DNA from: Bacillus tuaregi
GTDB lineage: Bacteria > Bacillota > Bacilli > Bacillales > Cytobacillaceae
NCBI RefSeq assembly: GCF_900104575.1
Contig: NZ_LT629731.1
Location: forward strand, 4,226,712 to 4,290,711
Reading direction: 5' to 3'
Length of the DNA stretch: 64,000 bases
Shown: positions 1-64,000 of the stretch, piece after piece
Layout: the number at the start of each line of letters is the position of its first letter
How positions within the stretch are numbered: position 1 is the first letter of the stretch
Notes under the pieces: generated by a model
Seen by the model: only the letters and a program-made list of their open reading frames with translations
What the model was told of the DNA's origin: nothing
Databases searched by the model: none
Made by a program: the position numbers and the translations under genes

Positions 1-441
1 CTTATCCATACAGTCCGTTTCCTTTGCCAAACCATATTCAAAAATTCCATAGATCATTTTGATTAATTGTTCTTGCTCTTCCTTATTTATAAGTCTTTCA
101 TTTTCCGAAAACTCACCTTGACACTCTGAGTCAATTGGAAGTTTAATCTTATGTAAATGTATCACATCATCAATGGAAAATACTGCATCCTGATCGTAGT
201 CCCTAATAAGCGAACTATAGCCAAATGATTTAAAGACTTCATTTATATTAAGATTTAGGGCTTCACATAATTCACACACTATTTCAAAGCTCGGATTACT
301 TTGCTTATTACCTTCAATTCGATTGATATACGAAGGGTTAATTTTACCATCCGTTTTTTCTGATAGCTCTTTTAATGTTAATTGTTGCCTATTTCGCTCT
401 CGTTTAACAATATCGCTAAACATTCCATCTTGTTCAATCAT
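1..441 (-). CDS. XRE-family HTH transcriptional regulator, 3' end outside window
   Basis: This is the first 147 codons of a regulator whose frame stays open to the left window edge. The start ATG follows a GGGAG ribosome binding site. Residues 8-65 form a helix-turn-helix of the XRE/HTH_3 type: the segment LTLKELSEK is followed by NPSYINRIEGNKQSNPSFE, the recognition-helix pattern of this family. A second, acidic domain follows (IDDVIHLHKIKLPID onward) and is not recognised. Such proteins usually repress their own gene or a nearby mobile-element promoter as dimers. It is transcribed away from the non-coding region on its right, so that region may contain its operator. HTH call sure; target unknown. 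Confidence 0.85.
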   Translation of the reverse strand, partial: MIEQDGMFSDIVKRERNRQQLTLKELSEKTDGKINPSYINRIEGNKQSNPSFEIVCELCEALNLNINEVFKSFGYSSLIRDYDQDAVFSIDDVIHLHKIKLPIDSECQGEFSENERLINKEEQEQLIKMIYGIFEYGLAKETDCMDK

Positions 442-1491
442 GCTGATGCTCCCTTCTTACATTAATAAGCACCATGAAAATGCCATGTCATAACTATAGA
501 ATAACAAAACTAACCTTGAAACGTAACTGCAACATATACATTCAAATACATTGATGCAATTAAATTTTTCCAATGCCCGCAAATGATAACCTTTATGGAG
601 TATCCTGGTCTTTTAAAAATAATAGTGCTTTGTTGAGTAAAAATTCAACTTGGTCAAAACATAAACCTATATATGCAACGCAAAAAAATTGATTGTTGCT
701 GTCAAGCAATATTATCAAGGGTTTTGCGAGTAATTTCCTTGCAAACTCTATAAGGAACTATGCAATTTCGTTTGCGGCCGCAAAAGGTATTAAGTAGAAC
801 CCTTCATAGTAGTTTCTATAGGTAACTGTCTTCAACCCTACAAGAATAAATTTTAATCATCGCTAACGCTCTGTGAAGCAATCTCTATGGGTGGTATGCG
901 TACATTCATGTAAAACATAACACTGGGGTTAGCAAGCATCATGCTTATTATATAAGGGATTTTATGGAAATTTCATTACTGGCACTGTTGTAAATCTCCA
1001 CACCGTACTTCAAAAGCCCTTAAATGACAATGGTAATCACAAAGCGTTGCTTTGGTGTGAACTCTCCCTGTTCTTCCCAATATCCCCTTGGAAAACCATA
1101 TTCCGTAATGCATACAGGGGTATATTAAACAGCACAAACTACAAAGGGGAGGTAGTTTAAAATTTCTCTACAATATAAAACAATAATACAAATAACATTT
1201 GAAATAAGTTAATTTACCCCCTCCCCTCAGTCATTTGCAAAAGCCAAAATAGCATACTATCCTTCGAACTTTACATATTGCTGGTGATTTCAAAAGCGTC
1301 AGCTTTCCATTAAAATTTGCTTTACTGAAAGTGCAATCCATCCACATGAATACAACAAAATTCAATATACATTGATGAACTTACATTTATCCAAAATTCA
1401 CAAAGGGGAAGTTCTCTCTTTACAAATTTATAAGTAAAACCACAAATCGTTGCTCGAACACGATAGAGCAGGTTTGCTATATAGTTTCCTC
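442..1491. other. About 1.05 kb non-coding region, candidate plasmid origin
   Basis: No convincing gene is visible between the divergent regulator and the primase-helicase. The stretch has a 14-bp perfect palindrome with a NotI-type core (TTTGCGGCCGCAAA at 771-784) and several TTGC/GCAA-rich words around 670-790. The words ATACATTGATG recur at about 547 and 1369. No regular iteron array was found. Its place directly upstream of a D5/P4-type replication helicase makes it the best candidate for the origin served by that protein, but that is position-based inference. Confidence 0.35.
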
Positions 1492-1522
1492 TTGACCTCT
1501 TGTATGATTAGGTTGTAATCAT
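1492..1522 (+). promoter_or_regulatory. Probable promoter with overlapping inverted-repeat operator
   Basis: TTGACC at 1492-1497 could serve as a -35 box, with TAATCA at 1516-1521 as a weak -10 box 18 bp away. The interval contains the inverted repeat ATGATTA-ggttg-TAATCAT (1504-1522), flanked by a second pair, CTTGTA at 1499 and TACAAG at 1526. This dyad over the promoter looks like a repressor site; the divergent XRE protein is an obvious candidate binder. A strong AAGGAGGAG site follows just before the primase-helicase start. Confidence 0.45.
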
Positions 1523-1545
1523 TAATACAAGGAGGAGAATACAAA

Positions 1546-3705
1546 ATGCAACAGGAATTACGCAAATATATTCCAGATCAATTAAAAAAAAGGAACCAAT
1601 GGATTATCCTTAATGGGGAGAACGATTTACTTTCCAATCAAAAATCCCAAGAATCCTTGCAAAACAACACTCAATTAGAATTATTATCATTCGAAAAGGC
1701 CTGTAAAATTGCAGATTCAAACTCTTTAGATGTATTGGGGTTTGTTATGACAAAAGATGATCCATTTGTAGCTGTAATCATAAAAGATTGCCTAAATTAC
1801 CAAGGTGAATTAAACCAACTTGGTATGGAGATTACAAATCAGATTAACAGTTATACAGAATACGATAATGATAATCTTCAAATCATTTGTGAAGGAATAC
1901 TTCCGTCTGGCAATCAAAATAAGCCACTATATGGCATTGAACTCTTAGATAATGGAATCCTTTCACTAACAGGTGACGCTATGTATGGAAATTTACAAAT
2001 TACTGACTCCACAAGAGAATTAGTACAAATTTACAACAAGTATTTCTGTGGTGTTGAAAAGCTCCCTAATCAAAAATCGGCTAAGCCAATCCCCTCCAAA
2101 AAAGGAATTATTGAATACCTTAGCAAAATGGAGCAAGGTTCTAAATTAATGGATTTGTTCGAAGGGATTTGGAAGCCATATTATGACTCACATTTGGAAG
2201 CAGACTTAGCACTTTGCACTGCTCTTGGAATTGCTACAAACAATAACAAAGAGTTAGTAGATGCAACCTTTCGTTCCTCGAAGTTATTTAGAAAAAGTTG
2301 GGATAATGAGTTTTATAGAGGAAATACCTATGGAGAGATAATATTGAGGGAAGCACTTAATCCTTCCTCCAAGAAAGATTTCATTGACAACCAACGCTTT
2401 TTAGAACCAACGGACTCGTTGCCTCCCTGGTATGTGACTGGTGATAATGGAAAGCTATCGTTTACTCCCGCAGTTCTTGCAGAGCATCTTTCAAATACCG
2501 AATCCATCATCTATTCAAATAGTAAGTATTACCAATATAATAAAGGAATTTATAAAGAACTTACCACGCAAGAAGTTAAAAGCATAATTCAACGAAACCT
2601 CTTGAAACGTCATGTGAAACCCACACACCTAAAAGACACAGAGGAATTCCTCAAAATCCTAAGCCACCATCCAGATCATATTTTAAATGGAGAAGCATCA
2701 AATCATCTCATTAACTTTAAAAACGGTATTTTGAATGTCTATACTAAGGAGTTTTCCCCACACACTCCACAACACCTATCCTCTATCCAAATGGATTGCT
2801 ACTACGACCTTTCTTCCGAAGCTCCTAACTTCCAAACGTATTTGTCTCAAATTCTTGATGATGATACCCTTCCTCTTGCCCAAGAATTACTCGGTTATCT
2901 CTTGATTCCAAACACTCAGGCTCAAAAGGCATTTATCCTTTACGGCCCTGGCCGTACAGGTAAATCTACTTTCTTACAGATTATCGAGATGATCATTGGG
3001 AACAACAACATTAGTAATGTTTCATGGCAAGGTTTAGAGGATAAGTTTCAACCTGCTACTCTTTATGGAAAGTTAGTCAATCTTTTTGGCGACTTACCTG
3101 CTACCTCATTGAAAGATACCGCAAACTTCAAAGCTCTTACAGGCGGTGACACAATTAATGCCCAATTCAAAAACCAACAGATATTCTCCTTTAAAAATAA
3201 GGCACGTCTTGTATTTAGCTGTAATCAACTTCCTTCAAATAATGTAGACCGAACGGATGCCTTTTATCGCCGAATCATCCTTATTCCCTTTGTAAACCAA
3301 GTTCCATCTGATCAAATTGATTCCAACCTTATCCAAAAATTAAAAAAGGAAAAAGACGGTATTGTTCAATGGGCGTTACAGGGTTTATACCGTTTACTGA
3401 AAAACGACTTCAAGTTCTCAAGGAGTGTGGTAGCAGATCAAATCCTTGATCAATATAAAATGAATAATGATAGTGTTCTGTGGTTTATGAAAAATTATTG
3501 CGAACTAAACTTTGAAACAAGATGCTATAGCCAAGACTTATACAACGCATATAAATCCCAATGTAAAATGAATGGACTGCAAGCTAAAACACAGCCACAG
3601 TTTAACGATGATATTCTCAAATACTCAAATGGAAGTGTTCTAAAAGACAAAGAAGGAAAAACAAAAAGAGCTATTTATCGAGGAATTTCATTTCAAATGT
3701 CCTGA
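1546..3705 (+). CDS. D5/P4-type primase-helicase (SF3 helicase) with degenerate primase domain
   Basis: This 719-residue protein is built like phage/plasmid P4-family primases. The N-terminal part (about 1-160) aligns by eye with the NrS-1-like prim-pol domain, a middle D5_N-type region (about 300-420) contains NFKNGILN, and a C-terminal superfamily 3 helicase follows. The helicase is intact: Walker A GPGRTGKST at 467-475, a B-like segment ending FGDLP near 517, sensor FSCNQLP near 560, and an RR pair at 575-576. In the N-terminal domain the expected DxD metal motif reads DPFVAVIIKDC (72-82) and the expected SPSGxGxH reads YDNDNLQ, so catalytic Asp and His are gone. It probably unwinds the replication origin and needs priming from elsewhere. 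The start has a strong ribosome binding site. Next downstream is parM. Confidence 0.88.
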   Translation: MQQELRKYIPDQLKKRNQWIILNGENDLLSNQKSQESLQNNTQLELLSFEKACKIADSNSLDVLGFVMTKDDPFVAVIIKDCLNYQGELNQLGMEITNQINSYTEYDNDNLQIICEGILPSGNQNKPLYGIELLDNGILSLTGDAMYGNLQITDSTRELVQIYNKYFCGVEKLPNQKSAKPIPSKKGIIEYLSKMEQGSKLMDLFEGIWKPYYDSHLEADLALCTALGIATNNNKELVDATFRSSKLFRKSWDNEFYRGNTYGEIILREALNPSSKKDFIDNQRFLEPTDSLPPWYVTGDNGKLSFTPAVLAEHLSNTESIIYSNSKYYQYNKGIYKELTTQEVKSIIQRNLLKRHVKPTHLKDTEEFLKILSHHPDHILNGEASNHLINFKNGILNVYTKEFSPHTPQHLSSIQMDCYYDLSSEAPNFQTYLSQILDDDTLPLAQELLGYLLIPNTQAQKAFILYGPGRTGKSTFLQIIEMIIGNNNISNVSWQGLEDKFQPATLYGKLVNLFGDLPATSLKDTANFKALTGGDTINAQFKNQQIFSFKNKARLVFSCNQLPSNNVDRTDAFYRRIILIPFVNQVPSDQIDSNLIQKLKKEKDGIVQWALQGLYRLLKNDFKFSRSVVADQILDQYKMNNDSVLWFMKNYCELNFETRCYSQDLYNAYKSQCKMNGLQAKTQPQFNDDILKYSNGSVLKDKEGKTKRAIYRGISFQMS

Positions 3706-3757
3706 CTTTAGCATAATTGCACATCCAACGATTAAATTACACACTGTAAATAGTGAG

Positions 3758-3823
3758 ACAATATCGTACTTTATAAGAACTTCTTCGACAAAAAAAGTGC
3801 GATATTGTGTTATAAGTTCGCAC
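3758..3823. promoter_or_regulatory. Inverted-repeat region upstream of parM, candidate parC centromere/operator
   Basis: Two 15-bp arms, ACAATATCGTACTTT (3758-3772) and AAAGTGCGATATTGT (3794-3808), are inverted with 14 of 15 matches. A nested pair GTGCGA/TCGCAC (3797-3802 and 3818-3823) and a repeated TTATAAG (3771 and 3810) lie within it. In ParMR systems, ParR binds repeats just upstream of parM, which serve both as centromere and as operator. Location and symmetry fit that role. The arms are fewer than the 10 or so repeats of R1-type parC, so a simple operator is also possible. Confidence 0.5.
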
Positions 3824-3868
3824 TCTATTAAATAGAATAAAGAAACTACTAAAAAGGAGGAATTAACA

Positions 3869-4855
3869 ATGAACAAAAAGTTTAACTTTGCCATCGATTG
3901 CGGAAAATCCGAGTGTAAATATGTCGGTAAATTTGATGGCACGTTACACCTTAGTAAATTTAAAAATAGTGTCATAGAAATAGATGATCTTGGTACTGAA
4001 ATTGCATTAAATAGCTTTCATGTAGAGTATGAGGAAAGGAGTTTTCTGGTAGGCGATATGGTCGGCGATAATACCGACTTTGAGTTAAGTAAACAGAATC
4101 ACAGTCACAGATTATCCATTTATTTAGCAATAACAAGGCTTCTTGAACAAGCTGAAAAGTCGAAAGAGCCTATTGCCTTTGCCCAAATAAACCTCTCCGT
4201 AAATATTCCCCTAAGTTTATATAAGTCCCAACAGAAAAAAACAGAGTTTGCTGAATACCTAAGAAATAATGGTCAACTAATTGCAATGAGCGTTAATGGA
4301 AAACCGTTCACATTTCGTATTCAAACCATCTTTTTACTTCCCGAAGGTCTTGGTAATGTCTATCAGAATATGGATAAATACAGGGATAAGAGGGTTTTAA
4401 TAATTGATATCGGCAGTCTTAATGTGAATTACCTGGAACTAACTAACCTTGTACCGCAGTATGATAAAATGGCTGTCAGTACGCTTGGTATCAACATTCT
4501 GCGTGGGAAAATTGCCGAAACACTAAGTAGTAAATATGGCACGATGATTGCTGATGATGTTGTTGAACAAATTTTTAAAGAAAAGTATCTTTATTTAGAT
4601 GGAGTCAAACAAGTCGAAAGTAAAGACATTATTGAAAAAATGATTGAAAATCACGTACAAATGGTCATTAACTATGCAAAAAGCCGAAAGATTTCCTTTT
4701 CAAACACATCTGTTGTTTTTGTTGGAGGCGGTTCAATACTTCTACAAGATTTTCTTTCGCAATTTCCCTTCGCTATTATCGCTCCAAACCCTCAATTTGC
4801 TAACGTCTTATCCTTTTTCAAAGTATTAGAGGCAAAGACCATTGTCAAATCGTAA
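3869..4855 (+). CDS. parM: ParM/StbA-like actin-family plasmid segregation protein
   Basis: A 328-residue protein of the actin/Hsp70 ATPase fold, close to the usual 320-350 residues for ParM. The phosphate-1 loop is FAIDCGKSECK (7-17), the phosphate-2 loop IIDIGSLNVN (178-187), and the adenosine motif VFVGGGS (283-289). VGDM near 61-64 is also typical. ParM polymerises into filaments that push sister plasmids apart when capped by ParR bound to its centromere. An AAGGAGG site precedes the ATG. The next ORF overlaps its 3' end, as expected for parR. The family is clear; which ParM/Alp subgroup it belongs to is not. Confidence 0.87.
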   Translation: MNKKFNFAIDCGKSECKYVGKFDGTLHLSKFKNSVIEIDDLGTEIALNSFHVEYEERSFLVGDMVGDNTDFELSKQNHSHRLSIYLAITRLLEQAEKSKEPIAFAQINLSVNIPLSLYKSQQKKTEFAEYLRNNGQLIAMSVNGKPFTFRIQTIFLLPEGLGNVYQNMDKYRDKRVLIIDIGSLNVNYLELTNLVPQYDKMAVSTLGINILRGKIAETLSSKYGTMIADDVVEQIFKEKYLYLDGVKQVESKDIIEKMIENHVQMVINYAKSRKISFSNTSVVFVGGGSILLQDFLSQFPFAIIAPNPQFANVLSFFKVLEAKTIVKS

Positions 4856-5144
4856 ACTCTCCATTAGCTTTAAACGAAAATATCATGATGTCTACGTCTT
4901 TTTAAACCACTTAAAAGATAACAAAGAGAATGTCAGTGATTATATTTGTGGATTAGTAAAAGCAGATATGAATAAAGAGAATACACAAGATACTTTTATT
5001 CAGGATGAAGTGCGTAAAGTTGTAATTGAAACGCTTCTTGCAGGTAATCTACCTCTAAATCAGCTTCCCGATAATAAAGTAACAACTTTAAATGAGGATA
5101 ATCAACGGAGTGAGGATATAGATTTGCTAAACCAATTGTTCTAA
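4842..5144 (+). CDS. ParR-like centromere-binding adaptor (probable)
   Basis: A 100-residue basic-then-acidic protein starting at TTG inside the 3' end of parM (14-nt overlap), with GAGG upstream; such coupling is typical of parMR operons. The N-terminal 45 residues (RKLSISFKRKYHDVYVFL followed by SDYICGLVKADM) fit a short beta strand plus two helices, i.e. the ribbon-helix-helix DNA-binding fold of ParR. The C-terminal half is acidic and probably contacts the ParM filament. Direct family recognition is weak because ParR sequences diverge quickly; the call rests on size, order, overlap and fold pattern. Confidence 0.65.
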   Translation: MSNRKLSISFKRKYHDVYVFLNHLKDNKENVSDYICGLVKADMNKENTQDTFIQDEVRKVVIETLLAGNLPLNQLPDNKVTTLNEDNQRSEDIDLLNQLF

Positions 5145-5155
5145 TTTTCATTAGA

Positions 5156-5183
5156 AAAGGGAGACTGTATATAGTCTCCCTTT
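5156..5183. terminator. Intrinsic terminator after the par operon
   Basis: A 12-bp perfect stem (AAAGGGAGACT... paired with AGTCTCCCTTT) with a short loop, A-rich on one side and T-rich on the other, lies between the convergent ends of the par operon and the Type III restriction operon. It can act in both directions. Confidence 0.8.
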
Positions 5184-5242
5184 AGCATTTTGAAATCCCA
5201 GATACCAGATTTCTTTTTTATTATTTGATCTAAACCAATGAT

Positions 5243-8200
5243 TTAACTCTCTTTAAAGCTCAACTGCTTAGACTCTTCTAAATCCATCCAATCATGACTT
5301 GTAGAAGTAACAACTCGATAACTAACACCAATCTTATCAAAATATTTCATCGCACATAAGATTTTACGTTTTTCTTGTGGGAATCGAAGCTCTTCAAGTT
5401 TTAATCCACCTTTTGTTTCTCTTACTAATTCGAGTTTCAATTTACCATCGTAGTTTCTTACAATTGCCCAATCGGGATTGTAGTTTCCGATTATTTTCGG
5501 TAAAAGAATCTTAAACTTTGGCGGAAACTTGAAGTAAAGGATGGTGTTATCTTTTTCAACATCGGGTTTGATTTGATTTTCAATAAAATCACGCTCTACG
5601 TCTGAGTCTACCTGTACCTTATCATATAAACCTGCTCTCCCTGCCTCAATCAGTTCACGTTGAGGCTGTTTAACCATCTCAGGGAAAAGTTCATCTAAAT
5701 CATAGACCTCAGTGTTATCGTCAATTTCAAATTCAATATTATCAACAATATGATCGCTTAAAGTGATACGAATTTGAGATAAAAACTCTGAAATCCAACC
5801 TTCAGGATTATAGAAAATCTTTTCTTTCTGTTCCTTAGTAACTCGTTTAAAAATCTCCACTATTGTCTTTTTTGTTAAATTTGTTTCATTGGCTGTACGA
5901 GTAATGAAGTCTGGAATTGGATAGGTTGACTTTTCTGCTTGCTCAACCTGCTTTTTTGGTTTTTCAGCTTTCTCAGTTTGAAACTTATACGGTTCATACT
6001 TTTTAACAGTAATTTCATTAGTGAATTTCACATATGGTTCACCATATATTTCACCCATATGAAGGACTTTAAAACCTCGTAATTTTTCATCTTTCGTTAC
6101 TTTCTTGAGGTCATCGTCTGCTTCTACATAAATCTCATTTTCAATCTTACTCCCTCTTGTATCCTCCATTTGAATTTTTAACTTTGCCCGCTCTTCCTCA
6201 AGTGCAACGAGCGAAATTTTATATTCACACATAATGAAGCGGCCTTTTGAAACCTCAATGAGAGGTGATGGGAATTTGGCATTATTGATCTTTTCAACAC
6301 ATTGTTCAATAAGTTTTTCTGTATCAACCGATACTTTATAAGACATTTTTTTGTTAAGTTTTCTCCAAAATTCGGTAAACTCCTCTGACTTATAAATAGT
6401 GTCCTTGCGATTTACCTCACTTGGTTCTGGTGTCTTTGGAGTTGGTGGTGCATCCACTCCATCTTCAATATATTCTTGCTGTAATCGTGAAACAAATGAT
6501 TCATACTGCTCATTAGCCACGACAGTTAGTACATTTATATTATGATTTTCAGCTCTTTTACCTTCCTGATCAACAGCCAGTCGTAATCCACGCCCAATTT
6601 CTTGACGCTTTTTCATTGTTGAACTTGTTTGGTTTAGTGTACAAATTTGGAATACATTTGGATTATCCCATCCCTCTTTCAAGGCCGAATGAGCAAAGAT
6701 AAAAGAAACTGGTTCATCAAAACTTAGGAGCCGTTCCTTATCCTTCATTATTAGTTCAAATGCTTGTTTTTCCATTTCACGTTGTTTTTGGTTTTTGCCC
6801 TCAGTATCAACAGCTTCCTCTTCAGAAGAATCTGCTTTAGGCTTTGCAAAGTAACCTTGCCTTACATCCAGTGCAGATAAGGCTTTAAATTCATCGTAAT
6901 GGAGTTTTAAACGTTCAAAACTTTCATCGAACAGTCTTTTAATCATCCCATCTTGTGCAGTATAATTTTTAACTTTATCAATAAAGAACAGAGATAATAC
7001 CTTTATTCCTTGTGACTTCAATGCTTGTTGTCGTTGCATATGTACACTTATGGTTCTTTCAATTTGAGATCTAAAGATACTCTCCTTTGATAACATTGAA
7101 TCGCTCACTGACAAAGTAATCCCATTTTCAAACGATACAATTTGTTCTTCCTCTTGTTTGCCGTACCTAATGTCATCTACAATAAATTGCTCATAATCAC
7201 GATTCTTTGTTTTATTAAATAAGTCGTCACCTTGTTTTAACGTAATATCTCTTTCAACCAACTGTCCCTTTTCCAACACCAAAGCCCTAACTATAGCTGA
7301 AAGTGGTTTTCTTTTTATCTCTAACAAACGTAGAATACCCTCATTAAGATTGCCCAATTCAGAAATCCCAATTACCTCAATTTGCTTAACAAGATTATTC
7401 CTAAAAGCATCAATCGGAGTTAAACGATAAACTAAATTGGGAGTTTCCCGATGTGTCGCTGAATATCTAAGTACAAATAGAGGCTTTAGTGTACGTATTG
7501 CTTCTTTTGCCTTAGTCGTTTCAAAATTCTGTGCTTCATCTAAAATCATTATTGGTCTTGTTGCCTGGATATACTCATAAGGCTTCCACTCACCTTGTAA
7601 CTTTTCTGTATGTTTAAAAATATTATTACTTGCCTTATTAAATGCATCGATTGTCATAACCATTACAGTTAAATCAGTATTATTTGCAAAAGTATTCAAT
7701 TCTCCTAATTTTGTACTATCATAAGGAATAACCGTTACATCTTGATTATCATACAGTTGACGGAAGTGATTTCTCATTGTATTTAGAGACTTTATTACAC
7801 CTTGATATATCGCAACACTTGGAACAACAATAATAAATTTCGAAAAGCCATATCTCTTCCTTAACTCATACAAACTTCTCAAATAAACATAGGTCTTACC
7901 CGTTCCCGTCTCCATTTCAACCGTAAAATGGGGTACACGTATCGAGTCATTTCCCGCTACCTCCAGTACCATTCCATCATCAACAAACAAGTCATCGGAG
8001 AATTCCAATTCGCTACCACGATTTTCTTCATTATTTCGTTCTTGAATCATCTGTAAATTCTCGAATAACAAAATTTCATCTAAGAATTCATCAGGTGAAA
8101 AGTTCGGAGTAACGTCGTTCATTGTGCCAGGAGGCAAGTCAATTTGTTCCTGATAAGGTACTCCTTCAAACAAATCAACAACACTGGAAATGGCATCTAA

Positions 8201-8248
8201 TTGGAACGATTGGTCAGGATCGTATTGAAGCGTTAGTTTCTTCGCCAT
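5243..8248 (-). CDS. res: Type III restriction enzyme, Res subunit (DEAD helicase-nuclease)
   Basis: This 1001-residue protein has the length and layout of EcoP1I/EcoP15I Res. Superfamily 2 helicase motifs are METGTGKT (112-119), LDEAQ (236-240) and SATH; the helicase C-terminal half includes a QEIGRGLRLAVD-type motif VI. The nuclease is C-terminal: PDW at 925-927 and ELVRETKG at 941-948 form the PD-(D/E)XK core (Asp926, Glu944, Lys946). Res cuts DNA only in complex with Mod, after ATP-driven communication between inversely oriented sites. GGAGGTGA precedes the ATG. It follows mod by 14 nt and ends the five-gene operon. No broken motif was seen, so the enzyme looks functional. Confidence 0.95.
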   Translation of the reverse strand: MAKKLTLQYDPDQSFQLDAISSVVDLFEGVPYQEQIDLPPGTMNDVTPNFSPDEFLDEILLFENLQMIQERNNEENRGSELEFSDDLFVDDGMVLEVAGNDSIRVPHFTVEMETGTGKTYVYLRSLYELRKRYGFSKFIIVVPSVAIYQGVIKSLNTMRNHFRQLYDNQDVTVIPYDSTKLGELNTFANNTDLTVMVMTIDAFNKASNNIFKHTEKLQGEWKPYEYIQATRPIMILDEAQNFETTKAKEAIRTLKPLFVLRYSATHRETPNLVYRLTPIDAFRNNLVKQIEVIGISELGNLNEGILRLLEIKRKPLSAIVRALVLEKGQLVERDITLKQGDDLFNKTKNRDYEQFIVDDIRYGKQEEEQIVSFENGITLSVSDSMLSKESIFRSQIERTISVHMQRQQALKSQGIKVLSLFFIDKVKNYTAQDGMIKRLFDESFERLKLHYDEFKALSALDVRQGYFAKPKADSSEEEAVDTEGKNQKQREMEKQAFELIMKDKERLLSFDEPVSFIFAHSALKEGWDNPNVFQICTLNQTSSTMKKRQEIGRGLRLAVDQEGKRAENHNINVLTVVANEQYESFVSRLQQEYIEDGVDAPPTPKTPEPSEVNRKDTIYKSEEFTEFWRKLNKKMSYKVSVDTEKLIEQCVEKINNAKFPSPLIEVSKGRFIMCEYKISLVALEEERAKLKIQMEDTRGSKIENEIYVEADDDLKKVTKDEKLRGFKVLHMGEIYGEPYVKFTNEITVKKYEPYKFQTEKAEKPKKQVEQAEKSTYPIPDFITRTANETNLTKKTIVEIFKRVTKEQKEKIFYNPEGWISEFLSQIRITLSDHIVDNIEFEIDDNTEVYDLDELFPEMVKQPQRELIEAGRAGLYDKVQVDSDVERDFIENQIKPDVEKDNTILYFKFPPKFKILLPKIIGNYNPDWAIVRNYDGKLKLELVRETKGGLKLEELRFPQEKRKILCAMKYFDKIGVSYRVVTSTSHDWMDLEESKQLSFKES

Positions 8249-8262
8249 TTAGTTCACCTCCA

Positions 8263-10068
8263 TTAAATTGTTTTAACGTTCAATCTCTCACTAAGAATAA
8301 TTTTTTGTTCATTTGATAAAGCACTATCAAGACATATAAGTGTAGATTTTTCATAATCACTTAGTAATTTTTGTTGCAATGATTCATCCAATTCTTCTTC
8401 AAGAAATATCAATAATGGAAGTAACTTTAACTTGTTATGTGCAATAATCCATAAGGAACCTTCTTGTTTTATATTACTGTCAAGTGGATAACCTTGATTA
8501 AGCATAAATTCAACTACGATATCCTGTTCATCCGCATCATCTGTAAACGGTGCTAAAGTAAATAAATCCAAGTTTTGATTAAGTTCTGAAAGGTCATTTC
8601 CTTCATATTTACTCCATTTTCTCAAGTGTGTCTTAGTTAATTTATAAACAGCAAATCCTCTGTCTACCTGTCCATCTTCCTCATTTAATTTTTCAATAGA
8701 TTTATGAATCCTTGCCTTAGATATTTCAGCAATGTTACTAAACTCTACATCGTCAATTTCTTCTGGTATTTGTATTAAAATAAATTTTCTTTTTCCATCA
8801 TCCTTCTTATTTGCTTCAAAGACAGCATGTGCAGTGGTTCCTGATCCTGCAAAAAAGTCTAAAATAATGTCATCTTCTTTTGTTAAAAAGCTAATAAAAT
8901 ACTCTATTAATTCTACGGGCTTTGGATTAGGGAAAATATTCCTTCCAAATAATTCAAGAAGCTCATTACTACCACTGCTTGTGTTACCTTTATCAATCAG
9001 TATGCTACGAGGTTTTTTCCCTTTTGGTAATCTCTGTTTAAAATGAATTGACCAACCGTCTTCTTTCTTAACAAACCTAATTTCTCCATCTTCAACATCT
9101 TTATTAAACCTATCTTGCGACCTTAACCAACTTATTTTATTCCCGTAATCATCATATTCAAGAATTGTTCCATCTGGACAGGTAATTGGATAATATTGCT
9201 TCCCTGACTTTCTCTTAAAGGTATCCCAATAAAATCTCCCCAAATCATCCTCTTCACTGTATCTTTTCAAATATTCATCTGAATATTGTTCGTAAAATGG
9301 TTGTAATTTGCTTACACTCTTAGCATAAAGCACAACGTATTCATGCTCTACTGCAACAAATATGGAGTCATTACCTCCACCTTTCTTTTTCTGCCAAATA
9401 AACTCTGCAACAAAGTTCTCTTCTCCAAAAATCATGTCCATTAACTTCCTTAGATTAGGTTGCTCATTTTCATCTATGCTAACTAATATAACTCCATCAT
9501 CACTTAGTAAATTATGAGCTAACTTCAACCTTGGATACATCATACTTAACCAATTTGCATGAAACCTACCGCTCGCCTTTGGATTACTTGTTAATAACCC
9601 TTGTTCATCTGTTTGCCCTGTTCTTAGCAAATACTTTTCAAGCGATTCTTTAAAATCATCTTTATAAATAAAATCTGATCCAGTATTATATGGAGGATCA
9701 ATATAAATACACTTCACTCTATTTTTATAACTATTCTGTAAAATACGTAATACCTCTAAATTATCACCTTCGATAAAAACATTTTTTGCTTGCTCTTCTT
9801 GTATTCCCTCACCGTCTATAATCTTTAGGGTTCCTTCTGGGGGAACGAATGCGAGTTTCCTTGCCTCATTTCTACCTTCCCACTGCAACTGATAAAATTC
9901 ATCCAAAGAATCCTCGACTAATTCATCATCAATTTGGTTAATTTCCGCTTTTAAAATTTCAAGGTTCAATTTATTATCTGAAAATGCCTCTGGAAATAAT
10001 TCTTTCAATTTTAGAATTTTCTCTTTATAACCTTCATTTTGTTCTTTCTTTAATTCCTCAATAGACAA
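8263..10068 (-). CDS. mod: Type III modification methyltransferase, Mod subunit
   Basis: About 601 residues. The catalytic motif IV DPPYNTGSDF is N-terminal (near residue 125) and the SAM-binding motif I FFAGSGTTAHAV is near 405, the beta-class order used by Type III N6-adenine methyltransferases. The region between is the target recognition domain and is variable in this family. Mod sets sequence specificity and modifies one strand; it also joins Res for cleavage. I place the start at a TTG with AGGTGG eight bases upstream; the frame is open to an earlier TTG at 10083. The gene sits 52 bp after the HEAT gene and immediately before res. Confidence 0.93.
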   Translation of the reverse strand: MSIEELKKEQNEGYKEKILKLKELFPEAFSDNKLNLEILKAEINQIDDELVEDSLDEFYQLQWEGRNEARKLAFVPPEGTLKIIDGEGIQEEQAKNVFIEGDNLEVLRILQNSYKNRVKCIYIDPPYNTGSDFIYKDDFKESLEKYLLRTGQTDEQGLLTSNPKASGRFHANWLSMMYPRLKLAHNLLSDDGVILVSIDENEQPNLRKLMDMIFGEENFVAEFIWQKKKGGGNDSIFVAVEHEYVVLYAKSVSKLQPFYEQYSDEYLKRYSEEDDLGRFYWDTFKRKSGKQYYPITCPDGTILEYDDYGNKISWLRSQDRFNKDVEDGEIRFVKKEDGWSIHFKQRLPKGKKPRSILIDKGNTSSGSNELLELFGRNIFPNPKPVELIEYFISFLTKEDDIILDFFAGSGTTAHAVFEANKKDDGKRKFILIQIPEEIDDVEFSNIAEISKARIHKSIEKLNEEDGQVDRGFAVYKLTKTHLRKWSKYEGNDLSELNQNLDLFTLAPFTDDADEQDIVVEFMLNQGYPLDSNIKQEGSLWIIAHNKLKLLPLLIFLEEELDESLQQKLLSDYEKSTLICLDSALSNEQKIILSERLNVKTI

Positions 10069-10119
10069 GAAACTCCACCTCAACTCTCTACTAAATTTGT
10101 CTCTAATTAAAAAAAGTCC

Positions 10120-10494
10120 CTATAAACTTTTTTGATATTTATTAATAAGTTCCTGAACTTCACTTCTAACTCCATATGCCTTATCTTCCAAGAATGGAGT
10201 TATTAATTCAATTGCATCCTCGCCTAATAAACTACACAAACATCTAATAGCTTCAATCCTCATATGCCAATCCCTATGCTTGAGAAAAGTTAAAAGGTAA
10301 TCTATATCCTCTTTATCAATTATCCTCCCATATGCAGATAAAGCGTCTAATTTTGCATACGTGGGCCCTGTTTCTAAAATTTTCTTTAACTCATCGATAA
10401 ATTGCTTGTTATTAGGATCTTCAACAATTCCTTTTATAGCTTCTTTCCTTGTTCCCATATTTGTAGATAATATTTGTTCAATATATGAATCCAT
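10120..10494 (-). CDS. HEAT-repeat protein
   Basis: A 124-residue protein made of helical pairs with the HEAT/PBS-lyase pattern: LDALSAYGRI, then MRIEAIRCLCSLLG, then YGVRSEVQEL, each about 31 residues apart. Such repeats are scaffolds for protein or nucleic-acid contacts and have no catalysis of their own. GGAGGG precedes the ATG. It lies between the nuclease ORF and mod in one operon, so it may bridge the helicase-nuclease and the restriction complex, but that is inference. A standalone immunity or regulatory role is also possible. Confidence 0.7.
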   Translation of the reverse strand: MDSYIEQILSTNMGTRKEAIKGIVEDPNNKQFIDELKKILETGPTYAKLDALSAYGRIIDKEDIDYLLTFLKHRDWHMRIEAIRCLCSLLGEDAIELITPFLEDKAYGVRSEVQELINKYQKSL

Positions 10495-10527
10495 TTTTTA
10501 CCCTCCAACACTTTAGTTATTCTCTTT

Positions 10528-11361
10528 CTAATCAAACCGTTGATCATCTAAATTCGCTTCAATTACCTCTACCCGTTCATGTTCTGTGCCAAGATCGTCA
10601 TAAAAAGCTAAAAAATTACTTTTAGCACGACTTGATGTATATGCATATTCTTTAAATGATTCACAGGAGAATCGGGCATCACAGTTTCGACAAACGTGTA
10701 CTGCAAACGTTTTGTTGTCTTGGACTTTGGAATGTAGTTTCTCTACAGGAGGAGGGCAGAATTGATAACCTTCAATCATATCAACCACTTTGCCAAATTC
10801 CTCAATATACTCTTCCACTTGTTCCGTTTCCAATTGAATTGGAACTTCTGGATTCCATTCCTCAATAGCCTCTTCTAAAACCTTTTCATTATTTGATTGT
10901 GAGGCTCTTTGTTTTGCCTTTTTTAAATTATCAGTCTCTCCTATGGCAATGATAGATGTACCATCCAATCTTTGTCCTCGGATAGATTGCCAAATGTGAC
11001 TATAAATGTTCAGTTGTCCTTCATAGTCCTTCTTATTACTCCTAACAAAATCCACATCGTGGGTTTTGATATCATACATGACTACTTTATCATCTTCTTT
11101 AACAACATCAACAACACCCTGAATAGTATAAGACTTTCCCGTAGGTGTCTTTTGTTGAGGAAGCGTTAATCTGACCTCAGTATCCGAAACGTTCTCAGCA
11201 AGATTCCGAAGTTTTTTCCAATAATGCTTTACTTGCTCCAAAGCTAATTTTTTAACATGAGGGGAGAGGGAGTGTCCCCCTTCTAACCTAAGTAGCTCAT
11301 AATTCTCTTCGAATGCTTCCTCGATAAATTGTAACATTTCATCATTATTCACTTCTATCAC
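10528..11361 (-). CDS. RecB/Cas4-like PD-(D/E)XK nuclease fragment with Fe-S-type cysteines
   Basis: This 277-residue ORF carries the later part of a RecB-family nuclease: GVVDVV (motif II Asp), MYDIKT (motif III D-x-K) and QLNIYSHIW (the Q/Y motif). Four cysteines, one in FCPPP and three in CRNCDARFSC, match the 4Fe-4S arrangement of AddB/Cas4 nucleases. Its missing N-terminal nuclease motif (G-x-x-x-H-x-x-x-E) is found at the C-terminus of the upstream helicase ORF. The two ORFs overlap by 17 nt in different frames. The start used is GTG with only a weak ribosome binding site, so translation may depend on coupling or frameshifting. It was probably once one protein with the helicase. Confidence 0.75.
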   Translation of the reverse strand: MIEVNNDEMLQFIEEAFEENYELLRLEGGHSLSPHVKKLALEQVKHYWKKLRNLAENVSDTEVRLTLPQQKTPTGKSYTIQGVVDVVKEDDKVVMYDIKTHDVDFVRSNKKDYEGQLNIYSHIWQSIRGQRLDGTSIIAIGETDNLKKAKQRASQSNNEKVLEEAIEEWNPEVPIQLETEQVEEYIEEFGKVVDMIEGYQFCPPPVEKLHSKVQDNKTFAVHVCRNCDARFSCESFKEYAYTSSRAKSNFLAFYDDLGTEHERVEVIEANLDDQRFD

Positions 11362-13936
11362 CTCTTAAAGAAATGATTCTATTATGGATATCCTCAATGG
11401 TTTGATGAACAAGACTACCAAATAACATCGTCTGGGAACGTGACGGAACAAATCCATACTTTTTGAAAACCATATAGTTTCTTGGACATTTTAAATAGAG
11501 CAAATAGTCACTTGTATATGAATACACTTTAGGTATTTCATCTTCTTTAACTTCAACCCTTGGCATATCCGATATTTTTACGTTTGGGATTAAAGGATAT
11601 TTCATCTCTTCCAGCAATTGTTTAAATGCAGGCTCAACCTTTTGACCCGCACCCCGTAAATTTGATATTATTAACATCTTTTCAGCTCTTGAAAGAGCAA
11701 CATAGAACAATCTCATAGTATCAAATTCTGGAACTCGCTCCAACGGCTCATTATCACCTTCAACTAATGGTCTAACAATCTCTTCGGCTCTTGGTACACC
11801 TCTATTTTTCTTTCCTGGATTTCCAAGAATAACATATGGAAACTCCAAACCTTTTGACTGATGAATAGTCAAGAACGGTACACGACCTTTAGGGAATGGA
11901 GTCTCTTCATTTTCAACTTCTGTTTCACCTACTCTAAAAAGACCGTACACATATCTACCAAAAAAGTCATTTGAAAAGTGATCTTCAATTAGCCTTGCAC
12001 CTGTTATAACGGATCTTGATTGCTCCATATAGCGGGACAAGTATTCTGATATCATAGAGAGGTTACAAATTGGCCCTTCATCTGAACCAATTTCGGCTAA
12101 TTTAAACATCTGTGAAAAATATGGGAATCCACATATACGATAAAACAAGTCTAAGATGTTCCAATCAACCGATGTTGCCCGATTGAGAATATATTGTAGG
12201 CTAAATGGCTTACCTTCTTTTATTCTTTGTTCAATAATTTTATCTAATCTCCCTGAGCCTAATCCTCTAATTGTTTGTTGGGAAATCATTGGTGTTTTAG
12301 AGAGCATTCTTTTATGTGTCTGAGGGACATATGTATCGTGCAATGACCATCCATTATCATTTAACGTTTTCAATAATCGGATATAATCCTCTTTACATCT
12401 TTTAAGTTCTTCTATCTTTACATTGACAAACCGCTCTAATCGTTCATCTTTTTGCAAAAGTTCTTTTACTATTTCTTCAATAACATCTAACCAATCATGA
12501 TAATCTTTGTATGCACCAGAGAAATCTTGACGTGCAGGCTTTCCGAATACCTTTGTCAAAATACCAAACATAGCTTTAGCTTCTTCTACTTCTAAAAATC
12601 GCCCTGCCCTTGGAGCATATACATTAATTCCTTCCTTTTCTAAAGCTCTCTTCATTCGTTTTACATGCTGATTATTTTTCAATGCAGGGAATAGAAATGC
12701 AATTTGGTTGGGATCTTCAACCTTTTTTTCATCAATGAGTTTTTTTACAAATTGAGCAATTTCCTCTGCCACATCCTCAGACTTTGCTGGTGTAGTTGTA
12801 ATAACAGAAATATCATTATCCTGGTTATGTGCCTGGATATCTTTATCATGTAATCTATAGTATCCTTCACCGTCTTCCCGTACCCAACTAACCTTGTCAA
12901 TGAAATTCGTATATGTTGATACAATTTGTTTTTTCGAACGATAATTAATATTTAACTTGATTTCCTTTGGCGGTGTTTGTAAGTAAAGCCGACTACGTTG
13001 TGGAAATTGAACAAAATTCTCTACTGTAGCTCCACGAAAGCGGTACAAGGCTTGGTCATCATCTCCAACTACACAAAGGTTCTTATATCCCTTGGCTAAT
13101 CGAAAGAATAGTTGTTCTTGAATTCGATTTGTGTCCTGAAATTCATCAATAACAACGTGTTCAAATTCATTAATTACATGCTCACTTTCAAGTAGTTGAT
13201 CCAATGCTCTTTGTTGTAAAAGAGAGAAGTCCACCATATTTGAGGTATGAAGTTTCTGCTTATACCATTCGTATAACTTAGCAATATGAAGCAACGGATC
13301 ATTTTGTTTAATCATTGCATGTTCTTTAATTACGTCTATTGATAAGTTTTCTTCTGAAAACCTGTTAAAAATTGAAATAATGGATAAAGTTGTTTCATGA
13401 CGTGACTCCGAACGCTTACCAAAGTATTGTTTTATTTCCGCTCGCCATTCTTCTTCTTTTACATGAAGCAATTCTTCAACCATCCTCCAAAATGAACTTG
13501 AATTTATGTAAAAATATTGGTCTAATTCATCCATAAGAATCGGCGGTTTTACCCTTGTACGATTTTTTATAAACCGTCTATCACCAATAATCTTTTGACA
13601 TAGTGAATGAACTGTACCAACATACATTCTTGAGATGTCGTAAGGTGTTCCCGTAACATTGGTAACTGCTCCTAATATGGTCTGTAATCCATCTTTTAAC
13701 TGCTTTGCGGCCTTTTCTGTAAATGTAGATAAAAAGATTTTTTCAGGTTGTACATTATGAAAAACAATGGCATTTACAGTTCTCCATAAAAGGACTCTTG
13801 TTTTGCCCGAACCTGGCCCTGCCATTAGGAATAGTGGCCCATCTAATGATAAAATTGCCTCTCGTTGCCCTTCGTTTGGCTTAAAGGCATGCATTTCAAA
13901 CAATTCATCTAATGTTAATCCGTTCTTTGTACCCAA
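11345..13936 (-). CDS. UvrD/Rep-type superfamily 1 DNA helicase
   Basis: An 863-residue helicase with Walker A AGPGSGKT (39-46), motif II VIDEFQDTN (about 263-271), GDDDQALYRFRGA (motif III), LTIHQSKGLEFPYV (motif V) and LFYVALSRAEKML (motif VI). The C-terminus FGSLVHQTIEDIHN is the start of a RecB-type nuclease domain, which is then cut off by a stop; its continuation is the next ORF. AddA-like helicase-nucleases process DNA ends, and homologues in defence islands degrade invading DNA. It starts at TTG after AGGAGGAG and is the first gene of the operon. The helicase motifs look intact. Confidence 0.88.
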   Translation of the reverse strand: MGTKNGLTLDELFEMHAFKPNEGQREAILSLDGPLFLMAGPGSGKTRVLLWRTVNAIVFHNVQPEKIFLSTFTEKAAKQLKDGLQTILGAVTNVTGTPYDISRMYVGTVHSLCQKIIGDRRFIKNRTRVKPPILMDELDQYFYINSSSFWRMVEELLHVKEEEWRAEIKQYFGKRSESRHETTLSIISIFNRFSEENLSIDVIKEHAMIKQNDPLLHIAKLYEWYKQKLHTSNMVDFSLLQQRALDQLLESEHVINEFEHVVIDEFQDTNRIQEQLFFRLAKGYKNLCVVGDDDQALYRFRGATVENFVQFPQRSRLYLQTPPKEIKLNINYRSKKQIVSTYTNFIDKVSWVREDGEGYYRLHDKDIQAHNQDNDISVITTTPAKSEDVAEEIAQFVKKLIDEKKVEDPNQIAFLFPALKNNQHVKRMKRALEKEGINVYAPRAGRFLEVEEAKAMFGILTKVFGKPARQDFSGAYKDYHDWLDVIEEIVKELLQKDERLERFVNVKIEELKRCKEDYIRLLKTLNDNGWSLHDTYVPQTHKRMLSKTPMISQQTIRGLGSGRLDKIIEQRIKEGKPFSLQYILNRATSVDWNILDLFYRICGFPYFSQMFKLAEIGSDEGPICNLSMISEYLSRYMEQSRSVITGARLIEDHFSNDFFGRYVYGLFRVGETEVENEETPFPKGRVPFLTIHQSKGLEFPYVILGNPGKKNRGVPRAEEIVRPLVEGDNEPLERVPEFDTMRLFYVALSRAEKMLIISNLRGAGQKVEPAFKQLLEEMKYPLIPNVKISDMPRVEVKEDEIPKVYSYTSDYLLYLKCPRNYMVFKKYGFVPSRSQTMLFGSLVHQTIEDIHNRIISLRGDRSE

Positions 13937-14065
13937 TTACCTCTCCTCCTAACGTTAGGAATATCCTGACTTTATTTTACCAATAATACAATTGAATTGT
14001 TAGTTAATTGGGAAAATCCCGCTCTGGATTATACTTAAACGCAAAACACCCTTTTTCAGCTAATA

Positions 14066-14092
14066 AAAAAACCGTCTTATGACGGTTTTAAT
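14066..14092 (-). terminator. Intrinsic terminator after the DUF4268 gene
   Basis: The stem AACCGTC/GACGGTT with a short ATAA-type loop is followed, reading leftward, by a run of T. It ends the unit of the DUF4268 gene, so the helicase operon to its left needs its own promoter in the 13,940-14,060 interval. None is clear to the eye there. Confidence 0.75.
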
Positions 14093-14109
14093 CACAGTTA
14101 GATATCAAT

Positions 14110-15117
14110 TTATCCTTTTAGCAATCCTTCTTTATGTTGCTCCCACATTTCATCTTGCATAGGCTTACCAAAATAGAAGGTGTAATTTGATAAATAGAAA
14201 ATATATTCATCCATCAAATTAACCAATTGGTCAATCTTATCGAACTTATGCTCATACTCATTAACATGAGTTAGGATTCTTCTATTTACATTATCACAAA
14301 TAACATTCTTTCCTATCTTAGATTCGAAAACATGCTTTCGTTTTACCAATTCTCTATAAAGAGAATCCGTCATTTTTGAAAATTGACAACTGACCATGGA
14401 ATTCTCGTATCGATCTTTGAAAATTAATTCAAAATTCACTTCCTCTCTACCTCCACCAAACCGAATTTTATTATCATCTAATGTTCTTTTCTCTCTGAAT
14501 AAATTGGGAAACTTTACCCTTTCTCTTAATTCGTTAAGAATATAGGCATTTGTTTTTTCCCTGATAGATTCCCTCGAATATCCCTTATAGAAATTTTCAC
14601 CCTCTAATCCGCTACAATTGCTAACATACTTATCAACCGTATTGGAGTAAATTTCCACAGCATTTAATGCGTTTAATTTATCCATGACTTTCAAAACATG
14701 CAGTTTATTTAATTCATCCAATATCTCCAAAACACTATCATTAATCTGAACGGCAAAGAATTCAATTCGTTTAGTAGTAAGGTTTTGAAGCACTTCCGCT
14801 ACATTATCTAAATGATCACTTGAAAAGTTTAATGCACCCCATACAATTTTGCTGTCATTAGGTGCTTTTTGAATAATTGTTTTAACAGATTTCAAGTGAG
14901 ACATGTTTGAAGGCGTTATCTGATTCTCCACAAATATAGTAATCTTGCCCTCTTCGGATTCTGCCTCACCATAAATATCAATTTTCTTGGCCTCATGGTA
15001 TTTTTCCCACTTTAATTCCTCAACTTTTTCTGAAACAATATCCTCTACTATTTTCTTATTCAGTAAAGCAATATATAAATTTAGCATATTCTCTCTTTCA
15101 CTATTGTTTTTGCTCAC
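14110..15117 (-). CDS. DUF4268-type protein with N-terminal nuclease-like core
   Basis: A 335-residue protein. Residues about 35-70 read KKIDIYGE...ITIFVENQI, a D-x(n)-E-x-Q arrangement seen in degenerate or variant PD-(D/E)XK folds. The C-terminal part (VNFELIFKDRYENSMVSCQF then LYRELVKRKHVFESKIG) resembles the DUF4268 module. Such proteins are common in defence islands, often next to restriction genes, but their activity is not established. A GGAG site precedes the ATG. It is bracketed by its own terminators, so it is probably expressed apart from the helicase operon. Family call moderate; function unknown. Confidence 0.6.
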   Translation of the reverse strand: MSKNNSERENMLNLYIALLNKKIVEDIVSEKVEELKWEKYHEAKKIDIYGEAESEEGKITIFVENQITPSNMSHLKSVKTIIQKAPNDSKIVWGALNFSSDHLDNVAEVLQNLTTKRIEFFAVQINDSVLEILDELNKLHVLKVMDKLNALNAVEIYSNTVDKYVSNCSGLEGENFYKGYSRESIREKTNAYILNELRERVKFPNLFREKRTLDDNKIRFGGGREEVNFELIFKDRYENSMVSCQFSKMTDSLYRELVKRKHVFESKIGKNVICDNVNRRILTHVNEYEHKFDKIDQLVNLMDEYIFYLSNYTFYFGKPMQDEMWEQHKEGLLKG

Positions 15118-15124
15118 ATTACAT

Positions 15125-15172
15125 CAGCTCCTATAAAAAATAGAGAAGAGAATTGCTCATTCCCTTCTCATA
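15125..15172 (-). terminator. Intrinsic terminator after the XRE gene
   Basis: Reading leftward, GAGAAGGGAATGAG pairs imperfectly with CTCTTCTC and is followed by TATTTTTT. It separates the XRE regulator from the DUF4268 gene. Confidence 0.6.
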
Positions 15173-15179
15173 ACTGTTT

Positions 15180-15623
15180 TTAACCATATAATTCTTGTTT
15201 AAGATCATCTATCGCATGCATCGCCTCATAAATGTCCTCAAACATTGATTCCTTATCCCATGTAAAACTAACTATTAAATCAATCAAATCCAATAGTGCT
15301 TTTTTAGCACTTGGAGAAAAATCATCTACTCCATCCACTGTAAAGTTGTTAGACAACAACAATTGACCCAGTGATACTGTACTTCTACCCGAATTATTCG
15401 AGCTTACTTCAAGCAAGTCAACTGTATCGACTCCATACGCAAGGGCCAGCTTCTCAATAATTGGATATGATGGTGATGTTCTCTTGCCTTTTTCTAACTT
15501 GTGGATATAAGCAGGATCTATTCCTGTAACATCAGAAACCTCCCTCAAACTCATATTTTTCTTCTTTCTTAGATACAAGATCATACTGCTAAAGTTTTCG
15601 TTCACAGATCTTTCCTCTTTCAT
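15180..15623 (-). CDS. XRE-family HTH transcriptional regulator
   Basis: A 147-residue regulator with a clear helix-turn-helix in residues 15-70: MSLREVSDVTGIDPAYIHKL followed by EKGKRTSPSYPIIEKLA. The C-terminal half is predicted helical and probably dimerises. AGGAGG precedes the ATG. It sits between the second Cas4-like nuclease and the DUF4268 gene, so control of defence island 1 is likely, but no binding site was identified. It differs in sequence from the regulator at the left window edge, which has a longer acidic tail. Confidence 0.85.
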   Translation of the reverse strand: MKEERSVNENFSSMILYLRKKKNMSLREVSDVTGIDPAYIHKLEKGKRTSPSYPIIEKLALAYGVDTVDLLEVSSNNSGRSTVSLGQLLLSNNFTVDGVDDFSPSAKKALLDLIDLIVSFTWDKESMFEDIYEAMHAIDDLKQELYG

Positions 15624-15842
15624 TTCCTACCATTCCTCCTGTATTCCGCTAAGCGAAATTCCTTTTTATTTTGAACATTATATTATAGATAGTTAGTATT
15701 GAAAGATAACTTCAAATCTGATGTAACTTGTAGAATCTTGAAGGAGAACAGTGATACTCAATACATTGATATAGTGATTATGTTTTTCTTTAAACGCCAT
15801 CAAAACATTTGTAATTTGCTTTATCATTGAGGAAAAGCATAA

Positions 15843-15868
15843 AGAGCCTTGCGTTTTTGCAAGGCTCC
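15843..15868 (-). terminator. Intrinsic terminator after the Cas4-like nuclease gene
   Basis: An 8-bp perfect GC-rich stem (AGCCTTGC/GCAAGGCT) with a T/A-rich loop, followed leftward by CTTTATGCTTTT. It closes the 385-residue nuclease gene and isolates it from the XRE gene. Confidence 0.8.
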
Positions 15869-15917
15869 CTCAACTAAGACAAATCCCCTGTTAATTAAAA
15901 TCTTTTAATCTCACTAA

Positions 15918-17066
15918 CTAATATTCAGACAGATACTCTGACATTCTTTCTAATTTATATGTATAGCTTTCCTCTGTTTCAAACGGCCTTTCTACACAAA
16001 AAAACTCTAATTCTGGATCTACTGGCATCCCCCCATATATCAATTCACGCATCGATCCAATGTCAAACTCCCCCATGTTCATTTCTTTATCTGCCCCTTT
16101 CTTGCCAATACCTACTAAGAAATCACTTATATGACTATCCCGATAGTTTTTTAAACAAATAGCTTTAAAGTTGCAACGTTCACATACCATTTGACTTTCA
16201 GTTTTATTAAAGGCATCCATAACCTCTTCGTCTCGTACACTTAGCTTTTCCTCTAATTTCATCATTCTCTTAGCACTTTGTTTTATCAGTGTTATAACCT
16301 CTTTAAAGTCAGATTGATCTACCGTAAAGGATTTGTTGTTGCCACTTTCTAAGTATTCATTTGTCACAATCAAGTTATTTACATCGGCTCCATATATCGA
16401 TTCTGCGTACATTCCATATATTGAAAGCTGTATTGGATCAAACGCACTCTCTTTACCTGATTTCCAGTCCACAATTCCCCATTCATTGCAATCAGTATCA
16501 AAATAAATCAAATCTGCTGAGAGATTAACTTTTATATCATCCAATATAAAAGAACGGTATTTCTCTGCCTCCATTATTTGTAGCTTACCGCTATGAATTT
16601 TTTCATTTAAGGTATGAGAGTTTATAAAACCATCTACACAGATATCCACCTTTCTTCTGATAAACTGCTTGAATTGCTCGTCTACCCCACTGTTATAATA
16701 GATTTCAAATAACATCGGATTGACTTTCGGATCTTTATACCAAAGTCCCAGCCCATTTTCAGCCTTACTATAAAATTCTTCAATTCTGTTATTCAAATCT
16801 TCTTTTATCTTTGTTTGATTCAGCACTTCCCCAGTTTCAAATAGAGTTCGTATTTCTGTATCGATTTTTTGATGAATTTGATCCCCTATCAACAAGTACA
16901 CATTTGTCATATTTTTCAACCGCCATGCAAGTTGCAAAAATGGAGGCTTTGTTTCAAATTCGCCCCTTTTAGCAATAAAGTAGTTCAAGGCACACTTCAT
17001 TTCACATTCCATCAACATTTTATGACGAGATAATGACCAAGAGGAAAGTCGTTGCTTCTTATCCAC
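15918..17066 (-). CDS. RecB/Cas4-like PD-(D/E)XK nuclease
   Basis: About 382 residues. SWSLSRHKMLMECEMKCALNY at the N-terminus is the usual opening of PDDEXK_1/RecB-type nucleases (signature SxSRxxxxxxCP-like). LSADLIYFD supplies the motif II Asp, GIVDWKSGK the D-x-K motif III, and QLSIYGMYAE the Q/Y motif. CERCNFKAICL near the C-terminus, with the early Cys of ECEMKC, fits a 4Fe-4S cluster as in Cas4. I prefer the GTG at 17066 because GGGAG is eight bases upstream; an in-frame GTG at 17075 is too close to it. No Cas genes or CRISPR are near. It probably acts on DNA ends in defence island 1. Confidence 0.75.
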   Translation of the reverse strand: MDKKQRLSSWSLSRHKMLMECEMKCALNYFIAKRGEFETKPPFLQLAWRLKNMTNVYLLIGDQIHQKIDTEIRTLFETGEVLNQTKIKEDLNNRIEEFYSKAENGLGLWYKDPKVNPMLFEIYYNSGVDEQFKQFIRRKVDICVDGFINSHTLNEKIHSGKLQIMEAEKYRSFILDDIKVNLSADLIYFDTDCNEWGIVDWKSGKESAFDPIQLSIYGMYAESIYGADVNNLIVTNEYLESGNNKSFTVDQSDFKEVITLIKQSAKRMMKLEEKLSVRDEEVMDAFNKTESQMVCERCNFKAICLKNYRDSHISDFLVGIGKKGADKEMNMGEFDIGSMRELIYGGMPVDPELEFFCVERPFETEESYTYKLERMSEYLSEY

Positions 17067-17352
17067 GATACTCACTCCCTTTTTAACAAACTTTTTATCC
17101 CCATGTTGTCAGAGAAACATGATTAAAGAGGGGATTCCTTCAATTTCCCTATGTTTTCAACATGATATCACAGGAACATTTGTACGTAAACATGTTATGA
17201 ACATAGAACAACACAGAATTAAATACCTCTATTATCTAAGAAATCCCTATTTATCAACGAATATACATCAGACAATTAGATAACTTTTACTTACAAATTA
17301 TCTCTACATTATCTAATAACCAGTAAAAAAGTATCTGATTAAAAACTTCCAT

Positions 17353-17466
17353 TTAAAATAACAAAAATTTTATGCAGTATCCCATGATTAACCCAAGTTG
17401 AAGCATCATTAAATCTCCTCCTAATTCAACCATTTTTTCCTGCATGTAACCGTTTAATATTTTCAT
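17353..17466 (-). CDS. 37-residue membrane microprotein
   Basis: A short ORF with a good ribosome binding site (AGGAG eight bases before ATG) inside an otherwise gene-free interval. The C-terminal half, LGLIMGYCIKFLLF, is a single predicted transmembrane helix. It resembles the end of the 43-residue protein about 1.6 kb to the right (MIGLMVGYSLKVWLF), which supports both as real. Tiny one-helix proteins can be type I toxins, membrane regulators or phage-derived peptides; nothing here decides between these. A long inverted repeat lies just upstream. Confidence 0.5.
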   Translation of the reverse strand: MKILNGYMQEKMVELGGDLMMLQLGLIMGYCIKFLLF

Positions 17467-17509
17467 TATTTACATCTCCTCTATGTTTATTTTTCAGGTA
17501 CAACAAAAA

Positions 17510-17643
17510 AGACTGACTTACTTAGAGCAACAGTAATTGCATAATTCGACTACTACTTAGTTCAAGAAGCATACTAATCCCTTGAATCTAAAATGGTAGA
17601 AAATCGAACTATACAAAAATGTAATTCTAAGTAAATCAGCCTT
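17510..17643. repeat. 134-bp inverted-repeat structure upstream of the 37-residue ORF
   Basis: Arms of 19 bp (AAGACTGACTTACTTAGAG at the left, its near-complement ending GTAAATCAGCCTT at the right) match at 16 of 19 positions. Nested inside is a second pair, TTAG-TTCAAG and CTTGAA-TCTAA. It could be a structured leader, a small MITE-like element or an antisense-controlled region for the microprotein. The surrounding interval 17,067-17,741 otherwise holds only A/T-rich DNA and recurring ACATG words. Confidence 0.45.
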
Positions 17644-17741
17644 AAAAATTTCTTTTAAAAAATGTATTTCAAAAAATTAAAAAAAGTTTGAGTAAAGTTT
17701 ACATCACTTTACATATTTCTGTCAATCGGCATGGAAATCAA

Positions 17742-18152
17742 TTAATTCCGCATCTGATTCAACAATTTAATTAACCACTCATTTTGCTTTGAAAGTTCGG
17801 ATTTGTAATCGTCTGGTAATCTTGTAACCTTTCTTGGTGTCGTTTTTTTCCTTTCCCTTTTATCCTTCTCACAATCTTTATTTATAAGTTCATCCAAAGG
17901 AACACTGTTTTCTTCCAGGATTTCAGGATCAAAGTCAACACCATTAGACCACCTTATCGTACCTGCTATATTGTCTAAATCTGCCGTCATAAATAGTTCC
18001 GAATCATTGATTAGATCTTTCAGTAACCCTTCTTCATTTTGTAGAAACCTTTGCATGTTTAAAATGCGGTATTCGCTATCATCAAATTCCATGATCAATA
18101 AAAAGTTTTTTGTTGCATAAAAGGATTTAATTCTCAATAGTATCCCCTCCAT
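17742..18152 (-). CDS. DUF2442-like protein
   Basis: A protein of about 131-136 residues. LIMEFDDSEYRILNMQRFL, then ITADLDN-like and TIRWSNGVDFDPEIL (about 63-77) follow the DUF2442 pattern (strand, acidic turn, W-x-N-G-x-D-x-x-P-E). The C-terminal third is basic and coiled-coil-like and is not part of that domain. DUF2442 proteins often pair with toxin-like partners, but none is evident. The ATG frame start is shown; a TTG at 18137 has better spacing from GGAGGGG and may be the true start. First of a run of small genes of unknown role. Confidence 0.6.
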   Translation of the reverse strand: MEGILLRIKSFYATKNFLLIMEFDDSEYRILNMQRFLQNEEGLLKDLINDSELFMTADLDNIAGTIRWSNGVDFDPEILEENSVPLDELINKDCEKDKRERKKTTPRKVTRLPDDYKSELSKQNEWLIKLLNQMRN

Positions 18153-18189
18153 TCTCCAATGGAACTTCTTTGTCCTTATTTCACTACTG

Positions 18190-18459
18190 TTAATCTAACA
18201 ACAGTAGCTTCGCATTCATTCGAATTATCTCAAAATCTCTGTCTAACTTTTCTTCGCTAAAGATCTTCATTTCCCACGCTTTCTTCCATACGTCACTTCT
18301 TTCCCAAAATTTTTTCACTTCTTCTTTAAACTCTTCAACCGAATAGTCCTTCCATACCTTACCTTCCTCTAAATATGCCTGTAACTCTCTAAATGTTTCT
18401 TCGTATAGTTGCTTTAGTTCATCCTGATCATTATTTTTACCCATAACCTTCACCTTCAC
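18190..18459 (-). CDS. Hypothetical acidic helical protein
   Basis: About 85-89 residues, rich in Glu, Lys and Trp (EEFKEEVKKFWERSDVWKKAW), predicted all-helical. No family recognised. Three in-frame starts (GTG 18459, GTG 18453, ATG 18444) follow one AGGAG; the second has the best spacing. It lies 37 bp before the DUF2442-like gene and is probably cotranscribed with it. Confidence 0.5.
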   Translation of the reverse strand: MKVKVMGKNNDQDELKQLYEETFRELQAYLEEGKVWKDYSVEEFKEEVKKFWERSDVWKKAWEMKIFSEEKLDRDFEIIRMNAKLLLLD

Positions 18460-18586
18460 CTTCTCCTGTCAATAATGTCAATTATTCTATCAAGTTTTAA
18501 GATAATCTTATTTAAGCCCCAATTCCGTATCCTTGTTCTTGGAAGATTACGGTTTCTTACTCGCCCTCTTTTAATTCTTGCTTTCT

Positions 18587-18853
18587 TCATGGGTTTAAAT
18601 CTCTATTTCTCGTTGGTCTTGCTCGGACTACTATTTTCTCTGCGGAATCGTGAGAGAAGCATCTTTTGCCGTCTTCTTCCCATACATCTGTAATAATTAT
18701 GGCATAGTCTGCCAACCCCCGAAGTATGACCACATTTCCAGGTGAAAGTTCTTTATCAGTTTCGATCGATGATCCATCTTTTCCATCGAACCAGTATTCA
18801 AAAATTTCATCAAAATCGTCATACGTTTTACGGATCGGATGATAAAGTAACAT
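18587..18853 (-). CDS. Hypothetical protein
   Basis: An 88-residue protein with AAGGAG upstream of its ATG. The sequence alternates acidic stretches and short strands (GNVVILRGLADYAIIITDVWEE), suggesting a small alpha/beta domain, but no family is recognised. The C-terminus is basic (VVRARPTRNRDLNP). Same strand and spacing as its neighbours, so probably one of a series of small plasmid genes. Confidence 0.55.
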   Translation of the reverse strand: MLLYHPIRKTYDDFDEIFEYWFDGKDGSSIETDKELSPGNVVILRGLADYAIIITDVWEEDGKRCFSHDSAEKIVVRARPTRNRDLNP

Positions 18854-18984
18854 GATACCAACTCCTTTTTGACTTTAATTTCCCATTAATTATTCGATTA
18901 CTATTTCACCTTTTTATTCAACATCCTGTTGGCCGCATTAATTTGCAGATAATTTAATTTGTATGATAAGGAAATCAACCTACA

Positions 18985-19116
18985 TCAAAACAACCAAACT
19001 TTTAATGAATATCCAACCATCAAGCCAATCATAAGAAAGAGAATTTTACCAGATACCTCAATAACAAGATTTTGCATTACGTCTTTTGCTTCTAATTTTG
19101 AAATTATCTTTTCCAT
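18985..19116 (-). CDS. 43-residue membrane microprotein
   Basis: The frame is open further upstream, but the ATG at 19116 directly follows GGGAGAACGGA and gives a compact protein: 20 polar residues and then one transmembrane helix (GKILFLMIGLMVGYSLKVWLF minus its first residue spans the membrane). The upstream extension would run through a terminator hairpin, which argues against it. Related to the 37-residue microprotein near 17.4 kb. Function unknown. Confidence 0.5.
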   Translation of the reverse strand: MEKIISKLEAKDVMQNLVIEVSGKILFLMIGLMVGYSLKVWLF

Positions 19117-19165
19117 TCCGTTCTCCCTTTCAATAAATGTGATATCGTTGCTTTGGCAACATAAT

Positions 19166-19198
19166 AAAAAACGCCCAGACAAAAGTGTCTGAGCATTA
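19166..19198 (-). terminator. Intrinsic terminator after the DUF6075-like gene
   Basis: Reading leftward, CTCAGACAC pairs with GTCTGGGCG across a TTTT loop and is followed by TTTTTTA. It ends the unit transcribed from the right and isolates the 43-residue ORF. Confidence 0.75.
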
Positions 19199-19295
19199 TT
19201 CTTCCATTTATTAAATTGTGAGGTTTCTCTCCTGATATCCCCATCATTTTTCACCTATTCAAATATTGTATTTATACAGTTATCATAAATGAACT

Positions 19296-19664
19296 TCACT
19301 TACACGTCAATAAATCATGTTCCTCCATTTTAAATCTAAGTTTTATTGCATTTAACGCCAACCTTCGATTCTTTTCATCCAAATTTCCAAACAAATCAAC
19401 CACCGTACCACAAGGATAATTGTTGTATAAATTAAATCCCAATTCTACTAATGATTTTGCACTACTGGACAGACATACTTCATCAAAACCTTCAATTCGA
19501 ATCATTCTTTCCGAGAAGTCATAGAAAAAGTCAAGTTTGTCCATCAATTCACCATTCCCAGCAAAAATGTAAAACATTGCTTGCCTCTCAACATCCATTT
19601 GGTGAGTTCCATCTCTCTTAAAAAAATAATCAAACCTTACCTTATGTTCTTGACCTAAAAACAT
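19296..19664 (-). CDS. DUF6075-like protein
   Basis: A 122-residue protein with the pattern I associate with DUF6075: F-x-EH near the start, DVERQAMFYIFAGN (about 24-37), a central FYDF, and LGFNLYNNYP followed by a hydrophobic helix NRRLALNAIKLRF. Proteins of this kind occur on Gram-positive plasmids and mobile elements with no known activity. A strong AGGAGGAG precedes the ATG. The family name is from memory and not checked by search. Confidence 0.55.
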   Translation of the reverse strand: MFLGQEHKVRFDYFFKRDGTHQMDVERQAMFYIFAGNGELMDKLDFFYDFSERMIRIEGFDEVCLSSSAKSLVELGFNLYNNYPCGTVVDLFGNLDEKNRRLALNAIKLRFKMEEHDLLTCK

Positions 19665-19746
19665 AGAAATCTCCTCCTGCTTTTGTGAATTTCTATGTTA
19701 TATGCAGAAAAGGCAATAATAATAAATTATGAATCTACTACTTTTA

Positions 19747-21075
19747 TTAAAGAGGGGTAAACCCATCTCTACTATTTTGATAACTATTTATATTTACAAC
19801 TCTTCCTCTCTCACCCATTAATCCTCGAATGAGATTATTATTATAACTGACCGCTAAGACCTTGTATTTCGATACAAAGGAATTTAAAGAAAACACCCTA
19901 TGTTTTTTATCTTTTTCATCATATATGACAATTTCATTATAATCATAATCATAGCCTCTTAGTTTCACATTGTTCTGTTTGAATTTCATTGCAACAGACT
20001 TTAGTAATACATCCATGGAACGTTCATCCTTAATTACACTACTTCTAACGAATTCAATTACATCTAATTGCACAAATGGCTCCTCTTCAAATAAAACCCA
20101 TCCAAAGTTTTGTAATAAAACTTGGTGAGAAATATTAAAGTAACAGCCTTCAATTGATTCAATTTCAAAATAATAAGACTTATCTTCATTGTCAGCTCTA
20201 ATTATCAAAACACGAATCTTTTCTAAATGCTGATTTAATAACGACATTATCTTATTCATAAACATTTTTTCCGCAATACGGTGAGCGGTCTGATATGTAA
20301 TCATACCGTCATCTTTGATTATATCAAAAGCTGTTTGAATACTTGGATTTCCTGTATTTTGCTTGAACCATCTATAAATTGACTGCGTTACTGCAAAATC
20401 ATTTCTTTTATTACGATCAACATAGTCCTTAAATATACTAATTTCATTTTCCCTTAGACTAAGTAATTCTCTAAAATTGTTAATGGAATCCTCTGAACCT
20501 TTTCCATCCAAAAAATCAAGGTAGTTCTGTTTAAGTACCTTACCAATTTGTCTATATTTATATGAAACTGAATAAGGAATCCAAATTTCATATTTTTCTA
20601 TTTCATTCAACCAGTTTTCTATTATTCTTTTAATACCTGGAAGTTCAGTATTTAGTATGTTGAGTCTTCTAATTTTCCTTGCTTCTTTTCTTTGGTATTC
20701 TGTGTTGCCATCGTTAAACGCATACTCTTTTACACATTCGCTTCCTACATTAATTTCTCTTCTGGTCTGTCTATTGACAATATAATGAATATAGCGATTA
20801 GGTGTACCACAAAGAGAGCATTGAATCCACTTTTCTTTATTTTCTCCTAAATCCTTGGGAAGTTGAGCTTTTTCTTTCCACTCAAGAATTGCTTGTTGTA
20901 AAACAATTGGAAACATATTTTCCATAAAGTTTTTTTCTTTTGCTTGAAGGGAATCTATGAGGTCTTTTGTAATTCTTTCATTCTGCTTTAATAAACCATA
21001 GAACCAGTCATAATCCTGTGTGATTCGACTTAATAAAAGCACTGTATGATCTTTTTTTGTAATTGCTAATTTCAT
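19747..21075 (-). CDS. Large hypothetical protein with zinc-knuckle-like motif
   Basis: A 442-residue protein with AGGGGG upstream of its ATG. Residues 86-89 and 114 (CSLC ... VGSEC) form a C-x2-C ... C motif inside the pattern RYIHYIVNRQTRREINVGSEC, a zinc-binding element that I recall from many phage and plasmid proteins. The rest is helical and then beta-rich at the C-terminus (YYFEIESIEGCYFNI). No catalytic motif was found. It is the largest gene in this small-gene segment and lies between two terminators, so it is probably monocistronic. Confidence 0.55.
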   Translation of the reverse strand: MKLAITKKDHTVLLLSRITQDYDWFYGLLKQNERITKDLIDSLQAKEKNFMENMFPIVLQQAILEWKEKAQLPKDLGENKEKWIQCSLCGTPNRYIHYIVNRQTRREINVGSECVKEYAFNDGNTEYQRKEARKIRRLNILNTELPGIKRIIENWLNEIEKYEIWIPYSVSYKYRQIGKVLKQNYLDFLDGKGSEDSINNFRELLSLRENEISIFKDYVDRNKRNDFAVTQSIYRWFKQNTGNPSIQTAFDIIKDDGMITYQTAHRIAEKMFMNKIMSLLNQHLEKIRVLIIRADNEDKSYYFEIESIEGCYFNISHQVLLQNFGWVLFEEEPFVQLDVIEFVRSSVIKDERSMDVLLKSVAMKFKQNNVKLRGYDYDYNEIVIYDEKDKKHRVFSLNSFVSKYKVLAVSYNNNLIRGLMGERGRVVNINSYQNSRDGFTPL

Positions 21076-21277
21076 TGATTAACCCCCTCTTTTACGAATG
21101 TACGTTCCAATTATATCATTTATCTTAGGCTTCTAAAAATTATATAAAATTTAGTAAATTAAAAAATTGTACTTCACCTTTTCAAGTTACCAATTTGCTC
21201 CACGTATAGACTCTTAATACATGTTGAAGAAAGCAATTATGGAAAACACACTGTAAAATTGAAAACGAACATTAAAA

Positions 21278-21301
21278 TTAGCACGCTAATTAGCGTGCTA
21301 A
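21278..21301 (-). terminator. 24-bp perfect palindrome, probable terminator
   Basis: A perfect 24-bp palindrome with core CGCTAATTAGCG, followed leftward by TTTTAATG. It lies 17 bp after the stop of the 190-residue gene. As RNA it would form a stable hairpin with almost no loop; as DNA it could also be a protein-binding dyad. Confidence 0.6.
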
Positions 21302-21317
21302 ACTTTGCTTTGAGTTT

Positions 21318-21890
21318 TTAGTATTGTGATGAAACATAACCTTCTATATTTGCCTTTACTATGAGAACCATCATTTTTATGTCGTCATTTGTCATTGGTA
21401 CTCGAACCACCACTTCTGGTTTATTTCCAGTGTATCTCGGCACAATTAGTCCTGTTTCAGTCAGCTCACCTGGGCCTGATTCTGCGGAAATAATCCATGG
21501 AACTTTATCACCAGGAGTTATTTTCATTTGTCGAGATAGACTTTTTCCATCAGGTCGCTCCTCCCCTTTTTCTTTTAATACATGTGATGGTCTGCCACCC
21601 ATATCACTCCAAATTTCCTTACAGTATTTATAATTACCCTTTTGCTGTTCTTCCCTTGCCTTAGTAGATAAGGCATTGATTCTTCCATTTAAAGTGTCAT
21701 TGGCAAGGAGCAAGAACTTATCAATGTTTACGTAAACAGAAATTTCGTTCTTTATTCGTTCACCCTTATCCTTAGTCACATCATATTCCAAAAAATTTAT
21801 TTGAACTTTTCCTATTTGAAATGCATTATTTAATACTTCCAAAAACACATTCTTCCCATCAATTCGAATGATTTGATTGGATTCAGGCAT
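21318..21890 (-). CDS. Hypothetical beta-rich protein
   Basis: A 190-residue protein; GAGGAG lies 12 bases before the ATG. The N-terminal 75 residues alternate short strands (NQIIRIDGKNVFLEVL, KVQINFLEYDV), and the C-terminus ends in a helix after PMTNDDIKMMVLIVKANI. The middle (SGPGELTETGLIVPRYTG) is Gly/Pro-rich. I do not recognise the family. No signal peptide or membrane segment. Possibly a single-stranded-DNA-binding or structural plasmid protein, but nothing in the sequence proves that. Confidence 0.5.
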   Translation of the reverse strand: MPESNQIIRIDGKNVFLEVLNNAFQIGKVQINFLEYDVTKDKGERIKNEISVYVNIDKFLLLANDTLNGRINALSTKAREEQQKGNYKYCKEIWSDMGGRPSHVLKEKGEERPDGKSLSRQMKITPGDKVPWIISAESGPGELTETGLIVPRYTGNKPEVVVRVPMTNDDIKMMVLIVKANIEGYVSSQY

Positions 21891-22231
21891 TTCATGTCAT
21901 CTCCTCAAACTATTCATTTGCAATAGTAGTACCACTACTGCAATGTTAGATTGCCCGATTTTCCAACTTATTATCTTTCCAAATTATATGGCTTTTATGT
22001 AAATTATTTTTTACCAAACACCTTTATGACAATGTAACAATGTTAGTCTTTGTAGTTGGTGAAAACAAAATTAACCCATGATTTATAAAGTGATTAATCA
22101 ATCCGAACACTTTTCTGAACTCAAATTTAACTTTGTTGAATTTTATATGAAGCATGGTTTGTTAATATATGTATGTTATTGCTAATCTCCTTATTATATT
22201 TATTGATCGATTCAGCAATCAGAAAATAAAA

Positions 22232-22266
22232 AACCGAAGGATAGTGAACCATCTTAACCTTCGGCT
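22232..22266 (-). terminator. Intrinsic terminator after the 214-residue gene
   Basis: Reading leftward, CCGAAGG (paired with CCTTCGG) encloses a partly paired loop and is followed by TTTTTTATTTT. The rest of the 394-bp gap to the left (21,891-22,231) is A/T-rich and shows no gene. Confidence 0.75.
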
Positions 22267-22284
22267 GATACTTTTTTATTTAGT

Positions 22285-22929
22285 TTAGATTAGGTCAGTA
22301 ACTTTTTTTTTATCTTGTAAGGGAGCAAACTCTTCCTCAAAGCTCATAAACCAATAATTCGATTCGTCTTGTTTACATACTGCTCGTCTACTTTCCCTTA
22401 AACCTGATGGCGTAAAATAATACGCATTTACCCTTTCGATATCATTATCACTGTCATAATAACGATAAATCATCAATGCATTTGACTTTTGGATTGAATT
22501 CCTTTTAGAAATTAATTCATTTAAAACGGTTATTCTCTCAACTGATTCGATGTATTGTATCCCGATAACATTATGTGGAACATAGGCTTCCTCCGTTTTC
22601 GAAAAGAGCTTTTCAATTGTATCAACATCTTTGTCCCATACATTTTCTCTTTCGAGATGTAACGCAAGATATAGGAAGTTTTCCTTATCTTTTCGTGCAT
22701 CCCACTTCCACCATGACAAATCCATTGGCCTTGAACGACCCTTAATTCGGTCAAATTTAGAATCCTCAACAAATGCATCAAAACCCAACATTTCCCCCAA
22801 ATTGGCAAAATAATCAATTTCCCTTTTTGTAAACATTGAGCGGTTATGTAAATGGGTCAAATTCATTCTTCGATAATTTCGAACGTACCCATCAAAAAAT
22901 TGCATAAGATTAAAATATTGTTTTTCCAA
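22285..22929 (-). CDS. Hypothetical protein, possible PD-(D/E)XK-like fold
   Basis: A 214-residue protein. RSRPMDLSWWKWD (about 65-77) followed by FLYLALHLEREN (about 85-96) gives a D ... H-x-E-x-E-N spacing that resembles a subgroup of nuclease-like folds in which EN replaces the usual E-x-K. This is tentative. The start is TTG with GAGGT nine bases upstream; ATG eight codons later is an alternative. It follows the 101-residue helical gene by about 31 bp, so the two are likely cotranscribed and may act together. Confidence 0.45.
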   Translation of the reverse strand: MEKQYFNLMQFFDGYVRNYRRMNLTHLHNRSMFTKREIDYFANLGEMLGFDAFVEDSKFDRIKGRSRPMDLSWWKWDARKDKENFLYLALHLERENVWDKDVDTIEKLFSKTEEAYVPHNVIGIQYIESVERITVLNELISKRNSIQKSNALMIYRYYDSDNDIERVNAYYFTPSGLRESRRAVCKQDESNYWFMSFEEEFAPLQDKKKVTDLI

Positions 22930-22960
22930 CCGAAAGATACCTCACTTTCCCCATAAATGT

Positions 22961-23266
22961 CTATAAATTTCTCGTTTTTTCATACTGCTTTATTCGGGGA
23001 AATTCCCTTCCATTAACAAATAGGTAATACTTTCTTACCGCATTTTGATAAACATTGTGATGTAATCCATCATTCATCACCTCTTGTATTTGAAGCAAGA
23101 GGCTATACATTTTCTCGTCATCCTTAACCTCATTATCCAAATTTACTTTTAATTGCCTTTCAACCATTAATGCTTTTGCAACCCTCGAATTAACCGCTTT
23201 TACTTTACTTTCAATATCACTATTGCTAATAAGAAACTGTCTAAACTCTACCTCTCTCACTTTCAT
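22961..23266 (-). CDS. Small helical protein, SAM-like/core-binding-like domain (tentative)
   Basis: A 101-residue protein starting at ATG after GGGG. The series EFRQFLISNS, KAVNSRVAKALMVERQL, SLLLQIQEVM, YQNAVRKYYLFVNG recalls the compact helical domain found at the N-termini of HNH nucleases and tyrosine recombinases. It has no catalytic residues. Upstream neighbour of the 214-residue protein in the same unit. Function unknown. Confidence 0.45.
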   Translation of the reverse strand: MKVREVEFRQFLISNSDIESKVKAVNSRVAKALMVERQLKVNLDNEVKDDEKMYSLLLQIQEVMNDGLHHNVYQNAVRKYYLFVNGREFPRIKQYEKTRNL

Positions 23267-23424
23267 ATCCCCCAATCAGCATTTTCTAAATAGTACCATA
23301 TAAAAGTGCAGTTGTGATTTAGCATTTTCCCGATCAAACACTGGTGTTTAGCCATTTATGATCAAATAACGGTTGCACAACCAACACCTTGCTCGCAATT
23401 TCATTTCCCTTAAAAAGAAATAGA

Positions 23425-23498
23425 CCACTCATTAATGAGCGGCCCGTTTCAGGTGACTTATTTCCCTTTGATGCTGACTTCTTATTGAGAAGAAGTCA
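23425..23498. terminator. Two hairpins in a gene-free gap
   Basis: CCACTCATTAATGAGCGG (23425-23442) is a near-perfect dyad followed leftward by TATTTCTTTTTA, a likely terminator for the coiled-coil gene to the right. TGACTTCTT/AAGAAGTCA (23475-23498, five-base loop) is a second perfect hairpin. The remainder of 23,267-23,614 shows no gene. Confidence 0.5.
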
Positions 23499-23614
23499 TT
23501 GGAAAGGTAGAGACAGTTAGTGTTACCCGCACCTACTATCACTACTCTTTTATTGTACCATTTTCCTTTACATTGTCATTACACTTTGTAAATGTGAGTA
23601 ATAGGGGACAACAA

Positions 23615-23845
23615 TTACTCCATTGCTGTCTCCATTGAAGTAATGGCATCTTCTATGCTTGATATCGCATTTTCCATTTCGCTTATTGCATTTTCCATTG
23701 CTTCACCTCGTTCTGATACTTGAAGCCCTTCTGGAAAATTATCAAAAGCATCCTGCTCCTCGTCTTTGACACTCTCCAACTCTAAATTGCAATCATTTAG
23801 TTTATTTATTATTGATTGCAGTAATTTTCGACGGGTATTGTTCAT
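23615..23845 (-). CDS. Small acidic coiled-coil protein of mobile elements
   Basis: A 76-residue protein; the ATG at 23845 is preceded by AGAGGG. Its NNTRRKLLQSIINKL start, the central EEQDAFDNFPEGLQVSERG and a repetitive MENAISEMENAI-type tail match a small protein that is common on Gram-positive phages, plasmids and integrative elements; its role is unknown. Heptad-like spacing of Ile/Met in the tail predicts a coiled coil. Confidence 0.65.
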   Translation of the reverse strand: MNNTRRKLLQSIINKLNDCNLELESVKDEEQDAFDNFPEGLQVSERGEAMENAISEMENAISSIEDAITSMETAME

Positions 23846-24037
23846 ATTTAATCCCTCTTTCAATATAGAAATTCTGAATAGCATTTCTAAATACGTACTT
23901 ACATATATAACATCGACAAAAAATTATAGTCTATTTATATATGTCTGCAAGTATTAACAAAATGTCCATATTTGAAGGGGTTTCTTCAAATACTTTTTTG
24001 TTTTAGATGAAGTAAATTTATTGTGTGACAAACTCTT

Positions 24038-24862
24038 CTATCCTAATGTCTTATTAATATACTCCTGCCAATAAGATTCATCTCCATCAATTTCATGAAT
24101 CCAACAATACATTAACAAAATTTCAAGAAACTGTTTTTTTCCTTTCATAAAAGGCTTATTGGATATTCTTCTAAACAAAGAATTAATATTGAATAAATTG
24201 CTCTTTTGCTTGTAATCATACTCATATTTCCGCCAACTCTCCTTGCTCCTAATTCTGTGCTTTACATCCCAAGTTTCCTCATTGTCATAAAAACGGGATA
24301 CATAATCAGAAGCGAAAGCCAACAAATTTACTTGGTGTTTGTCCCAAGATTTATTCAACCATTCCTTCATCTCTTCTGAAATATATACATTGTCAAAGTC
24401 TGACTTAGGGTAACTTTGAATCCGATGTTGGTCTTTAATGAAGTGGAATAACATTTCTGCTTGCTCTTTCAAAAAAGGATTTTTCTTTATGAGTTGAGCA
24501 TAGCATTCATATGATATACTGCGGAACTCTTGTTCAGTATTGTATAAATAAAACAGGTCATCTTTTTTTAAAAAAGAAACTATAGACCGATTCAGTTGCT
24601 TATCATAATTATCAAAAATACTTACTAACCATTCTTGAATCTCAGAATCATAGTTATGGAGCGTCTTTTGGTACTTTTCAAGTCTTTCTTCATTTAACAC
24701 TGTCTTTTCATCCAACCTTGATTCATCAAGATATTGATTAAAATACTCAAATACATAGTTCACACACGTCTGCATATTTTGCGTTTTTAAATCAATATCA
24801 AATTCATTTATTCGATCTTCCTTTTTCCTTTTGGATATGTACTCTTCAAGGGAAACAAGCAT
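24038..24862 (-). CDS. Hypothetical helical protein
   Basis: A 274-residue protein rich in aromatic and charged residues, predicted mainly helical (KYQKTLHNYDSEIQEWLVSIF, FKSKESWRKYEYDYKQ-type segments). No motif, signal peptide or transmembrane span. The ribosome binding site is weak (GGATG well upstream of the ATG). I do not recognise it. It is the last gene before the non-coding and repeat-rich region from 24.9 to 29.3 kb. Confidence 0.5.
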   Translation of the reverse strand: MLVSLEEYISKRKKEDRINEFDIDLKTQNMQTCVNYVFEYFNQYLDESRLDEKTVLNEERLEKYQKTLHNYDSEIQEWLVSIFDNYDKQLNRSIVSFLKKDDLFYLYNTEQEFRSISYECYAQLIKKNPFLKEQAEMLFHFIKDQHRIQSYPKSDFDNVYISEEMKEWLNKSWDKHQVNLLAFASDYVSRFYDNEETWDVKHRIRSKESWRKYEYDYKQKSNLFNINSLFRRISNKPFMKGKKQFLEILLMYCWIHEIDGDESYWQEYINKTLG

Positions 24863-25383
24863 ATATTGTTCACATCCTATCTACTCTTTTCCTAACCTTT
24901 TTATTAATTATACTAAATTCAACCTTTTACCCTTAACCCTAATCGTCTACGTTGTTCAGACATAAAAATCCATGGGTAATTTTCCTCCCCCTCTTTCCCC
25001 GCTCCATCCCTTCTCCCGCTTGCCCTCACGCTCCTTTTCCATAATTTGTAATTGAATATAGTTTGCCCAGCGTTTTTCCCCACTTTTGCTCAATCTTGTA
25101 TCGAATTTGCAATGCCCCAGAGAGAAAAAAGATTGTCCAGAATGGAGAGATAAGGGTTAAGGATTTAAGAGTTAATCAGCCATTCTTTCCCCCTTCTTTT
25201 TCAAGCCTATTCAGGCTTCTCTTCAAGCTCCTCCTCCCGCTTTTACTCTTTCATCGCCCCATTTTGTGTATAACTTGTTGATATCTCACATTTTCTCATT
25301 CTCTTTTTCCCGCTTCATTTCCGTTATTCACAACTTATCCCCCATTCACCCCAAACCTTCCTATCACACTTTTTTTATCATGC
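24863..25383. other. Gene-free interval with pyrimidine-rich plus strand
   Basis: About 520 bp with long C/T runs on the plus strand (CCTCCCCCTCTTTCCCC-like) and no ORF with a ribosome binding site on either strand. I see no repeat or hairpin of note until the terminator at its right end. Confidence 0.4.
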
Positions 25384-25430
25384 AAAAAAAGAACCGAATG
25401 GCGTACCGTCGGTACGCTACTCGATCCTTT
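25384..25430 (-). terminator. Terminator of the GTACC-type repeat family
   Basis: Reading leftward, GCGTACC-gac-GGTACGC forms a perfect stem inside a longer weak stem and is followed by TTCGGTTCTTTTTTT. It closes the 146-residue gene. Related hairpins appear at 26,084-26,110, 26,810-26,850, 27,970-28,010 and 28,625-28,665. Confidence 0.75.
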
Positions 25431-25450
25431 AATAAACATTCGTCTTTTCC

Positions 25451-25891
25451 TTATCCTATATTTTTCCTTGGCTTGGACATTTCAACTATTACTTTACGAA
25501 TATCATCCAACATTCCTTCAAATTCCCCATCAAAGTCAGTATTGAGGTGAAGCAAGGCATTGTCATATTCTTTGTAAATTTGGAGTATCAATCGGATAAT
25601 ATGCCTTGCTTTTCCATCCACTGCTATTCTTGATCCTAATAAAGCAGTAACGTTAAGCTCTACTTCATCCATGTGAGAGATGGCATACAGATCCTTTACT
25701 ATGCTTGATTTATCTTGAATTGGTACATGGTGGATAAGTGATTTCCTAATAAAACTAAGAAGGTGAGAGACTCTTTCCACATAAGGATTATAAGCGGGGT
25801 GTGTAAACAGTTGTTTAATCTCACTTTCAAGCTGGTTGATATTAGATATTACCTTTTTGAACTTCTTTTGGTTTGATTTTATTGTGGACAT
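25451..25891 (-). CDS. Hypothetical helical protein with duplicated-type leader
   Basis: A 146-residue protein starting at ATG after AAAGGAGACC. The frame is open for 39 codons further upstream, but that part coincides with a leader that is also found before the next gene, so it is untranslated. The sequence is helical (KFKKVISNINQLESEIKQLF, HVPIQDKSSIVKDLYAI), without a recognised domain. It may be a plasmid copy-control or accessory protein. The promoter, leader and terminator are shared with the 68-residue gene to the right. Confidence 0.55.
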   Translation of the reverse strand: MSTIKSNQKKFKKVISNINQLESEIKQLFTHPAYNPYVERVSHLLSFIRKSLIHHVPIQDKSSIVKDLYAISHMDEVELNVTALLGSRIAVDGKARHIIRLILQIYKEYDNALLHLNTDFDGEFEGMLDDIRKVIVEMSKPRKNIG

Positions 25892-26050
25892 TTTCGTGGT
25901 CTCCTTTGGGGGTATAGTTTGCGGGTAATCATCAGATGGGAGTGCCAGAGAAGTATTTGATGGCATCCTTTGAGGTGTACGTCGATTGCTTACATTTATA
26001 TAATACATAGGATAAAAGAGCGGGACAATCCTTTATGTGTTCTATATTGT
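25892..26050 (-). promoter_or_regulatory. Promoter and conserved leader, copy 1
   Basis: On the minus strand, TTGTCC and TATTAT are separated by 17 bp, giving a plausible sigma-A promoter. A leader of about 120 nt follows, with blocks CACCTCAAAGG, GGCACTCCCATC, CAAACTATACC and AAAGGAGACC, all of which recur in the same order before the next gene. The conserved non-coding blocks suggest a shared regulatory signal. Confidence 0.55.
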
Positions 26051-26127
26051 CGTAGCCCCTATCCCTTGAAATTACAGTATTCGTACCGATGGTACGCTAC
26101 CCAATCCTTTGTACTTACTAACTCCTA

Positions 26128-26334
26128 TTAATCTTCTTGAAGAATCTTATCTATAATATGCATTTCAAAGATCGTAAGCGGTGCTTCCATTAGCTCTGTT
26201 AAATCAAAGCCATCTTTCTGCATCTGTCTTAAACAATCAATACACATCCCTGTATCTCTGCCGACTAATTCTCTAAAATACAAATAAAATTCTACTGCTT
26301 TTCCTTTTAAATCCATAGTTCCTGGTGTGTTCAT
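26128..26334 (-). CDS. Small hypothetical CxxC protein
   Basis: A 68-residue protein with AAAGGAGACCTC before the ATG. It has MCIDCLRQM near residue 36 (a single C-x2-C) and an amphipathic C-terminal helix. No family recognised; a redox or metal-binding role is possible but unproved. A GTACC-type terminator follows at 26,084-26,110. It shares its promoter and leader with the gene to the left although the two proteins are unrelated. Confidence 0.5.
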   Translation of the reverse strand: MNTPGTMDLKGKAVEFYLYFRELVGRDTGMCIDCLRQMQKDGFDLTELMEAPLTIFEMHIIDKILQED

Positions 26335-26495
26335 ATTAGAGGTCTCCTTTGTATGAGGTATAGTTTGTGGTAAGCGTAAGACGGGAGTGCTTGAAGGGAA
26401 GGATTAGCACACCTTTGAGGAAGTTCATCTACCGCTTATGTATTCATTTTATAACGGAGAGTAATGCAGGACAATGGCTTGGATGTTGGAGTTTG
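26335..26495 (-). promoter_or_regulatory. Promoter and conserved leader, copy 2
   Basis: On the minus strand, TTGTCC and TAAAAT are 17 bp apart, followed by the blocks CTTCCTCAAAGG, GCACTCCCGTC, CAAACTATACC and AAAGGAGACC, matching copy 1. About 300 bp to the right (26,496-26,800) shows no gene with a ribosome binding site. Confidence 0.5.
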
Positions 26496-26805
26496 TTCTA
26501 CCCCTTCAAGCCTTGATACCACTGGAAAAGACCATAGGTCTTTATAGTAAGAGCGAGAGAGAATGGCCGAGAATAACCGATTAAAGGATCGTTAAAATGC
26601 CAGAAAAGAAGGCCTGGCAAGGAAGTGAGAAGATAAGAACATAGGAAAAAGTTTGAATAAATGTTTGAAGAAAGGGAGCGGAACAGAGTAGAGGCAAGGG
26701 TTAAAGGTATGAGATGAAGGAGCGGGAAAAAATGCCCAAAAAAAAGCACGAAGAAATGGAGCCAAAATTTTAGCTTTATCTGCTGTTCATGATTCGTTTG
26801 TTCAA

Positions 26806-26973
26806 ATAAAAAAGAACCGAGACGTACCAACGGTACATTCCCGATTCTGATTTGGTTACAGTTGAGAATAAACTTACATACATAATTGACCCTGTACCCC
26901 TCAGTCTTGACCAGACTTTTTTCTTTAAGCCTATGATTTTTTCATTAAGCCTAAAGAAAATTGGGTGGGAACA
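26806..26973. repeat. Repeat unit U0, 5' module next to a Tn7-like right end
   Basis: Begins CAAATAAAAAAGAACCGAG, continues with a GTACC/GGTAC hairpin and CCCGATTC, then ACATAC-type and CCCCTCAGTCTTGACC blocks. The same blocks in the same order start units U1 and U2. Here the middle of the unit is absent and the right-end array follows at once, so it looks like an internally deleted copy. Confidence 0.55.
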
Positions 26974-27057
26974 GTGCAACTTTTTTATAAACGGTATAAC
27001 TTTATTTTAAACGGTACATCTTTTTTACAAACGGTACAACTTTATTTCAAACCTACA
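26974..27057. mobile_element. Tn7-like right end with four tandem 20-bp repeats
   Basis: Four directly abutting 20-bp repeats run from 26974 to 27053: GTGCAACTTTTTTATAAACG, GTATAACTTTATTTTAAACG, GTACATCTTTTTTACAAACG, GTACAACTTTATTTCAAACC. Read inward from the terminal ACA at 27055-27057, the end is TGT with AATAAAG at positions 12-18, the same spacing as the other ends here. Tn7 right ends carry four closely packed TnsB sites, so this is the right end of an element lying to the left. Its own left end was not found. Replication iterons are the main alternative. Confidence 0.6.
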
Positions 27058-27060
27058 AAG

Positions 27061-27240
27061 TGTTAAATTAGAATAAAGTTTGCAGAAACGAGTAAATACG
27101 TCCATCCCTTGCCATATATAGCCTCAAAGGCATTACCCAACTTATTTCATGAGAATAAAGTTTGCACAAAGATTTGCTCGTTTTAAGTCAGAAATGAAAT
27201 CAATAAATAATAAAGATAAGAATAAAGTTTGCTTAAACAT
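27061..27240. mobile_element. Tn7-like left end with three spaced repeats
   Basis: The end starts TGTTAAATTA, and three copies of AGAATAAAGTTTGC follow at 27070, 27152 and 27219, each continuing for about 20 bp and all in the orientation opposite to the array just left of it. Three spaced TnsB sites over about 150 bp is the Tn7 left-end plan. It lies three bases (AAG) from the right end of the neighbouring element. The mate is either the right end at 29,257, which matches it at 24 of 27 terminal positions, or an end beyond the tns genes at the right window edge. Confidence 0.6.
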
Positions 27241-27375
27241 AGAGGAGAGATCACCAAACAAAGAGAGTAACCTAAACCTCATGAAGGCACCTTACGGTGA
27301 CACCTGAACCAAAACCGATTCTTGACTTCTGATTGTTATAGGGTAATGCAGTTCTTTACTACCCTTGGAATACGG

Positions 27376-27381
27376 TATAAT
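27376..27381 (+). promoter_or_regulatory. Possible -10 box before the YnfA-like gene
   Basis: A perfect TATAAT lies 37 bp upstream of the start; the matching -35 region (TCTTTA) is poor. AAGGGTGG serves as ribosome binding site. Confidence 0.4.
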
Positions 27382-27416
27382 TGCCATGTTAATTAGTTAT
27401 CAAGGGTGGGCATTAA

Positions 27417-27743
27417 ATGATTTACACAATTGTATTGTTTATATTTGCTGGATTTGCAGAGATTGGTGGAGGTTATCTTATCTGGCTATGGTTAAGAGAA
27501 GGTAAGCCATTTTATTGGGGTGCTTTCGGAGGACTAGCCTTAGCGTTATATGGTATTATTGCCACATTTCAAACATTCCCATTATTCGGCAGAGTATATG
27601 CTGCCTATGGAGGAGTATTTATTGTTCTTTCTGTATTGTGGGGATGGGGGATTGATAAAAGAACACCTGATTTATACGATTGGATAGGTGCTGGTATATG
27701 TTTAGTGGGTGTTTCAGTAATGTTATTTGCACCTCGCCAATAA
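27417..27743 (+). CDS. YnfA/UPF0060-family small membrane protein
   Basis: A 108-residue protein of four predicted transmembrane helices: [51 protein letters not shown] and [36 protein letters not shown] and [11 protein letters not shown] are YnfA hallmarks. The family is related to small multidrug transporters; some members export toxic compounds, but the substrate here is unknown. Length matches the family. It is the only intact gene between the facing transposon ends at 27,061 and 29,257 and is transcribed against the surrounding genes. Confidence 0.85.
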
Positions 27744-27945
27744 AGTAAAAAGACAAGAATACATTGAAGGGAAATCAACTAACGAAGGTGTATCCCGAAC
27801 CGTGTAGGTGTGAGTTTGAAAGAAGGTCTTACGATGTCCACTATCCTCCTAAATCCCTTTTCCCTCTTACTCTTTTTCATTTTTCTAAAATGGAACTAAT
27901 TTTTAATAAGTAGAGTTATGTATTTGGGAGACAGGCTTTTCTGTT

Positions 27946-28408
27946 TATTTTCACCTTTATCAAATAAAATAGAACCGAGAAGAGGTATCGTAGATACATT
28001 TCCCCGATTCGTTAGACTAATACATCAGCCTAATACATAGTTGGCTCCCTCTTCCCCTGCCTTGGACAGTTACTTAATGTATAAGAGAGTTGTAAACTTG
28101 CAGATACAGATAATCCATTAGTATACCTTACGGTTTCCCTTGTACCACCACAATTCACCTACTTACCACATGACCTATGCCTAATCATTTATTTATATAT
28201 TTATTTATTTTTTATGGGCGAGTGCTTCTTTATGAAGCATGTTATACACTTCTGGACGTGGGCTTCCCTTGATTGAGTTGGTTTGAATGCTCTTCAGAGA
28301 AAAAGGGGGACGTCCCTTGTGTTGTACTTATGCAGGGATTATCCTCCCCGTAAGGGTAAGCCTGATCCTCTCAGGGAACCTCGTTAAGACTCAGTTTTAT
28401 ATAAAAAA
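27946..28408. repeat. Repeat unit U1, body
   Basis: Starts with ATTTTCACCTTTAT and CAAATAAAATAGAACCGAG, then a GTATC-type hairpin with CCCCGATTC, a block TACATAGTTGGCTCCCTC, ACCTTACGGT, an A/T run and GAAGCAT. U2 repeats all these in the same order at about 630 bp distance but is strongly diverged. No intact gene. The palindromic GGGACGTCCC is at 28,307-28,316. Confidence 0.6.
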
Positions 28409-28516
28409 GCCCTGTAATTATATCCATACTCTGGATACACTCAGGGGGCTCTGTATAAACTTTTTTCTTTATAAACAGATTTTTTCCCATACTTCAAACT
28501 TCAGTTTGGTTTGACA
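28409..28516. mobile_element. Tn7-like right-end relic 1 with terminator hairpin
   Basis: A compound hairpin (AGCCCTG/CAGGGGGCT outside, ATCCA/TGGAT inside) precedes three degenerate sites at about 20-bp spacing (AAACTTTTTTC, AGATTTTTTCC, AAACTTCAG) and a terminus that reads TGTCAAACC inward from 28516. Read leftward the hairpin is followed by T residues and would stop transcription entering from the right. Confidence 0.5.
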
Positions 28517-28574
28517 CCCACATATAATGAACACATTTTAAAAGCAATACCACAATCAACATGCATCCTTATCC

Positions 28575-29148
28575 ATTATTTTCACCTTTGGCTGTGAAAG
28601 TAATTCTCAAACCTTCTCCAAATAAAAAAACCGAGAAAAGATATCCTAGATACGTTCCCGATTCGATAGTCTATATATCAGACTCATACATAGACTGGCT
28701 CCCACTTCCCTTTTTTGAAAAATCATTTTCAGATTGTAAGTGGGGGATAAGTGAGACTGACACTTTATTAACAGAAGTTACATAGGAGACAATAAGAAAC
28801 CTTACGGTTCACCAATACCACCCAGTTCCCTTGTGATATCCCCGTATAGACTTGGCTGTCATACAGTGGTATCCCATGCTCTGGACAAACAAGAACCCCC
28901 GATACCTGATGACTCCTCTTACATGACCAATCCCTTATTATTTATATATATTTATTTCATAGGAGAAACCACTTGAAGCATTTTACACGTTACAGGGTGT
29001 GGGCATTCGTTCATTGAATTAGTTTCGGGTCTGTATACCTTTAGAGAGACATAGGGACATTCCTTTCACCCTACTTACTCAAGGGTTACTCTTCCCGTAA
29101 GGGAATTCCCTACAGATACCTCATTATGGCCATAAATCCACATAAAAA
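28575..29148. repeat. Repeat unit U2, body
   Basis: Diverged second copy of U1: ATTTTCACCTTTG, CCGAGAAAAG hairpin CCCGATTCG, CATACATAGACTGGCTCCCA, ACCTTACGGTTC, TTTATATATATTTATTT, GAAGCAT. Contains a tnsD gene fragment that U1 lacks. No ribosome-bound ORF. Confidence 0.6.
28849..28912 (-). pseudogene. Relic of a tnsD/tniQ gene
   Basis: 64 bp match positions 61,453-61,516 inside the intact tnsD of this window at roughly 78% by hand count. Translated leftward it reads HQVSGVLVCPEHGIPLYDSQ, against HQIPGVLVCPEHNTPLYDSQ in the intact protein, i.e. the CPEH half of the TniQ zinc motif. Flanking sequence does not continue the match. It shows that an older Tn7-like element of the same kind once occupied this place. 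Confidence 0.7.
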
Positions 29149-29257
29149 ACCCCGTTTATACATCCATATACTGGATACACTCACGGGGCTTTATGCAAAC
29201 TTTATTCTTCTTATGCAGACTTTTTTCTTATTCTGCAAACTTTATTTTGTTTTAACA
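29149..29257. mobile_element. Tn7-like right end 2 with terminator hairpin
   Basis: CCCCGT/ACGGGG with inner ATCCA/TGGAT forms a hairpin (29149-29188) followed leftward by TTTTTT. Three abutting 20-bp sites follow: TATGCAAACTTTATTCTTCT, TATGCAGACTTTTTTCTTAT, TCTGCAAACTTTATTTTGTT (29192-29251). The terminus is ACA at 29255-29257. Inward it reads TGTTAAA then AATAAAGTTTGCAGAA, matching the left end at 27061 at 24 of 27 positions. The flanking five bases (TAGTT) do not match those outside 27061 (CAAAG), so no target duplication pairs these two. Confidence 0.6.
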
Positions 29258-29343
29258 TAGTTACAAAAACGGTTAGGTAATTTAAAAGAAATTAATCTAC
29301 TAAAATTGTTTAATTCACCGTTTTCTTGAAGCAGGAAATTCTT

Positions 29344-29766
29344 TTAATCGAAAAACTCCATATGTGTTTTTTCTTGCTTATAGTAATCCAATCTATCTTG
29401 TAAAGTACCTGTATGGAACTCAAATTTATGACCGTCTGGGTCAGTAAAGTAAATAGATTTTTTATCTCTGACATCTCTCGGACGACCTGATAAGATGTTT
29501 ATGTTCAATTCCTTTAGTCTATCGTACATTTTATCAAACTCAGTGTCTTCAATTGAAAATGCTATATGTGTGTATGATTGGTTTATTTCATTACGAGGTA
29601 TATCTTTTTCAACATTCAGAGCCAGCCACATTCCATTCAAATCAAAATATGCGGTGCTTCTACCTTTAACTAACAATTTAGCATCAAAAACATTTTTGTA
29701 AAACTCGATAGAATTATCTAAGTTAGAAACTGAAAATAAAAAATGATTAAGCCCTTTTATCGACAC
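29344..29766 (-). CDS. fosB: FosB metallothiol transferase (fosfomycin resistance type)
   Basis: A 140-residue vicinal-oxygen-chelate protein that is near-identical in pattern to Bacillus Fos[61 protein letters not shown]. Metal ligands are His8, His67 and Glu116. The enzyme adds bacillithiol or cysteine to fosfomycin, opening its epoxide in the cytoplasm. The start is GTG with AGGTGAT upstream. It is the last gene of the one-strand gene row, next to a transposon right end. No damage seen. Confidence 0.93.
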
Positions 29767-29844
29767 TGTATCACCTCAACTTTTTTAAGAAATAAGGGAA
29801 TCCCTATTGTTGAAGATTAGCCCCCGTTAATTAAATAAAACAAT

Positions 29845-30213
29845 TTACTGTGAGTTTGATTTAGTAACAGTCCCTTGATGAAAAAACATTTGCCATCTAC
29901 CATCTATATATTTCCAAATTGAACTTCGCAAAGTGTCCTGCTTTCGTGTTTCATCTCTTACTCGGTATGTAGTTAACACAGCCTCCGAGGATAAAGGATG
30001 AATTTCAAAATCATGAAGTGACAATTCTCGTACTCCTACTCCACCCTCACCAACACAATCTTTTTTGTATATAACAATACCTGAACTTCCAAATTCAAAA
30101 AAATTATCTGCCAACAATCTATATAGTTCCTCACTTGATGTACGAATTTCAGGATTTAAATGACTTTCCTCCAGTTCTTTCAAATGACTTTTAAGGTTTG
30201 GTTCATTTATCAT
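29845..30213 (-). CDS. NTF2-like/DUF4440-type protein
   Basis: A 122-residue single-domain protein: helix with LKELEESHL, LYRLLADNFFEFGSSG, then strands ELSLHDFEIHPLSSEAVLTTY, and a final RSSIWKYIDGRWQMFFHQGT. This order and the closing W-x-x-x-DGxW-x-x-x-FHQGT are typical of DUF4440/SnoaL-like proteins, which bind small molecules or act as minor enzymes. Ribosome binding site AAAGGTGG. Substrate unknown. Confidence 0.75.
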   Translation of the reverse strand: MINEPNLKSHLKELEESHLNPEIRTSSEELYRLLADNFFEFGSSGIVIYKKDCVGEGGVGVRELSLHDFEIHPLSSEAVLTTYRVRDETRKQDTLRSSIWKYIDGRWQMFFHQGTVTKSNSQ

Positions 30214-30279
30214 TTTATAGTAGCCACCTTTCCCTGCAAAATAGAATTAAAGTTAATAATTCACTATAAGTAGTCAATT

Positions 30280-30345
30280 AACCTTCTTGAAGTAAACTGC
30301 TCCAATAGCACAAGAAGCGACTGCCTTGTTCTGCAATCACCCCTG
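30280..30345 (-). repeat. Intergenic repeat of the gene row, copy A
   Basis: Minus strand: TTCAACAGGGGTGATTGCAG, AACAAGGCAGTCGCTTCTT, GTGCTATTGGAGCAGTTTAC, TTCAAGAAGG. A shortened relative (TGCTATCGAAGCAG) lies at 30,620-30,640. Located in the gap between the NTF2-like and 60-residue genes. Confidence 0.5.
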
Positions 30346-30385
30346 TTGAATAAAAGCACTGGTTTGCCTTCCTTTAACTTAATAA

Positions 30386-30568
30386 CTATTTTTTCCCTTG
30401 GTGCATTAAGTTCAATTGAAAGAAAATTCCACTTAATAAAGCAACTATCATTCCTAACATTACAGCATAACCTGTAAATACTTCATTCCCATACAAAACA
30501 CTACAAATAACTATTCCACCAACTCCACCAACAACCATTAGTAATAACCAAGCAAATAAAAATGCCAT
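30386..30568 (-). CDS. 60-residue two-helix membrane protein
   Basis: GGGGGG lies before the ATG. Two hydrophobic helices (LFAWLLLMVVGGVGGIVICSVL and VMLGMIVALLSGIFF, the first cut here to its core) connected by a short polar loop. No family recognised. It stands alone between two intergenic repeats in the gene row. Confidence 0.55.
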   Translation of the reverse strand: MAFLFAWLLLMVVGGVGGIVICSVLYGNEVFTGYAVMLGMIVALLSGIFFQLNLMHQGKK

Positions 30569-30654
30569 TTTATCCCCCCGTACATATATTTATATGTTTT
30601 ATTTTTATCATTTTAATTAAAGTATCTGCTTCGATAGCACAAGAAAGTTTATGA

Positions 30655-31164
30655 CTATTCTTCTTTCGCTTTTTGCAATACTTTTTTTATAAAAGGGGCT
30701 TTATTCTCTGTATAAGCAACTCTGTCAAAGCGATAATTTCTTGCCAAATCAATTTTTAGTTGGTGGTATTCTCTCATAACATCAGGATTATTTCTTAAAT
30801 AATCTCTAAACAAAATTTGATTGTTCCAATGCTCCCCTTCAAACTGATAAAAATGTAAATGATGTGTACCTGCTCTCCATTTTCCCTTCCTAAAGAAGCG
30901 TCTTTCTGGAAACTCTTTATGGTAGACAAATTCATATCCTATTTGTTTTAAAGGCTCGATAAATTCGTTAACTACCTCCAAATCATTTACTCCAATAGCA
31001 ATATCTAAAATCGGTTTAGCCACTAACCCTTCAATAGAGGTACTTCCTATGTGTTCAATAGATATAACCTTTTCAGATAGTATTTCCTTTAGTTTAAATT
31101 TTTCATTTTCATATTGTTTCGACCAATTTGGGTGCCACTCTTCAATTGTTATTTCCTTATCCAT
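30655..31164 (-). CDS. GrpB/UPF0157-family nucleotidyltransferase-fold protein
   Basis: About 169 residues from the ATG at 31164, which has GGGGGGA just upstream. IEEWHPNWSKQYENEK, IEHIGSTSIEGLVAKPILDI, LHFYQFEGEHWNNQILFRDY and YTENKAPFI are the signature segments of the GrpB family, a minimal nucleotidyltransferase fold (GST then D-I). The reaction is unknown; relatives modify small molecules. Its length fits the family. Confidence 0.85.
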   Translation of the reverse strand: MDKEITIEEWHPNWSKQYENEKFKLKEILSEKVISIEHIGSTSIEGLVAKPILDIAIGVNDLEVVNEFIEPLKQIGYEFVYHKEFPERRFFRKGKWRAGTHHLHFYQFEGEHWNNQILFRDYLRNNPDVMREYHQLKIDLARNYRFDRVAYTENKAPFIKKVLQKAKEE

Positions 31165-31189
31165 ACTCCCCCCTAACTTCAATAAAAAA

Positions 31190-31270
31190 GTTTTTATTGA
31201 ACAGGCCTACTTCTTTAACATAGGAGTGACTGTAGTGTTCTGCAATCTTCACCCGTAGTTCAACATCACT
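31190..31270 (-). repeat. Intergenic repeat of the gene row, copy B
   Basis: Minus strand: GTTGAACTACGGGTGAAG, ATTGCAGAACA, CAGTCACTCC, then a run to TTCAATAAAAAC. Matches copies at 30,280-30,340 and 31,733-31,806 block by block. Confidence 0.5.
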
Positions 31271-31282
31271 ATTTAATATTCA

Positions 31283-31690
31283 TTATTTTTGTAATATGTA
31301 TCTGGCTCCAGATGTTCTAATTAATTTGGATACTCCTTCAGGATGATAAGGCATTAATCTATCTGCCTCCTCCAAATCTACCCATTCAACTTTAAGAATA
31401 TTTTCCTCTGTTGGAATTTCTTCAGGTGATTTCAGAACTTGACCCTGAAAGGTAATAAAATACACATGATTTTCATTAATAAATGCTTCATTAACTGCAA
31501 TAATATCGCTAACTGTAACATCATAACCTGTTTCTTCTTTAACTTCTCTAATGGCTGCTTCTTTTAGAGTTTCTTTTACTTCAACTGCTCCTCCCGGCAA
31601 GGACCAAGTTTTATTCCTATTTAGTACCATTAAAACCTTATTAGTATTCTCATCAAATAAAAGTGTATATGCTACATCAACACGCTTCAA
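31283..31690 (-). CDS. Nudix hydrolase
   Basis: A 135-residue single-domain protein with a perfect Nudix box: G at GAVEVKETLKEAAIREVKEE followed by TGYDV (GX5EX7REUXEEXGU). Nudix enzymes hydrolyse nucleoside diphosphates linked to another group using Mg2+. TWSLPGG precedes the box as usual. The start is TTG with AGAGGT upstream. Substrate cannot be told from sequence; oxidised nucleotides, capped nucleotides or an antibiotic-like nucleotide are possible. Confidence 0.88.
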   Translation of the reverse strand: MKRVDVAYTLLFDENTNKVLMVLNRNKTWSLPGGAVEVKETLKEAAIREVKEETGYDVTVSDIIAVNEAFINENHVYFITFQGQVLKSPEEIPTEENILKVEWVDLEEADRLMPYHPEGVSKLIRTSGARYILQK

Positions 31691-31732
31691 ATTTCATACC
31701 TCTTTTCTCCAAAGAATTATTTTATTTTTTCT

Positions 31733-31806
31733 TGTTAAACTTTCCTGCCATTAGCGAAAGAAGCGACTGCTCTTGTTCTGCAATCGCCACCATTAGTTGA
31801 ATATCG
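31733..31806 (-). repeat. Intergenic repeat of the gene row, copy C
   Basis: Minus strand: ATTCAACTAATGGTGGCGAT, TGCAGAACAAGAGCAGTCGC, TTCTTTCGCTAATGGCAGG, AAAGTTTAACAAG. Closest to copy A. Shorter relatives (CCCGTTAACTCAA and CCATTAGCGAAAT) occur near 32,450 and 33,480. Confidence 0.5.
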
Positions 31807-31810
31807 AAGT

Positions 31811-32374
31811 TTATATTTGATGAATGATTAACTTACTCCAAGTCGCCTTCCAATCCTTTTTTAAAATACGCTGATTGTAAATAGATGCAAGGTCTTTGTT
31901 TTCCAAAAAATATGGAGTCGGTTTAACTACCAAATTGACAACATCACTAATCCCATAAGGAGCCGTTAAAATAACTTTATCCCTTTCATCTAACTTTACT
32001 CCTAATGCTGTTGCTGTTTCTGGAAATTTTGAAATAGCATCAACAGAAGAAAAGTATGGTTCAACATTATTCCTGAGGTGCATTCTGGCTTCATTCTTAA
32101 CCGACCAAGGTATGGTTGGTAAAAGAGATTTGAGTTTTTCTTCCAACTTCTTTTCTTCAAATTCATTAAGTTTTGTTGTATCAAAGTAGATCACATCAAT
32201 ATCTGGAATCGGTGTCCTTACACTAAATCCATGTAAAGCATCCCAAACTTTTGACCTAACAAAACCTGCACAAATCCACCAATCTAGTAAGTTTAATGAT
32301 TTGGCAGTTTTCAATATTTCCATCATCCATTCATCTTCTTCTATAAGAGTAATGATTTCCTCCTCATTAAACAC
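31811..32374 (-). CDS. Nucleotidyltransferase-family protein (NTP_transf_6-like)
   Basis: A 187-residue protein. WWICAGFVRSKVWDALHG (about 31-48) and IPDIDVIYFD (about 56-65) form the G-x-x-R-x-x-x-W-D ... D-x-D core of this family, in which two Asp residues bind the metal of a transferred nucleotide. The closing PYFLENKDLASIYNQRIL is also characteristic. It is near full family length. GTG start with AAAAGGAG upstream. Relatives are found near antibiotic-modifying genes, but the acceptor here is unknown. Confidence 0.8.
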   Translation of the reverse strand: MFNEEEIITLIEEDEWMMEILKTAKSLNLLDWWICAGFVRSKVWDALHGFSVRTPIPDIDVIYFDTTKLNEFEEKKLEEKLKSLLPTIPWSVKNEARMHLRNNVEPYFSSVDAISKFPETATALGVKLDERDKVILTAPYGISDVVNLVVKPTPYFLENKDLASIYNQRILKKDWKATWSKLIIHQI

Positions 32375-32456
32375 AACAATAAAACTCCTTTTTAGAATAG
32401 GTAAGAATAAAATTATTCTTTTTTCAGTTTGGATTCTTCTTTAAGGAATGCACCCG

Positions 32457-32954
32457 TTAACTCAATAAGTTTTTTCTTTCATATACATGAAAATAGTAGT
32501 TATACGGATTTTTATCATTCTTTATCCCTTTTTGGGCAAATACCTCATTCCATTCCTCATAATTCACTTCTGGAAAAAAAGTATCTCCTTCGAATTCATG
32601 ATGTATTTTTGTGATGTACATTTTCTCAACATAAGGGAAAAACAAATTATAAATCTGTTCTCCTCCGAAAATAAAAATTTCTTCTTCGTTTTTACATAAC
32701 TCAAAAACATCTTCTATTGAATGAACAATTTCACAACCATTAAAGGTAAACCCCTTATCTCTCGTCAGAATAATATTTCTTCTGTCAGGTAAGGCTCTTC
32801 CGATTGATTCAAGGTTCTTCCTACCTAATATTATCGGATGTCCCTTTGTAGTATTTTTAACATATTCCCAGTCCTTGGGAATCCTCCAAGGAATGTCATT
32901 CTCTTTGCCAATCACTCTATTCTTATCCATCGCAGCAATCAAAGAAACTTTCAT
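32457..32954 (-). CDS. dfr: Trimethoprim-resistance-type dihydrofolate reductase (DfrG/DfrD/DfrK group)
   Basis: A 165-residue DHFR: SLIAAMDKNRVIGKENDIPW (active-site Trp-Arg region with IPKDWEYVK), HPIILGRKNLESIG (NADPH loop), FIFGGEQIYNLF, and YYFHVYERK at the end. The overall sequence is, from memory, very close to DfrG-type plasmid DHFRs of Gram-positives rather than to a chromosomal FolA. It reduces dihydrofolate with NADPH and would give trimethoprim tolerance if insensitive, which sequence alone does not prove. No thymidylate synthase gene lies next to it. Confidence 0.9.
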   Translation of the reverse strand: MKVSLIAAMDKNRVIGKENDIPWRIPKDWEYVKNTTKGHPIILGRKNLESIGRALPDRRNIILTRDKGFTFNGCEIVHSIEDVFELCKNEEEIFIFGGEQIYNLFFPYVEKMYITKIHHEFEGDTFFPEVNYEEWNEVFAQKGIKNDKNPYNYYFHVYERKNLLS

Positions 32955-33080
32955 TTATAACACAGCCTTTTTAACTAATTTACCATCTAATTTCTTATTT
33001 CTATCAAAAAACCTTTTCTCATTATCCTGCCCGTTAGTAAAAAATCGTTCCTCCCTTATTACTGAAACACTACCTGTTAG

Positions 33081-33440
33081 TTACATAAGACCTCCATCTT
33101 CTAATCCAGTTAAATATGCATTTTTAAATAGTTCATAAAAATAGGAATCCTCACCAAAATAATCTCTGAATCCGTTTAATACTTCTTCTTGGAGTTCTTT
33201 GTCAGATTTCCATATAGGCATTGCCCCTAAATCATCTTCAAACTGTCTTTCAATTAGATCAAGAGTATCATCTGAAAAAAAATTCCTATTTTCATCTATC
33301 CACGTTAACCATTCAGTTATTATTTCTTTCTCTTGTTTTCGAATAGAAGATTTGCCCTTGTGAATAACTTCCTCTATGTCAGATAGTATAAGCGAAACAA
33401 ATAACTCGATGGTAAATTCACTAAAATCTCTAATATTCAT
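33081..33440 (-). CDS. Hypothetical acidic helical protein
   Basis: A 119-residue protein with GAGGAAG before the ATG. Mainly helical, acidic (pI low by composition): SEFTIELFVSLILSDIEEVI, ITEWLTWIDENRNFF, LNGFRDYFGEDSYF. No recognised family. It is the first gene of the row in the transcription direction and lies 3' of the right-end relic. Confidence 0.5.
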   Translation of the reverse strand: MNIRDFSEFTIELFVSLILSDIEEVIHKGKSSIRKQEKEIITEWLTWIDENRNFFSDDTLDLIERQFEDDLGAMPIWKSDKELQEEVLNGFRDYFGEDSYFYELFKNAYLTGLEDGGLM

Positions 33441-33552
33441 TAAGATTAACTTCCTCCAGTTCTATCCTTGTTTAAATGCATCCATTAGCGAAATAACAAA
33501 TCAACGTTTAAGGCAAAAAAATAAGCATTATCCAGTATGACCACAGTTTGAG

Positions 33553-33666
33553 ATAAAAAAGCCCCGTGGCCATAACCATATGCTAGTTACACCCACAAGA
33601 CTTATGTTACCTTTATTCTTCTTATGTAGACTTTTTCATTCTGCTAACTTTTCTTTCTTTTTGACA
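33553..33666. mobile_element. Tn7-like right-end relic 3
   Basis: A decayed hairpin starting GCCCCGT (with TAACCATATGCTAGTTA inside) is followed by three sites, GTTACCTTTATTC, GTAGACTTTTTCATT and GCTAACTTTTCTT, at 20- and 17-bp spacing, and a terminus reading TGTCAAAAAG inward. One base longer than the other ends. It has lost the unit body found with relics 1 and 2. It separates the resistance-type gene row from the small-gene segment to the right. Confidence 0.5.
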
Positions 33667-33703
33667 CAGTCTTTCTCTAATGTTCCTATTAGCGGGAGTT
33701 ATT

Positions 33704-34204
33704 TTAGACGTAAGCATTTGAATCAACCTCAATTTTAGGTTCAAAGTGTTTAAGGAGTTTCATTATATTCCTCTGAAGACACTTATCAACTTTCCCCTCC
33801 TTTATCACTTGTTTGTATGCTTTAATTTTTTCAATATCATTAAAACAATCTTTGTTTAAATCATAAAAGTCAGTAGGAGTTCTTTCTGTTATTGTACAAT
33901 ATCCTTTATTTAAATAAAGATTTACAACCACTATATTGAATTTTCTTTCAATAAAATACCTCATAATATCTTCATCCAAAAGTGTTAATATGTCATGAAT
34001 GATTACACTTTTAATACCTTCCGATTCCAATTCGTTTAAATACTTTCGTAAAGTATGTTTGTGATTACTATACTCAAACTTACTTTTAACAAAAATCCCT
34101 TTCATCAACGCAGCATTACACTTTATCGCATATTCGTAATCCAACATTTCCTTGTTATCGCTAGGTTGAATATGCATAAAATATCCAGCATTCTTTAATT
34201 CCAT
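33704..34204 (-). CDS. Hypothetical protein, possible resolvase-like fold (paralogue 1 of 3)
   Basis: A 166-residue protein with GGAGG before the ATG. GYFMHIQPSDNKEM at the start, IKSVIIHDILTLLDEDIMRY in the middle and FIERKFNIVVVNL after it have the alternating strand/helix order of the serine-resolvase N-terminal domain (Y-x-R-x-S, then the D-R-L segment), but the catalytic Ser and Arg are absent. Two neighbours at 36.8 and 37.3 kb share the pattern. Function unknown; the fold assignment is tentative. Confidence 0.45.
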   Translation of the reverse strand: MELKNAGYFMHIQPSDNKEMLDYEYAIKCNAALMKGIFVKSKFEYSNHKHTLRKYLNELESEGIKSVIIHDILTLLDEDIMRYFIERKFNIVVVNLYLNKGYCTITERTPTDFYDLNKDCFNDIEKIKAYKQVIKEGKVDKCLQRNIMKLLKHFEPKIEVDSNAYV

Positions 34205-34205
34205 A

Positions 34206-34451
34206 TTACCGACCTCCTTCGGAAAAGACTACATATTTCTTTAACACTTCAATTCCTTGTTCAAAATCCTCATCTGTTCTAAGGGGAGATGGTAATTCTC
34301 TTATTATTTTTTCTGCTATTCTCTGAAACTGAAATTCTACACATAAATTCATAACCCGTTCATTATTTACAATAAATTCAACCATTTTATTTTCATTCGG
34401 GATATAATCCAAATAGATTTTACCATCGTAATTAATATTAAATTTTTCCAT
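34206..34451 (-). CDS. Hypothetical protein
   Basis: An 81-residue protein; the ATG at 34451 follows AAAGGAGGCGATC, so an upstream in-frame extension is not used. Strands IYLDYIPN and MVEFIVNNERVMNLC are followed by helices. It ends one base before the start region of the paralogue-1 gene, suggesting coupling. No family recognised. Confidence 0.5.
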   Translation of the reverse strand: MEKFNINYDGKIYLDYIPNENKMVEFIVNNERVMNLCVEFQFQRIAEKIIRELPSPLRTDEDFEQGIEVLKKYVVFSEGGR

Positions 34452-34491
34452 TAAGAGATCGCCTCCTTTAAGTATGTTAATGCTTGTTTTC

Positions 34492-34935
34492 TTAAATTCT
34501 AAAACGTTTATATCCTTTATAATCTGAATCTGCATTATCATAATAGTTCTTTATTTCCTTTTCTAAATCACTAAAATGATACTTCAGGCTCACATAGGTC
34601 GGAATTCCAACAAGTAGACCTAATATGGTTATCAATGCTTCTTCTTCAATATTCATTAGAGTGTTAACTACAAGCATGATGGATAAACATGATAAAAACA
34701 CAAACCACCTTGTCATTTTTTTGTTTACTTCCCCATGTAGTTTTATTTTTCCAGATAAAACCCCTGCAGCCATTCCTCCAACGTATAAGAGCCATGTTTC
34801 CTGTGTCATTTCAATTTCACTGACAAACAGTATAAATGGGTAAGTTATCGTTGTTATGATCATCATTGTAACGATCTTTCCAATTAATAAGACAAACTTA
34901 GTGGCTTTTTCCTTTTTAAAACGTGGAGTTTTCAA
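34492..34935 (-). CDS. Four-helix membrane protein
   Basis: A 147-residue protein with hydrophobic spans at about 12-33, 45-60, 73-92 and 100-117 (for example VLLIGKIVTMMIITTITYPF and WFVFLSCLSIMLVVNTLM) and a charged C-terminal tail. Its start overlaps the stop of the upstream 72-residue membrane protein (ATGA-type overlap), so they are translated together and may form a complex. No family recognised. Confidence 0.55.
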   Translation of the reverse strand: MKTPRFKKEKATKFVLLIGKIVTMMIITTITYPFILFVSEIEMTQETWLLYVGGMAAGVLSGKIKLHGEVNKKMTRWFVFLSCLSIMLVVNTLMNIEEEALITILGLLVGIPTYVSLKYHFSDLEKEIKNYYDNADSDYKGYKRFRI

Positions 34936-35150
34936 TCTTTCACCTCCCGTTTTTCATTTGCTCTTGTCCAGCGATCTACACTACTGGATACTGAGGATAC
35001 GATTAACAGAATGAGAAATGTTGTAACAAGATTGGGTTTACTATTTACTATGTAGACTGATGCTAACCCTAATACTGGACCCATAATGATTGAGGATAAT
35101 GCCATTCCTTTATAGTTCATTTCGGTTATTGTTTTTCGAAGCCAATTCAT
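34932..35150 (-). CDS. 72-residue membrane protein
   Basis: GAAGGAGGT precedes the ATG at 35150. Two predicted transmembrane helices (ALSSIIMGPVLGLASVYIV and LVTTFLILLIVSSVSSSV) and a basic end. Coupled to the four-helix protein next to it. Function unknown. Confidence 0.55.
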   Translation of the reverse strand: MNWLRKTITEMNYKGMALSSIIMGPVLGLASVYIVNSKPNLVTTFLILLIVSSVSSSVDRWTRANEKREVKD

Positions 35151-35428
35151 TTTGTTACCTCCTTCTCTTGCCCATTCATTTAATAAAAACAACTACATTG
35201 TTATTTGTGAAAGTATAGCGTGAATTTATTCACCTTCAAGGAATTGAGGACTAGTATTCAAAATAATAGATATCATACGACTTCCAATAAATCCGTCTGT
35301 AACACATTCAAAAAATGCGCCAGAATCCACTCCAGTATCATTAATCTTCCCAATGTTCTTCTGTTGGGCATATCGACTTATCATAAAAATTCAATGCCAT
35401 CTTAAGGCTACCCCAACTTTACCTATGA

Positions 35429-35692
35429 TTAATTCTCATCGCCATCAAGTTCAGTTCTAAGCGAATAATAGTCATCCATATTCTCAATTGTTACATACTC
35501 ATTAATTAAAGTAAGAACTTCTTCATAACTATTCAAGTTATCATGTTTTAACCGATAATTTAGTTCCTCTAACTTATTAAATTCCTCAATATGTTCAAGA
35601 ATTGCTTCCGCCTTCCACATAATGTGGTACACATTTCCCTCTGGACCAGACCAATCGATCTTCATTACTGCTTTACTGTATTTAGTTCTCAT
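35429..35692 (-). CDS. Hypothetical acidic protein
   Basis: An 87-residue protein from the ATG at 35692, which follows AGGGAG. KIDWSGPEGNVYHIMWKAEA begins a small alpha/beta region and the rest is helical and acidic (RTELDGDEN at the end). No family recognised. Confidence 0.5.
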   Translation of the reverse strand: MRTKYSKAVMKIDWSGPEGNVYHIMWKAEAILEHIEEFNKLEELNYRLKHDNLNSYEEVLTLINEYVTIENMDDYYSLRTELDGDEN

Positions 35693-35737
35693 AGTGTCAT
35701 CTCCCTTCTTATAAATTGGCAAATAAGTTTTTCAACT

Positions 35738-35935
35738 TTAAAAGTTAGGCTTAGGAGTGTAACCTGTTACCTGATGCTCAAGTATACGTATTTCTTTAAC
35801 AATTTGGTGCTCAATGTTTGCTAGAAAATCTTGTTGTTGTTCAGACATTTCAGGCCAAAATCTTTCATATAAGGAGCGAATGATATCCAACTCCTCTTCT
35901 AAGTCTTGTAATCTCATATACTTTGTATTAATCAT
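35738..35935 (-). CDS. Hypothetical small helical protein
   Basis: A 65-residue protein; GGGGGTGGAAGGG precedes the ATG at 35935. Amphipathic helices with coiled-coil character (LQDLEEELDIIRSLYERFW, FLANIEHQIVKEIRILE). Not recognised. Confidence 0.5.
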   Translation of the reverse strand: MINTKYMRLQDLEEELDIIRSLYERFWPEMSEQQQDFLANIEHQIVKEIRILEHQVTGYTPKPNF

Positions 35936-35981
35936 CCCTTCCACCCCCTTTAAATTTAACGAAGATCTTTTGAAACCTTCG

Positions 35982-36197
35982 TTATAACTCATCACGAGTA
36001 AGGAAATCAAATAGATCTTTAATTTCATCTTTGTTTGACTTTTGAAGACTAACCCTTTGAGTAGGAATTCTACAATCCTTTTCACTTATAACTTCGATAT
36101 CTTCTTTACGATAGATTCTTTCTTTTTTTATCTCACCGTTAAAAACTCTAGTTACTCTTACGTTACCTCGTTCATCATAATCAATTACCTTTACCAT
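35982..36197 (-). CDS. Hypothetical 71-residue protein
   Basis: AAGGAGGAG precedes the ATG. The N-terminal 30 residues are beta-like (VKVIDYDERGNVRVTRVF, then GEIKKERIYRKEDIEVI), suggesting a small barrel or RHH-like strand; the end is acidic. Not recognised. Confidence 0.5.
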   Translation of the reverse strand: MVKVIDYDERGNVRVTRVFNGEIKKERIYRKEDIEVISEKDCRIPTQRVSLQKSNKDEIKDLFDFLTRDEL

Positions 36198-36349
36198 TTT
36201 ATCTCCTCCTTAATTTTGCTCTTTCTGCTGATCGGTACGAAATACTTAAGCAGTATTTATCTTTAAGATTTAGAATTAGGGCATGATAGTCATACTTCAT
36301 ATCAATTTGGCAAATGCATGGTCCTATCCGCCCCTACTGGACTATAACC

Positions 36350-36700
36350 TTATTTGATACTTTGTCTGTATTTTCTACTTGTTGGCTTCCAACTTACCCT
36401 TCTTGCCCATCCATTTTCATAGGCTAAATCTAACCTATCTTCAATTGTTTCTATTACGTTATTCCAAGTTTCATCATCAATCTCACTATAATCCCATTTC
36501 CATGCTCCAAAAACCTTAAATAATGGCTCTTTTCCACTAGTAATACCTGTTCCTTTTAAGACCTCTTCAAGAACCAGATTTGGTCTTGGAGCCAGTGGAT
36601 CGCAGTCAATTAGAATAAATTTGTCCGGTTCTTTTGTTGTTTCTAACTCCGTCACAATTTGAGCATTTCCTTCTGATATCAATTTTTCAAGTGGATTCAT
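36350..36700 (-). CDS. Hypothetical protein
   Basis: A 116-residue protein with AAAGGAGAG before the ATG. FILIDCDPLAPRPNLVLEEV and FGAWKWDYSEIDDETWNNVI are its most marked segments; acidic with a basic C-terminus (SRKYRQSIK). No domain recognised. Confidence 0.5.
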   Translation of the reverse strand: MNPLEKLISEGNAQIVTELETTKEPDKFILIDCDPLAPRPNLVLEEVLKGTGITSGKEPLFKVFGAWKWDYSEIDDETWNNVIETIEDRLDLAYENGWARRVSWKPTSRKYRQSIK

Positions 36701-36753
36701 TTTTTACTCTCCTTTGTTTCTTATTTTTATTTTTCTAACAAACTAGATATTTT

Positions 36754-37188
36754 TTATATCGAACTAACTTTTGCCTCTGCTGTTAATAACTCTGCTTTAA
36801 ACAAATTTTCTACCGCCAGTGGAATTTTTGTTGTAGTCGCTTCTTCTAACCAGATTTTTTTTAGAAGTTTTGGTTTCATAAGATAATCCCCCTGAATGAC
36901 TCTAAAGGTGACATCTTTACTTATAAATAAATCTAGAATATTAGAGTTTGCAACATGTACAGGAGATATTATTAATACAGTTGACTTCTTTTTCAGTCTA
37001 GAAAAATACTTATCATTCATACTTTTATCCTCAAAATTTGAAATTGCGCAACCATTAACAATCTTAAGGTTGTTGTTCTCAGCAAATATATCCACCATCA
37101 TGGTGTATTCAAAAAATTCCTCAGTAGAATTCCTTGTTCTCCCTAGAATTGTCTCCGGTAATAATGTGAAAAATGTTACGTTTTTCAT
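36754..37188 (-). CDS. Hypothetical protein, possible resolvase-like fold (paralogue 2 of 3)
   Basis: A 144-residue protein, AAGGAG before the ATG. VTFFTLLPETILGRTRNSTE at the start, then STVLIISPVHVANSNILDLF and DVTFRVIQGDY repeat the strand-helix-strand order of paralogues 1 and 3. Catalytic resolvase residues are missing. Pairwise identity to the others is low, so the relationship rests on order and hydrophobic pattern. Confidence 0.45.
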   Translation of the reverse strand: MKNVTFFTLLPETILGRTRNSTEEFFEYTMMVDIFAENNNLKIVNGCAISNFEDKSMNDKYFSRLKKKSTVLIISPVHVANSNILDLFISKDVTFRVIQGDYLMKPKLLKKIWLEEATTTKIPLAVENLFKAELLTAEAKVSSI

Positions 37189-37279
37189 AAAGTATCATCT
37201 CCTTGAATAGTTTTTTTGTTTTTTTGTTTTTATGTTCACTTATCACTAAATCAAACACTGTATTCCTTCAATAACGAAC

Positions 37280-37795
37280 TTAATAGGCAGAAACGTTAAT
37301 ACCAGTAGTAGATTCGAATTCATCTACTAAATCATTCGACATCCTTGCAACTCTTTCATAATTGATTAAGGCCTTTCTATAGTCAGAACCTAAGTTTTCC
37401 CATTTAACTTTACTGATTCTGGCTACATTATGTAGATCTGACCTCAATTGGTTGTTAGTAATTTCCTCAATCCTATATTTTGTCTTGCTACGATTAACTT
37501 CAATCAAAATGAAATGAAACCCCTCTTCGATAAACAGATTGATTATGTCCTTATTAAAAATTGAACGATCCTGTACAGCAATTGTGTCGATGTCCTGCTT
37601 TCTTAATAAACTGATAAAATACTGGGCAACTAGTGGATTACTCTTATAAGAATGGTAATTTGCAACACTTATCCCTTTAACATTCTCTAATAACACCTCT
37701 AGTACGCGACTTTTCATTTCTAAGTCTATGCTGTCATCTCTTTCAGCACTTAAGTGAACCATATAACCAACTTTATTAACTGCATTATTCTTCAT
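37280..37795 (-). CDS. Hypothetical protein, possible resolvase-like fold (paralogue 3 of 3)
   Basis: A 171-residue protein, AGGAGGAG before the ATG. KVGYMVHLSAERDDSIDLEM, KGISVANYHSYKSNPLVAQY, DIDTIAVQDRSIFNKDIINL and GFHFILIEVNRS follow the layout of the resolvase N-terminal domain best of the three, including the G-Y-x-x-x-x-S opening, but without its Arg residues. It may be a recombinase-derived regulator. Last of the small-gene series before a 600-bp gap. Confidence 0.45.
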   Translation of the reverse strand: MKNNAVNKVGYMVHLSAERDDSIDLEMKSRVLEVLLENVKGISVANYHSYKSNPLVAQYFISLLRKQDIDTIAVQDRSIFNKDIINLFIEEGFHFILIEVNRSKTKYRIEEITNNQLRSDLHNVARISKVKWENLGSDYRKALINYERVARMSNDLVDEFESTTGINVSAY

Positions 37796-38401
37796 ATGAA
37801 ACTCCTCCTAGATATCAGTAATTTGAATTAAATAGAATGGACTAAGCACTTCACTCAAAATTTTGACTTATAGGTCTTCCTCAATTCATAATATTCCGTC
37901 TTTTATCGCTAGATTAATACTTCAATCGCATTTTACTCTCTATTGATTGCTCCAATTTTATTCAATTGTTTTAGTCTAAAAATGCTAAGTTGGGAAAATA
38001 TGGAAAATTCGCATAAAAAAATCTCCTCCTTTTTATCACATAATAGAAAGAACAAAAATATACAAATATACTCAAGGTTGCGCATGTCAAACACATCCTT
38101 ATTAGGCGTGTAAATGCACAGAGATTATGAGCCCAGATCAATACAGTGAACTAAACTCATCATCTTATTTACTTAGGGTATATTCTGTATATTTTTTGTT
38201 CCCTTCCCTTTTAGTGATAAAAAGAAAGAGATATATATATAATCAAAAACTATTAAAATTAAATTCAAAATAAAATTAAATAATGTATATTACGTTTATT
38301 ATAATATCACGGAATATTTTGCCTGTAAAGCACTATTTTGATATTTTTTTAAAATTTTTCTCTAGTACGATAATATCTTCAATCAATTAATTCAGAAACT
38401 A
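37796..38401. other. 600-bp A/T-rich gap with an orphan ribosome binding site
   Basis: On the minus strand AAAGGAGGAGAT precedes an ATG at 38014, but the frame stops after eight codons, so it is either a leader peptide or the remnant of a lost gene. The stretch 38,220-38,330 is almost pure A/T (ATATATATATAATC and similar). No other feature seen. Confidence 0.4.
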
Positions 38402-38665
38402 CTAAATAATTCCGTGTTCCATATTATACCTTTCACAAGTCTCTTTAAACTTTTTGTAGTATTCAATGTCTATATGGCTATCATTACTATGTAGCATTAT
38501 CCGATCTACATGGCCCCTATTAATATTTGATAATAGCAATTCTAAGATACTTAAATCAGCCATTAAACATATTATTCCTTGATTATTTTTTAACCCAACT
38601 TCTATTGGTAACCCCCACACATTCTCATACTCCTGATTTAAATGAATTTCAAAATATCCAAACAC
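38402..38665 (-). CDS. Hypothetical 87-residue protein
   Basis: GTG start with AGAGAGG upstream. MFGYFEIHLNQEYENVWGLP, then GIICLMADLSILELLLSNI and HIDIEYYKKFKETC: a small alpha/beta protein with a single Cys pair. Not recognised. Confidence 0.5.
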   Translation of the reverse strand: MFGYFEIHLNQEYENVWGLPIEVGLKNNQGIICLMADLSILELLLSNINRGHVDRIMLHSNDSHIDIEYYKKFKETCERYNMEHGII

Positions 38666-38680
38666 CTAAATACCTCTCTC

Positions 38681-38908
38681 TTATACTAACCTCATGTACT
38701 CATACAGGTTAAAAAAATGAAATAATGTGTACCCAAGTGCTAATGATAATGGAATACTCAGTAAAAAGATCCTTTCCTGCAATTTTTCTGTTTTCTCTTT
38801 TCCTTTTGTTACTACTAATGGTACATACTTCCCACAAAGAATCATCAGAAACCATACTAGGCCAACAACGCAAAAGTAACTAGAAATATAATCTAAATAG
38901 AACATCAT
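38681..38908 (-). CDS. Two-helix membrane protein
   Basis: A 75-residue protein, GGGGAGG before the ATG. Two hydrophobic spans (SSYFCVVGLVWFLMILCGKY and IFLLSIPLSLALGYTLFHFF) with a basic loop (KGKEKTEKLQER) between. Not recognised. Confidence 0.5.
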   Translation of the reverse strand: MMFYLDYISSYFCVVGLVWFLMILCGKYVPLVVTKGKEKTEKLQERIFLLSIPLSLALGYTLFHFFNLYEYMRLV

Positions 38909-39061
38909 TATCCTCCCCTGACTTTATAGGGATATTTTAACGTGTATAAAACATAAATTCCGCAAAATGATTACAGTAGATGGTAACTACTTCCCTATGG
39001 CTGCTGCAAGTCAAAGAAGTATTATGCAAAATGAGAAAGGGCTAATTATTTTGATAACAGT

Positions 39062-39098
39062 TGAAAAGCCAAACAGTTGTACGGACCGTTTGGCTTTT
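39062..39098. terminator. Intrinsic terminator in a gene-free gap
   Basis: AAAAGCCAAAC pairs with GTTTGGCTTTT. It lies 360 bp past the stop of the 81-residue gene, leaving room for a long 3' region or a small RNA between 39,100 and 39,455. No protein gene is convincing in 38,909-39,455. Confidence 0.7.
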
Positions 39099-39419
39099 GT
39101 GGTAAGGAAAAGGTTCCTAGGCTACCCTTTCCCTGCAGTATATTCTATATATTCGATGTATTATATATAAATCATACTACGTTTAAAGAAATTAGTAAAT
39201 TCCCCAAATTCCGTTGAATTAGGTTATTTCCCCTTAAAATCAGTCAAAATAATTAAATGTCTACAAATATCTATTTTCTTCTCCAACCAGATTTTTTTCA
39301 TTTATTTCAGTCATAGTAAACCCTTCTGTAGCATTTTTTTCATTTTTCTTATCTGAAAAAAATCATTTTTTTCGCCTACAGTGCTTTTTAGATTCTCAGT
39401 TAACTACTATTACTAATCA

Positions 39420-39480
39420 TTATAATGATTATAATAGTAACAATCATAAAAACTATTAATTTTCATTATAATGATTAAAT
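39420..39480. promoter_or_regulatory. Two PerR-box-like sites
   Basis: TTATAATGATTATAA at 39420-39434 equals the 7-1-7 consensus TTATAATnATTATAA of Bacillus PerR; TTATAATGATTAAAT at 39466-39480 matches at 12 of 15. The first is part of a 32-bp near-palindrome. No promoter or gene start is adjacent, so they may be chance A/T dyads or control an unannotated small RNA. Confidence 0.35.
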
Positions 39481-39701
39481 GTTTCTTCCCAGTGTACTAG
39501 GCAATATAAAACACGTATTAAATATTCCTTGGCTGCTTCTTCAGATTCAAACCTTCCACCATGAATTAGTTCAAACGTCTCATCTTCAAATATTTCTGCA
39601 AAAACCGAATAATATAATACTCCGTCTTTTTCCTGAAAAATTGCAATACGGTATGTATGACCTTGAACTCGTAAATCTTTTTTCAATATATATTCTTCCA
39701 T
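39456..39701 (-). CDS. Hypothetical 81-residue protein
   Basis: GAAAGGAGGGG precedes the ATG. Strands YILKKDLRVQGHTYRIAIFQ and GVLYYSVFAEIF are followed by a helix EAAKEYLIRVLYCLVHW. It resembles in outline small DUF-type proteins with a beta hairpin followed by a helix, but no family is recognised. Confidence 0.5.
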   Translation of the reverse strand: MEEYILKKDLRVQGHTYRIAIFQEKDGVLYYSVFAEIFEDETFELIHGGRFESEEAAKEYLIRVLYCLVHWEETFNHYNEN

Positions 39702-39793
39702 AACAAATCCCCTCCTTTCTATGTGTAGTTATAGAAAAGAGGGGGACGTCCCTTGTAAAATATTAATAGTCTTAATAAATACCAATATAAAAT

Positions 39794-40495
39794 TTATTTA
39801 GATACTGCTTGGACACTATTTTTATCTACTTCAATTATAGTTCCTTTTTCTTTATTTATTGTTAGGAGTTTTCCATCAATATTATATTCTAAATTAGTTC
39901 TTAAATTGGGGTCTTCTTCTCTTAACAGTTCTAAACACTTTAAAGTTGATACAAGTTGACCTTTACAAACTTCTATGAAATTCTCAGTAGACATCCCATT
40001 TATTGAATAGATTTTAGAGTGTTCTACCCCTGTGTAGTAACCTGTTAATTCCTGCATTAGATTATTTGAAAAATATTGCGCACATTCAGCATTGATTTCT
40101 TTCCAAGTGTCCAATTTAGTATGAGCAACTATATGGCCTTTAGAAGTCCTATCGATTGTGGCTCCCCCACTAGTGATATAGTGTCTAAGTTTCTCTTTTA
40201 GATTAATCTGTTTACCATTAAGTAAGTAATATTGAGAAATTACATAAATAAATGAATTCATATAGATTTCGCTGTTAATTAAATATATCAAATTCTTCTT
40301 TATGGTTTCTTCACGTTTCTTTTTCTCGTTAACTTCATTAATTGTATGTTCAATTGTCTTATTTGAAGTTCTTGAAAGACTTCCTGTTAAAACTACATAT
40401 ATTACAGTGACTATAACCAGCGTTAAATTTATTAACACTGATAGTGCACCAGTATTATTGTTCAGAAATTCAAATAGACTCACAATACTATTCAT
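39794..40495 (-). CDS. Membrane-anchored hypothetical protein
   Basis: About 233 residues. I prefer the ATG at 40495 since GAGGAGG lies upstream; the frame is open to an ATG at 40531. One transmembrane helix near the N-terminus (VLINLTLVIVTVIYVVLTG) is followed by a long basic linker (NEVNEKKKREETIKKN) and a helical cytoplasmic domain. This plan is seen in some phage-exclusion proteins and in plasmid proteins of unknown role. Not recognised. Confidence 0.5.
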   Translation of the reverse strand: MNSIVSLFEFLNNNTGALSVLINLTLVIVTVIYVVLTGSLSRTSNKTIEHTINEVNEKKKREETIKKNLIYLINSEIYMNSFIYVISQYYLLNGKQINLKEKLRHYITSGGATIDRTSKGHIVAHTKLDTWKEINAECAQYFSNNLMQELTGYYTGVEHSKIYSINGMSTENFIEVCKGQLVSTLKCLELLREEDPNLRTNLEYNIDGKLLTINKEKGTIIEVDKNSVQAVSK

Positions 40496-40652
40496 GCTAA
40501 TTTGACTTCCTCCTCTTAAATTAGATTTCATAGGCTTTCTTTTATAGTATGATATACGTTTAAATCTACTATAAGGTTCAATTCTTTGGAATACTAAACA
40601 TTAAAAAATAGGGAAAGCGATCTCCCTATTTGGTCAATTGAATATTGAGTTA

Positions 40653-41549
40653 TTAAAACTCTGTTTTCTTCAAAGCATTCTGAAGTTCTTTTATTGATGG
40701 TGTAACATAAATACGGGTAGTGTCCATTGATGAGTGTCCTGCCAATTCTGCAATACTTTGGAGTCCTACGCCACTATTTGCAAGTTGTTTACAAAAAGTG
40801 TGTCTAAGAGAATGGGGAGTAATCTCTATTCCAAGTTGATTGCTATACTTTTTCAGAATATGCTGTGCTGCTCTGGTACTTAATTGACTGCTTTTGCTAC
40901 TAATCAGTATATAATCAGAATCTTTTTCCCTTTTATCTAGCCAATATTGAATATGTGATTTTGTTTTATCCGTAAAAGGTACAACTCTGTGCTTACCTTT
41001 ACCAGTTACATTTGCTATATTATTACGAAAAGAAATTGAAGATTTTGTTAGAGAACATGCCTCCTCAATTCTTAAGCCTAAATTTACTAGAAGAATGATA
41101 AGCGTTTCATGCAATAGACCTTTTTGAAAATTTTGGTGTTTTGTTATTTCCACAGCATGTAATAACCTGCCTACTTCTTGTCTTGTTAACCAACGAATGG
41201 TATTCTGTTTTTGAACCTTTTTAATTGAAATCTCTTCACCTAAGTTAACCGGTGAGAAATTAGATTCAAATAAATAATTAGACCACTTCTTTATTGCTAC
41301 TAATCGCCGATTAACAGTTGTAGCAGATAAAGATGAATTGACTTTAATTTCACGCTCAAAATCTTTAATGTCAGTTTTCGTGATAGCCTCAACAGTAATT
41401 GGATTAGAGGTTATGCTAGACAACCAATTCTCAAAGAAACGTAAATCTTGTTCATAACTTTTAATGGTATTTGCACTTCTATTCTGCTCGATCAAATAGT
41501 TTTTAAATCCTTCGAGCGCTTGAGAAAAAGTAACTGAAATGATTTCCAA
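40653..41549 (-). CDS. XerC/D-like tyrosine recombinase
   Basis: A 298-residue recombinase. The N-terminal SAM-like core-binding domain (AINTIKSYEQDLRFFENWL-type, about 20-110) is followed by the catalytic domain with Arg in NLGLRIEEACSL (about 158-169), HSLRHTF (HxxR, about 243-249) and GHSSMDTTRIYV with the nucleophile Tyr near 277. All catalytic residues are present. Plasmid copies usually resolve dimers at a nearby site or drive element excision. It starts at TTG with AGGAGG upstream, right beside four copies of a 10-bp motif. No IntI-specific insertion was seen. Confidence 0.9.
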   Translation of the reverse strand: MEIISVTFSQALEGFKNYLIEQNRSANTIKSYEQDLRFFENWLSSITSNPITVEAITKTDIKDFEREIKVNSSLSATTVNRRLVAIKKWSNYLFESNFSPVNLGEEISIKKVQKQNTIRWLTRQEVGRLLHAVEITKHQNFQKGLLHETLIILLVNLGLRIEEACSLTKSSISFRNNIANVTGKGKHRVVPFTDKTKSHIQYWLDKREKDSDYILISSKSSQLSTRAAQHILKKYSNQLGIEITPHSLRHTFCKQLANSGVGLQSIAELAGHSSMDTTRIYVTPSIKELQNALKKTEF

Positions 41550-41570
41550 AGGAAGCCCCTCCTACACTAT

Positions 41571-41690
41571 GTTATACGACAAAAATTGAATAATGATTAT
41601 TTATGTTATGCGACGAAAAGATATAGCCCAATCCATAGGTTCTGTCGCATAAGACATATTATCTGACAAAACTTATTTGGTCGTATTATA
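41571..41690. promoter_or_regulatory. Four copies of TTATRCGACR, candidate recombinase site
   Basis: TTATACGACA (41572, plus), TTATGCGACG (41606, plus), TTATGCGACA (about 41643-41653, minus) and TAATACGACC (about 41680-41689, minus) form two nested inverted pairs directly upstream of the recombinase gene. Spacing of the inner pair is about 27 bp. This could be a crossover site with accessory sites, or an operator that lets the recombinase control its own promoter. Confidence 0.5.
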
Positions 41691-41882
41691 GCGCGTTTTA
41701 AACCCTTTGCCAGCACTTATTACATCTCCATATCTAATATATGGATTCTCACCATAAAAGAAAAAAATTCCTCTTCACTAATATTAACTCTTACTCGTCA
41801 GAAATCTTTATATCAGCATCGCTTAATCCCTTTTTAAATAACACAATGTAAATATGTTAAATATAATTAAAAAAAATTGCAC

Positions 41883-41902
41883 ACAAGTACTTAATTATTA
41901 TT
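41883..41902. repeat. Left 20-bp inverted repeat flanking the primase operon
   Basis: ACAAGTACTTAATTATTATT is perfectly inverted at 43852-43871. Outside the perfect part both arms continue with AATT-(T/G)-CA-like sequence, so the full repeat is about 28 bp with mismatches. The surrounding 41,700-42,076 is strongly A/T-rich, which would suit a replication origin. Confidence 0.65.
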
Positions 41903-42076
41903 TATCAATACTCTTTTAATAGTTTTTTATAAGAATATCATGTGTAATAATGATTTTCATATTTTCAAAAAAATCAACCACAATTTTCTCGGAACATACT
42001 CACCTCGTCTTTTTCTTTTTATGCTATAACAAATGTAAGCCAATTAATTTGGCAAAATGAAAGGAGAGGATGATTA

Positions 42077-42325
42077 ATGACAGACAATATCTATAATCAA
42101 TTACACCTTGAACTGAACGAGCAACTAGATTTAATTAATAAGAAAAAAATGATGATGGGATATATTAGATCAACAAGTAATCAACATGATTTAACAAAAG
42201 AAGAAAGCAATAAAATTATTGGGGCTTTGATATCAGTGTGTACCTCTAAAAATCACAAAGAATATGAATATTACTCTGAAAATATTCTTGATTACATAAA
42301 GGAACTTCTTACACGGAAAATTTAA
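42077..42325 (+). CDS. Small protein in operon with the primase
   Basis: An 82-residue charged, helical protein with AAAGGAGAGG before the ATG (LELNEQLDLINKKKMMMGYI, LTKEESNKIIGALISVCTSK, YYSENILDYIKELLTRKI). It has no recognised domain. The gap to the primase gene is 76 bp on the same strand. Such small partners of plasmid primases can be copy-control or DNA-binding proteins; here this is inference only. Confidence 0.55.
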   Translation: MTDNIYNQLHLELNEQLDLINKKKMMMGYIRSTSNQHDLTKEESNKIIGALISVCTSKNHKEYEYYSENILDYIKELLTRKI

Positions 42326-42401
42326 TTGTTAATATATTAAAACAATTGAGTTCAGAGAGGAATGAGCAAGTATGACAGATTAAAGAGAAGGGTGTGTTTT
42401 T

Positions 42402-43856
42402 ATGAACGATATAAATCAAGTTGTTGAAAAAATGAAGCAGTTGTTTATAACGGTTAGATACAAATATATCAAACTTAATGAAGATGGTAGTTACCATACA
42501 TTCAATATTTATAATAATGACAAACATGTAAGTCTTAATGATGGGTTTTTGAAATCCCATATACTGCAGAAAAGTACTTACGGCATTTTTTGCAGGAAAA
42601 TACATACAAAATTTATCACCTTTGATGTGGATGTTCCATTTATACCGGAGGCAAAAAAAGTAGTATTGGCTCTCTATGAGTCATTAAACACTCTCGGAAT
42701 CCCTACGGATAAAATTTTCACCAGTTGGAGCGGTACAAAGGGATATCACGTTGACGTTTATTTTTCAGAGGAAATCCCTTACAACTCAATGAAGGTACTT
42801 TTTAACGCAGCAGTTTCAATTACATATAACTTACTAGATGGAAAAATAAATGGAAAAATCGAACTTCGACCAACACCCACTAAGGGGCTGAAACTTCCCC
42901 TCAGTATCAATCACAAAAATCGAGATAAAAGTAGTAATGTCTGCTGGTATGTTGACGTGCAAAATAATTTTACTACTTTTCAATCCTTTGATTATTTTTT
43001 AAGTATTGAACCCATGAACGCTGAAATTGTGATGGATTTAATATCGGATTTACAGGAAGATGACGAGGAAGTACCAAATATAGAAAGTGAAAGTAAAGAA
43101 TTAGATAATACTGCTCTGGGGAACTTGGATCTTTCAGAAGATACACTGGATTCCTTAGCAGATTTATACAAAAATGGATTAAGGAAGCCGGGCACTAGAA
43201 ATGCTGTTACTTGTAAAATGGCCGTTTATTTAAACACTTTAAAGGAAAGCAAATCTGAATGTGAACAAAAACTAAGGCAATGGATGGAGCGCCAAGATAG
43301 AGCATTTTTCAAGACCCCACTTGAAGAATGTTTTAAAGAAATAGCGAGAATCGTTAATTTAGTTTATAAAAAAAATGTTGTGTTTTCCAAAGGCTTAACA
43401 AAAATTATTGTATCCAGAAGTGAAATGTTAACACTGTATCAGTACCCAAAAAAATTTCATAAAACACTTTTTGCTTTATTTATTCACTCAAAACGATTTG
43501 CAGATAGAAATAATGAGTTTTTTATGACTTATGAACAAATTGCATTGGGTGCTAAATGCTCTGTCAAAACAGCCATAAACCATATTAAGATACTTGAGCA
43601 AGAGAACATTATTAGAATTGCAAGATCACCCAAATATTTAAGAGGAAACAAGCCGGAAAGCCATCCAAATTTTTATGAACTTAACCTAAATTGGCTCAAT
43701 GCAGACAAGGAAGTTTCTATTAGTGTGAGAGCGGATAATGTAAAATCCTATCATGAAAAAAAGATTAAACTCATTCTGGAGATATTCCCCAATAATGAAT
43801 GGTGGAATATTAGTGAGTTACTAAATACAGCACTAGAAAAACAATCTAAAGAATAA
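42402..43856 (+). CDS. Archaeo-eukaryotic-type primase with C-terminal winged helix
   Basis: A 484-residue protein. FITFDVDV (71-78) supplies the D-x-D metal motif, SGTKGYHVDV (110-119) the S-G-x-K-G-x-H motif and IELRPT...KLPLS (153-168) the third motif of AEP-superfamily primases; these resemble the primase domain of TOTE-type systems. All catalytic residues are there. Residues about 370-430 (FFMTYEQIALGAKCSVKTAI, then NHIKILEQENIIRIA) form a winged helix as in plasmid initiators. It probably primes DNA synthesis at a plasmid origin. It could supply the activity missing from the primase-helicase at 1.5-3.7 kb. Its stop codon lies inside a flanking inverted repeat. Confidence 0.85.
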   Translation: MNDINQVVEKMKQLFITVRYKYIKLNEDGSYHTFNIYNNDKHVSLNDGFLKSHILQKSTYGIFCRKIHTKFITFDVDVPFIPEAKKVVLALYESLNTLGIPTDKIFTSWSGTKGYHVDVYFSEEIPYNSMKVLFNAAVSITYNLLDGKINGKIELRPTPTKGLKLPLSINHKNRDKSSNVCWYVDVQNNFTTFQSFDYFLSIEPMNAEIVMDLISDLQEDDEEVPNIESESKELDNTALGNLDLSEDTLDSLADLYKNGLRKPGTRNAVTCKMAVYLNTLKESKSECEQKLRQWMERQDRAFFKTPLEECFKEIARIVNLVYKKNVVFSKGLTKIIVSRSEMLTLYQYPKKFHKTLFALFIHSKRFADRNNEFFMTYEQIALGAKCSVKTAINHIKILEQENIIRIARSPKYLRGNKPESHPNFYELNLNWLNADKEVSISVRADNVKSYHEKKIKLILEIFPNNEWWNISELLNTALEKQSKE

Positions 43857-43871
43857 TAATTAAGTACTTGT
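43852..43871. repeat. Right 20-bp inverted repeat flanking the primase operon
   Basis: AATAATAATTAAGTACTTGT, the exact inverse of 41883-41902. It includes the stop codon of the primase gene. The two copies bracket 1,989 bp containing exactly the two-gene operon. Confidence 0.65.
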
Positions 43872-43935
43872 ATGTAAATTGATTCAGTCATATTTAATCA
43901 TATCGTTATGTGTAATTGTCTACAAAAAAAATAAT

Positions 43936-43971
43936 AAAAGCGTGTAAAACTTATGTAGTTCACACGCTTTT
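43936..43971 (+). terminator. Intrinsic terminator after the primase operon
   Basis: AAAAGCGTGT pairs with ACACGCTTTT across a 16-base loop and is followed by TGTTTGTCTTTATT. It works for the primase operon; being symmetric it may also stop leftward transcripts. The next 270 bp (43,972-44,246) show no gene. Confidence 0.85.
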
Positions 43972-44246
43972 GTTTGTCTTTATTCATTACAAAGAAAGGA
44001 ATCCCCACAATTTACAGCAAAAGAGAAGGTTACATCGTGAAAATGCAAACATAATGTACCTTTAAAGAAAAGAGATTATTTATAACATTCCACAGATATT
44101 TTCTAATACCTTTATTTTTATCTAAAATCTTCATTTGTATCTCTTCCATATGTTTTAAACATTGATAACTAACTTAGCAAGTAAAAAACAAATGAAACAA
44201 ATAAAACCATCAATTATTGGTGACGCTACTCACTTCAATTTTCAAT

Positions 44247-44708
44247 CTAGTAGGAACCAACTTTGGTTGTAATTTTTATTTCTGAATCTTTTTCCCTTTC
44301 TATCTTCACCTTAATATAGCCCTTCAATATACTAAACCAAATCCACCCCCCTATTAAGAGAAATACAGGGATATATATTGCGAGGAAAACATCCCTTTTG
44401 AAATAATAAATCGCAATGCCAGTAACTATATATGCAATCATCTTGCCAGCAAACATTGCCGTATAATGTATTTTATTTAATGCTTCGTAGTCATTATCTA
44501 AGTCTATATAGAAGTATGTAAATGCCCTTTCAAAAAACGCTCCTCCTAATGCTAACAAAAACAGAGAAAGCAAGAGATAGTCTGTTGTAGATAATTCTAA
44601 GTTCCAAAAAGATAGCGGGTAAAAAATGAGCGTGAACAAAGACGCATATAACAACCACATAATATAAAAGACTAATTTATGTGAAAATCTCGTAATTACG
44701 TATTGCAA
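44247..44708 (-). CDS. Four-helix membrane protein
   Basis: A 153-residue protein starting at TTG, with AAAGGGG upstream. Four hydrophobic spans: KLVFYIMWLLYASLFTLIFY, LLLSLFLLALGGAFFE, KMIAYIVTGIAIYYF, VFLAIYIPVFLLIGGWIWF. The C-terminus is charged and cytoplasmic. Not recognised. Left-most gene of defence island 2, monocistronic. Confidence 0.55.
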   Translation of the reverse strand: MQYVITRFSHKLVFYIMWLLYASLFTLIFYPLSFWNLELSTTDYLLLSLFLLALGGAFFERAFTYFYIDLDNDYEALNKIHYTAMFAGKMIAYIVTGIAIYYFKRDVFLAIYIPVFLLIGGWIWFSILKGYIKVKIEREKDSEIKITTKVGSY

Positions 44709-44837
44709 TGTATGGCCCCTTTCCCCAAAATCATTTGGAATAATTTGTATACTATTATACCTGATAATTGCTTAAAAAGCAGCGTAAGAGCGGCTATTTT
44801 CACTATTAAAAAAACAAGGATTTTACTCCTTGTTCTG

Positions 44838-45197
44838 TCAATTTTTCGGATCAAGTTTTTGAACCTCGTTTAGGCACCTAAAAACTTCATCTTGATTCAA
44901 TATATATTCCGACAAAATGGAATAGAGGTTATGAACCATTTCATCAAAGGTATGGTAGCCCTTATTAAAACAGATAATGTTAAAAGTGCCCCTATCCGTA
45001 TCGCTATTCCGTTTTTTTGCTAACTTATGCTGTTTGCGGAAGATATAAATTAAATATAAATATTTGGCTTCTTCCCGAACGTTTGTGTCTGTTAAACTAA
45101 TACGCTCGAACCTTGTGAACAAAATATTGTGTTCTCGGTGACGAAATTCAACAAATTCTGTGTCCATTCCTTCAACTTTAAAGTGCTCCTTTTTCAT
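44838..45197 (-). CDS. Hypothetical protein, paralogue of the 58.3-kb gene
   Basis: A 119-residue protein from the ATG at 45197, preceded by AATGGAGGAGATTAC. VEFRHREHNILFTRFERI near the start and ILSEYILNQDEVFRCLNEVQ near the end correspond to VEFHHEDYQFIITRFKKI and ILSEYILVDDAIFECLKLAE in the gene at 58,303-58,668. The ribosome-binding region is nearly the same in both. The pair flanks the restriction/defence genes. Function unknown. Confidence 0.6.
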   Translation of the reverse strand: MKKEHFKVEGMDTEFVEFRHREHNILFTRFERISLTDTNVREEAKYLYLIYIFRKQHKLAKKRNSDTDRGTFNIICFNKGYHTFDEMVHNLYSILSEYILNQDEVFRCLNEVQKLDPKN

Positions 45198-45332
45198 GAG
45201 TAATCTCCTCCATTGTCTATGCATTATTTAATATGTATACATGTTAAACACGAATACACGTTTCCCTTTTGGTCAATAAAAAAAAGAGCAGAAACAAATC
45301 CACTCTTTTAATTCCAAAATTTCCATTTAATG

Positions 45333-47207
45333 TTACGCTGATAAAGAAGTACTCCATTGCTCAATTACTTCATCGACACTTGCTAACCAAGCAGTTGAGT
45401 CATTTCCTGCATCAATGTTTTTATTAAATATGTTTGCAAGGAGACTCTGTAAATCTTTATGATTTACTCTAACACCTTTCTCATTTAGTTCTTTTACCTT
45501 TTTCAAAACATTTATATACTGATTTATTGTGAGAGGGATAATTTTTTGTACTCTTCCTTCATAGCCTAATTTAACACTCATCCAAAAAGTATTTAACGTG
45601 TCACGATGAATGTTAGGAGCAATGAATAAACAATAATTATCTAGAGACTTGTTTAAGTCTTTATCTTCAAATTCCCTTAAATGTCTCATTATAGGTTGTC
45701 CTTCATTAAACCACTGATCACGGCCTCTAAGAAGAGTTACCTCACAAATCATGTTAAAAGAAGAATACTTACACTCAATATCTGGATTATTACCCGCAGC
45801 AGTAAATAATGGTAAGTTATCATCCCCGACTGAGTAATTAGGTGTAATTTCCTTTGCATCATCTAAAGCCATTAAAGATAACGTAGTATAATACTCTAGG
45901 TTTAATGGATCTTGGCCACTTATGCTTCTTTTTCTTGTGGCTAACTCTGTTAACTTTTTAATATATAAATCTATATTTTCTAAACTTCTCTCTCGTAGTA
46001 TTGATAAATCATTATTTAATGTTTTTATTATTTCTCTTAATTTTGCTATTTCTTTGTTATAATCATTTATACTCGAAAGTTCAACTTTGGTCAAAGTGAA
46101 TTGGTGGAGAGCCTGATCTCGATATTGGTTGTTTATATCAGTTTGTAAAGACCTCGCTTGTTCTAATAAGTTTTCATAAACAGATTTTAAATCACTTAGG
46201 TTCTCCCATGGTAGAGCAGGTTTATCGATATCAGACATATAAGTTAAATAAGCCTCAGCATTTTTAAAACTTATTGCTCGCCCATCAAAGTTTTCTAATA
46301 GCCTTTTAATCTCTACTCTTCTAGTAGGGGCTAAATCGACATATCTACCATTTCCTCTGTAGTAAAATAACTTTGTTTGTCTAAAGTATCTTATTGCAGA
46401 GTCTCCATAATCATAGAGGTTATTAACTTTAGTTTCTACTTTTTTCTTCTCACTAGGTTTTAATTTAAAGACCTCTATTGCAGTTTCAACAAATCTTCTT
46501 TCAACATAACGTTGTGCTGCATTTTTATCTAATGATCTCTTTTCTTTCCTAAATTCAATAATTTTTGACACACGATCTTTGATATCTTTATAATCAATCA
46601 AGGTTGTTAAAAATAAGGAAAACTCTTCTTTTGATACTCCAACAGGTTTATGCCCTAAGTTTTTCCATTCTTTATTTACCTTACTAATAACATGCATAAC
46701 TGCAATAAAGGGTACGATATCAAAGTCCTTGTATCCCTTGTCAGTCGGATTTGGTAATTGCCATTTTAAAAAGTATCTAAAGAAAACATTAACTAAGTCT
46801 ACTTCTTCATTGATTAATTTTTTTCCTAAATCGGTTATTCTAACCGCACCCATTGATTCCTTAGCAATTGCCAATCCCATCTTAGTAATATTACTTACTG
46901 CTGTTCTTCCTCTCATGGCATATGCCATTTCTTGATCATTATTGAAACTCTTGTTCTCATAGTGAACTTGACTTAAGATATCTTCTAATTCTTTATTAGT
47001 AAACTCTTCAGGATCTTCAAACTTTTGCTTGTAATAATCTGAAATTCCTGTAGGTGTGTACAATTTTGTTTTAATTAATTCTTTAAAAAATAAGCCTTGT
47101 GTTTTATCATTAAAAGGTCTTCCTTCAAACCTAGAAAGCACCTTTAAAAAATCAACTATCCGTTCGGGATTTCTCAAAGTTGTACTTATACTCCATGTAC
47201 CCGGCAT
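45333..47207 (-). CDS. AlwI-family Type II restriction endonuclease
   Basis: A 624-residue protein. MPGTWSISTTLRNPERIVDF, the KTQGLFFKELIKTKLYTPTG segment and the RVEIKRLLENFDGR region follow the AlwI/BstNBI family (enzymes for GGATC and GAGTC, cutting at a distance). The catalytic part is C-terminal (LPLFTAAGNNPDIECKYSSF then MICEVTLLRGRDQW: D ... E-V-T-x-x-x). It cuts unmodified DNA. AGGGGG precedes the ATG. It is last in a run with a second possible subunit and two adenine methylases, all one strand. Confidence 0.85.
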   Translation of the reverse strand: MPGTWSISTTLRNPERIVDFLKVLSRFEGRPFNDKTQGLFFKELIKTKLYTPTGISDYYKQKFEDPEEFTNKELEDILSQVHYENKSFNNDQEMAYAMRGRTAVSNITKMGLAIAKESMGAVRITDLGKKLINEEVDLVNVFFRYFLKWQLPNPTDKGYKDFDIVPFIAVMHVISKVNKEWKNLGHKPVGVSKEEFSLFLTTLIDYKDIKDRVSKIIEFRKEKRSLDKNAAQRYVERRFVETAIEVFKLKPSEKKKVETKVNNLYDYGDSAIRYFRQTKLFYYRGNGRYVDLAPTRRVEIKRLLENFDGRAISFKNAEAYLTYMSDIDKPALPWENLSDLKSVYENLLEQARSLQTDINNQYRDQALHQFTLTKVELSSINDYNKEIAKLREIIKTLNNDLSILRERSLENIDLYIKKLTELATRKRSISGQDPLNLEYYTTLSLMALDDAKEITPNYSVGDDNLPLFTAAGNNPDIECKYSSFNMICEVTLLRGRDQWFNEGQPIMRHLREFEDKDLNKSLDNYCLFIAPNIHRDTLNTFWMSVKLGYEGRVQKIIPLTINQYINVLKKVKELNEKGVRVNHKDLQSLLANIFNKNIDAGNDSTAWLASVDEVIEQWSTSLSA

Positions 47208-47218
47208 ATAAACTCCCC

Positions 47219-48193
47219 CTAGATGAATATGTTTGAAAACTCTGAACCATAATTCCTCTTATTTTCATTAAAATTTCCAAAGAATTCTTGGTTATAATGA
47301 ATCCCTTTAAAATCGGAAAAATAATCTCTATTATTAGAATTATAATTCTTCATATCGTGTAACCACCCTAAGAAAATACTTCTACTTATACAATACTTAT
47401 TCTCAGAAGTAATGCCTCTAGCAGTGTCCAAACTTAAAACTTCAATTACTGAGATTTTTTCATTAGGATTATCACTATAGTTAATTAAAAATAATCTGCC
47501 ATTTAACTGCTGTTTTGTATTCCATAATGATATATACTTTTGTTTATTATCACTTGAACTACCCGTCCAACAATACCTCATTGGATGGGCTTGTATATTA
47601 TTTATATGGTGATTTTCCCTTTTAAGAAATTCATATATTACATATTCATTTGTTGATGGTATATATTGGAATAAATCTAGATCAAAACCTTTAGTGGTAT
47701 CACCATTAAGCAAATTTTTGGTTAAGACAAGACCATTATCATCTTGAAATTGGTTGTCATTATAAATGGATTGTAATAAACCATTTACATAACTATCAAT
47801 GTTTGTATTTCTAGCAGCCCCTAATCCCTTTGAATTGCTTTGTCCGTCAATATTATTTACTCCTCTAAACCACTGTTGAAGTTGATCAAAAGTCAGGATA
47901 TAACCATTTGTTTGATTAATGTAAGGATTTATCTCAATCAAAACGTACTTATTAATTCCTTGTTGATAAAAAATAAATAATCTTACTGCATGTTGATAAC
48001 CCCTAAGAAAGTTAATTTTACCAACTTCTACATTACTAATCATAGTAAATAATGCTTCCCAAAAATGCCCTTGATTAAGTAACTGATTATTATTTCCTAT
48101 AAGACCATTAATATTATTTACTTCCATAAATTCAAAGAAGTAGTACTGTCCATTGGTATTAGCATACTGAACCCTATCAATTGTGTATAACAA
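47219..48193 (-). CDS. Possible second restriction subunit, PD-(D/E)XK-like
   Basis: A 324-residue protein. KGFDLDLFQYIPSTNEYVIY followed by EFLKRENHHI gives D-x(12)-E-x-x-K, a plausible nuclease core in the middle of an otherwise unrecognised protein rich in Asn and Tyr. It lies 11 bp before the AlwI-type gene. Some asymmetric-site enzymes (for example BtsI and BsrDI) are heterodimers of a large and a small nuclease subunit, which fits the gene order; this is inference. TTG start with AAGGAAG upstream. Confidence 0.55.
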   Translation of the reverse strand: MLYTIDRVQYANTNGQYYFFEFMEVNNINGLIGNNNQLLNQGHFWEALFTMISNVEVGKINFLRGYQHAVRLFIFYQQGINKYVLIEINPYINQTNGYILTFDQLQQWFRGVNNIDGQSNSKGLGAARNTNIDSYVNGLLQSIYNDNQFQDDNGLVLTKNLLNGDTTKGFDLDLFQYIPSTNEYVIYEFLKRENHHINNIQAHPMRYCWTGSSSDNKQKYISLWNTKQQLNGRLFLINYSDNPNEKISVIEVLSLDTARGITSENKYCISRSIFLGWLHDMKNYNSNNRDYFSDFKGIHYNQEFFGNFNENKRNYGSEFSNIFI

Positions 48194-48319
48194 ATAGCAT
48201 CTTCCTTTTTCTAGAATCTAATATACTACTACCATCATAATTCATATTACCTATTTGTTAAATAGTTTCCAGAAATATATAAGAAAAAACCTTCCCAACA
48301 ATGCTGGAAAGGTTTCATA

Positions 48320-49255
48320 TTATTTCTTATAATTAGTGATTAGTACTTCAGAGGTCTTTGTTGTCTTTTCTTTAATTTGATAGTTAGAATTATTGTAATT
48401 ATAGTCTAGATAGTTAATTTCATAATTTTTAGCCCAATTTATTAGAATTGTATTCTCTTTGCCCTTATGTTCAAGTACATTTGATAATGCAAATTTAACA
48501 CCTTGTGAATCTAACTTATCTAATAGATTTAACAGGTCATATTCTTCAGTTTCAGTCCACCCATTTTGTTCATTATATGTTGCAGTTGAAATTAAATAAG
48601 GAGGATCTGCATAGAGAAAATCCCCTCTTAAAAGTTCTATCTCCACTTGACGGAAGTCGTCGCATACAAAATCTATATCCTTATCCTTTATTACCTCAAT
48701 AAACTTATTTAAGTTTGACTGAATTTTGTCATTAAAATCTCTTTTACCAACAGGAATATTGTAATGACCTTTTTTATTAAATCTTATCTGATTATTAAAA
48801 CCATAAACAGTTAACAGATAAAATAGAAGATCATAGTAAGTGTTGTCACTTGTCCGACAATTGTAATCCTCTCTTAACTTTAAAAAACGCTCTTTGTTAT
48901 AAAAAGCAAGTCCATTTCCAGACTCACAACCATAATGAGAATATCCATTCTTCTGGGTATCAGTTAACTCATACTTTAATATTATATTAGAAATAATATT
49001 AAACACATCTTCTTTACTTGTGTTCTTTAAAGTATTAAAAAGTCGTAAGACCTCTCTCTGCTTGTCTATGCCAAGCATATTCCCTTTTGCACTAACATTG
49101 ATAGCAACATTTGCCCCGCCGCAAAATAAATCAACAAAATTATTTATTTCTTCGGGGAACAAAGGAACAATTTGCTTTAATAATTTATGCTTTCCACCTG
49201 TATAATTTAAACATGATTTGAGATACTTCGTATCTGTTTGTAACAATTTTATCAC
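48320..49255 (-). CDS. Dam-type N6-adenine DNA methyltransferase
   Basis: A 311-residue methylase of the D12/alpha class: YTGGKHKLLKQI (motif X), FVDLFCGGANVAINV (motif I, SAM binding) and LYADPPYLISTATY (motif IV, DPPY catalytic). Length is like DpnM and Dam. It protects one strand of the recognition site. The start is GTG and overlaps the stop of the upstream methylase (GTGA), so both are made in step. Sequence specificity cannot be told from sequence. Confidence 0.92.
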   Translation of the reverse strand: MIKLLQTDTKYLKSCLNYTGGKHKLLKQIVPLFPEEINNFVDLFCGGANVAINVSAKGNMLGIDKQREVLRLFNTLKNTSKEDVFNIISNIILKYELTDTQKNGYSHYGCESGNGLAFYNKERFLKLREDYNCRTSDNTYYDLLFYLLTVYGFNNQIRFNKKGHYNIPVGKRDFNDKIQSNLNKFIEVIKDKDIDFVCDDFRQVEIELLRGDFLYADPPYLISTATYNEQNGWTETEEYDLLNLLDKLDSQGVKFALSNVLEHKGKENTILINWAKNYEINYLDYNYNNSNYQIKEKTTKTSEVLITNYKK

Positions 49256-50472
49256 CTGCTTATTTCACAAAGATACAGTATTTCCTTATGATCTTCAATG
49301 TTTGTTTTTCCAGTAGTATAGGCTTGGAAATCCGTATCAAAAATACTCACCTTACCTCTGGTTTCTAGAATCTCTACTATTTCTTCAGCAGAAATTTTTG
49401 CATTTGAACGGCCAACACCTTTTTGTGCCATATTGTTATAAGAAACAAGAATATACTTACCAGAGATATTCGAAATTAAGTCTTCAAAAGCCTGAGTAGC
49501 CTTCATAGTACAATAATCACTCTTAATATGAGAACGGTTTATCATTTTTTTGGCAACTCCTGAAACTTCAGGTTTCTTCCATTCTGCGATATTCTCTAGG
49601 AGGTGATAAGCATCTCCATATTGACGTGAGTTATAAGGAGTGTCTATATAAATCAAGTCTGCACTTATTTTTCTAACTAATTGGTTCGCATCCTCGTTAA
49701 ATATTCTATTTCCTTTATTATAATGATCATTAAATTTTGGTACTAAAAGTTTAATTTCTTTCAAAGAATCTAATTTTCTTCTATAAGCGTCATAATGCCC
49801 CACTGTATTAGCAACTTTATCCATAGCATAGAGCAATGAAGTAATAAGGGTTGCTTTTTCACGAAAATTAATTTCCTCTGATAATCTCTCAATTTCTTCC
49901 CTAATATAGCCTATTTTTTTAGCATTATATTCTGAAAAATAAGTACCACCATAATGTTTTGATACATAGTTATCTTCAGTAGGCTCAGCGTCATTAAATT
50001 GTTTAATTATACTCTGTATCTTTTTATAATCAATTTTTTCGTCACTAAACCATGTCCAATATGCTAAGTGATTTGAGTACAAAATATCATTAACAATTAT
50101 GTTTTTGCCGGCAATGTTAAATCTATCAGCAACTACACCTGTTCCACCAAAAATATCTGCCACAGTGTTTACATTTATACAATTCTCATTAACAACCTTC
50201 CATATGAATTCTAATAATTTATATTTACTGCCTAAATATCTACGATTTTTGATATTCAATTTTATATCATTTTCAATTGGTAGAGACAGTTGCTTCTCTT
50301 TTTTTCTAATTACATTTGTTATTTCACTTACGTGTTGTTCAGTCCACATTCTCCAGCCTCTCCAATCTTTCTTAGGGGCAGAAATATCTCCAATTTTCAC
50401 CCAATTGTAGAGTGTTTGCCTTGTTAGATTAAATTGTTCTAATAATTCTTTAGTACGTATTTGTTGGTTCAT
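49252..50472 (-). CDS. Adenine DNA methyltransferase with N-terminal HTH
   Basis: About 406 residues from the ATG at 50472 with GGGGTGGGG before it. Residues 1-60 form a MerR-like helix-turn-helix (TKELLEQFNLTRQTLYNWVK, WRMWTEQHVSEI), which may allow autorepression. The methylase part has YLGSKYKLLEFIW (motif X), VADIFGGTGVVADRF (motif I) and YIDTPYNSRQY (motif IV with DTPY). For asymmetric sites of the AlwI/BstNBI kind each strand needs its own methylase, which explains two genes. First gene of the restriction operon. Confidence 0.88.
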   Translation of the reverse strand: MNQQIRTKELLEQFNLTRQTLYNWVKIGDISAPKKDWRGWRMWTEQHVSEITNVIRKKEKQLSLPIENDIKLNIKNRRYLGSKYKLLEFIWKVVNENCINVNTVADIFGGTGVVADRFNIAGKNIIVNDILYSNHLAYWTWFSDEKIDYKKIQSIIKQFNDAEPTEDNYVSKHYGGTYFSEYNAKKIGYIREEIERLSEEINFREKATLITSLLYAMDKVANTVGHYDAYRRKLDSLKEIKLLVPKFNDHYNKGNRIFNEDANQLVRKISADLIYIDTPYNSRQYGDAYHLLENIAEWKKPEVSGVAKKMINRSHIKSDYCTMKATQAFEDLISNISGKYILVSYNNMAQKGVGRSNAKISAEEIVEILETRGKVSIFDTDFQAYTTGKTNIEDHKEILYLCEISR

Positions 50473-50666
50473 TTCCCCACCCCATTTACGCATCACCGCA
50501 TCGTTCTATTTTTACTATTTCGATTATATCATCAACTAGAAGGCAATTAAACGTTTTTTTCTGTCGAATTTTAGAGAATGTTAATGGCATGCTTCATAAA
50601 AGCCATGATGTTATACTTTTAAAAAGATGAATCCTTTTTTGATATAAAGAACTTATGGAGGTAGTC

Positions 50667-51665
50667 ATGGGATTTCCAAGGTTTGATGGTAATAAAGGAA
50701 GCAAAGGAGTAAATTTAGTAGAGAGAAAGGTTATAGAGGAGTTGGGCTGGATATTTAGAGAGCAGCCTACACAAGATTATGGAATTGACGGTCATATGGA
50801 AATCGTTGACGATGAATATGTAACTGGAAGACTTGTCGCTATTCAGATAAAAGCAGGAAAAAGTTATTTGAAAGAGGAAATAAGTACAGGGTTTGTATTT
50901 AGAGGTAAAATAGAACATTACAACTATTGGAACAACCATTCATTACCTGTTATTTTGATATTGTGTGACCTTGAAAATGATACTTGCTATTGGGAACAAA
51001 TTAATAAAGATACTGTAGAATTAATCTCAGACACTAGTTGGAAAGTCACTGTTCCAAAGGAACAAATAATAAATCAAGAGTCCTTATCTAGTCTAAAATA
51101 TATTGCCGAGAATACCACAGATTATGAAAGACGCTTAAATTCATTAGTTCTATCAAGAACTTGGATGGAGGAACTAATGAATGGAAATAAAGTAATTTTG
51201 GAATCAGACGAATGGATAAACAAAACATCTGGGAGAGGATCCTTAGTTTTGAAAGTTATAGAATCAGATACGGAATATGAGAAAGTTGTCCTGAACTGGC
51301 CAATGGTATTCTTCCCTTTCGAAAGTTATGAAGATGTATTTCCAGAATTGTTTCCTTGGGCAAATTTCTCAGTTGATGAAGATTTTTATGAAGAATATGA
51401 TGAAGCAGAATTACTTGCCGATAATGCTGTTTGGGATAAGGAAGAAGGAGAGTACATAGTATTTGGAGATATACAAGAGTGGAAACAGGAACGCACTGAT
51501 ATTAGACCTTATGCTATTCTTTCTGGGGAAGTAGCATCTTATCGACTATACTTAAGTCTCAATGAACTTGGGAGTTCGTTTTTACTCTTAGACAACTATC
51601 TAAGAAATGGGTTTGAGAAAAGGGACTCTGAAAAAAACAATAATAAACACGATAATTGGTTTTAA
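50667..51665 (+). CDS. DUF4365 nuclease-like protein
   Basis: About 332 residues from the ATG at 50667, which follows GGAGG. The N-terminal third has the DUF4365 pattern: NLVERKVIEELGWIFREQPT, QDYGIDGHMEIV and GRLVAIQIKAGKS, i.e. G-I-D-G ... Q-I-K, a PD-(D/E)XK variant. A C-terminal acidic extension (about 230-330) is not recognised. DUF4365 proteins recur in defence islands and may be restriction-type nucleases. It is divergent from the methylase operon and shares its upstream region. Confidence 0.75.
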   Translation: MGFPRFDGNKGSKGVNLVERKVIEELGWIFREQPTQDYGIDGHMEIVDDEYVTGRLVAIQIKAGKSYLKEEISTGFVFRGKIEHYNYWNNHSLPVILILCDLENDTCYWEQINKDTVELISDTSWKVTVPKEQIINQESLSSLKYIAENTTDYERRLNSLVLSRTWMEELMNGNKVILESDEWINKTSGRGSLVLKVIESDTEYEKVVLNWPMVFFPFESYEDVFPELFPWANFSVDEDFYEEYDEAELLADNAVWDKEEGEYIVFGDIQEWKQERTDIRPYAILSGEVASYRLYLSLNELGSSFLLLDNYLRNGFEKRDSEKNNNKHDNWF

Positions 51666-51670
51666 TAAAT

Positions 51671-51696
51671 GACTATTCTCTGTTCTGGGAATAGTC
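51671..51696 (+). terminator. Intrinsic terminator after the DUF4365 gene
   Basis: GACTATTC pairs with GAATAGTC across a ten-base loop and is followed by TTAATTTCTTTTTG. Confidence 0.8.
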
Positions 51697-51863
51697 TTAA
51701 TTTCTTTTTGATACTGAGATCCCATAGTTCATAACCCATTTTAAACCTACCTAAAGGCTCTATTTTGCAAAGTTTTATTAAGCCAGCACCTAAATGTGTG
51801 TTATGTAATTTAAAATTGATTCTAGGGCTATTTTAAAGCCCATTTTATGCATATTCGGGACAG

Positions 51864-51916
51864 GCTTCGTCTTTTGTTAATTCTCTTTCCAAAAATTAAA
51901 TAAAAAAAGACAAAGC
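51864..51916 (-). terminator. Probable terminator of the 197-residue gene
   Basis: GGCTTCGTCTTTT and AAAAAGACAAAGCC form an inverted repeat with a 25-base A/T-rich loop; a second small hairpin (GCCCT/AGGC type) is at 51,914-51,932. Together they fill the convergent gap. Confidence 0.5.
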
Positions 51917-51983
51917 CCTCACAAAAAAGGCTTTTAATTAAAGTTCTAAAATAGAAGGAAATCTAATTGTGAAATAAAACATT

Positions 51984-52577
51984 TTACCAATCACCTATTT
52001 TATCTAATTTTGAAAATGCCTCAGAATTTACTACAAGTTTTCCTTCACTCTTATTAATTAAGTTAAAACCAACAAGATATACATTAATTCTACTCATTTG
52101 AACTCTATTTGTATGTTTTGCTCTCTTTCCATATCTTTCTTCATATAGGGCTACCCATTCATTAAATAAATCTTTATTATATTTTGGCGCATTCTTATGA
52201 ATTAGGTATAAAAGTTCTAAAAATCCAAAGTAACTATAAATAAAACCTTTAGATAAATAACTTATATCTTTAGTTTGCAGGTAATTTTCACTCATATTAG
52301 TCAATTTAACTATCTTATTACTTTGCCTTAGTAGATTTGCTCTTTCTAATATAGGTCTAACGTTAAATGCTGTATTAAAGGAAACTCCAAAAGTTTCCAT
52401 TATTATAGTTGTTAATTGTTCATGATTAATTTCTTCATGCTCTTTTACTATTAGTAAGATTGCCTCTATATCCTCAACTAAAGTGTCATTCTTTCTTGGA
52501 ATTGCTAATATTGATTTATACCTATCAACAGATTCTTCTATATCATTTTTTATTTTAGTTAGTATTAAATTTGTCAT
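51984..52577 (-). CDS. Winged-helix protein of unknown function
   Basis: A 197-residue protein with AGGGTGGGG before the ATG. EDIEAILLIVKEHEEINHEQ, LTTIIMETFGVSFNTAFNVR and PILERANLLRQSNKIVKLT (about 34-95) form a likely winged helix; the C-terminal half is helical (FIYSYFGFLELLYLIHKN). It has no catalytic motif. Placed between DUF4365 and the PHP-ATPase, it may regulate the island or be a DNA-sensing subunit. Confidence 0.5.
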   Translation of the reverse strand: MTNLILTKIKNDIEESVDRYKSILAIPRKNDTLVEDIEAILLIVKEHEEINHEQLTTIIMETFGVSFNTAFNVRPILERANLLRQSNKIVKLTNMSENYLQTKDISYLSKGFIYSYFGFLELLYLIHKNAPKYNKDLFNEWVALYEERYGKRAKHTNRVQMSRINVYLVGFNLINKSEGKLVVNSEAFSKLDKIGDW

Positions 52578-52826
52578 TATTCCCCACCCTCACGTACTTA
52601 CTAAAATCCATACTATCCTGATTAATATTTCAAATTTTTGTACAATTTTTAGCAGTCAAAATTCTGCATAGACCACTAATGACAAAAGCAATCCAAGTTA
52701 TAAATATGTGATATTCAAATATAGTTATCACTAATCAATGTAAAAAGCATAATAGACATATATTTATACTCGAATTTATTATTCTTTAACTGTACTATAT
52801 ATCCTTTTTAATTATCAATATAATAA

Positions 52827-52855
52827 TGTCGAATATAGTCGGTGCCTGTTATAAT
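52827..52855 (+). promoter_or_regulatory. Probable promoter of the PHP-ATPase gene
   Basis: TGTCGA (52827-52832) and TATAAT (52850-52855) are 17 bp apart. The predicted transcript begins about 25 nt before the GTG start, which supports choosing that start over an upstream in-frame ATG lying inside the promoter. The rest of 52,578-52,826 has no visible gene. Confidence 0.5.
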
Positions 52856-52885
52856 TTTCCTATAAGTCTATTAGGAGGGTTTTAT

Positions 52886-55501
52886 GTGAATAGTTATTTT
52901 GCGAAATTTTACAAGTGTGCATTACAAGTAAATCCTTTTGATTATATTAAATATAGAGGGAAAGAACATTCCTTTACTGAAGAAGAATATAATCACAGTA
53001 TTTACGAAAATTGTATTAAAGAAGGCATTAAGGTTGTTGGACTTGCTAATCACGGTGATGTTCAAAATTCAAAGTCTCTCAGAAATTACCTACAAGAAAG
53101 AGATATTGTCGTTTTTCCCGGTTTTGAAATCTCCACTTCAGAGAGAGTACATATTGTATGCCTGTTTGATGAAAGTACGAATGAACTCCAATTAGAAAGG
53201 TATCTTGGCTCCTTAGAACTTACTGATACAAACGACGGTATTTCACCAAGTAAATTAAGTTTTATCCAAATTGCACAAAAGATAGAAGAATTGGGTGGTT
53301 TTTGGTATGCCGCCCATGTAACACAAGATAATGGCGTATTGAAACTTCATCAATACCCTATTTGGCAATCTAGATTTTTAAAAGCGGCACAAATTCCAGC
53401 AAAACGTCATGAAGTAGAAGACAAATTTATTAATATTTTAAAGAATAAAGACCCCAACTACAAAAAAGACACATCCTTTGCTTTGATAAATGCAAAAGAC
53501 GTAAGTAAACCTGAAGATATATTAATAGAGACTGCAAGTTGTCTGGTTAAAATGTCTGAACCAAATTTCAAATCTTTTAAATTAGCCTTTCAAGATCCTG
53601 AAGCAAGAGTAAGACTTACTTCTGATTTAAATGAGGTTCATCAAACTTCAATTGATCAAATAAATATTTTTGGGGGTTATCTCGATGATTTTGAGATAAA
53701 ATTATCACCTAATTTAAATACCATTATTGGTGGACGCGGTACTGGTAAATCCACATTGATTGAATTAATTAGATACGCACTAGACCAAAAACCTAAAGGA
53801 AAAGACGCCAAAAAGACATTTGATAATATTATAGAGGCAAATCTTGGTGCGGGTGGTAGAGTAGAACTTTTGGTAACCTCACATAAGCAATTTGGTAAAC
53901 AGTTTAAAATAATTAAACGGTTCAACAGTCCTATCGCTATTATGAATCTTGATGGTACAAAGTCAAAACTAGAAATACATGACATTCTTCCTAACATTGA
54001 GATATATAGCCAAAACGAAGTTGTTGAGATAACTGACAGTGAAAATGCAAAATTACAAATTTTAAATCGCTTTTTGGGTAAGCATAACAGTTTTGAACAG
54101 GCTAAAGAGGAGAAAAAAGGTAGTTTAAGGAAAAATGCATCTCTCCTTTTAGAAAAATTAGAACGATTTGATGAACTATCTTCCAAGATAAATAAACTAC
54201 CGAGTTTAAAGGAAAAACAAAGAACCTACGACGAACTTGGTATATCACAAAAATTGAATATTCAAGGACAAATAACAACTGAAGAGAGATATATCCTAAC
54301 TTGTAAAGAAAATATAAAAAAACATTCTCTTCAGATTCAAAAAGCAGCAATCCCTTTTAATGATGAGTTTATTGAAAAGACCAAAAATGGTAGTATTTTT
54401 AAAGATTTGAAGCGGGAAATTAATGATTTCAACGAGCGGATTGAGCACCTTCTAGCCCAATACACTGACATAAAATTATCTACTTTAACTGCCCTTGATT
54501 CTTTAAGTGAGAAATGGCTAGTTGAAAAACAAGGTGCTGAAGTTGAAATTAAAAAAGCAATAAAATCATTAGGGGATCTAAATGGACAGAATGGTCAAGA
54601 TATTGCGAAAGAATATTCCAATACTTTGGAACAAATAGCGAGCATAGAACCTCTTACTCAAGAACTCTCGCTATTAGAACAGGAAATTAGTGATTTAGAA
54701 TATGAAAGGGATAACTTAAGAGAACAATTAAATGTTATAAAAGATACAGAACTTGACACGCTTAGAAAAGCAGTAAAAAAAATCAACAATAAAAAGTTAC
54801 AGGGTAAAGTTAAAATAGAAATATATCCTAAGAAAAATCGAGATTTTTTAATAAACTTCTTAGCACAAGAAAAAGGTCTCGGAGTTCAGGGGCTGAAGTG
54901 GCTTGAAGAGATAGAAACTTTTGATATAACTAGTTTTATAGAAAATGTCAAAAATGGTAAAGATGCTTTATATAACGCTTACAAGTCATATGGTTTACAG
55001 CAAAATAGAGCAGAAATTATATCAGCAATGAGCAAAGAACGGATTTTAGAATTGGAGATTATTGATTTACCAAATATTATTGACATACAACTCAATGTAT
55101 CCTCAGGTAAAGAGGAAAAATATAAGTCTTTAGATAAATTATCAAAAGGACAACAATGTACAGCAGTGTTAAATATACTTATGTTAGAAAATGAAGATCC
55201 TTTAATTGTAGACCAACCAGAAGATAATCTGGATAATGCATATATTGCAAATAATTTAGTAAAAGGTTTAAGGGAACTAAAAATTAATAGACAATTTTTA
55301 TTTGCAACTCATAATGCTAATCTTCCTGTTTTTGGAGATGCGGAACTAATTGGTGTAATGGAAGAAAACGAAGGTACAGGCTGCGTCAATGAAGAGTGTT
55401 TAGGTTCAGTTGATAATAACTACGTAAAAGAAGCAGTTGTAAATACATTAGAAGGCGGAAGTATGGCCTTTATCATGCGGAAAGAAAAATATAACATATA
55501 A
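52886..55501 (+). CDS. TrlF-like PHP-domain/SMC-like ATPase
   Basis: About 871 residues. I place the start at GTG 52886 after TAGGAGGGT. An N-terminal PHP-like region has FYKCALQVNPFDYIKYRGKE (8-27), LANHGDV near 54, FPGFEIS near 78 and AAHV near 143; the usual HxH of PHP motif I reads QxN, which I believe is normal for this family but have not checked. The ATPase has Walker A IGGRGTGKST (281-290), a long coiled-coil middle, signature LSKGQQ near 770 and Walker B LIVDQPEDNLD near 792. Family members sit in defence islands and probably act on nucleic acid after sensing phage. No damage seen. Confidence 0.85.
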   Translation: MNSYFAKFYKCALQVNPFDYIKYRGKEHSFTEEEYNHSIYENCIKEGIKVVGLANHGDVQNSKSLRNYLQERDIVVFPGFEISTSERVHIVCLFDESTNELQLERYLGSLELTDTNDGISPSKLSFIQIAQKIEELGGFWYAAHVTQDNGVLKLHQYPIWQSRFLKAAQIPAKRHEVEDKFINILKNKDPNYKKDTSFALINAKDVSKPEDILIETASCLVKMSEPNFKSFKLAFQDPEARVRLTSDLNEVHQTSIDQINIFGGYLDDFEIKLSPNLNTIIGGRGTGKSTLIELIRYALDQKPKGKDAKKTFDNIIEANLGAGGRVELLVTSHKQFGKQFKIIKRFNSPIAIMNLDGTKSKLEIHDILPNIEIYSQNEVVEITDSENAKLQILNRFLGKHNSFEQAKEEKKGSLRKNASLLLEKLERFDELSSKINKLPSLKEKQRTYDELGISQKLNIQGQITTEERYILTCKENIKKHSLQIQKAAIPFNDEFIEKTKNGSIFKDLKREINDFNERIEHLLAQYTDIKLSTLTALDSLSEKWLVEKQGAEVEIKKAIKSLGDLNGQNGQDIAKEYSNTLEQIASIEPLTQELSLLEQEISDLEYERDNLREQLNVIKDTELDTLRKAVKKINNKKLQGKVKIEIYPKKNRDFLINFLAQEKGLGVQGLKWLEEIETFDITSFIENVKNGKDALYNAYKSYGLQQNRAEIISAMSKERILELEIIDLPNIIDIQLNVSSGKEEKYKSLDKLSKGQQCTAVLNILMLENEDPLIVDQPEDNLDNAYIANNLVKGLRELKINRQFLFATHNANLPVFGDAELIGVMEENEGTGCVNEECLGSVDNNYVKEAVVNTLEGGSMAFIMRKEKYNI

Positions 55502-55507
55502 TACTAT

Positions 55508-55535
55508 AATCCCTCTAAATCTAATTAGAGGGATT
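55508..55535. terminator. Shared bidirectional terminator
   Basis: AATCCCTCTA and TAGAGGGATT form a 10-bp perfect stem (loop AATCTAAT-like) between convergent genes; it touches the stop codon of the leftward gene. Confidence 0.8.
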
Positions 55536-56512
55536 CATTCTCTATATTTATATGCAAGATTAATGTATGGCTCAATTTGACAGAAGTTCTTTACCCACTC
55601 AAGACGTATATATGCTTCATGTGGATACTTTGTATATTCATAATCCTTTCTTGGATATTTAATACCTATTTCTTTATCTATCTTGTCTTGAATTTCTAAA
55701 CCTAACCTTAAATCCTTCTCTCCAATATGGAGTATTAAACATCTTTGTCTTGCAGTTGTTAGAGTAGCAAACTTTGTTTTCCCCACCCTTTTGTAGCCTA
55801 TTCCATTACTTGTCCCTGCATCTACAACATTAAATTCTTCATTAGCCCAAATATAAGCATCTATTTTTCTTGCAAGTTCTCTTGCTTTTGATTTCTCAAA
55901 CTTCAAAAAAAAATATTCTTTTGACTTTTGCTTGTCACCTATACTATTAATGTTACAAAACTCCTCAAACTGAAATAATAAAAAGCAGGTAACTAAATCA
56001 TTTTTCCTTTCAAAGCATTGACTTTGCTTCTTAAAGAAGTTCCTAATTTCTTTCCACGTTATGATTATTGGTTTATTTTTTACTATTTGTTCATTTGCAA
56101 AGTTCTTTTTATGCCTATTTAATTGCTCTTGTTCTAAATATGAGTTAAAACCTATTTTGTTTTCAATCAATAGAGAAACACTATCAGAGATTATTGCTCC
56201 ATCAGGTATACCATATTTCTTAGACGCTCCTGCCTTTAATATGTTACTTTCTGCAATTCCGACTACTGCAGCAATTGATGAAACATTTGAGAGTGCTGAA
56301 CTTAATTGATAACGGTATTCACAATTCTCCATATAAGCGCCTTCAATCCCTAACATCTTTATAAAAGATGTAGTCAACTCAGGAGATGAATGTTGTAATA
56401 CATTTAAAAATGCTTTTGTTACATTATTTTCAACCTGAAGTATATGTGTCTCTTCGGAACTGTTTTTAGTCTGTCCCCTATAGTAATGAAATATATTTTG
56501 GTAAATAGACAT
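55535..56512 (-). CDS. PD-(D/E)XK-like nuclease of defence island 2
   Basis: A 325-residue protein. YGIPDGAIISDSVSLLIENK (about 98-117) is a clean P-D-x(11)-E-x-K core. The C-terminal half has helices and GIKYPRKDYEYTKYPHEAYI and is not recognised. Such single-domain nucleases act as restriction-like effectors. The ribosome binding site is weak (AAGAGTG). It is convergent with the PHP-ATPase gene, so it is likely a separate unit. Confidence 0.65.
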   Translation of the reverse strand: MSIYQNIFHYYRGQTKNSSEETHILQVENNVTKAFLNVLQHSSPELTTSFIKMLGIEGAYMENCEYRYQLSSALSNVSSIAAVVGIAESNILKAGASKKYGIPDGAIISDSVSLLIENKIGFNSYLEQEQLNRHKKNFANEQIVKNKPIIITWKEIRNFFKKQSQCFERKNDLVTCFLLFQFEEFCNINSIGDKQKSKEYFFLKFEKSKARELARKIDAYIWANEEFNVVDAGTSNGIGYKRVGKTKFATLTTARQRCLILHIGEKDLRLGLEIQDKIDKEIGIKYPRKDYEYTKYPHEAYIRLEWVKNFCQIEPYINLAYKYRE

Positions 56513-56604
56513 ATTTTCACTCTTTCTTCGAATCTTTAATCTGCTTTATACCTTTTCTAGATATGAAAGGTATTGAAATACAGTTTAGTTCTTTACATTA
56601 GAGT

Positions 56605-57249
56605 TTAGGTTCCAATTAGTTCAGTAAACCAATAGTCACCATATGAATCCCAGTTGAAAAAGTAATCTTTATTAAGGGTAAAATCAATACCATACCCTCC
56701 AACAGGCGTTGAAAAGTTGGCACCTGAATTTATTCTTGTGCCATCAGATATATCATAAGCCCAACACTTTGCATTCTTATTTAAAGGATAAACTGATGTT
56801 CTGTAATTAGACATAACTAAACTTATACCTATATCAGCAATATTTTGACTGCAATATTGTTCAAGTAAAAATAGATCATAATAAACATCTTTCATAAAAA
56901 TATCATGTGCTCCTCTTGGTCTTCCTGAAGAGGCAAATTCTTTGTAGCATTTCAACTCTATTGCAATTGTATACGTTGACAAATCCAAATCAGTACCTTT
57001 TATTAATATATCTATTTCTTTTGTTTTACCATTAACAAAGCATGTTGACTCCAATTCTATTTCTATTTTCTGTCTTTCATTAAAAATAATTAGCGGTATG
57101 AATTGTTGCAGAATATATGCATACTTTAATTGCATTGATGCCTCTTTATTAATTTTTATTAACCCACTTCCAACTTTTTGAGAAAATATTTTCCATGAGT
57201 AACTAACAATACCCCTTAACCGTTCAAAAAAGTTCTCGCTTAATACCAT
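56605..57249 (-). CDS. PD-(D/E)XK-like protein
   Basis: A 214-residue protein with AAGGTGAT before the ATG. KTKEIDILIKGTDLDLSTYT followed by IAIELKCYKE (about 75-104) gives D-x(17)-E-x-K with flanking strands, a typical PD-(D/E)XK core. The C-terminal part, CWAYDISDGTRINSG and later, is not recognised. Probably a restriction-like nuclease or a helper of the 325-residue neighbour 92 bp away. Confidence 0.6.
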   Translation of the reverse strand: MVLSENFFERLRGIVSYSWKIFSQKVGSGLIKINKEASMQLKYAYILQQFIPLIIFNERQKIEIELESTCFVNGKTKEIDILIKGTDLDLSTYTIAIELKCYKEFASSGRPRGAHDIFMKDVYYDLFLLEQYCSQNIADIGISLVMSNYRTSVYPLNKNAKCWAYDISDGTRINSGANFSTPVGGYGIDFTLNKDYFFNWDSYGDYWFTELIGT

Positions 57250-57404
57250 TTTATAATCACCTTTTTTAGTAGGATGTTTCCATAATATAACAGGAAATAT
57301 TATTAATTTGAAGTATAAACAATAACCTAATTAGAAGTCACAACTAAAATTTTACTTTATAATTAAATAAAAATCTTTTTATAACCTCGAAAAGGAGAAT
57401 TTTT

Positions 57405-57506
57405 ATGACTCAGCGAAGAGACCACATAATAAATATTCTGGCAAAAAAATATTATGAATTTCTTTGTTGTCTTAAATATAATGAATCAGTGAATTTTAAT
57501 TTCTAA
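57405..57506 (+). CDS. 33-residue ORF with strong ribosome binding site
   Basis: AAAAGGAG lies eight bases before the ATG. It reads MTQRRDHIINILAKKYYEFL and ends after 13 more residues. The opening looks like the first helix of a regulator that has lost the rest, so it may be a gene remnant. The rest of the 570-bp gap (57,250-57,816) shows no gene or repeat. Confidence 0.35.
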   Translation: MTQRRDHIINILAKKYYEFLCCLKYNESVNFNF

Positions 57507-57816
57507 AGGAAAAAATATCAATCATTTTAAGCGTTTTATTTAGGACGCAATATCCATCACTTAATCATGTTCAAAAGTGATTCTAGAGCCATTTAAAAGA
57601 ATAATTTTTAAAGGATTATATTCCTAATATAACGCAAAAAAGACAGGTTATTTACCTATCTTTTTTTACGATAATAGTATTTAGTAATTTGTAGTATAAG
57701 GTTGATACCAGAGGAGCGGGATCTTTTAGTCAACTATGTTTATAGATATTTCTCCCATGAGATCATTCTAATCTGTCTTTAGTTCATCATTTATATCTAC
57801 AATTTTTGCTATTCAC

Positions 57817-58188
57817 CTAATATTTACTTAACATTTCTTTTTGGTAATCAATTATGCTGTAGATATAATTAAGTTCCTCTAAATTACAGTAATACTTATG
57901 TCCATCTTCAACAGAGATTTGCACAGGATAGTGTTCACTTGACTTATCTACTTTTACATCAATAAAACCATAAACTCCTGAATGGACAATGTCACAAATA
58001 TCCTCAACGTAAAAGTTTCTAAGAACCATTATCAAATCCCTCCTGTTAAGAATGAATTCTTCTAAATCACCACCAGTATGAAGTTCTAATAGCACCGTAT
58101 TGCCTGTTGCATATGTTATAGTTACCCTTGATGCACTATTATAAAAATCATTAATTTCTACTAATTCTTCTACACTTAATTTAAGCAA
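57817..58188 (-). CDS. Hypothetical 123-residue protein
   Basis: Starts at TTG 58188 with AAGGAGGTGG eight bases upstream (the frame is open to GTG 58197). Beta-rich: ASRVTITYATGNTVLLELHT, GVYGFIDVKVDKSSEHYPVQ, ISVEDGHKYYCNLEELNYIY. Acidic overall. Not recognised; possibly a small immunity- or anti-restriction-type protein, which is speculation. Confidence 0.5.
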   Translation of the reverse strand: MLKLSVEELVEINDFYNSASRVTITYATGNTVLLELHTGGDLEEFILNRRDLIMVLRNFYVEDICDIVHSGVYGFIDVKVDKSSEHYPVQISVEDGHKYYCNLEELNYIYSIIDYQKEMLSKY

Positions 58189-58302
58189 TATTACCACCTC
58201 CTTTACCCTTTACTTCAAGATTAAGTCGATTATTACTGCATTTTTAGAACAAGAATTTTATCAACACATTCGGGAATTTAATCAATTAAAAAGACAAGGA
58301 TT

Positions 58303-58668
58303 TCACTCCTCGTCTTCTTTCAAATAAATAGGATTCAATTTTTCAGCCAGTTTTAGACACTCGAAAATCGCATCATCAACTAGAATGTACTCGCTCAAAA
58401 TGGCATCTATATTTTGCTTAAGACCTTCAAAGGTTGCAAAAACATTGTCTCTAATCTCTGTATTGAAAACTTCGGTTAAAGAATTCTCTTTATTAACCTT
58501 TGCTAGCCTTTTGTCGAACACAAATAAAAAGTACTGATATTGAGCGAACCCCTTGTACTGCTTCCAGTTGATTTTTTTAAAGCGTGTAATAATAAATTGA
58601 TAATCTTCGTGATGGAATTCAACAATTTCATTTTCCATTGGTTTTCTTGAGTGATTTGTTTGCTGCAA
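58303..58668 (-). CDS. Hypothetical protein, paralogue of the 44.8-kb gene
   Basis: About 121 residues. The start is placed at TTG 58668 because the upstream AATGGAGGAGATACAC matches the region before its paralogue. NEIVEFHHEDYQFIITRFKK and ILSEYILVDDAIFECLKLAE are the two conserved blocks. ATG at 58,623-58,636 is an alternative start. Function unknown. Together the paralogues bracket about 13 kb of restriction and nuclease genes. Confidence 0.6.
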   Translation of the reverse strand: MQQTNHSRKPMENEIVEFHHEDYQFIITRFKKINWKQYKGFAQYQYFLFVFDKRLAKVNKENSLTEVFNTEIRDNVFATFEGLKQNIDAILSEYILVDDAIFECLKLAEKLNPIYLKEDEE

Positions 58669-58910
58669 GTGTATCTCCTCCATTATCTTATGAAAATTTA
58701 TACATGACGACTCTTCCAGATAATGAAGGAAAAACCTTGATTTTTGAAATGAATTTACAAATTGCTTAAAATTGATTTTCCAGCAATATTTCAACCCTTT
58801 AAGACCTTTATGCCGGGTTTATTTTTTAGTTATTTCTAGCAGAAAAGAAATAGGTATTTATACCTATCCATCGTTCTAAACCATTTTTACTTTCTAGTAT
58901 TCTTAGCAAA

Positions 58911-59426
58911 TTAAATAACGAGCATGAAATTATCAATTTTATCTTCAATATCATATTTATCATTTAGGTCTGTATAGTTTTTTAATAGTTTCTGGATTTC
59001 TTCTTTACTCAAAGCATCTAATAAAACATCTTTGAAATCCTGATATTCTTCCTCATCATCTTCCTCAATGTATGTATATTCATCTACATAATCAACTAAA
59101 TCCCATTTTATATACTTTAAAAGTTCCTCTTCGTTATCAAATAAATCCCTGAATCCTACTTTTTCTGCTTGAATTAAAATGTCACCCTCGTTTTCATCAA
59201 AAATAGTTATGGAAAAACCATTATCTTCAAGGTGTTTATATAGTTGGAACGGGGACAGTTCATTGAATTGATTTAATGGGAAATCATATTCATCTACTCC
59301 TGAAACAGTATTCAAACCTACCCGATAGCATCTTCCCTCCTCAGTAATTACAATTTTTTGTCCATGGACTCCATGAATGTATTCTAAAATGAAATCTTTA
59401 CTATCCTTTATTTTAATTTCTTTCAT
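58911..59426 (-). CDS. Hypothetical acidic protein
   Basis: A 171-residue protein, GGAGGAT before the ATG. Very acidic (YTYIEEDDEEEYQDFKDVLL, FDNEEELLKYIKWDLVDYVD). N-terminal strands (KDFILEYIHGVHGQKIVITE) suggest a small beta domain. Acidic proteins in such places can mimic DNA and inhibit restriction enzymes, but nothing specific supports that here. Confidence 0.5.
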   Translation of the reverse strand: MKEIKIKDSKDFILEYIHGVHGQKIVITEEGRCYRVGLNTVSGVDEYDFPLNQFNELSPFQLYKHLEDNGFSITIFDENEGDILIQAEKVGFRDLFDNEEELLKYIKWDLVDYVDEYTYIEEDDEEEYQDFKDVLLDALSKEEIQKLLKNYTDLNDKYDIEDKIDNFMLVI

Positions 59427-59936
59427 AATATATCATCCTCCTTTTCTGGCCGTTTACACGGGTGTTCACCTTCCCATCGTGTAACTGTACGTTCGTTCCC
59501 GTATTCCCCTAATGTATAATTAAACGTCCTCCACCTCCTTTTTTTAATGTGGAAAATAACTCCGTATTAGGAACGGAACTGGTTACTTTTTTTATCAATT
59601 TGTTCACTAAGTTAGTTGTATCATAAATTCCAAAAGACAATATCGATATAAATAGAAATTCTTGATGGGATATTTTCATTTGGCTATTATATTAAATCGT
59701 GAAAATAGTGAAATTAAATATCTTATTATCAATATCTATTTTTATCAGGAAACGCCATTTAAAAGGGGGTTATTTTTAATCCTATACAATCATATAAGGA
59801 AACCCTTAACTAAAATTATAGAGCCAATTCCCCCTACATTTTTCAGTGATTTAATACTAAATAGACTATTGCAATAAGATATTTAGAATTACTATATATC
59901 AGAACGGATGAAGTAATTTTTGATTAACTAATAATA

Positions 59937-59990
59937 AAAAAGAGCAAGATAGAAAATTACTTCCTAGTCTTACTCTTCTTTCTTACTGTT
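59937..59990 (-). terminator. Intrinsic terminator after tnsD
   Basis: Reading leftward, AGAGTAAGACT pairs with ATCTTGCTCT (imperfect) and is followed by TTTTTTATT. It ends the tns operon. The interval 59,427-59,936 has no gene with a ribosome binding site. Confidence 0.65.
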
Positions 59991-60039
59991 ATAAAATTTA
60001 CTAACCTAACCATGAAAAATTAAAGCGATATATACCTAT

Positions 60040-61947
60040 TTAACGAACCCATAGGCACAAGTTATTCTTCTCAATAATTAATTTTATTGCTTCTTCCTGA
60101 AGGTCTTTCTGGAAGTTTTCCCTAATCCCCGCCTTTCGATATATTCTCCATAAAGATAAATCCTGACCGTCTTTCTCTAACTCTTGTACTGCCCATTGTA
60201 ACCTTCTAATTTGAAAATCCTTAATACTCTCAGTTTTGTCATTCAAATACGCTTTTGTCATTGGTAGTTTATCAAGGTGTTTTTCCAATAATGGTCTAAT
60301 TCCAATTCTACTACCTACTGAACTTATCGTAATACGTACGGGCTTCCCGACAGTCAACATATCATTGACTGCAATTCTTACATTTTCGTAAATTTCCTCG
60401 TCCCGTTGCTCCCAGTCAACCCTATGATTATCGTTGACTGTTGATTTTATTTTAGGGGAGTTTCGATTCAACCAGTTCCTATCATTTCGGTACAGCCATG
60501 TAAACACTCTATTGTTAAGTTGGCGTAATTCTGTTTTACTGCTGTGCGGATACTGTTTTATTAAATTCAGCCATTCTCTTCTGAAACTTTCTTTCTTCTC
60601 AACAGAAGAATCTTCCTCATTGATATTTACAATTTTTTGATCTTCCCCACCTCTTTTTAACCAGTATGTTTTCAAATCTAATTTCTTCGCATATTTTTTG
60701 ACTGTGGCTGGGTCTACAGCCAATTGCCTTGCCGTTTCCCTTAAACTTAGTCTTTGATTAGTAAGTTTCTTTAATTTGTTTTCCCATACAGAGCCAAAAT
60801 GCTTAATCTTTGTTATTTTATATCTGTCTTTTTCTTCACGATCAGGGCCCGTTCTGAGGTAAACAAAGCCGCAATCACATATAAAAACACCAATAGGACT
60901 TTTACTATCTGCACCATACTTTAATTCCATATCGTTAATCACAGGTTTTAAATAATGGCTAGCAGCAGAATTCAAACATGGCCATGGTCTCTCTCCAAAG
61001 GGCTTGTACTCAATTTTTTTATTAAAAATATGTGAAGGAGAAATCCCCAAAAAATGTGTAAATAAAAGATGTCTGATAGGATGGCTTGATTTATTGTTTC
61101 TCCGAATCATTTCATATAGCCAATTACTATTACTATTGAAATCAATGTCGGATTGAACCATTTTTAAAAATCTATGACCATAGAAATTCACGAATGATTC
61201 TAACAACTCCTTTTGTTTTATCCTACCGTTTATATTTGCAATCCCAAGTTCTTTTAGCCTATTGATATACTGTCCTTTAAACCACTTTAATGATTTATTT
61301 TCCATTTTGTTATTTAACAGATAATCAATATCCTGTGCAATATTGATTGCCTTATCCATGATATTGTCAGGGTAATTTAACTTAGGGTAATTTATTTTGC
61401 AAGTTTCTGGAGTGGCTAATCTATAATCATGTTTGTTATAACCCCTAACAGGGACTTGGCTATCATAAAGCGGGGTGTTATGCTCTGGACAAACAAGAAC
61501 TCCCGGTATTTGATGAATTCTATGCCAATACATTTCTCCAAGATTATACATCTCCTCATCGGCACATTTGGGGCAAAATTTAAAGTACTGATTAAACTTA
61601 ACTGAACTTGCCATCAAACCAATTCTATTGTAAATACTGCCCCCCTTGTCCCCAATCATAGATTCCTTAACTTTAGCAGCATGTTCAGAAGGCAGGAAAG
61701 CAGCGTAGAATGGATACAGTGTATGATTTGCAATTAAGTATTCTGGCGTATAATGATGGCCAACAGGAAGGTTTTCCATAATACGATAGATATGAGAAGG
61801 CAAGTCCATTATTGCTGTAATACTGTCCGTACCGTATATATCCTTTTGTGTGGCTTTAATACTGACGTTTCCACTACGAACGTGGTATCTCGCCAAAACG
61901 CTATATAAAAGTTCATCTTTATACGGTACTGGAAAGAAGGTCATCAT
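60040..61947 (-). CDS. tnsD: TnsD/TniQ-family Tn7-like target selector
   Basis: A 635-residue protein, close to the length of long TnsD rather than short TniQ. The TniQ domain (about 1-165) begins FFPVPYKDELLYSVLARYHV and has the zinc motif CPKC (125-128) and CPEH (153-156). A second Cys pair is in FICDCG near 355. A helix-turn-helix LSLRETARQLAVDPATVKKY lies near 395-420, and the long C-terminal region probably reads the attachment site. TnsD binds a fixed att site and recruits TnsC-TnsB. The gene lies 7 bp after tnsC and is last in the operon. No frameshift seen. Confidence 0.9.
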   Translation of the reverse strand: MMTFFPVPYKDELLYSVLARYHVRSGNVSIKATQKDIYGTDSITAIMDLPSHIYRIMENLPVGHHYTPEYLIANHTLYPFYAAFLPSEHAAKVKESMIGDKGGSIYNRIGLMASSVKFNQYFKFCPKCADEEMYNLGEMYWHRIHQIPGVLVCPEHNTPLYDSQVPVRGYNKHDYRLATPETCKINYPKLNYPDNIMDKAINIAQDIDYLLNNKMENKSLKWFKGQYINRLKELGIANINGRIKQKELLESFVNFYGHRFLKMVQSDIDFNSNSNWLYEMIRRNNKSSHPIRHLLFTHFLGISPSHIFNKKIEYKPFGERPWPCLNSAASHYLKPVINDMELKYGADSKSPIGVFICDCGFVYLRTGPDREEKDRYKITKIKHFGSVWENKLKKLTNQRLSLRETARQLAVDPATVKKYAKKLDLKTYWLKRGGEDQKIVNINEEDSSVEKKESFRREWLNLIKQYPHSSKTELRQLNNRVFTWLYRNDRNWLNRNSPKIKSTVNDNHRVDWEQRDEEIYENVRIAVNDMLTVGKPVRITISSVGSRIGIRPLLEKHLDKLPMTKAYLNDKTESIKDFQIRRLQWAVQELEKDGQDLSLWRIYRKAGIRENFQKDLQEEAIKLIIEKNNLCLWVR

Positions 61948-61953
61948 TTCACA

Positions 61954-63606
61954 TCACCCTGTCTGACCGAAATCGTATTCATAACTCTTGATAAAACCCC
62001 CATTACCAAGACCTTCATAGGCTGTTTTGTTTTCCTTACGACATTCAACAACTAAGGTCCTTATATCATTCTCTACAGAAGATTCTTCTTTCTTTCGTTT
62101 TTTATTTCGTTTAGTTGAAGCGGATATACCCTGTATGGTCTTAACAACCAGTTCGTTGATATCCAAATTCGCCTCTTTTTCAGTAATTTCTTCTACAACC
62201 TTTTGAACCTCGGTAGGTTCAAAATCCAATTCTATAAGTTTCAAAATTGCCTTTTCTTTTATTGAAATACTCATTTCTTGTTCTTTTTTCTTTTGTGTTC
62301 TTTTTATTGCCTCCATCTTCATTTGCAAATCAACAGAAGCCCTTTCTTTTTCCATAAATCCTAAAAAATCTACGTCCACTGTACTGATATCTTCAAACTT
62401 TGCAATCTTACTAATGTTGCCCGACTTCAAAGCCTGAATCATTGGCCTAACAAGTTGCAAATGCTTACTAGCCACCTGACTAATTGTTTCTGGCATTATT
62501 TCTTCTCTTTCCATCATAATGGCCTCAATTTGAGCCATGGCATAAAGTTTTACAGCGATATCAATAATACCTTGGCTTTCCTCATACAGGATATTTTTAA
62601 AATCATCCGTTAAAGGAATCTGTTTTCTTGTCCATTGATAGCCCCAAAGAGCATTAATCAATAAATCCCAGTTTTGGTCGTTTTTCAACCTATCCCAAAT
62701 CATATCCCCTTGACCACTTCCCCGTCTTGCCTGTCTAAATTCGCTTTGCAAAATAGACAATCCAGCGGGTGTTCCTACTAAAATAACTGGAACTCCAATT
62801 GTATTAACTAGTGTTACAAAAAAGTTCAGCATCTTCTGATCCCCACCACTTTTGGCTTTACTTAAATGCTGAATCTCGTCTATAACTAAAACGCCCAGCC
62901 CTGTGTTTCTCGCTATTTGAGACATAATCACCAACATATCATTTATAGTTTTTCTACCTAGGCCAAATTTTTTATGATACTCTGTTCCTAATAAATCGTC
63001 TACCTTACGGAAAAATTCCAAGGCTAGTCCTCTCAAGGAAGAATCAAATGGGCAATCAAGTTTAAGCCATACAAGTTGATACATACTGAAATTTACTCCA
63101 TTATAGTCTTTATGAACAATGACTTGAGGGTATAAAGATAAAATCCTATTTAAAGCCGTTGTTTTTCCCATGCCACTTACACCGATTATCGTAAATCCTG
63201 CTGCTGTTGTTCTAAAAACACTATTATTGCTTAATTCACTTTGCAATCCGTTGATATTTCGATGCCCTTCCTGCAAGCCCTGTGCATATCCGGTTCGAAA
63301 AGGATTTCTTGCCAAATATCCCTGCCGAATAACTCTGGAAATTCTACTTTCCAAATCCAAGTGTATCCATAACGGCTGAAAACATTGGAATAATCTTTGT
63401 ACCAAATGAATGCGATAATGTTTATCTAGCATTCTTGCTTTTGAATTGTATTCGGCATATATAGCCATTTTTTCAATGGCTTCCTCTGTAGAAAGGATAG
63501 AGGGAAGTGCTTCAATGAAGGGATTCCCTCTATATTCCTCAATAACCTGTTCCCCGTATTCAGCGACAACAGCATCACAACCATTTGGAATGATGACTCT
63601 ATTCAT
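61954..63606 (-). CDS. tnsC: TnsC-like AAA+ ATPase
   Basis: A 550-residue regulator. Walker A GVSGMGKTT at 142-150, Walker B VLVIDEIQHL at 239-248, and VILVGTPAG as sensor 1 are the TnsC/TniB pattern; the N-terminal 120 residues and the C-terminal 200 are TnsC-specific. It forms filaments on DNA marked by TnsD and passes the signal to TnsB. Its ATG lies inside the 3' end of tnsB (8-nt overlap). The C-terminal tail is basic (KRNKKRKKEES). All motifs are intact. Confidence 0.9.
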   Translation of the reverse strand: MNRVIIPNGCDAVVAEYGEQVIEEYRGNPFIEALPSILSTEEAIEKMAIYAEYNSKARMLDKHYRIHLVQRLFQCFQPLWIHLDLESRISRVIRQGYLARNPFRTGYAQGLQEGHRNINGLQSELSNNSVFRTTAAGFTIIGVSGMGKTTALNRILSLYPQVIVHKDYNGVNFSMYQLVWLKLDCPFDSSLRGLALEFFRKVDDLLGTEYHKKFGLGRKTINDMLVIMSQIARNTGLGVLVIDEIQHLSKAKSGGDQKMLNFFVTLVNTIGVPVILVGTPAGLSILQSEFRQARRGSGQGDMIWDRLKNDQNWDLLINALWGYQWTRKQIPLTDDFKNILYEESQGIIDIAVKLYAMAQIEAIMMEREEIMPETISQVASKHLQLVRPMIQALKSGNISKIAKFEDISTVDVDFLGFMEKERASVDLQMKMEAIKRTQKKKEQEMSISIKEKAILKLIELDFEPTEVQKVVEEITEKEANLDINELVVKTIQGISASTKRNKKRKKEESSVENDIRTLVVECRKENKTAYEGLGNGGFIKSYEYDFGQTG

Positions 63607-64000
63607 CTTTTTTATTTAAAGCCTCCTTCTGCTTTCTCAACAACAAATCATACCCTGTATCCCTCATACTTTCAGATTGATTAAAAGGAACAACCTCTGA
63701 GTTTTCTATATTACTTTTATTTAATTCAAAGGCCTCTTCTTCACGTTGAATCATTTTTTCAACAGTACGGTTTTCTCGTATGCTTCCAATCTTGCTTCTA
63801 TTACTGGTTTGATTCGTTTGATTTTGAGATGTTTTCTGTTTAGCCTGATTTACAATTTCCTCGATTTCAGTATTTAAATCAACTTTTGACTGTATTGTCT
63901 TCTCCTTGTGTTGCCTTTCTTTCAGTTTCTCGTATTCTAGCAAATAATCGACTTCTTCAACTACCTTGCCCTTATAACGTTGTTGATGTTCCAATAAAAA
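63599..64000 (-). CDS. tnsB: TnsB transposase, C-terminal tail (gene continues beyond window)
   Basis: The last 133 codons of a gene that is open to the right window edge. LLEHQQRYKGKVVEEVDYLL is typical of the end of the TnsB catalytic region, and the rest is the charged tail that in Tn7 contacts TnsC (ending YDLLLRKQKEALNKKDE). The DDE catalytic core is outside the window. Position directly upstream of tnsC supports the call. tnsA and the cognate right end are expected further right. Confidence 0.8.
   Translation of the reverse strand, partial: FLLEHQQRYKGKVVEEVDYLLEYEKLKERQHKEKTIQSKVDLNTEIEEIVNQAKQKTSQNQTNQTSNRSKIGSIRENRTVEKMIQREEEAFELNKSNIENSEVVPFNQSESMRDTGYDLLLRKQKEALNKKDE

What the first reader, a model, noticed from the sequence alone, without database searches (positions are those of the whole stretch)
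26974..27240. Two Tn7-like transposon ends of opposite type placed three bases apart
Four abutting 20-bp repeats (right-end plan) stop at ACA 27057; after AAG, TGT 27061 begins three spaced, oppositely oriented AATAAAGTTTGC sites (left-end plan). In both, AATAAAG lies at positions 12-18 from the terminal TGT. Tn7 uses four packed TnsB sites on the right and three spaced ones on the left. Such an arrangement is expected when TnsD sends successive elements to one att site, and would mean two tandem islands.
Basis: partly seen in the sequence, partly recalled or inferred. Interest (0 to 1): 0.75.

Follow-up and report, generated by a model that had tools for sequence, protein, structure and literature searches.

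The report
Island integrated by a disarmed Tn7-like transposase
The two abutting ends are real Tn7-like transposon ends beside the glmS gene, and the right-hand one opens a duplicated mini-transposon that brackets a plasmid-like island whose transposase has lost part of its DNA-cutting site, as if the island integrates by copying instead of cut-and-paste.

Summary
Observation confirmed. 26974-27057 is a right end (packed sites); 27061 opens a left end (three spaced AATAAAGTTTGC sites). Between them is a 5-bp duplication, CAAAG, overlapping the right end's ACA. The site is chromosomal attTn7 beside glmS, not a plasmid. The left end opens a 2,197-bp mini-element, M (27061-29257); an identical M (66773-68969) ends beside glmS, followed by the other CAAAG. 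Between them lies X (29258-66772): dfrG, a fosB-type gene, a primase-like protein, a Xer-like recombinase and tnsABCD, so the tns genes lie outside either mini-element. Two complete M copies were read in 6 of 11 genomes with this operon, near-identical within a genome, diverged between genomes, with matching outer duplications in 5 of 6. A second tns group shows the same plan twice. In every such operon examined TnsA differs from Tn7 at one or two of three catalytic residues. A Tn7-like system with such a TnsA mutant made cointegrates in the laboratory: donor backbone flanked by duplicated mini-transposons. Best reading: a plasmid-like circle (X+M) integrates at glmS by replicative transposition of M. 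The free circle was not found, and loss of TnsA cutting is inferred, not shown.

The parts
26974..27057 (-). Right end (packed TnsB-type sites, terminal TGT at 27057 on the - strand) of the older element T1; orphaned
   Evidence: matches R ends 126-127 bp upstream of tnsA in L040, L042, L043
27056..27060 (.). CAAAG, 5-bp target duplication; second copy at 68970-68974 outside the window
27061..29257 (+). Mini-element M, copy 1: L end, UPF0060 gene, two R-end-like regions, R end; identical copy 66773-68969 outside the window
   Evidence: 2,197 bp, 100%; ends
27061..27232 (+). Left end: TGT and three spaced AATAAAGTTTGC sites at 27072, 27154, 27221
29190..29257 (-). Right end of M copy 1 (packed sites)
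27417..27743 (+). UPF0060/YnfA membrane protein gene carried by M
   Evidence: E 2.3e-43
29258..64000 (.). X, the island between the two M copies (continues to 66772); 13-bp inverted termini TAGTTACAAAAAC abut M without a target duplication
29344..29766 (-). FosB/FosM-type fosfomycin thiol transferase gene
32457..32954 (-). dfrG, trimethoprim-resistant dihydrofolate reductase
40653..41549 (-). Tyrosine recombinase, Xer-like (Pfam above cut-off, NCBIfam Xer models below theirs); R, K, HxxR, H, Y motifs present by eye
42402..43856 (+). Primase-like protein with a helix-turn-helix, candidate plasmid replication protein (weak matches itself; stronger in its relatives)
60040..61947 (-). tnsD (TniQ + TnsD)
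61954..63606 (-). tnsC
63599..64000 (-). tnsB, 3' part (continues to 65749); tnsA follows at 65740-66591, outside the window
24953..26973 (+). Mini-element C, copy 1 (TGTTC..GAACA); identical copy at window coordinates -24329 to -22309
1..24952 (.). Part of Y, the island between the two C copies; its tnsABCD lies left of the window (-11700 to -5324)
1546..3705 (+). P4-type phage/plasmid primase-helicase in Y
3869..4855 (+). ParM-like partition protein in Y

Best explanation
M (L end to R end, 2.2 kb) is the transposing unit. The tnsABCD genes that move it lie on X, outside M. Because TnsA has lost catalytic residues, TnsB nicks only the 3' ends. Transposition of M from a circular X+M molecule into attTn7, chosen by TnsD at the end of glmS, is then replicative and leaves a cointegrate: target duplication - M - X - M - target duplication. 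X carries a primase-like gene and a Xer-like recombinase, so X+M is probably a plasmid or plasmid-derived. Recombination between the two M copies would release the circle and leave a solo M. Shown: the ends, the M-X-M order in several genomes, the duplications, the altered TnsA residues and their conservation. Inferred: that these TnsB proteins act on M ends, that TnsA does not cut, that transposition is replicative, and that a circular form exists.
For: M-X-M with two complete M copies in 6 of the 11 genomes found with this operon. Copies in one genome: 100% in G000, G139 (three), G224, G234; one mismatch in 2,209 bp in G233; in G121 lengths 4,188/4,225, 100% over the one 1,027-bp piece reported. 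Between genomes the best pieces are 74-92%. Outer 5-bp duplications in 5 of 6 (CAAAG, ATTTT, ACCAG, CTATT, ATTAT), none between M and X; a solo M with its own duplication TGAAT in G139. Second group: C-Y-C here and in G170 (duplication AAAGT). TnsA against Tn7: E63 and D114 are Q and N in all 17 close rows (11 genomes); of 42 rows, duplicates included, 27 differ at one or both, 14 keep both, 1 has no data; five second-group rows have T at D114. In the TnsA tree the 20 altered and 14 intact rows fall on two sides of one branch, 100/96. dN/dS 0.06-0.12 in 7 pairs. TnsB keeps D, D, E. A TnsA D90A mutant of V. cholerae CRISPR-Tn gave over 95% cointegrates (PMC8188705, passages). Replication or partition genes near 9 of 12 altered operons and 0 of 6 intact ones.
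Against: No free X+M molecule found: plasmid records match only below 60%, viral contigs gave none. G029 has the operon but only one L and one R end of this type; G141 one M. Outer flanks do not match in G233, G137 or the C-Y-C here. The primase-like gene was not matched in G119 or G121, and in G233 only outside X; the recombinase not in G121, G223 or G233. G141's tnsA has a stop and G029's primase-like gene a stop, so not all copies are intact. The substitutions were not shown to abolish cutting. Cointegrates do not need TnsA loss: a Tn6022 assay with tnsA gave 39.1% of them (PMC10293859, passage). No M or C type border pair was found around five other altered operons. Gene conversion could keep copies alike. 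Genomes are related, so counts are not independent.
Confidence: 0.7

Rival explanations
1. Rigid composite: M-X-M moves as one 42-kb cut-and-paste transposon using the outer L and outer R ends, and the M copies stay identical by gene conversion.
For: Outer 5-bp duplications fit any Tn7-type insertion of the whole unit. TnsA is kept under purifying selection.
Against: TnsA differs from Tn7 at catalytic residues in all 17 close rows. M copies match within each genome but differ in sequence and size between genomes (1.3-4.2 kb). It gives no reason for an internal L-R pair at each border.
Confidence: 0.15
2. Two-step homologous recombination: solo M first transposes to attTn7, then a circle carrying M and X integrates by recombination with the resident M.
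For: A solo M with its own duplication exists in G139. This route also gives outer duplications and none inside.
Against: A resident M of another lineage would leave two hybrid, unlike copies; copies are identical or nearly so in the 6 genomes read. The same X (12 differences in 37,657 positions) lies in two hosts whose glmS genes are 75% identical.
Confidence: 0.12
3. Ordinary stacking of simple Tn7-like islands at attTn7, with the repeats incidental.
For: Stacking of simple elements does occur: G090. The T1 right end is of that kind.
Against: The left end at 27061 closes at 29257, X lies between two copies of M, and no target duplication separates M from X.
Confidence: 0.03

Closest known systems
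Tn7 and Tn7-like transposons
   Same: TnsABCD homologues, packed R and spaced L ends, insertion just past glmS, 5-bp duplication
   Different: tns genes outside the L-R mini-element; mini-element present at both borders; TnsA catalytic residues altered
Cointegrates made by TnsA-mutant or TnsA-less Tn7-like systems (V. cholerae D90A, ShCAST; PMC8188705, abstract and passages read)
   Same: Donor backbone flanked by two copies of a mini-transposon
   Different: Those came from laboratory donor plasmids; here the plan recurs in natural genomes and the backbone carries the tns genes
Tn5053-type and other tnsA-lacking Tn7-like elements with a resolvase (PMC8649781, passages read)
   Same: Predicted replicative transposition plus a tyrosine recombinase
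   Different: Here tnsA is kept, under purifying selection, with altered residues; whether the recombinase resolves anything was not tested
IS26 translocatable units (recalled, no call)
   Same: A circle with one mobile copy inserts and leaves two direct copies around the passenger
   Different: Not an IS; the transposase genes are in the passenger, and the site is at glmS

Membership tests
Tn7-like transposon | TnsA, B, C, D homologues in order | tested here: met
Tn7-like transposon | Spaced L and packed R ends with terminal TGT | tested here: met
Tn7-like transposon | Insertion just past glmS with 5-bp duplication | tested here: met
Tn7-like transposon (classical) | tns genes between the L and R ends of one element | tested here: not met
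   Met only by the outermost ends; each M has L and R without tns
Tn7-like transposon (classical, cut-and-paste) | TnsA residues E63, D114, K132 (catalytic role recalled for Tn7) | tested here: not met
   Q, N, K here
Tn7-like transposon (classical, cut-and-paste) | 5'-strand cutting by TnsA | not testable with these tools
   needs biochemistry
Composite (IS-bounded) transposon | A border copy encodes its own transposase | tested here: not met
   The only ORF of 90 aa or more in M is the UPF0060 gene; the only tns match in M is a 23-residue tnsD-like stretch
Integrated plasmid | Replication and partition genes on the inserted segment | tested here: inconclusive
   X: primase-like protein, no partition gene identified; Y: P4-type primase and ParM-like protein
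Integrated plasmid | Free circular form | tested here: inconclusive
   Not found in the collections searched; absence there is weak evidence

The most novel reading that the evidence does not exclude
A group of plasmids in Bacillota whose way of entering the chromosome is a Tn7-like system made replicative by loss of TnsA catalysis: the plasmid carries a mini-transposon as its integration cassette, copies it into attTn7 as a stable cointegrate, and can leave again by recombination between the copies, leaving a solo mini-element.
Probability: 0.5. Interest if true: 0.9.

Novelty: new variant of a known kind. Interest (0 to 1): 0.8.

Why it matters
Cointegrates are usually treated as an intermediate or side product that must be resolved. 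Here they look like the natural, inherited end product of a lineage that kept TnsA for something other than cutting. If true, it would separate TnsA's jobs in nature, explain how large islands, including one with dfrG, moved between genera into glmS, and warn that a mini-element annotated alone may mark a larger island.

Tried and rejected
Two simple tandem islands: rejected by the second M copy. Repeats as a plasmid origin: rejected, the site is chromosomal and the arrays match R ends next to tnsA in relatives. A CCGAG..CCCGAT palindrome as a shared recombination site: found by one pattern in M of G000, G233, G234 and in C, not in M of G121, G139, G224 or in the C-like element of G170. Rfam on 24900-29400: no match at gathering scores. 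AlphaFold of the primase-like protein: mean pLDDT 47, not used. PDB and phage records for it: none. Recombinase as a TnsF-like target selector with lost catalysis: motifs present by eye. Border repeats around the other altered operons: no direct repeat of 90% or more in G041 (3 contigs), G089 (60 of 86 kb) or G070; G081 has a 358-bp, 99.7% one.

Rows dropped: from the 43 rows (Tn7 included), one search left out L061-L065, L067, L068 (taken as duplicates) and L049, L050 (partial). The first test used 24 of the 25 loci (L050 has no residues at the sites): packed R array within 1.3 kb upstream of tnsA in 9 of 14 intact and 0 of 10 altered, p 0.002; in L034 an R-like site lies further out. The second test gave p 0.009 (9 of 12 against 0 of 6).

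Full report
What is there. The sequence at 26974-27240 is as described. The strict scan for TGT plus packed TnsB-type sites found, in 163 kb of this chromosome on both strands, only the arrays ending at 27057 (with its one-repeat shift), 29257 and 68969. The window lies in a 4.37-Mb contig. Past its right edge the rest of tnsB, then tnsA, a second M and glmS follow.

The duplicated mini-element. A self-comparison of the region shows two long exact repeats: M, 27061-29257 and 66773-68969 (2,197 bp, 100%), and C, 24953-26973 and -24329 to -22309 (2,021 bp, 100%). M starts TGT and ends ACA, with spaced sites at its left end and packed sites at its right. The outer flanks of the M pair are CAAAG on both sides; the inner flanks are TAGTT after copy 1 and AACTA before copy 2, parts of 13-bp inverted termini of X. 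The right-hand CAAAG (68970-68974) lies 22 bp from the glmS stop codon (68997-68999; glmS runs on the minus strand).

The stack. The array at 26974-27057 matches the R ends that lie 126-127 bp upstream of tnsA in L040, L042 and L043. A tnsA of that kind, broken off at about codon 34, borders the left C copy. So an older element, T1, seems to have been split by C-Y-C, and M-X-M then landed next to glmS, 2 bp into the old end. The same geometry, R end, three bases, L end, with a 5-bp repeat overlapping by two, occurs in G090 (sequences printed, read by eye).

Relatives. TnsA at 86% identity or more to that of X occurs in ten genomes beside our own: G029, G119, G121, G137, G139, G141, G223, G224 (of 193 genomes searched) and the records of L073 and L075. 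In all 11, counting one locus each, the sequence about 182-188 bp upstream of tnsA ends in AACTA (AACAA in L071) and an L end begins (G119 is L071). Where the locus reaches it, an R end and glmS follow (L072, L074, L075, L076; in L073 the R terminus reads TCA). In G029 the only strong R end of this type lies 58 kb on. Two complete M copies were read in G000, G121, G139, G224, G233 and G234. In G137 X is a whole contig with M ends on both sides; in G223 M sits on three contigs; the contig of L071 (C. horneckiae) stops 19 bp into M. G141 and G029 show one L and one R. Outer duplications match in 5 of the 6. L077, 70% identical in TnsA, keeps packed-type sites between tnsA and the L end, which suggests that X once had its own R end there.

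Second group. The TnsA of the operon inside Y has threonine at the D114 position. G170, with a related operon (also threonine), has two identical copies of a C-like element with outer duplication AAAGT, one beside glmS. In G117 a 127-bp repeat ends the contig. In C-Y-C here the outer flanks differ and lie inside T1; in G137 the outer left flank adjoins another element's tnsB from about residue 181. Loss of DNA beside a replicative element would explain both, by inference.

TnsA and TnsB. Aligned with Tn7 TnsA, 27 of 42 rows differ at E63, D114 or both, 14 keep both and 1 has no data there; K132 is kept in all 42. Six of the 42 rows repeat an element that is also there under another name. In the tree of 34 rows the 20 altered rows and the 14 intact ones (Tn7 among them) fall on two sides of one branch, 100/96; the root is only a midpoint, so one loss is likely but not proved. 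That the three residues are the catalytic ones is recalled for Tn7; the D90A result is from PMC8188705. dN/dS of 0.06-0.12 in 7 pairs shows that the altered TnsA is kept, although G141's copy has a stop. TnsB keeps D, D and E.

Plasmid-like content. X holds a 484-aa protein with weak matches of its own to HTH_36 and to phage replication and primase families. Of five family members, 5 match HTH_36, 3 AEP-TOTE (best E 7.9e-13) and 1 PriCT_1; the window's own copy is not among the AEP matches. Twenty-nine plasmid records hold distant homologues (26 Staphylococcus, 2 Mammaliicoccus, 1 Macrococcoides); a 6.5-kb one lists no replication gene by name (that gene table may be incomplete). X also has a Xer-like recombinase. 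Y holds a P4-type primase, a ParM-like protein and a recombinase gene just upstream of tnsA. ParM, primase or the X-type protein lies in the stretch around 9 of 12 altered operons (not G089, G029's second operon, or the part of G170 read) and 0 of 6 intact ones; stretches differ in length and several are partial.

Transfer. X in G000 and G137 differs at 12 of 37,657 positions (71 bases of M at each side included), while glmS is 75% identical.

Controls. With intact TnsA, G014 holds one simple element (duplication AGGGT) and G090 two in tandem, the first with the repeat GTTTG; tns lie inside and no pair of border repeats was listed. For G049 and G027 no L end of the right orientation was found in the stretch fetched.

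Literature. Searches. Passages read: PMC8649781, PMC11406308, PMC8188705, PMC10293859. I saw replicative Tn7-like elements lacking tnsA, laboratory TnsA mutants, and a Tn6022 assay with 39.1% co-integrates despite tnsA, but no natural group with altered TnsA residues and border mini-elements. Papers outside that library were not searched.

Noticed in passing
29258-29270 and 66760-66772: X ends in 13-bp inverted repeats, TAGTTACAAAAAC, directly against M; related but shorter in other genomes. Perhaps relics of X's own ends; unexplained.
   Followed up: partly
28168-28517 and 28921-29257: M holds a second, degenerate R-end region, and 28849-28917 resembles tnsD residues 143-165 (78%).
   Followed up: partly
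32435-33039: dfrG region 99.3% identical over 605 bp to plasmid copies in Enterococcus, Staphylococcus and Listeria.
   Followed up: no
5243-10083 and 45333-50496: Type III restriction-modification genes in Y; AlwI-type nuclease, a second type II nuclease and two D12 methyltransferases in X.
   Followed up: no
52826-55501: SMC/AAA protein in X with a match to the defence family Ppl.
   Followed up: no
G233:C1:903402: The glmS-side M copy ends TCA instead of ACA and the outer flanks do not match.
   Followed up: no
L029-L032 (G029): G029 has two altered-TnsA operons, one L and one R end 58 kb apart, and a 476-bp exact direct repeat between those ends; order not resolved.
   Followed up: partly
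L006:4468-7891: Two genes in Y, left of the window, resembling the anti-phage pair IteS/IteA, below the curated cut-offs.
   Followed up: no
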